Assembly: GCA_021014945.1 (NCBI GenBank)
Contig: MU266496.1
Span: 1 to 57,729, forward strand
Origin: Leucogyrophana mollusca
Lineage: Eukaryota; Basidiomycota; Agaricomycetes; Boletales
Reading direction: 5' to 3'
DNA length: 57,729 bases
A program made the translations under genes and the position numbers. Shown here in pieces: positions 1 through 57,729 of this stretch. The notes beneath the pieces were generated by a model. That model did not search any database. It worked only from the letters and a program-made list of their open reading frames with translations, and had not been told where the DNA came from. Each line of letters opens with the position of its first letter. Position 1 is the stretch's first letter.

Positions 1-154
1 GTCCTCAGGCCCAGAATTCCATAGAAGGTAATGACTCATGGTATGTTTCTATTAATAGTGTATCTTTACTGAGCTGGAACAAACACGAATGTTCTGGCAA
101 ATTCCATTATATTAGTCGTATCTACTTGTATTCAAATTCTAGTAGGCTGGAGCA

Positions 155-450
155 GGTATGAATGTTCTGGCATGTTCTTTTGTATTAGTAAGGCGTGGGA
201 AAACCCCTATCTCAAAAAGGTATATAAGGAGCCCAGTTTCCAGGGGAAACCTCACCTTTGATCACCAGTCAGAACCAGCAAGTATCTAGCAAGCGTCTGA
301 AAAAGGTCACCCCCAGGGCAACCCCCTTCGTATATCTATCTGAGACACCCTAAGCCTCCCACCAGTACGTACTACTGAATCAAGGGAGCCCGGTCTCCAA
401 GTTATCACCCACAAATACGTGTGAGCGTCATTGTAAGCAAAGTTTAGCAG
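155..450 (+). mobile_element. Ty1/copia-type LTR fragment, copy 1
   Basis: This stretch is the near-identical reverse complement of 14035-14318, which abuts a copia integrase fragment on the minus strand. It carries a TATA box at 221-228 and ends in a divergent leader. The likely LTR start is the TGTTCTGGC near 161. The element body is missing here, so this is a solo or truncated LTR. Exact ends are not resolved. Confidence 0.6.
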
Positions 451-1395
451 CATCGGTAAGTCTCTAAGCTTTATTCTATTCTCGTCATCGTCCCAGGCAA
501 CGTCGAGACCTTTTTGCTCAACGCGCCAGTTGCTGTTGAGTCTTCGTAAGTCGTCATCCCGAGTAACTTTAAGACCCTGTGTGGTCAACATTAAGCTCAA
601 CGATCGGACCCTTCTCGTCATTGTTCCAGGTGATGTCGAGACACCTTTCGTCATCATTACCTACAGTGATAAATCTGTGAGAAGATCATATGAAATCATA
701 TGGATTTTGTGTTTGAGGTATTTCTGTGAGAACCAGACACAGCTTCAGTTCACAAACAATCTATCTTCTGCCAGGACATATATTCCTGTAGAACTTGTGT
801 ACGCTTAAATAGCCCAAGTAGGCTGTGGCAAGCACGGTAGTAACGTTTGACTGAGTATTGTGCAGCGCTTCTGCTCTAATATTCTCTCAATCAAAGTAGT
901 CTCAAGGACTGCAAGTATTTTGTTAGTTCTTCTTATTCTTTGCAGTCGTAAGCGATCAATTGCCACGTTACCTAGTCCTCAGGCTAGTAGAGTCAAATCG
1001 TTGACTACTAGACATTCATGAGCCTAGTGTTATTATCTTAAGTCTAGTGTTTCTGCTGAACATTGTAAGCTTTAGCATACTCACCTACATATTACATATC
1101 CATAATCCCAATTGGGGATTATACTATCCGCTCAAACTCTAGTGAAAGTGCAACCCACTTCTAGAGCTCATCTTGCATCGTGCTAGAAGTCAATCCACCG
1201 TATTCGATCGTATCACCAAGAAGGTACCCCCTAGCAGTCGTCAGCCACTTTATCCTAGCAGATCGGGAAACTCATACTATTCTGAGTCCACCACGAACGA
1301 CCACGTTATTAGCCGTTGGTATTTGTCTGAACCGCTAACCGTGGAGGATAGGGTTTGGTATCTTTGTCTGAAAACATATTAAACACCATCCTAAG
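451..1395. other. Copia leader-like and unassigned sequence
   Basis: No convincing gene. A 30-bp segment at 481-510 is repeated imperfectly at 614-643 (period about 133 bp). The stretch is T-rich with short pyrimidine runs, as in fungal LTR R/U5 and leader regions, and probably continues the LTR to its left. A small hairpin sits near 1098-1120. From about 1140 the sequence no longer resembles an LTR and runs into gypsy-1. Confidence 0.35.
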
Positions 1396-2516
1396 AAGAC
1401 ACCGGTTGCTTTCTACTCCCGCACACTTACCGCTCCGGAATTGAACTACGACACTCATGACAAGGCATTCCTTGCCATCTTTGAGGCTTTTAGGTCCTGG
1501 CGCCATTACCTCGAGGGTTCCGGTGCTCCAGTTGACGTAGTCACGGATCACAAGAACCTCAAATACTTCTCCACTACCAAGCTCCTTACTCGCCGACGGG
1601 CCTGGTGGTCGGAGTTCCTTTGTCATTTCAACCTCATCATCCGTTTATGCCCTGGACGCCTTGGAGCAAAGCCGGACGCTCTAACTAGACGATGGGACAT
1701 CTATCCCAAAGAGGGGGATAGTGACTATGCCAGCGTAAACCCACACAACTTTCGCCCGATTTTCACACAGCATCAGCTAACATCCTCACTCTGAGCTTCG
1801 TCCCTTGTAGAGCCAGCTCTCTGGGCCTCCTCCGCTATGTATGTTGAATCCCTACATTGTGATATCCTAGCATCCCTTTCCCTTGATCCAGTTTCCGCTC
1901 TCCACATCTCCGACTCTTCCGATCCTCGCTGGACTACCAATTCCGAAGGTTTCCTCTGGCAGGATAACCGTATCTATGTACCGGACCACAATGATCTATG
2001 ACTCCGCGTCCCCCGGTACAAGCACAACCATCCCCTATCTGGCCATTTTGGTCAGAATTGTATCCTTGAACTCATCCAAAGCAAATATACCTGGCCCAGA
2101 ATTCGGACTTTTGTTGAGGACTACGTCAGGTCCTGTACGACCTGCGCTTGGGCTAAGGTACCTCACCATCGCCCCTATGGTTTGCTTAAACAGCTTCCTA
2201 TACCAGAGAAGCCTTGGAATTCCATCTCTATGGGGAGCCAGCAACTCCTAACACCATTCCCAATTGTATCCAACCTCCTCTGCCTCCGGTCGAAGTCGAC
2301 AGAGAACTGGAGTTTGAGATCTCCAAGATCTTGGACTCTAAGATTGATCGTCGCCGATGTCAATGCCAATTATTGTACTTGGTGCGATGGGCTGGTTATG
2401 AAGGTACTGATGAAGAAACTTCGTGGATCTTAGCCACGGAACTCAGACATGCATTGGAGATCGTTGCAGAATTCCACGCTTCTTATCCTCACAAGCCTGG
2501 ACCTTTGGAGGACTAA
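1396..2516 (+). pseudogene. pol: gypsy-1: broken chromovirus pol (RNase H, integrase zinc domain, chromodomain)
   Basis: A remnant of a Ty3/gypsy polyprotein. Residues from 1396 to 1794 give the C-terminal half of RNase H (FYSR, NYDTHDKAFLAI, TDHKNLKYF, KPDALTRR). From about 1970 to 2220 a frame gives the integrase zinc domain (H-H then CTTC) ending in a WNSIS motif. It then jumps straight to a chromodomain read at about 2270-2516 (LEFEISKILDSK, YLVRWAGY, TSWILATEL). The whole integrase DDE core between these two points is deleted. One arginine position in the zinc domain is TGA and frames shift at least twice. The fragment is dead. Protease and reverse transcriptase are absent upstream. Confidence 0.82.
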
Positions 2517-2561
2517 CGTAGATCACATTTTCTATCTATGTTACAAATGACATCCCTATTT

Positions 2562-2852
2562 TTACTCCTCCTCCTCGCTCTTCTCATCGTACCCCTGCGG
2601 TAATCCTTCCGCCACAACCTCCGCCGCCAGACCCGCAATCTCCACAGCTACCTCCGCTACATTCACCTCCTCCTCCGACAACTCCTCCGACGACAACAAC
2701 TGCTCCTCCTCCTCGAGGACACCATCAAAGTAGACCCCGTAGAGGGGATCCACCACATGGGCCACGTCCTGCAGCAGAGTGCACAGTGACCTGATGTCCC
2801 TGCGCATGTCGCGCAGCTGCGCCTCCACGCCGTCATGGTCCTCCGCCTTCAT
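2562..2852 (-). CDS. Antisense acidic ORF between gypsy-1 pol and LTR
   Basis: A 96-codon open frame on the strand opposite to gypsy-1, in the gap between its stop codon and the candidate 3' LTR. It has an amphipathic helical N-terminus (EAQLRDMRRDIRSLCT) and a Glu-rich C-terminal half ending in a run of Glu. The sense strand of the same DNA is proline-rich because of CCT/CCG repeats, so the frame may be open only through composition. No family recognised. Confidence 0.2.
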   Translation of the reverse strand: MKAEDHDGVEAQLRDMRRDIRSLCTLLQDVAHVVDPLYGVYFDGVLEEEEQLLSSEELSEEEVNVAEVAVEIAGLAAEVVAEGLPQGYDEKSEEEE

Positions 2853-2967
2853 CTCTGGTTCTCCAACCTTGTAATACTTCCTCCGTATGTTCTCTTATTG
2901 TTTGTTTCCTTATATGATACACTCTGCCCTTGTTCTACTTATTGTCTTTATTGTTCTATATGACAGC

Positions 2968-3438
2968 TGTCAACTTATTGTTTCGACTTAACAATAATCT
3001 CCATTTCCTCTGAGCTCCGGCTCCATTCCTCTTTGCTCTGCTGACATGTCTTTTTGTTATACGATTTATACTATACTCAATTTGTGTTAGTTATCCACAT
3101 CTTGCTCTGATTTACTTGTAGTATAAAAGCCTGTACTTCACATCGTTTGTGCTCAGTTTGAATATCAACAAAGTTGATTCTCTTGCTCATCCTCTGTTCC
3201 TCCGTGTGCTCTGATCTCCAGACACAACTCCGCCCTCAGTCCCTTTCAATAAACTTTGTGATAAATCTTCCCTTAACTCCCTTGTTCTCTGATCCTTCTG
3301 AAATACTGGGACCAAGTCCGCAGAAGGGTGCAGTGTACTAACTGAAGCCAAGTCCCTTCTGTCCTCGATATATCCTTTAGCTTACTTCGTTGTGATCTCC
3401 GGAGCTAGCTCCGGAACCCTGGAATCGCGTACTTGACA
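2968..3438 (+). mobile_element. Candidate 3' LTR of gypsy-1
   Basis: 471 bp bounded by inverted TGTCA/TGACA ends, downstream of the gypsy-1 chromodomain. It holds a TATA-like GTATAAAAG at about 3120, a pyrimidine-rich region after it and a CAATAAA signal near 3247. There is no second copy to compare and no clear polypurine tract just upstream, so the left boundary is a proposal. Confidence 0.45.
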
Positions 3439-3504
3439 CCTACCATCCAATACACCAAGTGGTCATGTTATTGGTATTGAGTGATTGAGTATAACGTAAA
3501 CATT

Positions 3505-3760
3505 CACTGCAGGCATAGATCAATGTTTGTCAGCAGAAAAACCTAGAAATATTTAAATAAAAGAAACTATTTTCTTTGACCATAAATTTATTATGTTCAG
3601 GCCCCAAATATGGTAGCCAACCAATCAGATGGCCCGATTTACTATGTTTTGCACCAAAATATTATTATTTATTTTGAATGTTTTTACCCAAAAATTTGAT
3701 TCTTTTTTTACAATGTATTATCAATGTTCGGTCACCAAACATTGAGTTATGCCTGCAGTG
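3505..3760. mobile_element. 256-bp MITE with CACTG ends and ATT target duplication
   Basis: The first 25 bp (CACTGCAGGCATA...) match the reverse complement of the last 25 bp at 23 positions. ATT flanks the element on both sides (3502-3504 and 3761-3763). CACTG/CAGTG termini with a 3-bp duplication are the hallmark of CACTA (EnSpm/CMC) DNA transposons, so this is a non-autonomous CACTA-type derivative. The interior is AT-rich with no coding capacity. It lies between the gypsy-1 LTR and gypsy-2. Confidence 0.8.
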
Positions 3761-3788
3761 ATTACACTTTTTTAACACCCAACAAAAC

Positions 3789-5996
3789 TTGTTGAGTATT
3801 CGATGGCAACACAAGCCAACACCCATGCGCCGGCCATGCTGGTGCAAAAAAAAAAAGCCTTCAGTGAAGGTGAAAAAAGGCCAAGGGAGTGATCCCAAGG
3901 CCAGCAATGAGTGTGATCAGCAGATCGCCGGAAATAGCTCTATAGAAGTGCAGGGGTCTGGGCAGACCCTGGCTTCTACGGACAAAGGCCCCGAAATGGG
4001 CGCCAATGAAAATACCGAGGAAGCCCCGGAAGGGGCCCCAAGGAATGAAAAGGAGGCCGATGCTAGTGTCCGCACAACTAGAAGAGAAGGATAAGTGGTG
4101 ACTCTCGAGTCGCCCAATGTGTCCCGCAAGAAGACTCGCGAAGTGGCAAAGGGGACCCCAAGGGCGCTCCCCAACGGTAAGGAAGCCAGAAAGCATATGC
4201 TCGCATATATGAGGCGCGCCATTTGAGAATGGCAAGCGCAGGGAAAAAATGTCCCCAGTGGGTATAATCATGGGATTAATCCCTATGAGGCCAAGGCCCA
4301 TGATGGTCAGCTCACTCGAGGAAATCAAGTGAACCAACCCCCCATCTGATTCGGATGAAGAGGAGTGAGTTCCCACCAATGAGGAGGGGCTCAAGGACCT
4401 CTATGCCAAGGAACAGCCTCACAATAGCGAGGGAAGACAGAGGGGAAATCCCCAGGACTACCAACAAGGTAGAGGACTGCCACAAGGGCAGCCGGATCCA
4501 GCAAGACAATTTGGGACAGGAAGACCTGTTCCCAAAGGATACCCAGCTTACCTCTTGGGTAGGAACAGTGACATAATGCACCACCTGGGAGCAGATGGGC
4601 AAGCCCCATACGACCCAGGTGACAATGAAGGTAGCCAATATGGCTATGACCATAATGGCAATGGGTCTCAAGAGACCCCTTCATATGGGCGCGGAGGTGG
4701 TGGAGGAGGTGATCCTCCTCCTCCCCCGGTAGGGGGCGGTGATGATGAGCGCTCTAGTCGCTCGTCATGGCAAGACACAGGTCACTCAGACCTACACGCA
4801 TCGCGCCAACGTGAAGTGCACCCTCAAGGGGGCTACTCAGCCGCTAGGAACAGAGGAACCCCAGGTCCCTTCAACTATATATCGACCCTATGTTCGTTCT
4901 AGTGATTCCGCACATTCTGGTGCACACTGGTGAGCACTGCCATTATCCTATGCACTGCTGTGCATGCAGTTACTGTACAGCTCCTGTGATTGCTATGTTT
5001 CACTTTAGATGCTCATTTACTGCCTTATTGCTGTGTTGGGTGTGTAGCATAGCCTCTACTGTAGATATATAGATACATCAAGTCCATAGTTTGTTTCCCT
5101 TTGGTTACTTACTCTGGACTGCTAGTTCTGGTGGCTAGTTAGCTTCCCAGCTTTAACACCCTGGTCGACAGGTATGAAAAGCGGATCCACAAAAAAGTGG
5201 ATGGAGACAGGGAAAAGATCCCTGAGGTCAAAGGGGCAAAGCCCATGACCCCCAACACCTATATGGCAAAGATGACATCAAGACATTCGAGTCTTGGTGA
5301 TCCAAGACTCTGCGCTGGATGCGCATGCTGAGAATGGTCAGCCCCAACTACAACAGGTTGAGGATAGAGTACTTGAGAAGTACTCTGACAGGGCTCACAC
5401 TCAGTTGGTACGAGCAGGTGATTGAGTCCCCTTATGGGGAAGGCAATCACTACTACTTCAATAAAGTAGTAGTTGCCCTGTTCAAGCACTTCATTACTGA
5501 AGCGATGGCCCAGAAGGCACACAACAAGTACACAGCAATGTGTTACTTGCGCGCCAAAGGTGTGCTGGCCTTCTACAATGAGATCCAGTGGCGAGCTGCT
5601 AGGATGATCCAAAGGCCTGATGATTATTCCATCAGGCGCAAGTTCTTGACTGGACTCCCGCACAAACTCATGCAGGATGTCCTTAAGTTGAGGGGAATCT
5701 CAGCTGAACACTTGTCAATCGATGAGATTCTGATTGCCATGAGGCAAATGGAATCAGCCCACTGCTTCATGGAACATCACAGGTGGGGAATGGGCCACAG
5801 CGCACACCAGAGTGGTGGGAGTTCACAGCGTCGAGACGACAAGCAACCTGACAGGTCATGGGATCAAGGATGCCCTTACCGAGTGGTAAGGCAAACTGAT
5901 GCCAAGAGGGAAGGACACCAAGATAAGGCGCCTGACCCTCAGGAAAGGGGACACTTCCCCGAAAGGAATAGGTACCAATCTGCCTTCCCCTGAGCA
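3789..5996 (+). pseudogene. gag: gypsy-2: gag remnant, interrupted by a solo LTR
   Basis: Traces of a Ty3/gypsy capsid gene in shifting frames. The N-terminal part (3789-4890) is charged, then Gly/Pro-rich (YGRGGGGGG, DDERSSRSS). After a solo LTR at 4891-5158 the capsid domain continues: a frame reading KDDIKTFESW is followed by an open frame at 5319-5993 with LTLSWYEQV, FITEAMAQKAHNKY, AFYNEIQWRAARM and FLTGLPHKLMQDVLKLRG, typical of Retrotrans_gag. There is no zinc knuckle. The frame stops at 5993 and RNase H follows directly, so protease and reverse transcriptase are deleted. The start codon is not determinable. Confidence 0.68.
4891..5158 (+). mobile_element. Solo copia LTR (TGTTCG...TTTAACA family)
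   Basis: 268 bp, starting TGTTCGTTCTAGTG and ending GCTTTAACA, flanked by CCCTA (4886-4890) and CCCTG (5159-5163), a 5-bp target duplication with one later change. It belongs to the LTR family of the copia elements at 46.8-57.7 kb. It interrupts the gypsy-2 gag. Sense direction is plus, judged from the copia bodies at 46-57 kb. Confidence 0.9.
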
Positions 5997-6851
5997 ATCA
6001 ACCCAAAATTGCTTGAAGCAATTTGGTTGATCTGCAATGCCTCGGTATCGGGGCTAGGAGCGTACTACGGGCAGGGCCCGGATTGGAGGACATGTAGGCC
6101 AGCCGGCTTCATGTCCAAGAAACTCAGTGATGCCCAGCATCACTACGCTGTACACGAACGCGAGGTCCTTGTGATACTTGAGGCACTCCTCAAGTGGGAG
6201 GATAAGCTCCTCAGGTACAAGTTCAGCATAGTGACTGACCATGAGTCACTAGAGTTCTTTCAAACTCAAAGGAAGTTATCAAGCCGACAGACTCGATGGA
6301 TGAAGTACATCACCCAATTCAATGCAGACATTGTCTACGTGAAGGGCGAGGAGAACAAAGTAGCGGACTGTTTGTCCCGCTACTTCAAAAGCAACACCTG
6401 GGAAGACGTCCCTCAGGAGGGGGACATGGCAGTTGCAGATGTGCAACTAGATCCCCACGGTGACGACCTTCCCCAGGGAAGGATAATAGAGCTACCATCC
6501 CAAAGGATTGTGGGAGAACCTACCTGTAAGAGTAGGCGGTTTAAGGAAATGCCTGAACCCAGGAGGGTTCAGGCTGAAGAACTCACACACGCCACCCCTC
6601 AACAAGGGGAAATGGTGCGTGGCCCTTCAAGAAACCCAGGGGGTGGGAAACCAACCCTGGAGATCCTCAAGGGACCAAGCACAGCGCTCCAAGGAGACGT
6701 TGCGGCGAGTGGTGATGATGACAACGCATTGACAGTGAGGTTGGTCAACTCAGTGGCCGACTCCCCCTCACTGTGCGAGTACGTTGAAGAAACAAAAGGG
6801 TTTCTTGAGGATATCTGAGCGGGATATCCTGGAGACAAGTTACTGTCCAAG
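5997..6851 (+). pseudogene. pol: gypsy-2: RNase H and linker of pol
   Basis: An open frame gives RNase H HI of a gypsy element: LICNASVSGLGAYYGQG, FMSKKLSDAQHHYAVHEREV, TDHESLEFFQTQRKLSSRQ, FNADIVYVKGEENKVADCLSRY. The first catalytic Asp of the expected CDAS motif reads Asn (N in CNAS), a G-to-A change, so the enzyme would be inactive. The frame meets a TGA at 6816-6818 where arginine is expected and then stays open up to 6851, where a solo LTR splits it. After removing that LTR and one CCAAG copy the reading frame resumes at 7605 (VLDNPKEHAVFTLRG). It sits directly after gag, so RT is missing. Confidence 0.82.
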
Positions 6852-7599
6852 TGTCAAATCCGGTTCCTCCGGTGCTTTCCGGGGAACTTCCGGACTAAGG
6901 AGTAAGCGTAGATATATAGTTAGGAGGGAACGAACTGAGTCCGGAGTCGGAATGGAACGTCGGCTTCAGCTTATGTGCTGCGCCTTTGCTTGAGTTCAGT
7001 TCCGGTATTTCGGAGATGAGTCGGAAGGAGTCGGAGTGATTTAAAGGATAAGGAAGAACTGAGGAAGTCTTAGATTAGACTTAGGAAGGAGAATCGGAGG
7101 GGTGATCAGAGGTGGAGAACAGAGGAGGTAATTTTGATGATATTCGAACTGAAAGTACAGAGTTACATCGGAGCAATATTTATAGTACGGAGTCGGGCTA
7201 TGCTACGGAGTAGGTAACCGGAATCCGGTGCAAGGAGAACAATAAGAAAACAACTAAAGGTATAGCTCCGGAGTACAGAGTGGATCCGGAGAATGGAGGG
7301 GGCAATGTACATAGGATTAGTATGACAGACGGAGGATAAACAATAAAGTTAATATGGAGACTAACAAAGGCAATGCATGATAAAATGGAAACTATAACTG
7401 ATAACATACAAAAGATCCAGCGAGGCGATGTTCGGTCCGAAAGACCGGCGGAGAGAGTCCAGAGGGCCGGAGGCGGAATGGCGAGTCTGAAAGACGTTAA
7501 GTCCAACATATGTTAGACGGAGGCAACGGAAGGATGCAGAAGTATCCGGAAAGGACTCGGAGTGGTGGATACGGGCGCGTGGCTGTTCGGAATATGACA
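6852..7599 (-). mobile_element. Solo LTR-S, copy 1
   Basis: 748 bp with TGTCA...TGACA ends and a perfect 5-bp target duplication, CCAAG at 6847-6851 and 7600-7604. It is inserted in the gypsy-2 pol frame. A TATAAATA box and a pyrimidine-rich leader appear when read on the minus strand, so that is the likely sense. Related copies are at 51979-52707 and 39220-39668. No coding region; the parent retrotransposon is not in the window. Confidence 0.92.
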
Positions 7600-8290
7600 C
7601 CAAGGTGTTGGACAATCCGAAGGAACATGCAGTGTTTACACTGCGTGGCAGGTTATTATACTCCACTAATTGTGGAGGGCACGAGGTGCTGTGCATACCA
7701 CAAGGTACGCACAAGGGACAAAGCCTCATGGGCATCGTAATTGATTAAGCACACACAGTGCTTGGGCACTTTGGACCTAGCAAGATCACTGATTATATGT
7801 TGCGGTGGTATTGGTGGCCCAAGCTGGGCACAGATGTTGACAAGTTCTGCAGGAGCTGCGGAATTTGTCAGACCACCAAGGGTAGCAATCAGCTGCCCCC
7901 TGGACTACTGCACAGCCGCCATCGATGGTACACTTGGTACCAGTGAGGATGACCATCAGGGTGTCTGAACTAGCTGGGGTATTCATATGAGAGGTCGTAT
8001 GACTGCACGGGCTGCCTGAGACAATTGCCTTGGACAGAGATCCCAAGTTCATGTCAAAGTTTTGGCATAAAATGCATAGGATATTAGGAGTCAAGCTCCT
8101 AATGTCCACCGTGTTCCATCCCCAGATGGATGGAGCATCTGAAAGATCAATAAGATCAATCAGACAGCTGTTGAGAAGCATGGTACTCCCAGACCAGATG
8201 GACTGGGCAGACAAAGTACCCCTGGTCAAGTTCGCAATAAACTTGAGTATCAGTGCATCAAGCACAAAACAATTTAGCGATGGCACATGA
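7600..8290 (+). pseudogene. pol: gypsy-2: integrase zinc domain and truncated core
   Basis: Continuation of the gypsy-2 pol after the solo LTR. A frame reading GHEVLCIPQGT, then a TAA where Gln is expected, then AHTVLGHFGPSKI and CRSCGIC gives the HHCC zinc domain at about 7660-7900. Frame changes follow. The core resumes at 8030 with DRDPKFMSKFW and STVFHPQMDGASERS (second Asp and catalytic Glu of DDE). The segment holding the first catalytic Asp, expected between about 7950 and 8010, is deleted. The remains are inactive. Confidence 0.78.
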
Positions 8291-8909
8291 CACCATCATT
8301 GAGAGCTGGGTCAACCAGACCCACTACACTAATCAGCGTAGGCGGACAGAGTATGATCTCCAAGTAGGAGATCTAGTGTACCTGTCCACAAAGAACTTAT
8401 CCCTACCCAAGGGTAGGGCATTTAAGCTATTGCCCAAATACATAGGACCTTACAAGGTCCAGAGTAGAAACGAGGAGAGCTTGAACTACACACTTGAGCT
8501 CCCTGACATACTCGTCAACAGACGGGTCCACCCCGCGTTTTACATGGGCGTACTAAGTAAGCACAAACCAAACAACGATGGGTTATTCCCCCATTGTGAT
8601 ATCCAAGTCTATTATGACTTTGGAGATGATGACAAGACCGAATGGCTCGTCGACGAGATCAATGCCCACCAGTGGGTGGGCAGCAAGGTGGAGTTCCAGG
8701 TTTGCTGGAACCTGGGAGACTCTACGTGGGAGCCTTACAGTGAATGTAAGGATTTAGAAGCTCTAAATAATTATCTAGAGCTGGCCAGAGTGGGCAACTG
8801 GCGACAGTTGCTAGCATTTTATCAGTCAAAAATGTGCACTATCATGATCTCATGGTGTCTTGGGGGATTCCTGGGGATCAGAGGGCCAGATAGGGTGGAT
8901 AAACACTAA
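8253..8909 (+). pseudogene. pol: gypsy-2: integrase C-terminus with chromodomain
   Basis: An open frame shifted relative to the preceding integrase core (overlap 8253-8290). It contains the GPY/F module (QVGDLVYLSTKNL, KLLPKYIGPYKV, LPDILVNRRVHPAFY) and then a chromodomain-like segment (EWLVDEINAHQWVG, FQVCWNLGDSTWEPYSECK). In chromoviruses this domain guides integration toward heterochromatin. The end of the frame at 8909 runs into a purine-rich stretch (CTTGGGGGATTCCTGGGG) that could serve as polypurine tract for the 3' LTR. Confidence 0.8.
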
Positions 8910-9381
8910 ATACACCATATCCAATCCATAGTACACAGTACACCATCCTTCAGATACATGGAAACACAAAAGTGCGCCCTATCTGACAAATCTAAGGAAT
9001 TCCGGAGTTAGTCCAGAGCTCAGCCAGTGCCCGGAGTTATGCAAATTCACAATATACACCTAAGGAATTCTGGAGTTAGTCAGGAGCTATGGTACAGTTA
9101 GTAAAGTAGCAATCCTAAGTAACTATAGACTACTCACCTCAGCCGGTGCCCGGAGTTAGGCAGATAATGACTGAGGTGCACTACAGTAAAATAGAGCTAT
9201 ATATAGGGCAGAGGTACCGCTCGCTTAGTACCATAGAAAACCAAGCACAATGGAGCATATAACAATAGTGCTCCACACAATGGTACACTGACTCCGGACA
9301 GTCCAGAGTTGGAGCGCAGCTCCTAAGTCCGGAGTTGATCAGACCATAACTCCTGAGCATCGGAATGGCTCGGAGTTGATG
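8910..9381 (+). repeat. LTR-like region 3' of gypsy-2
   Basis: Lies just behind the gypsy-2 pol and has a TATA box (TATATATA) near 9199-9206. It contains internal direct repeats: a 28-bp segment at 8993-9020 recurs at 9061-9088, and CAGCCAGTGCCCGGAGTTA at 9021 recurs with changes at 9140. The end near 9380 (GGGTTTTGACA) fits an LTR terminus. No matching 5' copy is found upstream of gag, so this is a single LTR and its edges are approximate. Confidence 0.42.
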
Positions 9382-9629
9382 GGTTTTGACACTATGTACA
9401 CCCTAGGGTGTCTCCTGCCTCCTATGCTCATTCTGAGCGCTCCAGTGTGTAAACAGACTAGTAGATCCCTAGGAATGTCTCCCAGTAATTTGGAGAGGGC
9501 AGGATTGCTTTCAGGGGGTACCCTGCCCCCCTCCCCCCTGTACCAGTATTCAGGGGTTTATGGTGTCAGCTGTGATTCTTGGCCATCCTGGCCTGGTACA
9601 AAGATGAACATACACTATATAAGTCCATT

Positions 9630-9774
9630 AAAATGCTCTACTGGAGCCTCATGACCACATTGGAGGCAGGAACAATTTCCCAGGGGTGCAGTACCAGGAG
9701 GAGGGGGTGGGTACCCTGAAGCAACCCCTGCACCTGGTGCCCCAATCTCCTGATACATTGTAAATACATATATA
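9630..9774 (+). repeat. Dispersed repeat R2, copy 1
   Basis: Shares with 26795-26935 (plus) and 36527-36690 (minus) a core of CCAGGAGGAGGGG followed by a purine-rich GGGTACCC stretch and a tail containing ATACATTGTAAATACATATAT. All three copies are preceded by a sequence with CTGGAGCC/CTGGACAAA and a GGAACAA/AGAACA motif. The repeat may be longer to the left. Class unknown; no coding capacity seen. Confidence 0.55.
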
Positions 9775-10395
9775 GAGAGTATATAAATGATATGTGGTGA
9801 CCTGAATATCATTTCCTGTGTTTCAGGAAGCAAAATGGCCCATAGAGAACAAACCAGCCTACCTACTGCTACAGGGGGTATTAGAGGCTGGTATAAGCAG
9901 TCAATATTGATTATATATACACCAATACAGTGTCTATATACTCTAGTATGCATCCCCAGCAAAGGGAGGGAAAGGGGGAATAGGTGCTACCAGGGGTATG
10001 CACCAATTGCCCTATTATGGGCTATTCTGGGTGGAAAAAAGTGGAGTAAATTTATATTTATATTGTTTTATGCACTCAAACACTAAACTACTACATAGGT
10101 ATCTAATGTGTGGTAGAGGAAGCAGGGTAGGGTGTGGGTGGGTATGGGAAAGCTAGAAATAATTTGTGCTACCATAATGGGATATGTTTTGGGTGTTGTG
10201 GTTGGTATTACCACTTTGGGACGACCTAAAAAGTGCCCAAAAGTATCCAAAACATACATCAAAACATATGTAAAACATATACCATATGTAGAATATGTTT
10301 TGGGGCTGAGTTTTAAAAAAGTGGCTGAGGCTGCTGACCAGGTCGGTGGGAGATGGGAGAACGTTACCATATATGGGTCCCATGGATCATCCCAT
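9775..10395. other. AT-rich spacer, no gene seen
   Basis: No recognisable coding sequence. Between 10170 and 10310 short motifs related to AAAACATA/TATGTTTT recur on both strands (GGATATGTTTTGGG at about 10178, GAATATGTTTTGGGG at about 10291), so part of it may be a decayed inverted-repeat element, but no clear ends or target duplication were found. Confidence 0.3.
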
Positions 10396-11950
10396 CCTGG
10401 ATAGATGCAGGCCCCATGGAAACAGCCATAATTTCATGTGTAATCCTAACATGAGTGGCTGCAAGGAAGAATTGGCCATTACGCAGGTGCAACTGGCGTC
10501 GGTGAGCATCCCGCCAGTTGCTCAAGGGGGGCGGGGGAGCGGCGGCTCCTCGAAACCAACGGTGAGGGGCAAAACTTCGAGCTTTGTCCCCCCGACATCC
10601 AAACCACCCTTGCTCAACAAGGGTAAGACTTCTGATCTGCCCTTATTGGGCCATGCGACACTTGTGTCATACGCAAAACCGATGACGACATCCGCGTCAT
10701 CAACTAAACCCCTGGCAACATCTTCATTGCCCAATACCACAAGTCTTCATTGCCCAATACCATGAGCAAGCCCGCTGCGGTCCTGACCTCTGAAAAGGGG
10801 AAGGGACCCGCAGCCCCAATCCCCATAAAAGGGAAAGGGAAGGACATCTGGAGGGACTCGTCCCTGCTAGAGAAATTGTTTGCAAGTGGGCGAACAACTG
10901 GTACAATCCAGCACTCGCCGGCTATGTCACCGACGAGTCCAACTCCAAGGAGGAGTGTGATATGAGACACACAATATGCGTATCACGCGATGAGCAGACC
11001 AATGCGGTCTATGAAGACAACAGGGCAAGCAGCTCTGTCCCCAACCCACCACGCAAGACTGTGGCAAGAAAAGGCAAGGGTAAGGCAGCCGAGACTGCCC
11101 CCAAAGCCGCTGAAGTGCAGGAGGACGGCCCCAAAGTCCTGCCCGATGACTCCATGTTTTATGGATGAGGCGAGCAACCCCCAGGGTGGTTAGAGGAGGA
11201 GCAGGTGAATCTTATCTTCCGCTTTGAAGATGAAAACGACGGGAACCTAGTGGTCCTGATTGGCAGTATGGAGTACCACTTCTCCGGCAACACTAGGTTG
11301 CGTGTGGAGACCACCATGGCCAATGGGCCCCCCCCCCCCCTGATGGCGCCCGTCAAGACACCACTCTGTTGTTCAACAACTACACAGAATGGCGCAGTTA
11401 CTTCGCATGCACACGCGATCCACACATGCACAATGTAGAAACAATCTTCAAGATCAAACAATATGTCATGCACATGCAGCAGGCCTCCCCAAGGACTTGG
11501 ATCCAGGCCGTGGTCCTGGAGGAGTGGAGGACTCCCAATTGGTTCGCCAAGTGGAGAGAAGACCACCCTCCTGCGGCACCCTCGGGTGCCGCCGCTTGAT
11601 CTAATGTACCTGCCTGAGGCATTCACCCTAAGCCGGTGAAGAAAGAGGGTGTGTTGCCACAGCCCAGGCTCACTTCCACTCCACAGGAGTGGAAGGACTG
11701 GATTGAATTCTACTCCAGAGAATTCAATGGTGTTCCACTCAAGGGCGGAACTGTTAGTCTGCGCAACGTAAGGGGTCACATCCTCACTTCACGCCTCAAC
11801 CCCAACTTCAAGAAGGGGTCCAATGAGCAAAGGTGTACTATATTCTGGTACTGCCTCTGCCTGTTGGCCCTGGTATCAGGGCTGTACCGCAAATACCTGG
11901 CCATGTTTGCATGGCCCGTTGCCCCAATGTTAAAACCTGTGCGGTGTCGA
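10396..11950 (+). pseudogene. Unidentified decayed coding block, gag-like in style
   Basis: A series of plus-strand open frames in different phases suggests one old gene. The first part is Pro/Ser/Lys-rich and low in complexity (SKPTVRGKTSS, KGKGPAAPIPIKGKGKD, RKGKGKAAETAPKAAE). Later parts look structured: LIFRFEDENDGNLVVL, TEWRSYFACTRDPHMHNVETIFKI, WIQAVVLEEWRTPNWFAKW and STPQEWKDWIEFYSREFNGVPL. A basic linker followed by a helical domain resembles retroelement gag, but I do not recognise the family and no protease or RT follows. A 23-bp tandem duplication lies at about 10718-10762 and a C homopolymer near 11327-11340. Confidence 0.35.
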
Positions 11951-12198
11951 TCTTGATGTGATCTGTGCTAGAAAACAACACAAACCAACACCCCAGACTC
12001 CAACGGAACACACAACAGAGATCAGTTGGGTAGCCTGGTTGTTCGTGGGATGGATACACTTGCTACCACCCAAAAGTCCAGTCAAGGGAGTAATAGATGA
12101 GCACTACTCTGTTAACCAAGAATGATCAACAAAAGCAGGTTGGAGAGCGACAATAGAATAATGTCAGTCAACAAGTGACCAACAGACTGTAATGCATT

Positions 12199-13010
12199 GA
12201 TGAGCCTCATGTTCATCTAGGCCCCGATTTTGCGATTTACGAGTCATTTCGAAGTCACGACCACATTATTGAAGGCGCGACAACTCAGAAGGACATCGTC
12301 GAGGTTCGACACTACCTAGACGGCCTTCGACAAGCTACTAGGGACCTCGATGCGCCTCGAAGGACTGAACGAAGTCGAGGGGCTGGTGCGACGGGGGTGT
12401 TGTGTATTGGTGCGGGCATAGGAGACTGTGTCACAAGGGAACTAGGGCAGAGGGCTAGGTTGGGGACATTGTGGGCGCAGGGCCCAGTCAAATCGAGCTT
12501 GAGAACCCTCGGAGCGTAGTGGGTCACTTAAGCGAAGTCATTTATAACCCACATGTATCCTTCGAACAAATCAGATTCCATTTCTCCCTCAGAGTCAGAG
12601 TTTCATTTCTGCGTCTAAGGTCATTCTCTCGTTCTACAGTGTTTTCTCTCTTTGCGATCGTTCATCAGTAGTCACGCAGACTACAAGGGATCTACTTCAA
12701 CCTCTATTTGACTTACTTTGGAGCGTCTTTCAGCAGCAATCAAGTGGATCGCGTACTTCTTGCTGTGTATCTCGACCAGCTACAAAGTTGTACTTACTAT
12801 AAAACCCCATTTACATTCACTAGGTACCCCCACTGCGTCGGTCAAGGATTCAGGGACCCTAATCGAGAAGTCCTCGCACCCCTCAGAAGTTAGTCGGCAG
12901 CATTCGACAAGGTTCGACCATATATCTTGATAGCCTCAACCTATAGCTCGTCTTGGGTTTTGGTTTTGGTCGTGTGTTTGTTTTGCCTCAGCTCGCCGGC
13001 CAGAGCATCA
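12199..13010 (+). mobile_element. LTR-T, copy 1
   Basis: 812 bp beginning TGATGAGCC and ending GAGCATCA, with TGATG/CATCA inverted ends. It is the reverse complement of 24568-25378 (811 bp) along its whole length. A TATA-like TTTATAAC near 12540 and a second TATAAAA near 12798, each followed by pyrimidine-rich sequence, support plus as sense. No matching target duplication: flanks are TGCAT and GTGTA. Confidence 0.62.
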
Positions 13011-13011
13011 G

Positions 13012-13622
13012 TGTAAAACATAAATGTGAATAATACTGGATAATGACAATGTGGGTGAAGAACCAATCTGGATGCCTCAACGTAAGGCACTTGGTCTTCA
13101 CAAATACTACAAAAATGACAACGTGGACTTGAACGTAAACGTAAAACATGTGCTGTGGAAGGCCAATCTGGATGCCTAATCATTAGGCACTTGGACACTT
13201 CTAGGGAGCAAGGACAATGATGATGTGTGAATCAAGCGTAAGAGGTTGATTGGATTTTTGGTAGAAAGTACAGGGTTTATATACTGCAGGATCCCTTGTG
13301 CGTGAACGTTTACAAAGGGCTACACAAAGGTAAGATGAGTAAGTGAAAAGCAAAGTGCGAGAGCAAAGTGGCTCAAAGGGAGGGGATCAGTAAGCTATCA
13401 GTAAGTGATGAATGAGCGATCAGTAAGCAAAGGAATAAAAGTGGGCAATTAATAAGAAATGAATAAGCGAATGAGTCAGGCCAAGTGAATGATGAGTAAG
13501 ACACAGGAGTGTCTGAGTAATCAAAAGAACAACTGTCCAATGAGAGAAAAGACAGAGAAAAAGCACTGATCAATACCAAGAAAATATTAGAAATCGTCCT
13601 GACCAATGCTGTGTGTCCAACA
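13012..13622 (-). mobile_element. Candidate LTR, minus strand, next to LTR-T
   Basis: 611 bp with TGTTGG (minus start at 13622) and TTTTACA end (13012). Read on the minus strand it has a TATATAAA box near 13275 and then a pyrimidine-rich leader. Upstream on the minus strand a purine-rich AGGAGGCAGAGCAA could be a polypurine tract, so it would be a 3' LTR. An imperfect 30-bp repeat (AATCTGGATGCCT...AGGCACTTGG) occurs at about 13063 and 13160. No second copy in the window. Confidence 0.42.
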
Positions 13623-13648
13623 AATTGCTCTGCCTCCTATCAAATGAG

Positions 13649-13960
13649 TCATGGTGCATCCAGAACGTCATGTGACTGCAGTGGCACTCCAGGAATGATA
13701 TGGGAATCAATCATCCATTGTGGTGGTGGAGTGTAGAAGTGTTCATTGAATGATAAGATAGGAGCGTTATTGCCATATACACGAGCGGTGATCCGAGGTA
13801 GGCGATTAGATATGGAAAGGAGTGTGTATTGAATGTGATAGGGGGAGGGAAGTCGAGTCCAGGACATTAGGACGGCAAGGAGGAACGGGGTATTTGGCAC
13901 ATATTGTCCATAGTCGGCTTTGCTAGGCGTCAACTCTAAAATTGCCCAATCTTTCTCCAA
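13649..13960 (-). CDS. Unidentified 103-codon ORF upstream of a candidate 3' LTR
   Basis: An open frame with balanced composition (DWAILELTPSKADYGQYV, FLLAVLMSWTRLPSP, RLPRITARVYGNNAPILSF, IIPGVPLQSHDVL). It ends 27 bp before the candidate LTR start at 13622, so it may be the last part of a retroelement polyprotein. The sequence upstream (to about 14030) shows related coding in another frame (GTFPQGPEAGFSVLSREL), so it is probably a broken gene. I do not recognise the domain. Confidence 0.3.
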   Translation of the reverse strand: MEKDWAILELTPSKADYGQYVPNTPFLLAVLMSWTRLPSPYHIQYTLLSISNRLPRITARVYGNNAPILSFNEHFYTPPPQWMIDSHIIPGVPLQSHDVLDAP

Positions 13961-14034
13961 ACGTGCAACTCCCGTGACAACACTGAAAAACCAGCTTCTG
14001 GGCCTTGAGGAAATGTCCCTGACAATTAGATGGT

Positions 14035-14318
14035 CCCCAAATCTGGCTTGCGATTACACTCACATGTATTTGTGGGTGATAACTTGGAGACCGGGCTCCC
14101 TTGATTCAGTAATACGTACTGATGGGGAGGCTTAGGGTGTCTCAGATAGATATACAAAGGGGGGGGGTTGCCCTGGGGGTGACCTTTTTCAGATGCTTGC
14201 TGGGTCTGACTGGTGATCAAAGGTTGGGTTTCCCCTGGAAACTGGGCTCCTTATATACCTTTTTGAGATAGGGGTTTTCCCACACCTTACTAATACAACA
14301 GAACATGCTGGAACATAA
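14035..14318 (-). mobile_element. Ty1/copia-type LTR fragment, copy 2
   Basis: Reverse complement of 155-450, with the TATA box at 14252-14257. It directly follows, in the minus direction, the truncated copia integrase at 14336-15296, so it is the 3' LTR of an element that has lost its reverse transcriptase and RNase H. A G homopolymer lies at about 14159-14168. Confidence 0.65.
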
Positions 14319-14335
14319 GACCCGGAGGAACTGGA

Positions 14336-15296
14336 TTTGACAGTTTGCAACTCCAGCAAAGAATATTTCTTCCGGGTCCAGAGATGCTTCAAATGCGCTG
14401 GGGACTTCTGGGGCTTCCGGTGCCTCCGGTTCCACTTGTTTCCGCTCCTCCTTACGAGCTTCTTCCTCATCCAGGGTCCACTGGTAGTCACGGTTTTTGT
14501 CCACCCAGCGAGTTTCCTGCTTACTCCTTCTCACTCCTGCAATTGTTTGGGCAGGATGTGCCTGGCCCGGAGATGAAGGACATGGTGGTGCATCAGGGAT
14601 TGGTGGAGTTACTGGTTGGGGATGTTCCGGTGCTATGGACAAGTTTTCCAAGTGTTGACGCAGCTCCTCTACCTCTGATTCTGGGAGTGGGACTTGCTCC
14701 CCCACTGGCTCCAGCTCGACTTTGGACTCATCGGTGGCAGTTCCAGTTCCAGAGGGAAGTCCACATGTCTCAGAATCTGTCATGGTGGTTCTGCTTCTTC
14801 CACTGTATTGGGAGGTGGTGCATAGACATCCGGTTCGACATCCTCCGACAGGTCCTGATCTGGTATTCCAGGGTTTGGGAGTAGTCCCTCCCACTGAACC
14901 TCGACAGGGTGCTTCCATGGTGCAAAGTCCGTTTCCGAGGCTTTTCTGGTCTCATTGAACACAATGTGTCTGCTGGAGAATACAGTCCATTGTTTCACGT
15001 CCAGTAGCTTGTAGGCTTGTTTCCGTGTGCGTAGCCAATTATTATGGCTTTCCGTCCTTTGGAATGGAATTTTCCTTCATGTTTGTCCTTCAAAATGAGG
15101 GCACACGCTGGACATCCAAATGGGCGGAAAAGAGTAGGATCGGTTCTCCGGTGGAACAGGAACTCATATTGAACTCCTTCTTTCAGCACCTCAGGTAACT
15201 TCAACTCTGCATAGCCCTCCTTCAACGGCACCTCTGTCCATAGATATTCCTCATGTTCAGGCATTGGCACTTGGGCAATAGCCGAGCACACAAAGA
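14336..15296 (-). pseudogene. pol: Copia integrase C-terminal region, truncated
   Basis: Two overlapping frames on the minus strand give the C-terminal part of a Ty1/copia integrase: FRPFGCPACALILKDKHEGK, FHSKGRKAIIIGYAHG, then after a frameshift near 14990 KLLDVKQWTVFSSRHIVFNE. A long Glu/Pro-rich linker follows (EPVGEQVPLPESEVEELRQ, HPAQTIAGVRRSKQETRW), the usual bridge from integrase to RT. The core DDE domain is missing upstream, where the sequence abuts the kinase relic at about 15297, and RT is missing downstream. Confidence 0.8.
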
Positions 15297-17123
15297 AGTT
15301 GTTGAGAAAGTTGGAGTAGTTGAAGTTGATCAGGAGTCCTCACCGGCAGCCTGCCACGCCAGCACTGCAGAGAGGCCGATTTGGATCGGGATCGTACAAT
15401 ATGATATTGTTACAGCTGATATACTGATGGAGGATATGGTGCACGTTGACTAATTATTCATGAGCTGGCAAAATACATCATCTGTGAAGCAAACAGAATA
15501 ATGAAAGGCACTTACTTCGAATAGCATCTCGTAGAGCACTGAGTAATTCCATTTGCGAGCAGAATGCAGTGAGTGGGAAGCCAACTGGCATCATAAGCAA
15601 ATACCTGTGTATATGTGGGCAGAAAAACTTGGGCAAATACTTATAGAGACCCCGCTGAAGGAGCTTCATGCAGTCATCTTTGCCATTGACTTGGACGTTC
15701 CATGCCTAAATCAGCTTCGGAACTCCTTCAATGCCCTTGATTTTCTTGAGGATGGCAGCTTCGTGTTCCACAGTAGTTGCGTCTACCCAGTAGTCTTTCA
15801 GCACATAATGTATCCCAATGATCCTCAACTTGACGTGATACACAGTTCTCCCTTGACCAATAAATCCGAAGCTGGACCAAATGATCCGTAGGATGTCAAA
15901 CACTTTCGAGTTCATGGATCTGAATAATTGCCCAATGGGTTCGTCAGATTGCAGGGTGCAGTCAATAAGTCCAAGAGCAGGAGATTTTAATGGTGGGGTC
16001 AAAGCTAGTGTGGTGACACTCTGCGAAAGCAAGTGAGGCCATCACACAAACAAGTGTCAACAGCTTATTGTGAATGTGGTACGCTTTCAAAATAATGACA
16101 CCGGAGCGGTTGTAGAGATGGACTCAGAGGAAATTGTTTGCAAGGGACAAGCCCAAGGCATAGCACCGCCAGGGTTGGGACGACATCAGGAGGTACACCT
16201 TTGAGTTCAGCTGTCAAGTGAGGTGAGAGTTTTTCGAAAAGTCTCCTTTGTAATCTCCATGATGACTTGAGGATCCTTCCACGATAACATATCGCACTGT
16301 TGGTCTTCTCCAGACGTCAGTAACACAAGGTCAGGCTTTCTCTTGAATTGCATGTGGGGTATCACTGTGTTTGCAAAGGCACCAGACCAGGTATGTCTGT
16401 TTGAGAGAAATTGTTCAGGCTCTTTGGATGAGCTGAGCGTGTTTGCATCTGCTTGCTCCTTGCCTGCTACCTCTGCCTCTGTGTCTCCTGACTTTATTGC
16501 TTCTTCTCCTTTAGGTCCACCATCCTTAATTAACGCCTTCCTGCCCATCACTCTCCCAAGTGCATTCAAGAACACAGCAAAGTGCCCCTTGACATTCTGC
16601 TTCTTTAACTGCTTCTCGTCACCGTCATCGTCTTTGCTCTTGGTTTCCCCCATCTCTTGCTCGCCTCCACTTCCCTCAGCCACTGTCTCCTTATACGCTG
16701 TCTCCTGTCATCGGTCTCCCCAATATCTTCTGTTACATCCTCCTCTGCTACAACTGTGAGTTCACCACCATCTCCATTGGTTCCCTGGTTATCAAAGGCC
16801 ACAAGGCCCCATATATGAGCTCTTGCATTATAGAACGGGTCGTCACTCTTGGGGATCTTGAAGTCTCCCAGCTGCACCTTCTTGGTGATGCACAATGCTG
16901 GGAAGAGGTGCCCAAGGAGTGTATTGCCCTTCCCCAGCGGTAGTTGACCCTCGTCGATAATTAAGCCATGGAGTTCACACTTGATGCGCGTGTCCATCAA
17001 TGTGGCAGTGGCAGTCCTTGTCTCATTAGGAAGGGGGGTGTTTGTTGAGCTCTGCTTTTTTAAGATAGAGCCATCGACAGTGGGAGGCTGTTTTTTTTGC
17101 TCCCGCATGGTATGACCAAGCAA
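15297..17123 (-). pseudogene. Fungal-type protein kinase (FunK1-like), decayed
   Basis: Three minus-strand blocks resemble the fungal-type protein kinase family (Pkinase_fungal) in order. Around 16207-16683: HTWSGAFANTVIPHMQFKRK, PDLVLLTSGED, VIMEITKETFRKTL. Around 15706-16032: a specific linker and the N-lobe with glycine loop (FGFIGQGRTVYHV), the ATP lysine (YVLKDYW) and KKIKGIEGVPKLI. Around 15300-15670: MMPVGFPLTAFCSQMELLSA, then a frame reading ILHQYISCNNIILYDPD. The catalytic HRD is HQY and the metal-binding DFD reads NFN, so the kinase is dead. The frame also has stops and a possible 34-nt intron remnant. The C-lobe end is lost at the junction with copia. In agaricomycetes this family is large and often lies beside transposons. 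Confidence 0.78.
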
Positions 17124-17317
17124 TGGTCATCGCTGACATTTAATTTACTTGCCAAGATCCACATCAATTTGCAATTGCAGAGCCACAGCCTCGCACACAA
17201 TTGTCACAGTTCAATCACACAGTGCTGTTATAATGGACAGGGGTGTTGGGGGTGCATGGGTACAAAGGGGGGGGAGGGGGAGGGGAGGAGATGATACAGT
17301 GATGAACAAGGCCTTTA

Positions 17318-19306
17318 CAAAGAGCTAGATAGCGCATAATAGAACTCTTTATCAAAATACCTGTTCAAGAAAAACGTGGAGGTGTACTTCATAACATTGG
17401 ATTTATTCAGCTGATGATCTGCTACTGCTCCAAATCGGGGGATAACACTGGCAAAGGAGCACAGCTGTTTGAAGGGGATGACATCACCAATTGGTAGTGC
17501 ATTTGCTGGCAGAGCACGCTTCAGGATGGGCATCTGAGTAGCGTGATCCACCTGCTTTCCATTCAGCTGGGGTGCAATGTCGAAACATTCAATATAGGCC
17601 AAGAAGGTATCTTCCCAGTCACCACAATACAATGCTTGGTGTCCCTTGGGGGTAAGAGGGCACATGATTAGATGTAACTGAACAATGGTATGACCTGACA
17701 ATATGTTTAGCAATTGTGTTCGACTTCAGAGAGTGCTTTCTTACCATTGAGGCCACTGTCAGGCCATTTGTAATGATCATCTGTTTGAATAAGAACCATG
17801 TCATAGTGCCCGTGTTCCCATTTGCAGTTAGGGGGAATAGTGTTGGTTGTTTGGGCGGGGGGGGCTTTTGAATGGTCGTGGTATGACGTCTGCTGCAGAT
17901 GAACCTTGTACCAGACATGTAAGTGATTGAACGGGAGGGCACAAGGCCCCATTGCTTTTCTCAGCCCTCCGACACTATGTAACCCTCCCCTCACTTGCTG
18001 TTCTCTTTGTAGAAAATCTGCCAATGCTCCTTGCCATATTGACAGGTCATACGCAAGATTAATAACTTAGAGCCAGTGATAAATGACTGGAAAGGGGTGG
18101 GGACAGAGTTATGTGAAGCCTGCAGGAGCAACTTCACTTTGGCAAAATAATTTGCAACAGCGCAAGGGCCACTGCCGCCAGCACCAGCACCTGATAGATG
18201 TGGAGTGTCATCCTCATTGTCTTTGTCGTCACTGTCTCCATCTCTGTTGCCCAGGGCTCCCACAAGTAATTCTTGTTCCTGCTGCAACTCTTTGAGGGAT
18301 GTAGCAAGGCCAAAATGTCGCCATTTCTCCTGGCAATCAAGATGTCGGCAAATTTGTGGATCATAATTGTTATTATTGGAGGCTCAAGCGGGGTCCTTGA
18401 TTTCCATAACGTGCACATGTTTGGTACCATCAGCTGACCACTGTATGAGAGCACCGACCTGATGGATGCTTGGGACTATACTGTGCATGAGTTCCAACTT
18501 TGGTATATACCAATTAGTAATCGCTTTCTTTGTGCCTCTCCAAACGCCTTTGTCAATAATGGTATGCTTGTTATTGTGAAATTCTTACAGTGCGGAAAGG
18601 ATCTTCTGACAATTGTCCTCGCTGATAGAAGGTGCTTACGCCCTGTAATGGAAATCCATCAAAGCCCTGACTGCTACCACAACACCCTCTGAAGCAGTGC
18701 CAGCAATCACAGTGACAATTAGTTGCTGGATGTCATGATGAACCCTTCCCATGACCTGCTTCAGCTTTGAAATGCCATCCTTGAAGTGACGGAAACCCGT
18801 AGTGGGTGGAAGGACAGAGAATCTGAAATTGATTTCTTTGGGACCAACAGCGTTGATACACCACTGGGCGTCATGGTCCCAGAATTCCCTATGCCAAGAC
18901 GTGGCTGGTGGCAAAAAGGATCTCCGAAGTCCTTGTACATTGCCATGGTGATATGCGAAGTCTTTCCTCGGACGCAAGACAACATACACACCTCTGGAGT
19001 GTTGACAATATATACAGTGAGTGGCAGAAAGCAATAGCGACTGTGGCCAACTGGATCAGCCATCATGATCCCAATTGACACAGCAATCTTCAGGGGCTGC
19101 AAGACTATATTGAGGCATTGATGAACCAAGTGATCTCGCAACACTCCATACATGCGACTGTTCGGATGGAGAAACTTTGCGATGGGGAAAAGTGCAGTGA
19201 GTAGAAAGGAGTTGGACAATAGTTTCACACACATGTTCATGTGAATGTTGGCAAGGCCGATCAGCAGAGGGTGTGCCATTTTACCCTCAATCGCCCACGC
19301 TTATAT
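17318..19306 (-). pseudogene. Plavaka-type (KDZ superfamily) transposase, decayed
   Basis: Minus-strand frames together match the C-terminal two thirds of Plavaka transposases of mushrooms. In order: AHPLLIGLANIHMNMCVKLL, FPIAKFLHPNSRMYGVLRDH, IVLQPLKIAVSIGIMMADP, GKTSHITMAMYKDFGDP, EFWDHDAQWCINAVGPKEIN, FRFSVLPPTTGFRHFKDGIS, KLKQVMGRVHHDIQQLIV, ALMDFHYRA, QWSAD, and the tail FASVIPRFGAVADHQLNKSN with FFLNRYFDKEFYYALSSSL. Frames change at least five times and several stops (for example TAA after HYRA) fall where Gln is plausible. The zinc-finger N-terminus is missing beyond 19306. Terminal inverted repeats were not found. It would have encoded a cut-and-paste DNA transposase. Confidence 0.82.
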
Positions 19307-19583
19307 CATGTTTACAGGTCCACACCGAGGTCACCAGCTACCTTGAGCAGGGCCAGCGGCTCAAGTGCCTCAGCTGGTGCCTGTGGCACCTATGCTCACA
19401 AGTGTCCGGAGGTCCATGAGAGTTCCAAAAAGTCTGCAGACGCAACTGGCCCATCTGGCACACCCGTTGTGGCAAGCAAAGGTGTCTGTCCGCCAAAAAC
19501 CCTCAGTCTACAAACCCGCAAACTGCATGCTCTGGGAGACAGTCTTGCTCAGAAAAGGCAGTTTGGAACCATAGATTCATACT
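19307..19583 (+). other. Unassigned sequence between Plavaka relic and gypsy-3
   Basis: A plus-strand frame (19241-19588) reads through here with Ser/Ala-rich composition (SRASGSSASAGACGTYA, SLQTRKLHALGDSLAQKRQF) but ends in the gypsy-3 LTR, and an overlapping second frame is equally open. It could be a fragment of a host or transposon gene. I do not recognise it. Gypsy-3 is inserted at its right end (target ATACT). Confidence 0.25.
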
Positions 19584-19777
19584 TGTAAGCCTGGAGACTT
19601 ACATCTTACTATGATGTCACACATGAACATCATGTGATCAGTCACTTATACTTACAATAGTTCTTGAAACACTTCTTTCCTTATCACCACCTGTACTCTT
19701 ACTCTAATCCTTGAATAACATGTCTTTATTCTGTTTACCCTGTTCTATTGAGTGTTTCCGCTATCGCGTGGTTTCCA
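19584..19777 (+). repeat. gypsy-3 5' LTR
   Basis: 194 bp, TGTAAGCC to GTTTCCA. Differs from the 3' LTR only by transitions; one dinucleotide reads TG here and CA in the other copy (19769-19770), as expected if both came from an ancestral CG. Confidence 0.95.
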
Positions 19778-19800
19778 CTTTTTTTTAAACATCAATAAAT

Positions 19801-21255
19801 ATGTCTCTCCCCAAACCCAAACCCAAACCCAAACCCAAACCCATCCCACCCTGTCGATTCGTGTTTAGAACCCGCCCACAGATCCTCATCCGTAACTCGT
19901 AGAAACCCCCCAAACTGTCTTCCACACGTAGACAACCATCCACCCTCCTACCCCTTACTACACGTGCATGCGCGCGTCTCGCATTAGACGACCCAAACCT
20001 ACCTGTATTTCCCGACCTCGCCCTCGCTCAACCAGCCGCTATCCTTGCAGTTCCACCTCCCGATTCACCTAATTCCTCACAATCATCATCTGACGACAAC
20101 TCTCTTCGTACTCAACACGCATATACCTGCCCAATGTCATCCTCTGTCTTCAAAGAGGCTAGCATCAAACAATCCGCTCCATCCAAGCCCCCAACCCTCA
20201 ATATCAGTGACCTGACGCCTGCCGTCACTTGAAACCGGGAAATGGCGTGCAGGAATTACTTCATGCATATTAAAATCGATGACGCCGACCAAGTCAAAAT
20301 GGTTGCCTTTAATATGAGTGACCCCCGACTGCAAAACTGGTACCTTAACAATAGGGCCGTTCTCGACACCAAAACCTTTGATGAATACCTCAAAGAATTC
20401 AAGCATACCTGGCTTGAAACCCATTGGGACATCAAGATCTGCAAAAAGGTCCTTGGATCTTGATAAGGATCCCAATCCTTCTACAAATGGGCCCTCAATC
20501 TTCAACATCAAAATGCCCTCCTGTACGGTAATGCCGCGCTCCTTTCTGATGATGCGCTCAAATATCAACTGGAGGCCAACATGAACGACGATCTCATGAC
20601 CGACGTCCTTCATCCTGACCTCGCAGATACGCTCTCCCTCAAGGAGTGGATTGAGCATGTCAAGAAGTTTGACGACAAGCGCCATGAGCTCTTGGTTCGC
20701 CAAAAGCTCGTGGCCGAAGAAGTAATGTGCAGACGTAAAGGAAATGTCACTACTTCCTCATCATCCAACAGGTTTACCCGTCCCAATAGCACTGCCTCAG
20801 CCTCCTCTTCCTCTGTTGCCCGCCTCCCCCCTCTCACGCAAACGGAGCGTGAACTGTTATCACGTTTCTTTGGCTGTTTCAAGTGTCGTATGTTTAATGT
20901 CAACCACCGCGCCAAGGATTGCAAAGCCAGTGCTCCTGATGCTTCGACGTACAAGATGCTCACTGAAGCTGACACCACAATGTCGAAGAACCCTCATACC
21001 AAAAAGGAACCAATCGCTGCTGTTACGACTATCAACACTGTAATGCCGTCGAGTGTTCTCGAGTGCGAAACCGTTTCAGACAAGTGCGTCAATACTGCTG
21101 ATCTTGCCTCTCTCGAAACGAAATACTTTTTCTGGGACTGTCTTCTCGATGGTCCCTCTGTTACCTCTCCAATTCACATGAACGCCCTCATTGATGACGG
21201 TTCACATCTAGTTCTGATTAATCCAGAACTAGTCGACTGCCTCGGTCTCCGCTGA
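19801..21255 (+). pseudogene. gag: gypsy-3: gag and protease
   Basis: The ATG at 19801, 23 bp behind the LTR, opens a frame with a Pro-Lys run encoded by five CCCAAA hexamers, soon closed by TAG at 19900. Capsid sequence is clear from about 20240 (RNYFMHIKIDDADQVKMVAF, DTKTFDEYLKEFKHTWLE). It is cut by TGA at 20230 and TGA-TAA at 20461-20466, and resumes as FYKWALNLQHQNALLYGNAA and an open frame at 20581-21255. That frame holds a CCHC zinc knuckle (CFKCRMFNVNHRAKDC) and the protease motif ALIDDGSHLVLINPELVDCL, in which DDG stands for the usual D-S/T-G. A TGA at 21253 replaces the expected Arg. The product would have packaged RNA and processed the polyprotein. Confidence 0.87.
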
Positions 21256-24200
21256 TGTTCTCTTCCCAAGGAAATAGACGTCGGGTTAGCCATAAATGGA
21301 TCAGACGTTTCCTTTTCTCTTTCTGAATACGTACATTTTTCCCCTTCGTCCATGGAACTTTCTTGGCATTTGCGCACTTTACGGGCTATTATTGCCCCTC
21401 ACCTCACAGTCCCCCTTCTTCTTGGAGGCCCCTTTTTACAGCACAACCACCTTGTTATGGACCACTCTGATCGCACCTGTACCGACAAAAGAACGAACTT
21501 TGAGTTGTTTAACCCACCTGACCTTCGTGCACCCACACATAAGTCTTGCATACTGTCCCCCCCACAAATGCAATTGCTTTGACTACGCCTTGCTGACGAA
21601 CTTAAATTCATCTTGGACAACTAAAAGGATATTGTCGATGAGTCCTGTGAACCAGTAAACAGGTGTGACAATGTCACACTCGTACGCAAACGCATCGACT
21701 TCCTCACAGGCATAGAGACCACTAAAGAACAGATGGACCACTTGGACAAGTCGATGTGACAACGTTTTGCTGACTGTTTCCCGGACGGCATCCCACACTG
21801 CAATAAACTTCCTATGGATGTTTTGCACCAAATCCGTCATAAAGCCCCTAACAAAATTATCAGTCCCCGCTCCTTAGCTGTCCGCGGAAGTACAAGGACG
21901 CGTGGCACACCCTGCTACAGCAACATCTCGACACCGGACACCTCCGTCCCTCCAACAGCCCTTATGTCTCTTCTGCATTTTTGATTCCTAAGAAGGACCC
22001 CTCCGCGTTACCGCGATGGGTAAACGACTACTGCCAACTTAATGCTAATACCATTCCAGATAAACATCCCTCCCTCAGGTGGACGAAATCCTACAGGATT
22101 GCGCAAAAGGAAAGATTTGGGGTAAAATTGATATGACTAACTCCTTCTTTCAGACACACGTCCATCCCGATGATGTCCAGTTCACTGTGGTGTCGACTCC
22201 GTTCGGGCTTTATGAATGGCTAGTGATGCCACAGGGCAGGCGTAACGCTCCGCCCACCCACCAATGGCGAATGTTTATGGCGCTTCACCCGCTTATCAGT
22301 AAGATTTGTCACGTGTATCTGGACAATATTATTATTTGGTCAGCGAATGTTGCCGAACATGTTTGAAACATCGAAACAGTGCTTAAGGCACTATGGGCGG
22401 CTTCTCTCTTCTGTTCTCCAAAGAAGACCGCCCTGTTCTGCATCAAGATTGACTTTCTCGGTCATCATATCTCGACACATGGAATTGAGGCAGACCAATC
22501 AAAAGTCCAACGCATCCTTGATTGGCCCACTCCCACCAAATCTTCCGATGTTCGCGCATTCCTGGGTCTTGTGCGGTATCTCGCCAAGATGTTGGAACAT
22601 CTCGTGGACCAAACTCGCATACTGACCCCTTTAACGACAAAGACCACCGAGCTTAATTGGCCTGGTTGGTCTGCCTTACACAATGACACTTTCCTAGCAA
22701 TCAAACATATTGTTGTTGGGTGATCTTGTCTGACGACAATTGATCACGAAAACCCTAGCGACAACAAGATTTTTGTTACCTGTGACGCGAGTGGTTGGCG
22801 CACCGGTGCAGCCCTCAGCTTTGGTCCCACTTGGGCCACTGCTCATCCGGTCGCATTTGACTCTGTTCAACTAAACAGCACCCAGCTTAATTACCCAACT
22901 CACGAAAAAGAACTCTTAGCAATTGTGTGCACACTCAAAAAGTGGCGCGTAGAGCTTCTCAGTGCCTCTTTCTTCGTTTATACAGATCACTGTACACTTG
23001 ACATTCCCAAACACAACGGGACCTGTCCAGTCGTCAAGCTTGCTAGCAGGAATTCCTTGCCCAATACGACTTCAGCATTCATTATGTCAAGGGCGAGGAC
23101 AACTCCGCCGCAGACACTCTGTCACGTCTACCCGTCGACGTTATCCCCCCTTCTGTTTCTCTCGCAACAACTCAACCTGATTCCCCCTCTTCACTTGTCA
23201 CATCCTCGCTTCTCAATTCTTCTGATTTTGATATAAACACCGTCAACAATAATGCCATCACCGAATCTATATATAATTACGATAAATCTCCTCCTTCTGT
23301 TTCTCCTCTTCCTCACTTGTCTCCAAACACCATCAACCTACTTAGTTCCACGTTCCCGTCTCCTGAAATACTGTCACTTACTATACAAGAATCAAAACAT
23401 ATGCCATCACCTCTGAATATCTCTTACGTTAAATCTCCTCCTATACCCTCTCTTTCTCATAACCCAATCACACTTGTTCTCTCCGTCTCAACCCACCCCT
23501 CTCTCATCCAATCCATCCTCGCTGGCTACAAAACTGACCCCTGGTGTCAAAAACTCAGCGGGTTAATGGGATTGCTACCGGGACTCCGTATCAATGACGG
23601 ACTGTTCTATATTGGCAAACATCTTGTTATTCCCCGCTCTGGTGATCTTTGTGAATGTCTTTTCCACGTCGCACATGACTCTCTGGGCCACTTCGGTGCT
23701 GATAAGTGTTACGCCACCCTGCATTCTTCTTTCTACTGGCCTAACATGCATTGGGATCTCGAACAGTCTTATATACCCTCCTGCATGGATTGTCAACGTA
23801 ACAAAAGTCATACCTCCAAATCCCCCGGTCCTCTGCACCCCCTACCAGTCCCTGATGGACAAGGGGACTCTGTGGTGATTGATTTCATCAGACCTCTTCC
23901 CCTCGACAATGGTTTCAATGGGATCATGACGATGACAGACCGCATGGGTGCCGATATTCATCTTGTACCTTGCCGCATGGACATGGCCGCATCCCAGTGC
24001 GCCCTTCTTTTCTTCGACCACTGGTACTGCAAAAACGGATTGCCACTCGATATCATCTTGGACCGTGATAAACTATTCGTTAGCCACTTTTGGCAAGCTC
24101 TTCACAAACTCACCGGTGTCAAGGTGAAACTCTCCACCGCATATCACCCTCAAACCAATGGTTTGAGCAAACGCACAAACGAGACGTTAAACCAATCCCT

Positions 24201-24567
24201 CCGTTTCCTTGTCGAGCGTAACCAACGCGGTTGGGTACACGCACTTCCACATGTTCATTTTAATTTAATGAATTCTGTTAATGCCTCCACGGGGTTCTCC
24301 CCTTTTCAATGGCTTCTCGGTCATTCTCCTCGCATCCTTCCCCCGCTTACCTCCCACTCCATTTCTACTACATCTACTGCTTTCCCTTCTGAAGGGACTG
24401 CTGCTAAAGCCATTATCTCCAAGCTTGAACTCGACATCTTCGAGGCTCAAGACAACCTGCTGGCCGCGAAATCATCACAGGCTTCCACAGCTAACCTGCA
24501 CCGCGGTCCCGACCCTCGTTACAACGTTGGCGATTTTGTGATGCTATCCACCAGTCATCGTAGACAC
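21256..24567 (+). pseudogene. pol: gypsy-3: reverse transcriptase, RNase H and integrase core
   Basis: The polyprotein continues in mostly one frame with stops. RT: RWVNDYCQLNANTIPDKHPS, IWGKIDMTNSFFQTHVHPDD, TPFGLYEWLVMPQGRRNAPP, then VYLDNIIIWS where the catalytic YLDD has become YLDN. RNase H: TCDASGWRTGAALSF, NYPTHEKELLAI, YVKGEDNSAADTLSRLP (with TAG for Trp at 23044). Integrase: zinc domain HVAHDSLGHFGADK and CMDC, first Asp in VVIDFIRPLP, second in LDRDKLF, and HPQTNGLSKRTNE, where the catalytic Glu is Lys. TGA stops at 21580, 21757, 22364 and 22721 fall at Arg positions. The frame is cut at 24567 by LTR-T. Confidence 0.92.
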
Positions 24568-25378
24568 TGATGTGCTGGCCGGCGAGCTGAGGCGAAACAC
24601 ACACAACCAAAACCAAAACCTAAGATAGGCTATAGGTCGAGGCTATCGAAGTATATGGTCGAACCTCGTCGAATGCTGCTGACTAACTTCTGAGGGGTGC
24701 GAGGACTTCTCGATTAGGGTCCCTGAGTCCTTGACCAACGCAGTGGGGGTACCTAGTGAATGTAAATGGGTTTTTATAGTAAGTACAACTTCATCGCTGA
24801 TCGAGATACACAGCAAGAAGTACGTGATCCACTTGATCGCTGCTGAAAGACACTCTGAAGTAAGTCAAATAGAGATCGAAGTAGATCCCTTGTAGTCCGC
24901 ATGACTACCGATGAACGATCACAAAGAGAGAAAACGCTGTAGAACAAGAGAATGACCTTAGACGCAGAAATGAAACTCTGACTCTGAGGGAGAAATGGAA
25001 TCTGATTTGTTCGAAGGATACATGTGGGTTATAAAATGACTTCGCTTAAGTGACCCACTATGCTCCGAGGGTCCTCAAGCTCAATTTGACGGGGCCGCAT
25101 GCCCCTGACGTCCCCAACCTAGTCCTCTGCCCTAGTTCCCTTGTGACACAGCCTCCTATGCCTGTGTTGATCCGCAACACCCCTGTCGCACCAGCCCCTC
25201 AGCCTCGTTGGTCCTTCGTAATGCCTTGAAGCTCCTTGGTAGTTGTCGAGGGCCATCGAAGTAGTGTTGAGCGTCGACGATGTCCTTCTGGGTTGTCGCG
25301 CCTTTGATGTCGTGGACGTGGCTTCGAAATGACTTGTAAATCGCAAAATTGGGGCCTAGATAAACACAAGGCTCATCA
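24568..25378 (-). mobile_element. LTR-T, copy 2, inserted in gypsy-3 integrase
   Basis: 811 bp, TGATGTGCTGGCC to GGCTCATCA, the reverse complement of 12199-13010. It separates the integrase core from the GPY/chromodomain part of gypsy-3. Neither flank shows a convincing 5-bp duplication (GACAC left, ACGCA right). Being inside gypsy-3 it is the younger insertion. It carries no coding region. Confidence 0.72.
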
Positions 25379-25817
25379 ACGCAAATACAAACAACGTGGC
25401 AACGGCCGCATCGCCAAATTTATGCCTTGCTTTGACAGTCCTTTCAAGGTCTTAGACGCCCATCGCAATTCCTCTACATACATGCTAGACCTTCCCGACA
25501 GCACAAACATCTTCCCAACATTCCACACCTCCGAACTCCGCCCTCATAAACTTAACGACGCCCAACTATTCCCTAATCGCAAACTCGCTCGTCCTGGCCC
25601 TGTCGTGACTGACGGCGGTCAAGAGGAGTGGGAAATTGATCGAATTGTTGACAAACATTGCAGGGGTCGTGGTCACCAGCTGCTCGTGCAATGGAAGGGT
25701 TACAGACCTGAAAGCGACACTTGGCTACCTCGTAGCGAGCTTGAAGAAACGGCCGCGCTTGATGACTGGCTCTCATCTGGAGAAGGCACGCATGTTTCAG
25801 AATGTGGAGGGGTGTAA
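25377..25817 (+). pseudogene. pol: gypsy-3: integrase C-terminus and chromodomain
   Basis: The frame resumes after LTR-T: RKYKQRGNGRIAKFMPCFDS then PFKVLDAHRNSSTYMLDLPD and FPTFHTSELRPHKLND (GPY/F type module), followed by a good chromodomain, EEWEIDRIVDKH, HQLLVQWKGYRPESDTWLPR, and LEETAALDDWL. The stop TAA (25815-25817) is formed by the first bases of the 3' LTR (TGTAAG). The purine-rich GTGGAGGGG at 25804-25812 serves as polypurine tract. Confidence 0.9.
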
Positions 25818-26006
25818 GCCTGGAGATTTACATCTTACTATGATATCACACATGAACATCATGTGATCAGCCACTTATACTTACGATAGTTCTTGAAACA
25901 CTTCTTTCCTTATCACCACCTGTACTCTTACTCTAATCCTTGAATAACATGTCTTTATTCTGTTTACCCTGTTCTATTGAGTGTTTCCGCTATCGCGCAG
26001 TTTCCA
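25813..26006 (+). repeat. gypsy-3 3' LTR
   Basis: 194 bp, TGTAAGCC to GTTTCCA, preceded by the polypurine tract and followed by the ATACT target copy. See the 5' LTR for the six transition differences. Confidence 0.95.
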
Positions 26007-26009
26007 ATA

Positions 26010-26426
26010 CTCAACGATCTGAGGGGGGATGAGGAGGGGGGTATTTCTTACTGATAAGGGTGCTACTATATATATATAAGATATATAAGTGATCAGACAT
26101 CAAGATAAGGGCTTTGGTATACATAGGAACATAGCCCTAAATTTTCATCAAGATCGGACAACAATTGAGGACAGGGGAAGCGAAAATATGCGAAGAAGTG
26201 GTTATAGTCCCACACCAAATGTTGGTGTGGCTGAAGCTGTTTGTTGATACATATGCAAATGTGGGACCATAACCCTTCTTCATACATTTTCGCTTCCCCC
26301 TTCCTCAAATCTTTTCTGATCCTCATGGAAGTCTAGGGCTGTGTTCCTATGCATATTAGAGCCCTTATCTAGAGTACCTTTATCAGTAAGAAATGCCACC
26401 CCTCCTGATCCTCCCTCAGCTTGAGG
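26010..26426. mobile_element. Foldback / hairpin MITE of about 400 bp
   Basis: The left half (26010 to about 26213) and the right half (about 26240-26426) are imperfect reverse complements over about 190 bp. Matching blocks include GGCATTTCTTACTGATAA, ATAGGAACA(T/C)AGCCCTA, GGGGGAAGCGAAAAT and TTAT(A/G)GTCCCACA. A TA-rich run at about 26074-26090 expands the left arm. The loop lies around 26215-26260. The element abuts the right target copy of gypsy-3, so gypsy-3 probably landed at its edge. No coding capacity; target duplication not resolved. Confidence 0.78.
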
Positions 26427-26794
26427 TTATTCCGGAGGGTGTGGTAGGTAGAAAAGGTGGATTAATACCCAATAAGTAATGTACATCTGATGTTACAGCA
26501 TTTACTATCCTATAGATGCCTGAAAACAAAAAAGTGCGCTCTAGATACATCCCACTGCCCCTCTTGCTTCCTGGGCTTGTTTGGGGTGCTCTAGCCATGT
26601 TCCCTGCATTGTATGGACCATATAATGTCTAGCAAGTGGTCTGTATCTTCTATAATGCATAGGATTGATCCCAGGATACACCCTGGCCTCCTCCCCCTTA
26701 ATACCTGCATTCAGGGATTTATCCATTCAGGGCTTGTTCTGAGGTCCACCCCTCAGGGAAATATGTGTATATACATCATATATATCCTGTTAAA

Positions 26795-26935
26795 CACTCT
26801 GGACAAATGTCCTGGTAGATCCAGATGCCAGAACAATTTTACCAGGGGAGAAGTACCAGGAGGAGGGGGTGGGTGCCCAGAGTCAAGGGTTGCCCCTGGT
26901 CATCTAATCTCCTGATACATTGTAAATACATATAT
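26795..26935 (+). repeat. Dispersed repeat R2, copy 2
   Basis: Contains the R2 core (CCAGGAGGAGGGG, then GGGTGGGTGCCC) and the tail ATACATTGTAAATACATATAT ending at 26935. The 370 bp to its left (26427-26794) hold no gene and may be more of the same repeat: the copy at 36527-36690 has the same GATCCAGATGCCAGAACA lead-in. Confidence 0.58.
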
Positions 26936-26936
26936 G

Positions 26937-27349
26937 AACTAGCGCTAAAGGTCTTACGTACAATACCTTTATAGAACCTTTCATTACCTCTGTCAGCACC
27001 GGGCCATACATTGCCTCAGCGGGTCTGGAGAAGGGTGCACAGTCATTAGGGCAGCGTCTACACCTGGACAACCGTTCATACCCAGGTTACTATAGTTTCA
27101 TTTGCACAACCCCTTTTAGTAGGATAGCCTAGTAGTGTACGCCTTCCCACCCTGCAACTGGCCAGAAAGGCAGGTGGTATAGGGTCGTTACAAAGCGAAC
27201 CGAACAAAGTTACGTACAGGACTTGTTACGTCCTCGTTTTACAATAGTTAGTAGTTACTCGGTGGCAAAAGCGATTGTATTAGTCACCCCGAGATAGGAT
27301 AGTAGACTAGTTGGTACTCGACCAATAGTCGCTGGGAAGTGGTAGATCC
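26937..27349 (+). mobile_element. Candidate 5' LTR of gypsy-4
   Basis: Sequence upstream of the gypsy-4 genes. Its right end, with the primer-site region, is found again in reverse at 39669-39870, which shows that this is a repeated unit. The left boundary, just behind R2, is a guess. The right end is taken at GATCCA (27349), before the primer-site-like TTGGGGACCCCCAG. Confidence 0.42.
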
Positions 27350-27351
27350 AA

Positions 27352-27365
27352 ATTGGGGACCCCCA
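27352..27365 (+). other. Primer-binding-site-like sequence of gypsy-4
   Basis: TTGGGGACCCCCAG lies 2 bp behind the proposed LTR end. TGG at the start can pair with the CCA end of a tRNA. The same region in the fragment at 39669-39870 reads TTGGAGACCCAGAG on the minus strand, so it is conserved as a unit. Confidence 0.38.
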
Positions 27366-27412
27366 GTTTAGAATAGTTTTCACAAGAGCAGTTTCTTTAT
27401 GTACAACCCATT

Positions 27413-27700
27413 GTGGCTTTCCTCTTACTCCTCATTGTCCTCTCCCACCTCCTCACTGTTCTCACCCTTTACCTCGATCCCATCTCCGCACTCCTCCCTT
27501 CTCCTATCCCCGAGGATATCGACTCAGAAGAAGAAGATCCTAACGACATTCCCCCTGCGATCTTCATTCCCACAGACGCCTCTCGCCGACACAATCGATT
27601 GGTCTTAGAACTCCAGATTCAAGAAGCAGAATTCCAACTCCGAGTCTTACAAGGAGAATTTAATGACCCAATCATCAAAGCATCCGTCTGGGATTATTAA
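27413..27700 (+). CDS. Small ORF upstream of gypsy-4 gag, hydrophobic N-terminus
   Basis: 95 codons ending TAA 3 bp before the gag start at 27704. The first 28 residues are strongly hydrophobic (MAFLLLLIVLSHLLTVLTLY) and could be a membrane anchor. Then come an acidic stretch (DIDSEEEDPNDI) and a helical tail (LVLELQIQEAEFQLRVLQGE). The tight spacing to gag suggests translation from the same RNA. Whether it starts at the ATG-like 27413 position or upstream is uncertain; overlapping frames are also open. I do not know a family for it. Confidence 0.42.
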   Translation: MAFLLLLIVLSHLLTVLTLYLDPISALLPSPIPEDIDSEEEDPNDIPPAIFIPTDASRRHNRLVLELQIQEAEFQLRVLQGEFNDPIIKASVWDY

Positions 27701-27703
27701 GCC

Positions 27704-28620
27704 ATGGAAGGACAAGGAGAACCAGCACCAGCACCACAGCTTAACATGGAAGTTCTGCAGAACACACTACTGCAGATGCAACAGCAGATCACTGAGTTGG
27801 CCACTCAATTGGAGAACAAGTGGGCCAATAAAACAATAATCAACAAAACCTTCTCCAAGAAGGTAGAAGTCGTGGCTGACCCTGGCCAATATGAGGGAGA
27901 CAGGGCAAGGTTCGCCGAATGGTGGACAAAGATGAAAGTTTGGATCAAGGCCAACTGGGATGGTCTTGCCAACAACTTTGAAATATGTGTGGCGGTGTGG
28001 TCGCGGATGAAGGGGCCATTAGCAGGCCGATATGCGGAAGTTAGAATGGCAGACTGCCAAAAGGAAAAAGAATGGCCGACTTGGAAAGAGCTCCAACATG
28101 AAGTTGAAACATACTTCCAACCAGAAACTGAGCGGGACTGGGCCCGCAAGAAGATCAAAGAGCTCAAGCAAGGATCGTCGCGGGTCGACGAATACATTAC
28201 AAAGTTCCTCACCCTTGCTCACCAGTTGGGCATCTCTGACGACTTCGGGGTAGAACTCCTCGAATGCAACACCTCTCTTTCAATTGTCAAGGAAATCTTC
28301 ATGCAAGGACGGAGATGCACTACAATCACCGACATGGCAGAGACGATCAGGGAAATTGGTAGAGCTCAGGAGCTCTACAACATGCACTTTGGAAACCAGG
28401 GGCGCGGCTGGTACAAAAACACGGATAACAACCATGGACATTGGAGCAGCACAAAAGGGGATCATCTGCTACAATTGCCAAGAAGAAGGGCACATTGCCT
28501 GAAACTGCCAAAAGCCCAAAAAGCCTAGGCAATTCAACGGACAGAACGGCAACCGCCAGGTGCAGGCAGCCACACACGACAAGCAGCTAGACCAGCTCCA
28601 AGGCCGATCTTTCTAAGAGA
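27704..28620 (+). pseudogene. gag: gypsy-4: gag (capsid and zinc knuckle), frameshifted
   Basis: Start ATG at 27704. A Gln-rich coiled segment (LLQMQQQITELATQLENKW) leads to the capsid domain: DPGQYEGDRARFAEWWTKM, KVWIKANWDGL, FQPETERDWARKKIKELKQG, VDEYITKFLTLAHQLGISD. The frame remains open to 28528. However, the nucleocapsid knuckle CYNCQEEGHIA...NCQKPKKP is in another frame, so a one-base shift occurred at about 28420-28450. A TGA stands for Arg within the knuckle (HIA-stop-NC). The product would bind and package element RNA. Confidence 0.85.
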
Positions 28621-28777
28621 TCCAGGCCTTCTTTTATGACAAGCAGACAGCTGAAATGAAGCAGCAGGGAAAAGTTGGCGACGCATAGGTGACTCGGGTA
28701 ACCATGCATCGGAAAAGAAAAAGGACTCATCGGCTATAAACTATTTCGGCATTCTCTCTGATCTGGACTCCTCCACC

Positions 28778-31700
28778 TTGTATGACAGTACTGTTGAAGA
28801 CGCCTGTAGTAATTATTCTCCACGTTCTGACTCGGCGTCTCACCCTAAGTGCGGCACTAAAACAAGGGTGCTTAATTCCGAGTTCAAATCATCTTCTTTG
28901 CCGAACGAGCCAAAATTCCCAAGAAAGATATGTATTAGGTCTGCGACCTTCACACAGGATGTACGCCCCCCAGTTAAGGTGGAAACCCTGTCGCAATGGG
29001 CAGCCTGGAACGTTGAGGTCCTGCTCGACTCCGGTGCCAATGGAATATTTATAGACAAACATTGGGCAGAGTCTCGTAATATTCCCATGATAGCTCTTGA
29101 TGAGCCGTTGTCAGTATTTAATATAGACGGTACCAAGAACTCTGCGGGGGACATCACGCACACAGCCTTCATCGCTGTGGAGCACAAGGGTCACCGTGAG
29201 AGGGTATGGGCCGAAGTAACCGACCTGGGAAAAGTACCCCTGATACTGGGATGGACATGGCTGCACAAGCACAACCCAGACATCGATTGGAAAACGGGTG
29301 AAGTAAAGCTAACCTGTTGTCCCAATGAGTGCAGCCAGTTGAAACCCCGACCCAGGAAGGTTAGGTTAGAAGAAGAAAGGGAGATCCAAGCGATCCCACA
29401 TATTTATGGAAAAATCAAAGAAATTGGTGCTGCCCAGACCAGCGAAAGACCTCTTGAGGAACAGGTTCCAAAAGAATTCCATAAATATCTTTCTGTCTTC
29501 TCAAAGAAGGCAAGCGAGCGGATGCCAGTCTGAAAACCATGGGACCATGCCATAGACCTAAAGGACACATTCAACCCGAGAAAAGGACGTATGATTCCCC
29601 TGTCAGTCGAAGAGCAACAGGAAGTCTCAGAGTTCATAGACGACCAGTTGCGGAAGGGATACATCAGACCGTCCAAAAGCCCTCAGACGAGTCCCGTGTT
29701 CTTTGTCCCAAAAAAGGATGGCAAGAAGCGAATGGTACAGGACTACTGATATCTAAACGAGCATACTGTCAAAAATGCTTACCCGCTTCCGCTTATTGCT
29801 CAGCTTGTTGACAAGCTCAAAGGAGCTAAATTATTTACGAAAATGGATCTTAGATGGGGATACAATAACATCCGCATCAAGGAAGGTGACGAATGGAAAG
29901 CGGTGTTTGTAACACATCATGGATCCTTCGAACCCATAGTCATGTACTTTGGACTGTGCAATTCACCCGCCACCTTCCAGAACATGATGAATGATCTATT
30001 CTCGGACATGGAAGGAGTAGTCATTGTCTACATTGATGACCTCCTGATATTCACAAAAACAGAAAACCAAGATGATCACGATAAAATCGTGCTGGAAGTC
30101 CTAAAGCGGCTGGCCGATAATGATCTATTTGTCAAACCGGAGACATGTTTCTTCCATCAGAAATCTGTAGAATTCCTTGGTATGATCGTAGGCCAAAACG
30201 GAATCCAGATGGATGATTCAAAAATCAAAGCTATTACAGCTTGGCCAATACCAAAGAACATCAGGGGTGTTTGTGCTTTTCTGGGATTAGCAAACTTTTA
30301 TCGGAGATTCATTTTGGACTTTGCCAAAATTGCTAGGCCGTTGAACGACCTTACCAAAAAGGACAACAAGTGGCAATGGGACATTAAAGAACAGGAAGCT
30401 TTTGATGCACTAAAGAAAGCTTTTACAACAGCTCCTGTTCTGGCGTTCCCAGACAATAACAAGAAGTTCAGGCTTGAAACAGACGCCTCAGACTTTGCCA
30501 CTGGTGCAGTCCTTTCGGTAGAATGCAAGGATGGCCTCTGGAGGCCTTGTGCTTTCATATCTCATAGTCTACAGCCGGCTGAAAGAAACTATCAGATTTA
30601 CGATAGGGAAATGTTAGCTATTATTAGGGCATTAGAACAGTTTAGACATTATTTAGAAGGTGCCAAGTACGAATTCGAAATTTGGACAGACCACCAGAAT
30701 CTTAAATATTTCACTACTGCGCAGAACTTAGATAGACGTCAGGCACGCTGGTCTCTTTACTTATCTAGATTCAACTATAAACTATTACATAAACCAGGGA
30801 GTACAATGGGAAAAGCAGATGCATTATCTAGAAGGGAAGATCATTCAGTAGGAAAAGAGGAGGATAACAAAGGAGTGACGATGATAGATCCCAGTAGGAT
30901 AGTGGCACCACAGAAAAACATAAAAACAGTATTTATAGGACAAGACATGGACTTAGTAGATAGGATCAGGAAAGAAGAAGTTGAGGAAAAGGAGCGAGAA
31001 GAGTTGAAGGAAGAAGAAGGAGTATATTGGAAGGAGGATAAAGTGTACGTCCCTGGGGGACTACACACTCTGGTTATAGAAAGGCACCATGACACACCCA
31101 CTGCAGGACATCCGGGTTGGCAGAGAACACACGAGCTAGTCGCAAGGCACTACTACTGGCCTAAACAATCAAAAGACGTACAGGACTACGTAGCTCACTG
31201 CCAAAGATGCCAAAAGGGGAAAGGTAGCAGGAAGCCACCAGCGGGCAAGCTTATACCCAACCCAATGCCCGAGGGTCACTGGCAGGACATCTCCGCAGAC
31301 TTCACCACAGATCTACCTGAATCTAATGGGTTTGATTCGATCTTCATGGTAGTCAACCATTTCTCCAAAGAAGCCGTATTTATTCCCACCAACAAGACTG
31401 TGACTGCAAAGGGGACAGCAGAGCTGTACAGAGACAATGTCTGGACCATACATGGTCTTCCCCAAACGGTTATATCCGATAGAGGCCCACAATTTGCTAG
31501 TCAATTTATGCAGGAACTCCTCAAAATGCTGGACATTAAATCTAGATTATCTACGGCCTTCCACCCTCAGACAGATGGCCAAACAGAACGCATGAACCAG
31601 GAAGTTCAGCAATACCTCCGGATATTTATTAATGACCGACAGAATGATTGGGCGTCCTGGCTGAAAATGGCACAATTCTCATATAACATAAAACAACATT

Positions 31701-31915
31701 CCGCCACTGGCCAGGCCCCCTTTGCTGTCACACGGTCTTATATCCCCAGGATGGGAATAGAACCTCTTAATTTAAAGAACAAAACGGCTACTGGAACGGC
31801 TAGGGACATGAAGGCAGTATTAGAGGCTACCAAATCGGCATTAGAACGTGCAGCCAAGAGGATGAAGGAGTCAGCAGATCAACACAGGTCTGATGCACCA
31901 GAATACCAAGTGTGC
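28778..31915 (+). pseudogene. pol: gypsy-4: pol (protease, RT, RNase H, integrase), 3' truncated
   Basis: One frame across 3.1 kb, broken only by TGA at 29531 (after MPV) and at 29749 (after VQDY), both at arginine positions of the family. Protease: [64 protein letters not shown] with intact YIDD. RNase H: ETDASDFATGAVLS, NYQIYDREMLAI, IWTDHQNLKYF, KADALSRRE. Integrase: zinc domain HHDTPTAGHPGWQRTH and CQRCQKGK; D, D and E in SADFTTDLPES, ISDRGPQFASQF and PQTDGQTERMNQE. All catalytic residues seen are intact. The coding match ends at about 31900, before any GPY or chromodomain, at a junction with gypsy-5. Confidence 0.93.
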
Positions 31916-34900
31916 AACCCTCATAGTTGCATAGCTGGCCAACGACGACGACTTCGGGTACTGCCAAAAACAACTTCTTGGCTGATACTGTGGCTCCAGC
32001 GTGCTTTAGTCTGTGCAAGACTCGATTGATGTCCACTAAGTGCTCCCACACAAAGCGCCGTATACCGTTGTTCTCGGGGATTGTCTTGTACGTGCCATCC
32101 TCCTGTTTGTATCGAGTTTGTGGTCCCAGAACATTGATGTCGTTCAAAAAGTTAGGCGTGATCTTGATTTCCGCCTGTAGAATGAATGCGACGTCACCCT
32201 GAAAGGTCAGTGGTGAACCTGACCAGCCCTGTGGTATTACAGTAAGTCGATGAGCACCAAGTGGTGTCTGGAATGCAGTGAGGTCGCGGGATTCCTCGGC
32301 GAGTGGGCGGTGGTCGAATCCTACGAACAAATCGACCATTGTGTAGATTGCTCGTCTGGCTGACTGTTCTGCGAAATGCTTGATGTAGGGGAGCCCGGCA
32401 ATGTCTCAAACAGTGACAGAGTTTAGTGGCTGTAAATCATGCACAATTCATACTGTACTGTCCTTCTTCGCCACACAAGACCACTTTGATTGGTATGAGC
32501 TGTTGCATGGTTCATAGACACCTGATGCGACCTTGGCCTGAATGAGCTCAATGACTTCATCGTGAATGCCAGGTGGAATAGGTGGTTGGCGATGCATCCA
32601 TGGGGTGTTTTCGATTGTCGGAATGACTACAGGCTTGAAATAGTCTTCACGAAAGCGACCTTTCTCCGATTTGTCCCAGGCAAGACCCATTTCATTGTTG
32701 AGCAGAACTTGAGCAGCGAGCTTTCATTCTTCTGGCAAGAGAAACTCATTCGTTAATACACCAAGTTGGTCCATGCGTTCTTGCGTGAGATGAGCACAGG
32801 GCGTGAATTCGGGAGGTCGCGGTGATAATGGGGGAAGTGAGGTGAGTGGGTCTTTGGGGAAGTTTTGAATAATCCTCGCATGCTCTGGCATAGTCGTGGC
32901 GACGGGCTTGACCTTGTTAGTGACCTTCTTATATGCGAAAACTTGCTGTATGGGATCGTAGTCGTAAGTTTCTTGAAGTAGTTGTTTGGCGAGTGATGTT
33001 CAAGCAAGTTTCAAGGTTGGTATGTTTTCATCGTCACTACTCGAGTCTTCTTCGTTCTTCTTTCTCATCTTTTCCTGCGTCTTTTCCTCCAGGAACTTGT
33101 CTTCAGTGTCCCTATCTTCATCGTGATGCGGCATGCTGATTGCTGTGAGTGCATAAGTTCCTTTCTGAACAGGAGGGGCGTGTGGTGTCGTCCTGATGTG
33201 CCTGGTATTCGACTGGTCCACAGGATCACGTATCATGACAAATATCCCATCGTTGTCAGTATCCTTGGCAATCCGAACCAGTTGCTGCCATGGCTGCCCT
33301 AAAAGGAGTCGATACGGTGCATCAGGAACCACGTATGCATGTGCCCATTTCTTCAATCCATCCACGTCAATCTCCAGCATCTCGAGGCATCCTTTGGTCT
33401 CCTGGAATGCGCCGTTTGCAGTCTGCATCATCATCCGCATGCACTCATTGATGGCCGCTTGACTCTCCCTCCAAGCATCTTCTCGAATGACCACAATCTC
33501 AGATCCTTCATCTAGCAGGCCAAGTTCAGTTTTGACTCTGTTAACAAGTACCTCGATTTCGCGCAGAGGAGCTGCCTGTTTAACCTGGAAAGGTGGCTGC
33601 GTCATCGGTGATGCAATAGCATTGGCAGATACTGCAGCAGTGGGGATACGATGGGTCTGACAATGTTCCACCGCTTCCTTTTGTAGATCTGGACTGATGG
33701 CGAAGAGATTCGTAATGGATATATTTGGAATTGTCGTATCGAGGACTCGGTTGTATATCTTCTTTGCGGCGTCAGGAGACGTTGCCTTCGATTCGTATGT
33801 ATATGCTGGAATAGCCTTGCTATCTTGGCTCGCAGATGGGGGCTTTGATGATGAGCTGACCGTGTCTTTGAGTGATCGTGAATCTGTGACATTGCCGCCT
33901 GCTTTCTTGTTTCTGCTCTCTGTGGCCTTTCCCTTGGATTGTGTGACAGTGAGAACTTCAGCTTTGTCCATTTCATCTTCTATTGTGACCACCACTGCAT
34001 TGTTTTCGACGACCAGTGCGCACTGTAAGACATAAGATTCTGAATCAACAACAAAGGCAGCAGAGGTTGTGGCCATATGTGGTGGAGATTCACGCTTGAA
34101 CTCTACAGCATTCGCGCCTGTAGCTGGAGTTTCGGAGAGGGGACTTCCATAACGTTCATCAATAGTAGCCTTGAGAGTGCCGGTGGTAGGGTGACGACGA
34201 ATACGTGTATGGTCGGGGAACGAGAGGTAGCTGTTTTCGCGAATGATACGGCCTGCATGAATGTACTCGAGGGCAGTGGGGCACTCTCGAAGAAGGTGAG
34301 CTAGCCTACAAAGGTAGCACGTCATGTTGGACTGTGTCAAAGGGGAATACAAGGGCCGAGAAGTGGCTGGGGCTTGGTTACTGAGCTGGCAGGATCGAGG
34401 GGCTGCCCAAGCTTGAGCGGCGGCAGGCGCGAGACATACGAGGTGTGTATAACATCCAGAATAAGCAACATTGCCGATATCCAGGCCATGCATCTTGCGC
34501 GTAAGTTCTTCTACTTCGTCCATGGGATTCCTGATCGCAACCAGTATGTCTTCCTGCTTGAATGTTACTGTTTTGGTGCGTACTTCTCATTTAACATCTG
34601 GCTTGCGTTCTTCTTTGTCGTCCGTATCCCATACAGTGCGCGAGGACTTGACTTTGGCAGGTAGAGGGGTCGGCAGTGTCCCACGAGCTTCCCGAATGGA
34701 TTTGAGTTGCGCCACAATGGGATCGTTGAAATCCGCATCGAAGGCATCATCCAAAAACACAAATCTACCTGCACTGAGAACTTTGTCGAAATCCATTGGA
34801 TTGTCATGGTTATAATTTGGGTCCTTGACCTTGAGTCTTTGGTCAATTGCACGGCAAGCGCTGATTGGGAGTCCCTGCCAGAAATACTTATCACAATCGC

Positions 34901-35750
34901 GGGCGGATATCTTTTTGTTGTTGACGAGCCACATTGCTATCAGTCGGAATTGTCAGTAATACTGCAATAACTCCGTCTCCATTGATATGTCTTGATCCAC
35001 AAAGTTCATGACGATATGTTCAAGGTCGCAAAGGGTATACTTGATCCCTTTCTCGGTGCCCAGGTATTGACTGAGGATGTTGGCTTTAAAAGTGTCGTAG
35101 TCCTGGCTTTCGTATCCTGAGAGCGTGACCCAGAAACGCTTCGTAACACGGTCTACATAGCGCACGACTGATTTGCATTTTTCAGCGTCCGTGAGCGAGC
35201 AGGAGTCAGCAAGATCTTTGAAGTACTTGAAGAACTCTAACAGTTCCGAAGTTTCGCCATTAAAGGATGGGGCTTTCGATGATGTTGGACCAGGCATGGC
35301 ATTGATGCTGCGATTGTGATTAGACATGGCTACAGGAGACAATAAGGGAGCGGGATGAAGCGGCGGTTGGGTGATAGAAGGAAGCAGTGGTAAGGACGAC
35401 GACGGCTGGGGCGGGGAATTGTTTTGCGGGGTGAACTGAGCGGGAACAAGAGTGAAATGAGATGGAGGGATACGATTGTACGCTTCGTCTGGTGTGAACG
35501 GGAGCAGGAGATCGGTCGGTCTTGGAGGGGTATCTTGTTCGGCAGCTGGTGTTCTGGCAGTCTCTTTGAACAACGTAATCGAGTCGTGATCGGCTGAATT
35601 GAGGTGAAGGCAGATAGGCGGGGACGTGGATGGGAGAGCAGTACTGGAACCAGCTACAGGTATGACTTTGGTAGGATGTATCTTGCCGTGTGTACTGATT
35701 TTGATCGCTTCTTGCATGGACTTGATGATACGTTGTTTTGGCGGGAGCAC
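31916..35750 (-). pseudogene. pol: gypsy-5: gag, protease and partial RT in one frame with TGA stops
   Basis: A single minus-strand frame of about 1278 codons holds gag, protease and RT. Gag: APSFNGETSELLEFFKYFKD, CKSVVRYVDRVTKRFW, KYFWQGLPISACR, knuckle-like CYLCRLAHLLREC. Protease-like: LLDEGSEIVVIREDAW and APYRLLLGQPWQQL. RT: FREDYFKPVVIPTIENTPWM, HRQPPIPPGIHDEVIELIQ, VDLFVGFDHRPLAEESRDL, FQTPLGAHRLTVIPQGWSGS, and NFLNDINVLGPQTRY, where FLDD reads FLND. The stops at 34953, 34587, 33000, 32724 and two near 32400-32450 are all TGA at likely Arg codons. The coding stops at about 31916 (QLCNYEGCTL), tail to tail with gypsy-4. RNase H, integrase and 3' LTR are lost. Confidence 0.9.
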
Positions 35751-35874
35751 ATTGCTTGGATTAGATGGCGGAATGATGAGTGAGAGAATGAATTGGGATG
35801 TTTAGGTGGTTTTTCGTGATGGTAAGAGTGTTGGATAAGAAGTTGGCCTAATCCCCTCGCGGTGGGCTCCAATG

Positions 35875-36373
35875 TGTAAGTTGGCTACATGCGTTGTAGC
35901 GAGAACTCTTGCTGAACGAGTTTGAGGGGACAAGTAATGGCCTAGACGGTTGAGTGTAATAATAGGTGAAGGCTTTCGATGAAATGAGAACTTAAGACGT
36001 TGAGACAAGACCATTGAGGCTTTCGATGCGAGACTTTTGCTTCGATGAGGGATTCAATTCAATAGTTATTCGAGAGGTTACATGAGCGCTTTTATAAACG
36101 AGAGAGAGGGTCCTAGCATAAAGTGAAAGTGAGGCGTACAAAGGGGATGTTGTTTCGTGGTCCAAGTGTCGGCTAGTAAAATACAACAACAATACGGCGA
36201 GGCGGAAACATGAAAGGGAAACAACGATGAGCATGGAGACACAAAGGGAAAGAAAGAGACATAAAAATCCAGAGATACGAGGGCGTTTGGCGATGGTCCA
36301 AGGGAGAGCAACACAGATATATTGAATGTTGATGAAAGACGCTTCCGGGCCGAGACGGGCACGCTACCTTACA
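35875..36373 (-). mobile_element. gypsy-5 5' LTR
   Basis: 499 bp, TGTAAGG (minus start, 36373) to AACTTACA (35875), inverted TGTAAG/CTTACA ends. TATA box TTTATAAAAG at about 36090-36099, followed by TC-rich leader sequence. Immediately downstream in the minus direction is CATTGGAGCCCACCGCG, a primer-site candidate starting TGG. The gag frame opens about 125 bp further on. Confidence 0.75.
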
Positions 36374-36526
36374 GTATTGTAGGACATATTGAACAAATAT
36401 TAACTGCTTAAATAGAGTCCCAATTGTGCCTACATAGTAGATATCCTAGTTGCTCTCCCTGGGCCAAATTTGGTTCGCATTTCTGAGGGTTGGGTGTGGG
36501 GATTTGATATATTGTATATAGAGTCT

Positions 36527-36690
36527 TAATACATGTATTTACAATATGTCAAGAGGCCAGGGGATCAGAGGGAATGCTTGCCTCTAGGCACCCATCCCCT
36601 CCTCCTGGTACTTCCTCCCTGGGAAAAGTGTTCTGGCATCTGGATCACCCAGAGGATTTGTCCAGAGTGTTTTTATGTTAAACATGATGT
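36527..36690 (-). repeat. Dispersed repeat R2, copy 3
   Basis: Reverse complement of the R2 core: GATCCAGATGCCAGAACA, then CCAGGAGGAGGGG, then a tail with ATATTGTAAATACATGTAT. The neighbouring 36374-36526 shows no gene. Confidence 0.58.
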
Positions 36691-36802
36691 AAACACACCC
36701 TGGGGAGCCACGGGTAATACCCATGCATATTAGGCCAAATACTACAACTAAGGCTGAGAGTACATCTCTAATATATATACTGATTTTTGTATATCAAACC
36801 CA

Positions 36803-37324
36803 CTACCAGAACTTCAAGACCAACCTCCCTTTTCCTTTGCTGTGGTCCAACACGACATGGCACCTCAGTCCTTCACCTCCTCCCCCCACAATCACAATTT
36901 CATCATCATTCACACTCGTCCCCACACTCCCGCTCCCACTCGCATCCCTGCCCCGCCGCGTTCCTGCCCTCGTCTGTGACCCCCCCTCGCAATCCCTCAC
37001 ATTTCTGCCCCCACCCGCACCTGCACCGATGCCTGTGATTCCACTCGTGCCATCGCCCACGATTTCACTTGCCCCGGCGCTCCCACTCCCAATAGTGCCC
37101 CCACTTGTCCCCACACTCATGCTCCCACTCAGCCCCGCACTCTCACCCGATCCAAGTTCAACAATCATCAGAATGTCCTGCTCGATCCTACGGAGGCAAA
37201 TCTCCCAGTATGCTCTCTCAGTTCTGACCGTTTTGACAATGCCTTGAACTGTGTTGCGATAACAAGTGAGTGCACAACATATGGCGCCAGGGACATTTTG
37301 GTGATGATGATGGCGACGACTCAT
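36803..37324 (-). CDS. Glycine/serine-rich hypothetical ORF
   Basis: A 173-residue frame starting with a His run (MSRRHHHHQNVPGAICCALT), a basic helical part (GIVKTVRTERAYWEICLRRI, EQDILMIVELGSG) and a long Gly/Ser repeat (GTSGGTIGSGSAGAS). It lies in a GC-rich island in otherwise AT-rich DNA. The repeat part is open on both strands, so only the first 60 residues argue for a gene. No family recognised. Confidence 0.25.
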   Translation of the reverse strand: MSRRHHHHQNVPGAICCALTCYRNTVQGIVKTVRTERAYWEICLRRIEQDILMIVELGSGESAGLSGSMSVGTSGGTIGSGSAGASEIVGDGTSGITGIGAGAGGGRNVRDCEGGSQTRAGTRRGRDASGSGSVGTSVNDDEIVIVGGGGEGLRCHVVLDHSKGKGRLVLKFW

Positions 37325-37747
37325 TGGGTATTTCTAAAGAACTATATTCTAGTATGTGTTAGATGTAGAAACATAGAATATAACCAATACAATACCTTTG
37401 AATTTGAAGACGGCGCTTGAGACTATGGACTTAGACATGGATGAGGGGTATTGCCCCAATTTGGTTGTGTTCAGATGCGTGACCAAACATTGGCTCATGC
37501 CAGCGGTAGTGCTCAATTAGGGCATGTCTGGATGCAGATGCACAACCAAACAGTACCCCATGGCGGTGGTGCGTGCGTTGTCAATCATCATGGAGTTATT
37601 ACCTAGTACTATATCAGCAAACCACAAAATTTCCATGCCCTCCATTGGGACTTTTGTGGTTTTCCTCACACTCGATCATTCAACAAACCCTTGACATGTT
37701 GCCCCTCACCTTCCATAAGTGCTTGCGATCAAGAAGCAGTGATCACG
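37325..37747. other. Spacer, no gene seen
   Basis: No recognisable coding sequence or element. A pair of similar 20-bp motifs (GATGCGTGACCAAACA and GATGCACAACCAAACA) occurs about 60 bp apart near 37475 and 37535. Confidence 0.25.
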
Positions 37748-38095
37748 TGTTAAAGTTCAGAAGAGCTAGGGAGCAAAATAGCCACTGAGTGGGCAGCCTT
37801 AAGCACTGGAACTATTGGTCCAGAGTAAGTAACCATCTATTAGAGATATAAGTGTACATAGTATCATACCTATTAGTCCAGAGTAAGTAACCAAAGGGAA
37901 ACTAACTATGGACACATCATAGCTATATATCTACAGGATAGGCTGTGCATACACAGCCAACACAGCAAAACAATGAGTACAGCATAAGAAAGAAGCGCAG
38001 CATAGCAGGACAGAGCTGTACTGTACCAGTGTGCACAGCAGTGCACTGGATCAAGCCAGTGCACACTGCAGAGTGCGGAATCAGCAGAACCAACA
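37748..38095 (-). mobile_element. Solo copia LTR
   Basis: 348 bp of the TGTT...AACA copia LTR family, minus sense (starts TGTTGGTTCTGCTG at 38095, ends GTTAACA-like CTTTAACA at 37748). Flanks TCACG (37743-37747) and TCACA (38096-38100) are a 5-bp duplication with one change. It stands alone in AT-rich DNA. Confidence 0.9.
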
Positions 38096-38295
38096 TCACA
38101 TTTGGTAGCTAATGTTAAGTCACACAGGCTTAGACTTAAAATCATTATTTACCACACTTTCTGTTGCACTGTCAAAGCGCTGTAGTACTATATTATACTG
38201 TAGCGCTGCAAGGATTCTGTCAGAAGCTGTGTGGCGGCTGTGAGAAATTTTGTGGTTTGCTGATACATCTTGTAGAGTTTGGGCTATAAATTAGG

Positions 38296-38480
38296 TGCTT
38301 TCGGTGAATGAAGAGGGAAGGATGGTTCTTTGCCCAAGTTGATCTCCGCCAATGCCAGCACCCTGAGCCATAGCATCTACCAATCCTTGGTATACATCAG
38401 ATTACAAAGTAGCTGGTTGTATTTAATCCAGTTTAGCTGTGATTGCTCTGATGCTGCCCATGCATCAACACTATATTACT
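38296..38480 (-). pseudogene. Helitron helicase-like domain fragment
   Basis: Two minus-strand frames joined by a one-base shift read NLFQ-stop-YSVDAWAASE, QSQLNWIKYNQ and then DVYQGLVDAMAQGAG, GGDQLGQRTILPSSFTEST. This matches the N-terminal helicase-like (Rep) region of fungal Helitrons (LFQQY-VDAWA---QSRLNWI--NQ...YQGLVDA...GQR-ILPSSFTG). The stop is TAA where Gln is expected. The HUH and helicase motifs are absent nearby, so only a short relic of the rolling-circle element survives. Confidence 0.65.
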
Positions 38481-38499
38481 GGAAAAGGTTTTGTGCACA

Positions 38500-39219
38500 G
38501 AATAAATAGTTGGTCTCAATCCCAGGAGGGCAGGGATGGAGACAGAAGCCAAAATACTCTACATGTGACACATGGTTCTAGCTCCCACAACCACGATCAC
38601 CATCATCACCATTATTGTCATTACAACCACCTATATGGCTAGTATATGGTATGTTGATTGTCCAGCCTGGCTGGCCAGTCAGAAATAGTGACCTCTCCTC
38701 ACAAAATGAGCCATAGATTAACAAACAGGAGTGCCAGCACCTCAGAATGACCTATGATTCTACAGTTTATGATGTACAAAAGGACTGACTTACCCAAAAC
38801 ACCCAAGAAAGCAATATTTCATTGATAACTACACACAGAATACACAGAATTTAGTAGGAGACTACCCAGAACAGTGTCAGCACAGGCCAAAAAGCCCCAT
38901 CACCTATGAACTTGCCTTTGATCAAAAAAGTGACTGCTTTTTGAGTTTTTGAGGGTGGGAAAAGGCAGGACACTGGTATGTTGACAATTTCAGAAGTTGG
39001 ATATAAGTGAAATCAAGCCCTAACACTCACCAGCTACTGGGAACAACAGAGGGCAGAGGTAGAAATAGCATGAGGCGCAGTGTTGTCAAAGGCTCAGGAG
39101 TTCTTGGAAAGTGCCAGGAAATGTTCTCACAGGTCAGTCAGCCAATCAGATTGTATCTTTGTCTTTTGTCTTTTTACCACGGGGTCATGCAAAACACTGT
39201 TATGTCTTAAACTGTAAGA
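38500..39219. other. AT-rich spacer, no gene seen
   Basis: No protein family recognised and no element ends found. A His-rich short frame at 38439-38642 comes from a CAC/CAT run and is not convincing. It probably contains more of the decayed Helitron. Confidence 0.3.
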
Positions 39220-39668
39220 TAAAATGAACTGGTTCTGGAGTCAGAAATGGAACATTGGCTTTAGCTTATGTGCTGTGCCTTTGTGCAAGGTCGGTTCCAG
39301 ATCTCAGAGGTAAGTTAGAAGGAGTCGGAGACTTGAGAAATATAAAGGGACAGAGAGAACTCTTAAAGAAAGAGCCCAGAGAGGATAATCAGAGGGGAAC
39401 TTAAGGCGGAAAGTGAAGAGGTGATAAAATTGATCTTTGAACTGAAGTACATAGATACATTGGAGCAATATTTATAGTACGGAGTCAAGCTGTGCTACAG
39501 AGCATATGTGGGTACAGTAACTGGAAACCAGTGCACAGAAACAATAAGTAAATCACAAGGGAAATGATTCCAGAGAATGGTGTGGGTCCAGAAAGTGGAA
39601 AGTGATGTAGTTTGACAGGCATAGGATTAGTCTGATAGTCAGAGGATAAATATAAGGCATAAAGCAGC
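39220..39668 (-). mobile_element. LTR-S, copy 3, truncated and CpG-depleted
   Basis: Aligns with the middle of the LTR-S copies at 6852-7599 and 51979-52707 but lacks both ends. Many CG dinucleotides of the other copies read TG or CA here (TCCGGAG to TCTGGAG, GTCGGAA to GTCAGAA, TGCGCC to TGTGCC). That pattern indicates an older copy decayed at methylated CpG. Confidence 0.75.
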
Positions 39669-39870
39669 TGTTCTTAAGAAAACTATCCTAAACTCTGGGT
39701 CTCCAATATCTGATCGGACCTACCACCCCCTAGTGACTATCAGTCAAGTACCAATCAGTCTACTATTCTATCCCAGGGCAACTAATATAACTGCTTTGCC
39801 ACCGAGCAACTACCGACTCCTGTTAAGTGAGGACATAACAAGTCCTGTAAGCACCTTTGTTCAGAACGCT
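39669..39870 (-). mobile_element. gypsy-4-type LTR end and primer site fragment
   Basis: Reverse complement of about 27195-27380. On the minus strand it gives an LTR 3' part, then TTGGAGACCCAGAG at the primer-site position and the start of the leader (TTTAGGATAGTTTTC). Truncated at both ends; the left end abuts LTR-S copy 3. Confidence 0.7.
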
Positions 39871-39878
39871 ACTAATGA

Positions 39879-40160
39879 CTAGTCAAGCACCAGTAAATGC
39901 TTTGTAGTAACTGCTTTTATTAGTAATTGACTAGTAAAGACTAGTGTATGATTTGTAGTGACTACTTTTATTAGTAATTACTAGTAAAACACTAGTGAAC
40001 ACTAGTAAGTCATTTGTAGTAACTGCTTTCATTAGTAATTACTAGTAAAACACTAATAAACATCAGTAGATGATTTGAATAATTGTATTAGTAATTACTG
40101 GTAAAACATTAGTAAACACTGGTAAATGCTTTGTAGTCACCAGTTTCATTAGTAGTTACT
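39879..40160. repeat. Minisatellite, about five units of 50-61 bp
   Basis: Tandem units each start near CTAGTAAA and contain ...AGTAAATG(C/A)TTTGTAGTAACTG followed by CTTTTATTAGTAATTA. Unit lengths vary (about 52, 50, 61, 56, 61) through gain or loss of short CACTAGTAAA motifs. AT-rich; directly follows the gypsy-4-type LTR fragment. Confidence 0.8.
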
Positions 40161-40178
40161 TATAATAGACTAACAAAC

Positions 40179-40359
40179 TGTAAGGGCTGTGCCCTTACTT
40201 ATATATTTATTTATTTACCTATCAAGGACTTACCTTAGTATAAAAAGCCTGATCCTTATCTAGATCAGATCAGATAATACCTTATATCCTTTTTTCACCA
40301 TAAATAATACCAACTGGTCATATTTTATTGAGTGAAATAAGGATTGGGCATCTACAACA
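40179..40359 (+). mobile_element. Possible short LTR
   Basis: 181 bp starting TGTAAGGG with an inverted TAAGGGC-TGT-GCCCTTA, a TATA box GTATAAAAAG at about 40237, and ending CTACAACA. No second copy, no target duplication (CAAAC/GTATC) and no element body, so this is only a suggestion. Confidence 0.28.
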
Positions 40360-42286
40360 GTATCTACTAATACTACCAGACCTTCATATTATGAAACACT
40401 CCTATATTTATTGCATACTCTCCTAATATATTACAGTATGTCTATGAAATGGTATTGCTGCTCCCCACATTTCTCCACATGGAGCACGAAACCGCGAAAT
40501 ACAGGCATTGGGAATGCACAAAAGATACAGAACACAGCAAGATATCTTGTCAGCCTTTGAAGTCACCAACAGACATCAGAAGCCACTCCTCCAAAACATG
40601 AAGAAGATAAAAGTGAAGAAGATGAAGAAAAAGAAGATGAAGAAGGTGAAGAAGTAGAAGACAAAAAGAAGCATTGTGGACGTCACTTAAAAGCTCTCAT
40701 GCATGATCAAAATGATTATTGAAGTTTTGAAAGATGTCTCAAAGAAGTAAATTAAGAGCACACAGACCACCAAGAAGGCCCCTCAGGATGACACCAATGA
40801 GAGGTGGACTTGCATACAAAGGCTTCCTCATAGAAGTCAAAAGCCAATATGTGTTGTCTCTATTCTCAATTCCATTATATTTAGCTGGTCATTGGAGGAC
40901 TTATGTAACACAAAGAGGACCAATCATATTATTGTCTGTATGGCAATTCAAAAACATAGCATAATCAGAACACATTGGGCTCACCTACTTAATGGTACAT
41001 AAAATACAGCAGCTCATATAAGAGCTGTTTTTGAATATCATTACTCCTTAAAGCTACACTTTGAGCATGAGGTGAAGGAGTCTCTGAGGCTGGATGTTGA
41101 TGGAAAGATAGAAGGGAAGGGGAAGGCTAGGGCAAGGGAAGGTTAGTTGGAAAAGAGGGGAGATGCAATGTGATTACAGTAAAAGCTGGAGCTTATTCCA
41201 CTGTCACTTGTATCTGTGAGCCTGTCTGGTACCAGCCTTGTCACATCTTATTGAGGATGAGCTATGGTGGAGATAATTGAGGCTATGGTGGGTTTTGAGG
41301 TTCATTACAACATCTCTACCATGTGATACCAGTTATCTTCTTCATACTGCTCTGTAAATAAGTCAGCCACTTCACAAAAGATGGCTATGCTAAATCCCTT
41401 AATGGCTGTACTTGTATTCTCAATACAGTAATAAATGTTGTATTAGCCTTATGACCCTTACACCTTTGCTGTACTCTAGTCAGGTATAGAATCATTAATA
41501 TTTTTTCACCCAGTACCTTATCCTAGTATTTGATAATCTCTGTGGACAGAGGGGAGCTCTGGACTTAAAATTCTATAGGTGGCAAAATAAGCACTTCTGT
41601 AAGGAAAGTTAGAAAGTAGCATATCATTGTTTCATGATGGCCTTGTTACCGTCAATCTCTCAGCAGACTATCCAAAGTATCTCATTATGCAATTTAACAA
41701 GATTATCAGTTCTCAAATCTGTTTATAAGGTGTCACAACCTGTTTCTGATGACTGGAACATACTTGTATGATTAAACCACACTAGGCTCTCTCTCTCTTC
41801 AGTCCTTTTTATTGTATAGAGAATATGAGTTGTTAAGGTTTGATCTATCATGAAAGAGGGTAGATAGGTAGAGTATCAAAACACCTGAGGGAAGCTCAAA
41901 TATTAAGCCAGTCTCCCAAATTACATTTATACAGAAATTGAAGTACAGATCAAACTAAGCTTTAATGTTATACTTTTCCTTGTGGTACTTCATATAAGCT
42001 TCAAAGTGTCTTGCACACCCAGATGTATAACTCCAAAAAATGTAAATCACAAATATAAGTCCAACCCAGAAACTAGAGCTAATAAATACCTATGCTTAAA
42101 GAAAGTGATCTAGGTGCCACTTAACTAAACTTGATTCTGTAAATATGTAATTTTATTATGTCAGTCTGATTAAGAAAGTCAGATTGAAGTATACCTTTAT
42201 ATTTTGTCTGTAATGTTCAAGCAGATAAATAAAGTACTGTCTATATATCTGGTTTTAATCTTCCAACATAAGCTTCTCATTTCTGA
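40360..42286. other. AT-rich region, only weak coding traces
   Basis: A plus-strand Lys/Glu-rich trace (GAAGAT/GAAGAAG repeats, 40600-40670) and scattered short frames with many stops suggest a very old gene or transposon. No domain was recognised and no long repeats with the rest of the window were seen. Confidence 0.3.
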
Positions 42287-42432
42287 CAGTGTCTTCAACA
42301 AACTGCTCTGCGAAAAACTTGGGGTAGTGGGGTGTGCACCCTGTCTGATGAGTCCAAAAGGACGAAACCCCTGGGAAAGGCAGGACGTTAGCGTGGTACG
42401 TTGGGTGATTCAGTGTCTTCAACAAACTGCTC
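42287..42432 (+). mobile_element. 102-bp ribozyme-bearing insertion flanked by 22-bp direct repeats
   Basis: The 22-mer CAGTGTCTTCAACAAACTGC + TC occurs at 42287-42308 and again, unchanged, at 42411-42432. Between the copies lie 102 bp (42309-42410) that are clearly richer in G+C than the AT-rich surroundings and contain a complete hammerhead ribozyme. The repeats look like a long target-site duplication such as target-primed reverse transcription leaves, or like the ends of a tandem duplication. The segment has no coding capacity. It may derive from a small circular or self-cleaving RNA. Confidence 0.6.
42321..42371 (+). ncRNA. Type III hammerhead self-cleaving ribozyme
   Basis: All conserved core parts are present in order. 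Helix III: GGGG (42321-42324) pairs with CCCC (42368-42371) and U42325 with A42367. The cleavage triplet is GUA, cleavage after A42326. Helix I: 42327-42333 pairs with 42338-42344 (seven pairs, three of them G-U wobbles) closed by the loop GUGC. Then CUGAUGA at 42345-42351, helix II GUCC (42352-42355) with loop AAAA and GGAC (42360-42363), then GAA at 42364-42366. The open helix is III, so it is type III with a short helix III, as in retrozymes and viroid-like RNAs. Activity is inferred, not shown. Confidence 0.88.
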
Positions 42433-43187
42433 AATTAAGAGAGAGTTTATCCTAATAACTGGAGAAAATAATTATATATATTTAACTTGTAGAAATTAAC
42501 TTAAACTGTTACACTGATACATGGCATTCTGTAGTATTTGAGAAGCAATACATCACAGTCTTTATGTTTTCTGGGTTACTGGAGTTCTGTTTGCTTGGCT
42601 GTGACAAGTAGCTATGAACTCCTATGACATAATGAACCTGGATGCCTGTCTTCTCTTTTACCTCTAATTTTTCCACCAAATAATTGATGAGACCATGGCT
42701 ATTTCAATATTCTGTTGAACATGGAAGGATTAAGTGTAGGAACTGGTAGAGAGGAGGACTGTTTCTGGAGTACAGATTACTTCAGAGGAACATTAACTTC
42801 AACCTATCCGCCCTTGTCATCTCCTTGATCTTGATCAAATTGATAGTTACAGTGGCCCAGAAACCTCTCACAAAAGAGTGAAACCAATTAAAGTGAGCTA
42901 GAGAAGCTTCTCCACAACCCTACCATTAAGTGACTTGCAGGGTTTGATAGCAGTAGGTCTACAATTCCTCCCTATTTCTTGGCCTTACCTGTATGACTAC
43001 ATCCACAGGCATGTTAGCTTTGTATGCACCAAGGCTCCATGAACTCTATGTAATGACCAAGCTTGCTCTATTAAAAAATAACCCAAACCTGCTCTTTAAC
43101 TGTAGTCTCCAGACAGCTACCTTAAATCACACTGATCATGAAAATTTGCATCTGGCCTCTGCCACATCCACTCCCTCAGAAACTACA
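42433..43187. other. AT-rich region, no gene seen
   Basis: Only short frames with frequent stops. No recognised domain and no repeat ends. Confidence 0.3.
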
Positions 43188-43235
43188 ATTCATCCAAAGG
43201 GAGGTGCAAAGGGGATCACCTCCCTTTGGATGAAT
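43188..43235. repeat. Perfect 19-bp inverted repeat (hairpin) with 10-nt loop
   Basis: ATTCATCCAAAGGGAGGTG (43188-43206) and its exact reverse complement (43217-43235) flank CAAAGGGGAT. A third, imperfect copy (AGGTGACCCCCTTTGGATGA) follows at about 43246. In an AT-rich, decayed setting an uninterrupted stem like this stands out. Confidence 0.85.
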
Positions 43236-43559
43236 GATACTTTTTAGGTGACCCCCTTTGGATGATGTGAAGCTCGTTATTGAGTTTCCTCCAGATGTAA
43301 GCATTCTCATCTCTTCCACCATTATGAAGCATGAAAATGTCCTGTCCAGCCCCATGAGAATTGACTGTCATTAAAAATTACCCAAGGCTCTTTTGTGGGT
43401 AGCCATATGTCATCACCAAATTGAGGAATCCTTGAGTTCAGGAGGCTGTCCAATAGTTGTGTGCACTTGTAAAAAATGCTGCTATAGTTGTTAGATGAAT
43501 GGACTAGTATCACAACCCCATTTTCTTATACAGTAATTATATCAACACTGCTTTAAAAG

Positions 43560-45000
43560 ATGTCCATTGGGGGAACAACCCAGCACCCTGAGTATGATGA
43601 TGCTGTGCTGATTATGATGGTTTGGGTCGTGATAATCACATACATTAACCAACACCCCTTTATGGCAATATTCAAAACAAAGGAGAGACAGATAGGGAGA
43701 GCCACAGCTAGGCTGACTTTAAGCCACAATGAAGAAAAAAGTAGTGATAAACCAGATAGAGTACAACATTACATGAGGGGTTAAGTTAGTATTGCCCCAC
43801 ATGAAGTTCCAAACATCGATCAGTATAGGGGGATTGTGTACCCTCCTCCACTCTTGTTTGGGGTCAAGTTAACAGATGTCAAGAAAGCCACAGTTTACGA
43901 AGACAGCCTGCACCCAGCTATCAGAGCTGTTTTCCTGAGGCCACCCAGAACTGGCCCATGTCTTACACCACTTACATTACTCGCACCAAGAATCACAAGT
44001 GCCACAGACAGTTCAGCATCCATCCATTCCCTCCTGAACTGCTGCCAAGATTAGGTACTACCATCTGATACAATTTAGCATCAAGACATGTGTGGCCCAT
44101 CATTCACTCTTTATGACTCAGCTACAGGGTGTGAAGGAGACGACCCAGCATCACCCACAGGATGCTTGGGGTGTTAAGGGCATTGTGGGAGTTTGTGCCT
44201 ACTATTCATAGTGGCTTTGATATGTCACAGCCTAGCTACAATGTCGGAGGTGACCTCCCATATAAAGACCAGATTCATTCAGAGTCTGATCAGGATCCCC
44301 TCCACAGATGATCACTGACAGTATTATATTCAATTTGAACTTGTCTCAAGTGCTCATCGAAAATTTCTCTCAAGCTACGCATGGGCCCAGACAGCCGTTT
44401 TTACTGGAATGATATCATTGCGGCTGTTGTTTCAGCACTCAATGCTCCTGTGATTAGGGAGACCAAGCACACACTTGTCCTGATCGCACCTCACAGTCGC
44501 ATACCTGTTGAGCACAAGGACGGGCATTTTGCTTGTTCCTCAGACCACTCTCTGTTTTACATTGAGGTTGGGTAAGATCCTCTACAGTTTTACGTCAAGT
44601 CAGTGGAGGTAAGAACCAGTTTTATGACATGGTTAATACTTATAATCAAAAGACTTTTCAGTGAATTTCCACCGGTATCATACCCACCTCTTTGTCCTCC
44701 GCACTCATTGACACCCTGTTGACACCACCCATAACAACGAGCAATAATTCTCAGGACCAATTCCTGTCTATTATAATCAACTTACAAGACCAGATGCTGA
44801 TAAGAAGTGGGGCTTTATCCAAGGGTCTTCCAGGCCCTAGTATGCTCCAGTTAGCATGGAAGCTGGAAGGTTTAGACTTTGATGTAGTGGCTGCCTTTGT
44901 TTGGGATAACAGCGATCCTACAGGGCTTACCAAAAATGTGAAGGGCTCAAATAATGCACTCAATGCACTTCTGAGTGTGTTGGAAGAGCACAAGGTTTGA
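43560..45000 (+). other. Weak plus-strand coding traces, possible gene relic
   Basis: Several open stretches with protein-like composition: QHPEYDDAVLIMMVW (43575), YPPPLLFGVKLTDVKKATVY (43838), FYWNDIIAAVVSALNAPVIR (44399) and LPGPSMLQLAWKLEGLDFDV (44827, in a frame open from 44692 to 45000). A possible intron GTAAGAAC...CTTTTCAG lies at 44609-44660. The pieces may belong to one decayed gene. I do not recognise any of them. Confidence 0.22.
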
Positions 45001-46335
45001 TTTGTTTTACACGTTGTTGCCACATATTGTAATTTAGAGGTTTGAATGCATATCATCATTGTGTCTGATTTATCATATAAAGGACATACGTAGAGCAGAT
45101 CCATACTTATAGGCTGGCACAAGTGTGGTTCCAGTGTGAGTGAGAATTGGTGGGGGCCACTGAGCTGTGTGTAATGGGAGTACCCCCTTTGTTAAGGTGT
45201 CAAAGTCTGAACAGTGTAGAATCAAATGTCATTAGTAGGGACACTAATAAGCTTCATCAAACCACAAATGTCAAGCCCTTCATACCCTATATTACAACTT
45301 TAGCTCAAGTATTTGGGTGTTAGGTGATACTGACAAATGCTAATATTAACTGTCTGGTGGAAAAATACCTAGCTGATCAGAAGAGCAACCACAGCCATGC
45401 TTTTTGTTCTAACCAGGAGATAGACATCTTTCTAGATAACCTGACTACTTCAGAGGAATGTATCACCAATGAGTCCCTACCTTCAACAGAGCTTGTGGTT
45501 TCTTCTACTTCACATCTTTTTCTTGTGCCATTTATGTATACTAGGGGAACCATGAGTTATAATTTCACACTATCACATCCTTTTATATCACGTCCTTCTT
45601 ACATATACTTGCAGGGCCCTTCAACTATAAGAAAAAGGCCTGATTTATAACCTGCTCCAAATCCTATCAATACACACCCTCCTATTACCTTACCACCAGC
45701 CCACAACCCTGTTTTTTTAATCACTAAGTGGATGATAAGGGTTTACTATAATCTTTTTTGAATAATCATAAAGTACTAAGGTCTCCCACAGAATAGCCTT
45801 CAGCTGATCTGAGACTAAGGGCTGATCCTTATCCTAACACAGCTTTTTGATAGAGCCCTTTGTCAGTTGACTGGAAATAGATCCATACGGTTTCTCTTGG
45901 TCATAGTTTGTGTGTGTATTTCAATAAATATCTTGTCTATAAAACAAAACCCATATACTTACCTTTTCTCCTACATCATTCAGTGTAGGTTTCATCTATG
46001 TTTTCCATACATCAATAAAACAATATTGATTGACAGATAAAAAATCGTGAGAGGGTTGCTTTTCCAAGGCATCAGTGTCGCATGGCAGTCCAGCACCCTT
46101 AAAAAGACTGATTCACAAGGTGGTGATAGGAACCTAGGTCCAGACACAAAATCCTAAATGAATTTCAGCTAAGATCTCTACACATAATTATATCACTGAC
46201 TTTAGTTTGTGTGAATGTCACACGAGGTGTCCAATCATCAAGGATCAGAGAAAAGCTGGTTGAGCATCAATGATACTGAGCTAATACTGTCAGATGAGAT
46301 GCTAACATCTTGAGTTTTGTGCTAGGGTTACATAT
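45001..46335. other. AT-rich region, no gene seen
   Basis: One 108-codon plus-strand frame at 45324-45650 (CLVEKYLADQKSNHSHAF) has no recognisable domain. The rest shows stops in all frames. No repeat or element ends found. Confidence 0.28.
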
Positions 46336-46830
46336 TTACAATAATATTTCTAGCAATCCTGTGCTCTGCAACCAAATATATGAAGTTCACTACAATCAGG
46401 ACATAGCAATTTGGCATACCTTGACAATCCTTAGCCATTCTTTTGTCTTGTAGATATGAGAATGAACAAAGTGTACCTCACAATGAACTCTGTTTGCTTT
46501 GAATTGAGCAAATGTAAGCCCATCTCGTTAATCATGGATCAAACTCTCTAACTGAAACCAAGGGTCATTATCAATTAGTGCCAGAAAGGATTTGACAACC
46601 ACTTACATCTATATTTTCATAACCAAAAAGCTGATATTGATGTTTCGAAGATAAACCTCTCTTGAAGTAGTGTAGTACCCACCCATAGATGCTCCTGTAT
46701 ACCTCTTTATCTTCAAATCTGAAGATGAAGCTTGGAAATAAACCTGGATTTCCATGGACAAAGCCTCCAAAGCTTCCATCAATCAGCACACTCTTTACTA
46801 TTGGCTAGAAATGTCAAGTGAGATGACCAT
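46336..46830 (-). pseudogene. Spliced gene relic of unknown family, cut by a copia insertion
   Basis: Minus-strand exons keep one phase across two short introns. Exon A (to 46607): VLIDGSFGGFVHGNPGLFPS, FRFEDKEVYRSIYGWVLHYF, KRGLSSKHQYQLFGYENID. Intron 46552-46606 (55 nt, GTAAGT...CTAAT...TTTCAG). Exon B (46420-46551): LESLIHD-stop-RDGLTFAQF, KANRVHCEVHFVHSHIYKT, KEWLRIVK. Intron 46366-46419 (54 nt, GTATGC...TTGCAG). Exon C (46336-46365): STGLLEILL and TAA. Canonical splice signals and a preserved phase argue for a real gene. The one internal stop is TAA for a likely Gln. Upstream exons are lost at the copia LTR that begins at 46840. No family recognised. Confidence 0.52.
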
Positions 46831-46839
46831 CCATGAGCC

Positions 46840-47195
46840 TATTAAAGCTCAGAAGAGCTGGGGAGTGAAATAGCCACTTGGTGGGCTGCCTTAAGCACTA
46901 GCACTAGTGTCCAGAGTAAGTAACTATCTATTAGTGATATAAACATACAATGGTATCATACCTAGTGGTCCAGAGTAAGTAATAAAAAAAGAAATTAACT
47001 ATGGGCACATTGTAGCTATATATCTACAAGGTAGGCTGTACATACACAGCTAACACAGCAAAGCAATGAGTACAGTATATCAAATAAGTGCAGCATAGCA
47101 GGACAGAGCTGTACTGTACCAGTGTGCACAGCAGTGCACTAGATCAAGGTAGTGTGCACTAGTGCACACTGTAGAGTGCAGAATCAGCAGAACCA
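46840..47195 (-). repeat. copia-1 3' LTR
   Basis: About 356 bp of the copia LTR family, ending (minus sense) TTTAATA at 46840 where TTTAACA is usual, and starting TGGTTCTGCTGATTC at 47195 without the first four bases TGTT. The left end abuts the spliced gene relic. Confidence 0.88.
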
Positions 47196-48093
47196 GGCAT
47201 GGCTCACAGATAGGATCTGGAAGGGCTTTTGACTCTAGCTTCAATCCAGTGACCAGGTTGCGATCAGTGAGTGTTTTGACACCTCCAATATGATGATGGG
47301 CAAGTCTCCTATGCCACAGAGCAAGATCTAGTGGAAGCGTCATGGCAGGAGAAGCTGATTTGCAGTTAGGGACAGTGGAACCATCCAGGTGTGCAGCACT
47401 GTTGTTATTAATTGATGCAGTGAAGAGAGGAGTGTTTCCAGAGTGAAAGAACACCATATGCGATGAGTTGATGGTAACTGTGAAGCCCTTGTGCTTGGTG
47501 AGGAATAGGACTGCCAGGAGGTTTGTCCAGAGGTCTGGGACGTACAGAACGCGCGAAAACTTGACAGATCTGCTTGATTTACCCTCCACAATTGGATTGA
47601 AGACCACAGTGCCTATTCCAGCAGAGAAAACGATACTGTTGTCTGCTAGCTTGATGGGGACTCGATGGGGCTGGTAATTGCACATCTAGTGACGATGGGG
47701 AGTCATGTGGGACGTTGCACCAGTGTCTGCTATCCATTCTACATCAGCATTGAACTGGAGGGGGCAGAATGGATCTGTGGGGTAAAAAGAGCACAGGACA
47801 GTGTTCATGACATATTCTGTGATCTCCCCTGAGTACTGTGATGCAGGAACAATATGGGGTGGTGTATAAGGCTGTTTGGAAGTCCTGGAATGCTGGGAAC
47901 AATGACACTGGGTGTGCTGAGGCTGGTACCTGCACATGACAGTGCAGGAGTGGACACAGTGGCCAGGGAGTGCACAGAACAAGCAGGAAGCCTTAGAGGC
48001 ACATCTGCATTGCTCTAGAGGTGCTAACAACGAAGTAGCAGAGTTGGAGGGTATTGCAGCACAGATAAAATAGGATTTGGGAGCAAGGCTCAA
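47196..48093 (-). pseudogene. pol: copia-1: gag tail, protease and start of integrase
   Basis: Minus-strand frame in one phase. It holds a zinc knuckle (CLFCALPGHCVHSC), the protease site EWIADTGATSHMTPHRH, a TAG, then MCNYQPHRVPIKLADNSIVF, GFTVTINSSHMVFFHSGNT, and the integrase HHCC region LWHRRLAHHHIGGVKTL with DPICEPCL. The TAG replaces the Trp expected after HRH, and the same codon is TGA in copia-2. Most of gag and everything behind the HHCC domain are missing. In Ty1/copia the protease matures gag-pol and integrase inserts the cDNA. Confidence 0.85.
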
Positions 48094-48150
48094 CCAAGAA
48101 GTGTCTAGGACGATTAGAGAGGATCCAGAGACTGTTGAAGTGGCTAGAGC

Positions 48151-48167
48151 GCAGGGCTCATAACCTG
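48151..48167 (-). other. copia-1 primer binding site (half-tRNA iMet)
   Basis: Directly behind the LTR end, minus strand, lies GGTTATGAGCCCTGCGC. It is exactly complementary to GCGCAGGGCTCATAACC, the anticodon-stem-loop part of eukaryotic initiator methionine tRNA as I know it. Priming by a tRNA(iMet) fragment is established for Drosophila copia and relatives. Confidence 0.82.
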
Positions 48168-48389
48168 TTAAAGCTCAGAGAGCTTGGGGAGAGAACTAGC
48201 CACTTGGTGGGCTGCCTTAAGCACTAGCGCTAGTGTCCAGAGTAAGTAACTATCTATTAGTGATATAAACATACAATGGTATCATACCTAGTGGTCCTGA
48301 GTAAGTTACTAAAGGGAAACTAACTATGGACATGATGTAGCTATATATCTACAGTAAGGGGTGTGCATGCAGCAAGCACAGCAACAATC
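48168..48389 (-). repeat. copia-1 5' LTR, truncated
   Basis: The U5/R side of the copia LTR (TTTAACA at 48168) is present but the U3 side is lost at 48389, where a plus-sense LTR fragment begins with TGTTCG. Confidence 0.85.
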
Positions 48390-48545
48390 TGTTCGTTCTG
48401 GTGATTCTGCACTCTCTGGTGTGCACTGCCTCTATTCTGTGCACTCCTGTGCACACTGCCACTGTACAGCTACTTATTGCTATGCTGCACTGATACCATA
48501 TGCTGTACTCACTGCATTGCTGTGTTGGCTGTGTATGCACAGCCA
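48390..48545 (+). repeat. Copia LTR fragment, plus sense
   Basis: Starts with the intact LTR head TGTTCGTTCTGGTGATTC and covers about 156 bp of U3, then switches at about 48545 to the copia-2 integrase. Preceded by CAATC (48385-48389). It was probably inserted head-on into the copia-1 LTR and later lost its tail in a deletion. Confidence 0.82.
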
Positions 48546-50629
48546 CAGTCCGCAGTGTACTGCAGGAACTCATTGGACATATACTCGCCACCCTTGTCAT
48601 CCCTAAGAGCCTTGATCTTGTGCCCAGTCTGGTTCTCAGCGTACGCTTTGAACTGCTTGAACGCAGTGAAGGTATCTGACTTGGCCTTAAGGGGAATAAC
48701 AACCCGAAAGCGCGAATAGTCACAGATGAAGGTGGCCCAGTAGAGGTATCCCTGGAAAGTGCGGTATGACAGCTTGTGGACATCCATGTGCACAAGGGCA
48801 ATGAGATCAGAAGTGCAATATTGCGACGATGGGAAGGGGTTGGCATACATCTTTCCTGCAAGACAGGGCTCACAGATAGGATCAGGCGACGCTTTGGAGT
48901 CCAATTTGAGTCCAGTGACCAGATTGTGGTCAATCAGTGTCCTAACACCTGCGATGTGATGATGTGCCAGTCTCCTGTACCACAGAGAGATGTCCAGAGG
49001 CAGAGTGGTGGCAGGGGAAGCATACTCCGCTAGGGCAGAGGTAGAACCGTCCAGAAACGCGGCGTTGTTGCTGTTGATGGTGGTAATGAACAGCGCAGTA
49101 CCAGCAGGGCAATAGAACGTCATGCAGGACGATGATATGGACACAGTGAAGCCAGAGTTGCGAGTTAAATAGAGGACAGATAGCAGATTGTTGCGCAGTG
49201 CTGGTGTTCGTTCTGGTGATTCCACACAGCTCTGGACGCTTCTACTGATGTCTGTGCATTGCTGTGCATTGCTGTTCATGCAGTGTTTGCTGTACTTGCT
49301 GTACATGCTGTACAGGCTGTGTTGCACAGCCTACTACCTAGATATATAGCTACATCGTCCATAGTTCGTTTCCCTTAGTTACTTACTCTGGACACTAGGT
49401 ATGGTGTACTTATGACCCTGCTGAATTTAGTTACTTACTCTGGACACTAGCTCCAGTGCTTAAGGCAGCCCACCAAGTGGCTAGTTCGCTCCCAAAGCTC
49501 TCTGAGCTTTAACAGCTGGTACATGCAAGACTCTGGTGAACTCCACCGCTCCAACACTCTTTCCCTCTATCACAGGATTGAACACCACAGACCCAACACC
49601 AGCAAAATAGACAATGGTGTGATTAGCCAGCTTGATTGGAACGTGCAGGGGCTTGTAATTGCGCATTCAGTGGCGATGTGGGGTCATATGAGAAGTGGCG
49701 CCTGTATCTGCATTCCAATCAACGTCAGCATTGAGCTGGAGAGGGCAGAGAGGATTGGAGGGATCAGAGGAACAAAGACTTGCATTTCCAGTAAACTCTG
49801 TGACATTCTGAGCGTTTTGAGTAGGGACAGTGCCCTGTGCAGCATTGGAGGATGAAGTAGAGGGTGTAGAAGAAGAATTGGACGATGTGGAAGACTCCTG
49901 GGCCTTGTTGGCATTCTTGGTGCGTTTCCTGCGCTGTCCTGGTGCTTGCTGCGCCTGGTGGGCTTCACTAGCCAGCTGCATGGCCTTGCACTTGTGTGTG
50001 CAGTGTCCAGGCTTCTTGCAGAAGTAACAAGTGACAGTGTTAGGGCATCTGCACTGTCCAGAGAATGCAGCGAGCACGGAGTCGCCTTGGGAGGTGCCAG
50101 AGCCATCAGCACAACGACGACGCTGTGTTTCCTCAGCTAGGAACGCAGCCTTGAGCTCCTGCTTGTCCAGGGACTTGAGAAGCATCAAGGAGGACACAAA
50201 ATGGTCGAATTCTTCAGGCAGAGAGCGAATAATGGCCATAGAGACCAGCCCAGCATCGAGATCTGCGAGTGTACAAGGCTTGGAAGCATCCTTAGAACGC
50301 AGTTCTTGGATCTTGGACATAGAGTCCTCAATCCTGGTAATAAGAGAGCTCAGGGCCTCGTCATCTTGCTTCCTGATAGAGAAGAAGTCGTCCCAGGCGT
50401 TAAATCGAGTACCAGGACGCTCCTGGATGTGGATGGATGCAAGGGTAGACCACATAGTGATAGGATCGTCCTGGACAGCATTTATATAGATCCTTTGCTC
50501 TGGGGAGAGGCCTAGATACAATTCCCCCGCTGCTTTGTCTGCTTTTGCATCCCAGGTAGCTTGCTTGTCATCCCTATAGCTAGGACACTTCTCCTTGCCA
50601 CTAACTGTTACAAATGGGCGAGTGACCAC
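48546..50629 (-). pseudogene. gag: copia-2: gag, protease and integrase, split by a solo LTR
   Basis: Minus strand. An ATG-like start near 50629 opens a 320-codon gag: LYLGLSPEQRIYINAV, DQEL-type capsid helix LMLLKSLDKQELKAAFLAEE, zinc knuckle CYFCKKPGHCTHKC, a Ser/Thr-rich linker, and the protease DWNADTGATSHMTPHRH. It ends in TGA (49667) where Trp is expected. The same frame continues with MRNYKPLHVPIKLANHTIVY and RVLHVPA up to 49515. After the solo LTR (49205-49514) it resumes with LRNNLLSVLYLTRNSGFT, LWYRRLAHHHIAGVRTL, DPICEPCLAGKMYANPFPSS and integrase core LVHMDVHKLSYRTFQGYLYW, DDKGGEYMSNEFLQY. It is cut at 48546. RT and RNase H are absent. Confidence 0.9.
49205..49514 (+). mobile_element. 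Solo copia LTR inserted in copia-2
   Basis: 310 bp, TGTTCGTTCTGGTG to GAGCTTTAACA, with a perfect 5-bp target duplication GCTGG at 49200-49204 and 49515-49519. Plus sense, opposite to its host element. Removing it with one GCTGG restores the copia-2 frame. Confidence 0.96.
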
Positions 50630-50642
50630 AGGAGAGAAAAGA

Positions 50643-50715
50643 TGACCAGACTAGGGATTGAACCCAGGACTTCCTGGACATATACCAGTCGCTCTAACCA
50701 CTGAGCTATATGGTC
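50643..50715 (-). tRNA. tRNA-like gene in the copia-2 leader, probably non-functional
   Basis: 73 nt fold into a full cloverleaf. Acceptor GACCATA/TCTGGTC (6 of 7 pairs), D arm GCTC-AGTGGTTA-GAGC, anticodon arm ACTGG/CCAGG (4 of 5 pairs), T arm CTGGG-TTCAATC-CCTAG. Box A (TAGCTCAGTGG) and box B (GGTTCAATCC) are intact and a TTTT terminator follows within a few bases. The loop TATATGT puts TAT at the anticodon place (isoleucine) but lacks the universal U33, so it is likely a pseudogene or the head of a SINE. It lies between the copia-2 primer site and gag. Confidence 0.52.
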
Positions 50716-50897
50716 AAGGGTAACACAGAGTTGAAAGGCTAGACAAGGTGAAGCACAAGCTAGACGTCTTACAGCAAACCAAGGACGAAGTATTTGAGAG
50801 AAGATGCTCAACCAAAACGAAGTATTGGGAGCAGATGCTCAACCAGAAGGGTCCAGGGGTGTCTTGAACGAAGTATAGAGGCTTGGTAGTGGCTAGA

Positions 50898-50914
50898 ACG
50901 CGGGGCTCATAACC
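50898..50914 (-). other. copia-2 primer binding site (half-tRNA iMet)
   Basis: GGTTATGAGCCCCGCGT on the minus strand, directly behind the LTR end at 50915. It differs from the copia-1 site at two positions but keeps the CAT-anticodon complement (GGTTATGAGCCC). Between it and the tRNA-like gene two imperfect 32-bp tandem units (ACGAAGTATT...GATGCTCAACCA) lie at about 50783-50850. Confidence 0.8.
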
Positions 50915-51232
50915 TGTTAAAGCTGGGAAGCTAACTAGCCACCAGAACTAGCAGTCCAGAGTAAATAACCATTATATTAGCAGTATAAGTGCATATGGTA
51001 GCATACCTAGCAGTCCAGAGTAAGTAACCAAAGGGAAACAAACTATGGACTCAATGTATCTATATATCTACAGTAGAGGCTATGCTACATAGCCAACACA
51101 GCAATCAGGCAGTACAGTAAGTGTCTGAAGCGAGGCATAGCAAGGAAAGGAGCTGTGCAGTCACAGCATGCACTGCAGTGTATAGGATAATGGCAGTGCA
51201 CACCAGGAGGTGCAGAATCACTAGAACAAACA
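50915..51232 (-). repeat. copia-2 5' LTR
   Basis: 318 bp of the copia LTR family, minus sense, TGTTTGTTCTAGTGATTC (51232) to GCTTTAACA (50915). The primer site follows at its 3' end. The segment 51233-51293 to the right is unassigned. Confidence 0.92.
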
Positions 51233-51293
51233 GAGGGCTGGCTATTTGGAGTTATAGGAGATACTGAACTTGCTTTCACCAGATGGAAGGACC

Positions 51294-51615
51294 TGTTGAA
51301 CATGGGAAGCTAACTAACTATCAGAACTAGCAGTCTAGAGTAAGTAACTGATACATTAGCAGTATAAGCGCACATGGTAGCATACCTAGCAGTAGAGTAA
51401 GTAACCAAAGGGAAACAAACTATAGACTCAATGTATCTATATATCTACAGTAGAGGCTATGCTACACAGCCAATACAGCAAAAGGCAGTACAATAAACAT
51501 CTGAAGCGAAATATAGCAATTAAAGGAGCTGTATTGTAACTGCATGCATTGCAGTGCATAGGATAATGGCAGTGCTCACCAGTGGACACCAGAAGGTGCA
51601 GAATCACCAGAACGA
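51294..51615 (-). repeat. Copia LTR, solo or 3' truncated
   Basis: About 322 bp of the same LTR family, minus sense. The U5 end reads TGTTGAACATGGG (two changes) at 51294. The U3 end breaks off at CAGAACGA (51615) without the final ACA and runs into a plus-sense copia fragment. No target duplication found. Confidence 0.82.
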
Positions 51616-51978
51616 GTCATTATACTGGTGGATACCTTGTTAAGATTGGCATAAGTGCTGTGTCCTGGCACTCCAAGCTTCAAGACACCATCGCTTTGTC
51701 TACCACTGAAGCAGAGTACATCGCGGCTGTGGAAGCAGGGAAGGAGATTGTCTGGCTGTGCAAGCTGCTACTGGAGATGGGCTTCCCTTCAACTACGCCT
51801 TCTGTGCTTCCCATTGACAACCAGTCAGCTATTCAGGTTGCAAAGCATCCAGAGCATCATGGGCACATGAAACACCTCAATCTGTGCTTCTACTGGCTTC
51901 AGGACACTGTGGACAAGGGGATTATTGTGCCCACCTTCATTCCCACTGTGGACCAGCCTGCAGACCTCCTCATCAAGC
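51616..51978 (+). pseudogene. pol: copia-3: RNase H C-terminal fragment
   Basis: Plus-strand frame in phase from TGGYLVKIGISAVSWHSKLQ through DTIALSTTEAEYIAAVEAGK, EIVWLCKLLLEMGF, DNQSAIQVAKHPEHHG and FIPTVDQPADLLIK. This is the copia RNase H end, with the STTEAEY glutamate intact. It is close to the copia-4 copy at 55642 on the other strand. It lacks the front part and is cut at 51978 by LTR-S, just before the expected KPL motif. The reading continues into the LTR for 95 codons by chance. Confidence 0.88.
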
Positions 51979-52707
51979 TGTCAAATCCGGTTCCTCCAGT
52001 GCTTTCCGGGGAACTCCGGACTAGGAGTAAGTGTAGGGGACTTAGAATAATTAGGGACAAACTATTCCGGAGTCGGAATGGGACTTTCGGCTTCAGCTTA
52101 TGTGCTGCGCCCTTGTCCGAGGTCATTTCCGGATTTCGGAGTATTCGGAGGGAAGTCAGAGGCTTAAGGAGAACACAAGAAATAAGAGGACTCTTAATGA
52201 AAGACTTCAGAGAGAATAGTCAGAGAGAAAGAGACTTAGAGGCAGAAAGGATGAGGAGGTGATTTAGATGATATTTGAACTAAAGAATAGGAGCATACAT
52301 CAGAGTAATATTTATACTACAGAGTCAGGCTGTGCTACGAAACGTAGGTGGATACAGTAACTGGAAACCGGTGCAACGAAACAATAAGCAGAATATAGGA
52401 GGAATAGTTCCGGAGGGTGGAGTGGGTCTGGAACTTGGAGGGGCTATGTAGATCGGACAGGCATAGGATTAGTGTGACAAGCGGAAGATAAATAATAGCT
52501 AAGTAAAAGGTGGTGCGTAGACAGAACTATAATGGAGAGGAACATACGAAAAGGGAATGGGGCAGTGTTCAGGACCGGGGGCAGAATGACGAGTCTGGAA
52601 AACGCTAAATCCAACATTTGTTAGACGGAAGGATCGGAAAAGTGTGGAAACGTGCGGAAAGGGACCGGAGTGATATATGAGGGCGTGTGGCTGCACGGGA
52701 TATGACA
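51979..52707 (-). mobile_element. Solo LTR-S, copy 2
   Basis: 729 bp, TGTCAAATCC to ATATGACA, with perfect target duplication CAAGC at 51974-51978 and 52708-52712. Inserted in the copia-3 fragment. Closely related to 6852-7599. Confidence 0.94.
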
Positions 52708-53580
52708 CAAGCCTAGTTATAGTTTAGCTATGTATTCTCAATGACACTTTTCTAAGATTAGGAGAAATTTTAGTGGATCTAGACAGCCTTTAGTTAGTTC
52801 AGATAATAGAGTTTGGGTTGTTTCTATGATTAAATGTGAATTTAAATCCAAGTATTATTAGGGTACTATCAGTGAGTGGGCTATATGAGTTAATACTTAA
52901 GGAAAATGTATATATAAGTAAAGTTATCTATAGAGTATGTAAAGTACTATAAATAGAGAGCTATTATTATAGATAGAGTCACTTTGAAGCTCTACATTTT
53001 TCTATCCAGGCTCATATCTAGAGAAGATATTGTATAAGGTATATTTCTTGTATACAGATATAACCTTTCTGATTAGAAGTCTTATAGAGGGTATATGGGG
53101 GTGGTGGGATTGCTCAGGGTTCTATCTCTCAATATTATCCCTTTAGCTTTTCTGTTCCTAGACATACACAAGGTTGTATGAAGGATATACTCAGTAATAC
53201 TATTCTAAGATAAGGGCTTCTTAATGTGTTATAGCCAGAAAGGTGTGTCTTTTATTATAGTATCTAGGTAAGATCAGACACATGAGATTATAACTTTCTA
53301 TAAATAATGATAGCCTACTATCATTCCTGACCAGCCTTCTATGGGAATATGAAGGCAAAGGATATTATATTGATCTGTCCTCATTTGAAGGTAGATACTC
53401 TTTACAATGATAACAATAGAGGGTAACTTTTACTTAGTCAGAGAATGTGGGGAAGGCTTTTATTAAGCTATTATATTTTGTTCTGAGATTAAACTATTCT
53501 CTTTCTATTTTGAGTTTAGGTAAATAGACTATGTGAACTAGGATATAAGATTATGTCCCTGCTGTTCCTACTTGTGTTTA
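52708..53580. other. AT-rich region, no gene seen
   Basis: Very AT-rich with stops in all frames. No repeat ends or domains found. After CAAGC the copia-3 RNase H tail is not resumed, so that element had been truncated before or was deleted here. Confidence 0.35.
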
Positions 53581-54320
53581 CTATTCTAAGTAAACATAAG
53601 AAGACTTTTTGAACATCTCTAGCATGTCTTTCTCATTGTCCAAGTTATAGAGGTTCTCACACCCCTCATCTGCAAGGATGTTAGGTTGACCAAGTGGACT
53701 ATCTAGATTCTCTATTCGTCCTGCACTCTCTCTCACTGACATGATTGCTATTGACATTTTCAAGGCCTTATTGACTTCAACAACATTCAACACATTCATT
53801 AAATATCTTCTCATTTGAATGAACCCTTTCCCATGGGATGTCGCTACTCAGCACCGATCCTAATCACGTCAAGGAGGGTTGTCTGAAAACGAAGAACACT
53901 ACTCACCTCGAAGATGGCCTGGTGCCCATGTTCGTTGGTGCACTGTCCTGTCACTGAGGAACCCATCGCTTCCATAGAACCCTGACCCCATCAGTAAATG
54001 ACCCTGCCAGAATGTGTTCAAACCAATTTATAACCATCTTCAGATCTGCCTTGAGACGATTCTGTGGATGAGAGTCAGTGAAAGGTGGGGCTGGGACTGG
54101 CGCAATGGCGGCCACTCACCAGAAACAATGGTAATGTGATGTCTTTGATGTTTTTCCGCATATAGCCGATTTTGATGTACTCTTCAGGATGCTGTGGCAC
54201 AGTCTGAACTGAGCACATTGATGAGTCTAGTGGTTGCATTAGTGTGAGATCACATACTGAGCCTTTGGGCTATGTTTCATGATAGGTGAGTTCCATGATG
54301 CAAACAATAATCAAAGGGGA
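53581..54320 (-). pseudogene. Spliced gene relic of unknown family
   Basis: Minus-strand coding with preserved phase: PKGSVCDLTLMQPLDSSMC, SVQTVPQHPEEYIKIGYMRK, NIKDITLPLFL. An intron at 54062-54119 (58 nt, GTGAGT...CATCCACAG) follows, then NRLKADLKMVINWFEHILAG, SFTDGVRVLWKRWVPQ and a TGA. A second GTGAGT donor lies near 53899-53904. A 77-codon terminal frame (53581-53814: MRRYLMNVLNVVEVNKALKM, LDSPLGQPNILADEGCENLY) may be the last exon. One TAG precedes PKGSV, at a likely Gln. No domain recognised. It may be a host gene or the gene of an old transposon. Confidence 0.4.
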
Positions 54321-55019
54321 TCACTGACTAATGTCACTACCCAGTCTTCTATAGTCGGGAAATCACAGTTTCCTGAGAGGACCCATCCGTGACGGGTGCT
54401 TGTTACTTTCAGACATCGCCCACATCTCAGTGCTACTGGTGACCTCAGGGCCCAATGAGGTGAAGTTGTTACCAATGCAAATCATTGTACTTCCCATCTC
54501 TGTGGTGTGTCATTTGATCTGGACTTCAACAGACTCCCAGTACTAACATGTTACTAATTTGTACTAAATGTTGTGGAGAAGGATCCACATCAATCACCAT
54601 AGCTCACACAAAATCACATATGATATTGAAGCCCTGTACCAGTAGGTATTGAATATCATGAACTTAGTTGATGAGATTAACAAACCACACTATCATCAAT
54701 TGAGGTCAGTCCGTGAACAACCTTTCCTTATACTACAACAGTGAGTTTTGTTGTTCCGAGTAATGTTCACTTGCTAACTATTGATTCACTACAAACTAGC
54801 ATGTAGTGGTCAGTTTACAAACATTGTTCTACATTTATTCGAAAGTGTACTAGTATACATTGAAGCAGCCAGGTTCAGTGGGTTCTCTATTTACAAATAT
54901 TGTGTTATATCTATTCAAAAGTGTACTACTAGTGCCCTAATATTTGAGTGGAGAAATTGACATGCCAGATTGAAGGTCGTCATGCATCTCTTCCCAAAAA
55001 GTGTAGCCTTTTCAATCTA
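54321..55019. other. AT-rich region, no gene seen
   Basis: No recognised coding sequence. GTGTACTA(G/C)TA and ACAAACATTGT/ACAAATATTGTG motifs recur near 54848 and 54918, about 70 bp apart, hinting at an old tandem duplication. Confidence 0.28.
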
Positions 55020-55166
55020 TTGAAACATGTTCTAAAAAACATCACCCATTAAAAAAAAGCAAAGTGCTTTTGAAACACATTTCAATAAGTTGGCCAGTCT
55101 TGTTTATTGAAATATGTTTCAAAAAGGTGTCACCCACAAGTCAGGTGGTTTTGAAACATGTTTCAA
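55020..55166. repeat. Cluster of four palindromic TTGAAACATGTTTCAA motifs
   Basis: The perfect 16-bp palindrome TTGAAACATGTTTCAA is at 55151-55166. Variants lie at 55020-55035 (TTGAAACATGTTCTAA), 55070-55085 (TTGAAACACATTTCAA) and 55108-55123 (TTGAAATATGTTTCAA). The first and third are each followed by a CATCACCCA or TGTCACCCA motif, so the array is two diverged copies of an 80-90 bp unit, each with two palindromes. Ends and origin unknown. Confidence 0.7.
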
Positions 55167-55296
55167 AACAGTCTTTTTGCTGGGCTGATTGTTGACATGT
55201 CAGCAATTTGTATAGAGATTCTAAGCGTCTTGACTGCATCGGGGCAGAAGCTCCATGACCAGATTCAACAAGAGATCGCAAAGGCCAGTCTGGACT

Positions 55297-55613
55297 TGTT
55301 AAAGCTCAGAGAGCTTGAGGAGCAAAATAGCCACTAAGGGGCTGCCTTAAGCACTGGGACTATTGTCCAGAGTAAGTAATTATAGTGCCAGGTCATAAGG
55401 ACACCATACCTATTGTCCAGAGTAAGTAACTAGGGGAAACTAACTATGGACATCGTAGCTATATATCTACAGTATGGGCTGTGCATACACAGCTAACACA
55501 GCATGGCAGTGAGTACAGCATGTACAGGAATTGAAGCACAGCAAGAGCTGTATAGTACCAGTGTGCACTGCAGTGCACAGGCCCAAGGCAGTGCGCAATC
55601 AGCATAGCAAACA
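55297..55613 (-). repeat. copia-4 3' LTR
   Basis: 317 bp, TGTTTGCTATGCTG (55613) to TTTAACA (55297), minus sense, directly behind the polypurine tract of copia-4. Left flank is GGACT (55292-55296); the other end of the element is outside or rearranged, so the duplication cannot be checked. Confidence 0.93.
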
Positions 55614-55620
55614 CTCCCCC
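55614..55620 (-). other. copia-4 polypurine tract
   Basis: GGGGGAG on the minus strand, immediately before the LTR start TGTTTGC. This junction fixes the sense of the whole LTR family (U3 starts TGTT(C/T)G). Confidence 0.85.
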
Positions 55621-56529
55621 ATGATTGCGCACATATGGCAATCAAGAGGCTCTAGGCATAAGTCCAAACATAGGGCGGAATAATTCCACCTTGAGTCGAT
55701 GCAGAGGCTTGGTAAGCAGGTCTGCAGGCTGGTCTGCAGTGGGAACGAAGGTAGGAGCGATGATCCCCTTGTGCACAGTGTCTCGAAGCCAGTAGAAGCG
55801 CAGATCAAGGTGTTTCGTCCGCCCATGATGCTCTGGATGCTTCGCTACCTGAATAGCTGACTGGTTGTCAATGTGGAGCACAGACGGCGCAGTTGAAGGG
55901 AAGCCCATCTCTAGCAGGAGTTTGCGCAGCCAAAGGATCTCCTTGCCCACTTCCACAGCAGCGATGTATTCTGCTCCAGTGGTAGACAGAGCGATGGTGT
56001 CTTGAAGCTTGGATCGCCAGGAGACAGTGCCTGTGCCAATCTTGACGAGGTATCCACCAGTAGAACGCCCTGTGTCCTTGCATCCACCATAATCTACATC
56101 AGTGGAGGTGGAGAAGAGCACATTGGAGCGAGAATCCGGTGCATAGACAATGCAGTAGTCCAGGGTGTCTTTGAGGTAGCGCAGCAAGTGCTTCATAGCG
56201 TTCCAATATGCGAGTCCAGGATCAGCAATGAATCGAGCAAGGGTGCTGACAGTGTATGCGATGTCTGGGCAAGTGCTGGAGGCAAGATAGTTCACAGATC
56301 CAACTGCTTCACCATAGGGAACACTGGCCATGAGTTTTTGGTCTTCTGGAGTCGTCATAGAGCGTGCAAGATGCGAATTGGGCAGCATAGGAGTGGAGAC
56401 TGGTTTACAGTCCGACATGCCAAAGCATTCGAGCAAATCAAGTGTGTATTGACGCGGTGAGAGGGAAATGGAGCGTTTGGAGCAGTCTCGATCAATCTTG
56501 ATGCCCAGCAGCTGTGTGGTAGCTCCAAG

Positions 56530-57174
56530 TGTTGAAGCTCAGAGAGCTATAGGAGCGAAATAGCCACTATAAGGGGCTGCCTTAAGCACTGGGACTAATG
56601 TCCAGAGTAAGTAACTGTATATTGCCAGATCATAAGTATAGCATACCTAATGTTCAGAGTAAGTAACTAGGGAACTAACTATAGACGATGTAGCTATATA
56701 TCTACAGTATGGGCAGTGCATACACAGCAAGCACAGCATGGCTGTGAGTACAGCAAACATAGTAAGCGAACATAGCAAGATACAAGCAGTACAGTACCTG
56801 TTCACTGTGCTGATTGCGCACTGCCTTGGTCCAGTGCACTGCTGTGCACACAGATACTGTACAGCTCCTGCTATGCTTCGCTTCCTGTACATGCTGTACT
56901 CACTGTCATGCTGTGTTAGCTGTGTATGCACAGCCCATACTGTAGATATATAGCTACGATGTCCAAAGTTAGTTCCCTAGTTACTTACTCTGGACATCAG
57001 GTATGCTGTACTTATGATCCTACAGAATATAGTTACTTACTCTGGACATCAGTCCCAGTGTTTAAGGCAGCCCCCTAGTGGCTATTTCGCTCCTATAGCT
57101 CTCTGAGCCCTAACAGTACCTGTGTGCACAGCAGTGCACAGGATCATGGCAGTGCAGAATCACCAGAGCGAACA
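56530..57174 (-). mobile_element. Solo copia LTR in copia-4, itself split by another LTR
   Basis: Minus-sense LTR, TGTTCGCTCTGGTG (57174) to TTCAACA (56530), with perfect target duplication CCAAG at 56525-56529 and 57175-57179. Interrupted at 56799-57115 by an opposite LTR. Without the insert it is about 323 bp. Confidence 0.95.
56799..57115 (+). mobile_element. Nested copia LTR, opposite orientation
   Basis: 317 bp, TGTTCACTGTGCTG to CCCTAACA, perfect target duplication GTACC at 56794-56798 and 57116-57120. It sits head-on inside an LTR of its own family and so forms a long inverted repeat with it. Confidence 0.96.
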
Positions 57175-57231
57175 CCAAGGTCGCGCAGTTTGAAGTGCTT
57201 GGCTAGTTCTGCGATGATCTGATCAATAGCA

Positions 57232-57725
57232 TGTTAAAGCTCAGAAGAGCTGGGGAGCAAAATAGCCACTAGTGGGCAGCCTTAAGCACTGGAACTATGA
57301 GTCCAGAGTAAGGTGTACATGCTGTGTTTGCACAGCCCTCTAGTTAGATATATAGCTACGACGTTTCCATAGTTAGTTTCCTTTGGTTACTTACTCTGGA
57401 CTCATAGTTCCAGTGCTTAAGGCTGCCCACTGAGTGCTGAGTGGCTATTTCGCTCCCCAGCTCTTCTGAGCTTTAACAGAGTAAGTATCTATATTGTCAG
57501 GTCATAAAGACACCATACCTGAAGTCCAGAGTAAGTATCTAAGGGAAACTAACTATGGATGTCGTAACTATATATCTACAGTATGGGCTGTGCATACACA
57601 GCTAACACAGCATGGCAGTGAGTACAGGATGTATAGCAAGTGAGGCATAGCAAGAAAGGCTGTACAGTACCAGTGTGCACTGCAGTGCACAGGACCAAGG
57701 CAGTGCGGAATCACCAGAGCGAACA
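57232..57725 (-). repeat. Copia 3' LTR of an element leaving the window
   Basis: Minus-sense LTR from TGTTCGCTCTGGTG (57725) to TTTAACA (57232). It is followed at 57726-57729 by CTCC, the start of the polypurine tract as seen at 55614, so it is a 3' LTR and the element body lies to the right. It interrupts the copia-4 RT frame. Left flank TAGCA. It contains an LTR fragment in the opposite sense (57311-57478). Confidence 0.88.
57311..57478 (+). mobile_element. Nested copia LTR fragment, opposite orientation
   Basis: 168 bp holding only the R/U5 half of the LTR (from GTGTACATGCTG to GAGCTTTAACA). GAGTA occurs at 57306-57310 and 57479-57483, as expected for a 5-bp target duplication, so an LTR inserted here and then lost its U3 half. 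Together with 57232-57310 it forms an 80-bp-arm inverted repeat. Confidence 0.8.
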
Positions 57726-57729
57726 CTCC

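Follow-up and report, generated by a model that had tools for sequence, protein, structure and literature searches.

The window analysed here, the whole 57,729-nucleotide contig C170 of a 32.34-Mb, 545-contig assembly of Leucogyrophana mollusca, carries a 102-bp insert (42309-42410, forward strand) that contains a complete predicted type III hammerhead ribozyme (42321-42371) and is homologous to three other places in the genome. We lean towards reading this insert as a truncated member of a small, non-autonomous family of retroposed, low-copy noncoding RNAs that carry the hammerhead near the 5' end.

A hammerhead in an insert between direct repeats

The insert, delimited by genome search and alignment, sits between perfect 22-bp direct repeats (22 of 22 positions identical, 124 bp apart), and the coordinates given for both in the initial annotation were right. 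Both the left repeat (42287-42308) and the right one (42411-42432) were recovered by repeat search; the pair is the sole direct-repeat family reported in 42200-42500 at a minimum length of 12. Homology to the other three loci spans at most 42309-42411, which is the inter-repeat stretch plus one shared base. This coincidence of homology boundaries and direct repeats supports the proposed insertion with target duplication. Tandem duplication, the alternative offered at the same time, was rejected, since there are three homologues on other contigs with similarity ending at the repeats. In a genome search with the flanks (41700-43000), element copies were the only matches, and no empty site was found for the window copy.

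The predicted ribozyme has every invariant base that the initial annotation ascribed to it, all on the forward strand. The helix III 5' strand GGGGT (42321-42325, including U16.1) faces A15.1 and the 3' strand CCCC (42367-42371), as indicated by sequence and cmscan, and cleavage is predicted 3' of A17 (42326) from the GTA triplet. Helix I is formed by GTGGGG (42327-42332) and CCCTGT (42339-42344), an assignment that draws on sequence and pair count. The core CTGATGA (42345-42351), which also matches the core pattern, is followed by helix II, GTCC-AAAA-GGAC (42352-42363), and the core GAA (G12 A13 A14; 42364-42366). Helix I thus has 6 pairs (three of them G-U), helix II 4, and helix III 5. Of the type III features, the window copy has CUGAUGA, GAA, an NUH triplet, three helices, and an open helix III.

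Covariance scoring and descriptor matching gave different pictures of this stretch. In a cmscan of 241 bases against 4227 Rfam families, RF00008 scored 27.1 bits at the insert (E 5.9e-4); among the other copies, L004 scored 29.2 bits and L002 24.8 bits, and L003 was unlisted at E ≤ 1. The Rfam gathering score for RF00008 is 48.5 bits, and no hammerhead reached it in the window scan. A whole-genome RF00008 search returned no matches at E ≤ 0.001, as did its 14 control genomes. A covariance score below threshold had been named beforehand as a refuting outcome, and 27.1 against 48.5 bits is formally that outcome. By contrast, a strict type III descriptor (CTGATGA, helix II of at least 3 pairs, GAAA, helices I and III of at least 4 pairs each, and U16.1-A15.1) matched one place in the window when both strands were scanned and none in 40 Mb of order-1 simulated sequence scanned on one strand; the CTGATGA core with helix II alone occurred 14 times in 40 Mb of such sequence. 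We conclude that the E-value, the descriptor control, and the three homologous copies outweigh the sub-threshold covariance score. A loose gapped core pattern, which says little by itself, gave 44 matches in the genome compared to 23 for the reversed pattern, and GTCC-NAAA-GGAC was present in two of the 44, the window copy and L002.

The fold of the insert is as stable as that of its shuffles (z -0.06). The minimum free energy (MFE) of the 57-nt hammerhead stretch is -18.8 kcal/mol compared to -16.8 kcal/mol for the hammerhead fold, and in the MFE structure C3 and U4 of the core, which the hammerhead keeps unpaired, are drawn into helix I. Therefore, thermodynamics alone is no argument for a hammerhead. 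A chance resemblance or an ordinary tandem repeat would agree with this shuffle-like stability and with the unreached gathering score. Nevertheless, we consider that reading hardly credible, and it is already contradicted by the homologous copies, which keep largely the same helices, and by the absence of strict-descriptor matches in simulated sequence; the direct repeats at the homology boundaries also speak against it.

Further copies, their insertion sites, and their ribozyme lesions

The initial annotation had called for a search for more copies of the 102-bp segment. A genome search with 42280-42440 found three, at 79-84% identity and on other contigs: L002 (C204), L003 (C529), and L004 (C307). 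The core pattern with up to three mismatches matched the same four places in the whole genome, compared to none for the reversed pattern, and revealed no fifth copy. A 20-base pattern from the 3' part, also with up to three mismatches, matched five places compared to one for the control; these were L002, L003, L004, and two 3-mismatch places in C26 and C457. Each of the four copies is one element piece, with no dimer, tandem unit, or second hammerhead.

The window copy appears from these alignments to be a truncated copy of a longer element, because the element is longer elsewhere (about 157 bp in L003 and within an insertion of up to 606 bp in L002). The 3' part of the insert (42372-42410, forward strand) is common to the other copies, which run 59-71 nt further into a terminal hairpin that the window copy lacks and share the 3' end GGGTCTA after it. 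One pair in this hairpin reads A-U in L003, G-U in L002, and C-G in L004 in the alignments, and this single two-sided change lends modest support to pairing. Upstream of the window-copy start point, L002 and L004 have about 70 bp in common, including TATAAAAGGG, which starts 22 nt before that point in both. TATAAAA thus lies upstream of the start point in two copies, and 22 nt is a shorter spacing than Pol II usually has in animals. No poly(A) was found at any of the four copies. Judged by eye against the consensus, the hammerhead resembles a Pol III A box and, weakly, a B box; no TTTT follows the A/B-box-like stretch within the insert. Candidate assignments to LTR, terminal-inverted-repeat, or Helitron elements were rejected, as no paired repeats were seen by eye in the aligned ends, and the 12-bp duplication at L003 (see below) also speaks against a Helitron.

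The insertion sites of the other copies differ. L003 is flanked by a 12-bp target duplication, ATCCTTTTCTTG, and the element sequence there begins 1-3 nt past the hammerhead cleavage site, a range left by bases that could belong to either the element or the duplication. By our own estimate, a start this near the cleavage site has a chance probability of about 2-4%, given about 157 possible starts. L002 lies in a QDE-1-type RdRP gene, whose paralog L038 (RdRP identity backed by PF05183, E 3e-7) lacks the insertion and thereby provides an empty site: L002 840-1068 and 1675-2000 (reverse strand) match L038 1273-1501 and 1501-1827 at 92-93%. The 606 extra bp end with the L002 copy, and their first 362 bp (with a 2-bp overlap with the shared part) matched only themselves; the target duplication is at most about 1 bp. 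A protein search with the RdRP fragment gave six hits, the best of them at 58% identity, and the QDE-1-type RdRP, like the genome size and the retroelements, points to a fungal host. About 0.3 kb from the hammerhead insertion, L002 1055-1142 forms an inverted repeat whose arms measure about 30 nt; its match to a microRNA precursor family scored far under the cut-off for that family. At L004, no convincing target duplication was found within 4 kb upstream, where there were just 7-8 bp matches. The right flank of L004 is part of a repeat, which accounted for 17 of the 21 search matches, the other four being the element copies including L004. Seven examined copies of this repeat continue upstream of the junction. 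Similarity upstream of L004 is weak: the score was reached by 0-2 of 300 shuffles for three of the seven repeat copies and by 10-266 of 300 for the other four, which weakly suggests that about 50 bp of the target were deleted on insertion. Altogether, target duplications (12 and 22 bp) were present at two of the four copies and the common 3' end at three of the four.

As predicted from sequence, only the window copy among the four is a fully intact ribozyme; each of the other three is damaged either at the cleavage site or in the core. L002 retains CTGATGA and GAA but carries one additional A at the cleavage site, and its helix III is weaker. L003 carries G12A and has lost the helix III 5' strand. 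L004 carries G8A and G12A and has the longest helix III, of 8 pairs. The G12A changes in L003 and L004 are CpG to CpA, as would be expected from decay after insertion, and they leave room for descent from a common inactive source. The four copies gave no significant sign of selection on the ribozyme: variation in the core and helices was not significantly lower than that in the 3' part (Fisher p = 0.43). Paired bases occupy 91.8% of 61 cells in the hammerhead helices, the same as in column shuffles and more than in slid versions (36-56%); all four helix II pairs are invariant in all four copies. Among these copies, the hammerhead helices showed one-sided changes only and no two-sided change. 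The 165-nt L004 RNA has the hammerhead helices in its MFE structure and is far more stable than its shuffles (z -4.74, with 0 of 200 as stable), whereas the L003 and L002 RNAs fold no better than most shuffles (z -1.36 and -0.84). When the three longer copies were folded together with RNAalifold, the consensus did not contain the hammerhead and its covariation term was unfavourable (+1.23), with a two-sided change in 3 of 44 pairs.

The surroundings of the window copy (39001-48000) are depleted of CpG (o/e 0.15, mean 0.64 CpG per 102 bp), and the insert contains 5 CpGs (o/e 0.77); of the 8659 other overlapping windows of 102 bp, 19 contain that many or more. Because it has kept its CpGs amid CpG-depleted flanks, the window copy appears to be young relative to its surroundings, which upholds, in relative terms only, the recent insertion first proposed. 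Element and flank o/e values are 0.70 and 0.63 for L002, 0.48 and 0.67 for L003, and 0.24 and 0.27 for L004. No copy in the assembly is closer to the window copy than 84% identity, which leaves three possibilities for its immediate donor: absence from the assembly, loss, or an extrachromosomal location. Alternatively, this divergence may have arisen after insertion, and a duplication of 22 bp is too short to decide against that.

Origin of the element

The element is best read from its sequence as retrozyme- or SINE-like, with a 3' terminal hairpin ending in GGGTCTA in the longer copies. In the mechanism that we favour, a source locus would be transcribed, and the hammerhead could cut the transcript 18 nt from the window-copy start point. 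The reverse transcriptase of another element would then copy the RNA into the genome, and the pasting-in would yield the target duplications of 12 to 22 bp that are observed. L003 has the appearance of a copy made from the 3' cleavage product, and the window copy that of an RNA left uncut and truncated at its 3' end. The family provides four copies, two target duplications, one empty site, three common 3' ends, and one 5' end near the cleavage site. In addition, we count in favour of retroposition the L004 fold compared to shuffles, the hairpin pair changes, CpG retention in the window copy, and the presence of endonuclease-type LINEs; against it stand the lack of poly(A) and of a good match to the LINE loci, the lack of a clear duplication at L002 and L004, the missing 3' hairpin and empty site of the window copy, the TATAAAA spacing, the lack of significant ribozyme conservation and of two-sided changes in the hammerhead helices, the consensus fold and the L002 and L003 folds, and the lesions in three of the four copies. 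The more specific proposal of an as yet undescribed fungal mobile RNA of about 100-240 nt, whose hammerhead sets the 5' end of the reverse-transcribed RNA, as a minimal self-cleaving retroposon with possibly a non-chromosomal RNA donor, is tentative and we hold it to be rather doubtful.

LINEs with endonuclease and reverse transcriptase domains are present in the genome, two of them with open frames of 1375 and 1387 aa. Comparison of the element with five LINE-endonuclease loci, for two of which the 3' ends were located, gave nothing better than E 0.03. Those two LINEs end in a hairpin followed by about two dozen A residues and have no tail in common with the element, so that no partner LINE emerged among the 3' ends compared. 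A 72-bp LINE 3' end (L066 7404-7475; L067 8566-8637, reverse strand) is common to L066 and L067 at 93% identity, with the hairpin before the poly(A), and these LINEs are 66% identical over 2.2 kb of their coding part.

An origin at the DNA level, in which sequence from a noncoding RNA locus or DNA element served as filler during repair of a staggered break and the hammerhead was a passenger with no RNA intermediate, is unlikely, though it accounts for several features. It is consistent with the lack of a clear duplication at L002 and L004, with the truncation of the window copy at both ends relative to these two, and with the target deletion of about 50 bp that the repeat copies at L004 suggest on weak alignment evidence. 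Against filler are the perfect 12- and 22-bp duplications at two copies, the same 3' end after the hairpin in three copies, and the L003 5' end 1-3 nt after the cleavage site (about 2-4% by chance).

Two other readings are, in our view, improbable to about the same degree. A viroid-like or satellite RNA maintained outside the fungal chromosomes could have been the donor, reverse transcribed in the way of integrated virus fragments. The relative youth of the window copy and the 84% identity of its nearest relative in the assembly fit such a donor. Infectious circular RNAs can carry type III hammerheads (PMC7761336), and Trichoderma supports the replication of a 712-nt circular RNA that has a hammerhead in one of its strands (PMC13343976). 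However, a shared upstream stretch with TATAAAA is kept in two copies, no copy has more than one hammerhead, and the helix I block pattern gave 0 matches in one IMG/VR scan. The opposite strand of the window also has no hammerhead, although a ribozyme in one strand is allowed in this class. As for a canonical retrozyme, that is, a tandem or LTR-flanked unit of which solo pieces were left, the parts list is the same (short, noncoding, hammerhead-bearing, non-autonomous). Duplications of more than 4 bp, when present, are described for animal non-LTR retrozymes (PMC7229834, in part), and 15 bp for Nematostella repeats (PMC4918200, in part). Nevertheless, none of the four copies has a dimeric or tandem arrangement or a 4-5 bp duplication, the two clear duplications being 12 and 22 bp.

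Known hammerhead elements and the rest of the contig

In R2-type LINEs, an HDV-like ribozyme sets the 5' end of the reverse-transcribed RNA. The 5' end of the element described here would likewise be set by a ribozyme, of another class, and unlike in R2-type LINEs, a cut here would drop one helix III strand from the copy. R2-type LINEs are named together with an HDV-like ribozyme in the portions consulted of PMC3088659. Animal non-LTR retrozymes, as described in PMC7229834, are also short, noncoding, and without LTRs and presumably use a foreign reverse transcriptase; their hammerheads are of type I and lie in tandem repeats with units of about 150-450 bp. In contrast, the element here is of type III, comes from another lineage, and has four copies, all single units instead of tandem units delimited by hammerheads. 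The plant LTR retrozymes, as partly covered in PMC4918200, share with it a type III hammerhead and a noncoding, non-autonomous nature; their LTRs of about 300-400 bp and 4-bp duplications have no counterpart at these loci.

In fungi, interspersed repeats of Yarrowia lipolytica carry hammerheads (PMC3088659), and Pleurotus ostreatus has five Rfam Hammerhead_3 loci (PMC5040776); like the present family, these are multi-copy genomic hammerheads. The accounts, in the parts available, contain no target duplications, empty site, or cleavage-site 5' end, and they are thus set apart from ours by description and not by sequence. Fungal viroid-like RNAs and ambiviruses also have a hammerhead in a fungal RNA; in the sections consulted of PMC13343976 and PMC10162972 these are circular replicating RNAs, whereas the present element is known from DNA alone. 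No description of such an element was found in the open-licence literature that was covered in part, with subscription papers and preprints outside its scope. The initial suggestion of a minimal and perhaps undescribed insertion therefore stands in part: the element is longer in its other copies, and fungal hammerheads and hammerhead elements of this general kind are in print, but this short form was not found described in the texts covered.

Searches of IMG/VR with the core and helix-I patterns gave 2 and 0 contigs, respectively, and the 2 contain an unrelated type I hammerhead. The identical stretch in these contigs (L047 2673-2697, reverse strand; L048 804-828, forward strand) folds as a type I hammerhead with three helices, and nothing from Rfam reached the gathering score there. 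A 16-base 3' pattern matched 14 IMG/VR contigs, about the number expected by chance by our own estimate, and one scan of prokaryote genomes gave 0 matches. In plants and animals, hammerheads are a mark of small mobile RNAs with a possible relationship to viroids. A type III case in a fungus, having dated insertions, an empty site, and one copy that starts at the cleavage site, would be a simple system for asking whether retroposition is served by self-cleavage and whether sequence passes between viroid-like RNAs of fungi and elements in their genomes.

Elsewhere the contig is rich in LTR retrotransposon pieces: domains of reverse transcriptase, RNase H, integrase, or copia-type gag were identified in six of the eight frames tested. 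The region 39001-48000 has a CpG o/e of 0.14-0.19 in 3-kb steps compared to 0.28-0.86 elsewhere in the contig, and looks like old, methylated, decayed DNA. A tRNA-Ile(TAT)-like sequence (50641-50716, reverse strand; 49.1 bits), followed by TTTT, lies directly upstream of a copia-type gag frame (49667-50629, reverse strand); instead of being a host tRNA gene, it may belong to the leader or LTR of that element. Nested direct repeats are numerous in 46838-57729, where their motifs include AGTTACTTACTCTGGAC and GTAGCTATATATCTACA, and a perfect 22-nt inverted repeat (37612-37633 and 38244-38265) has arms 610 nt apart.
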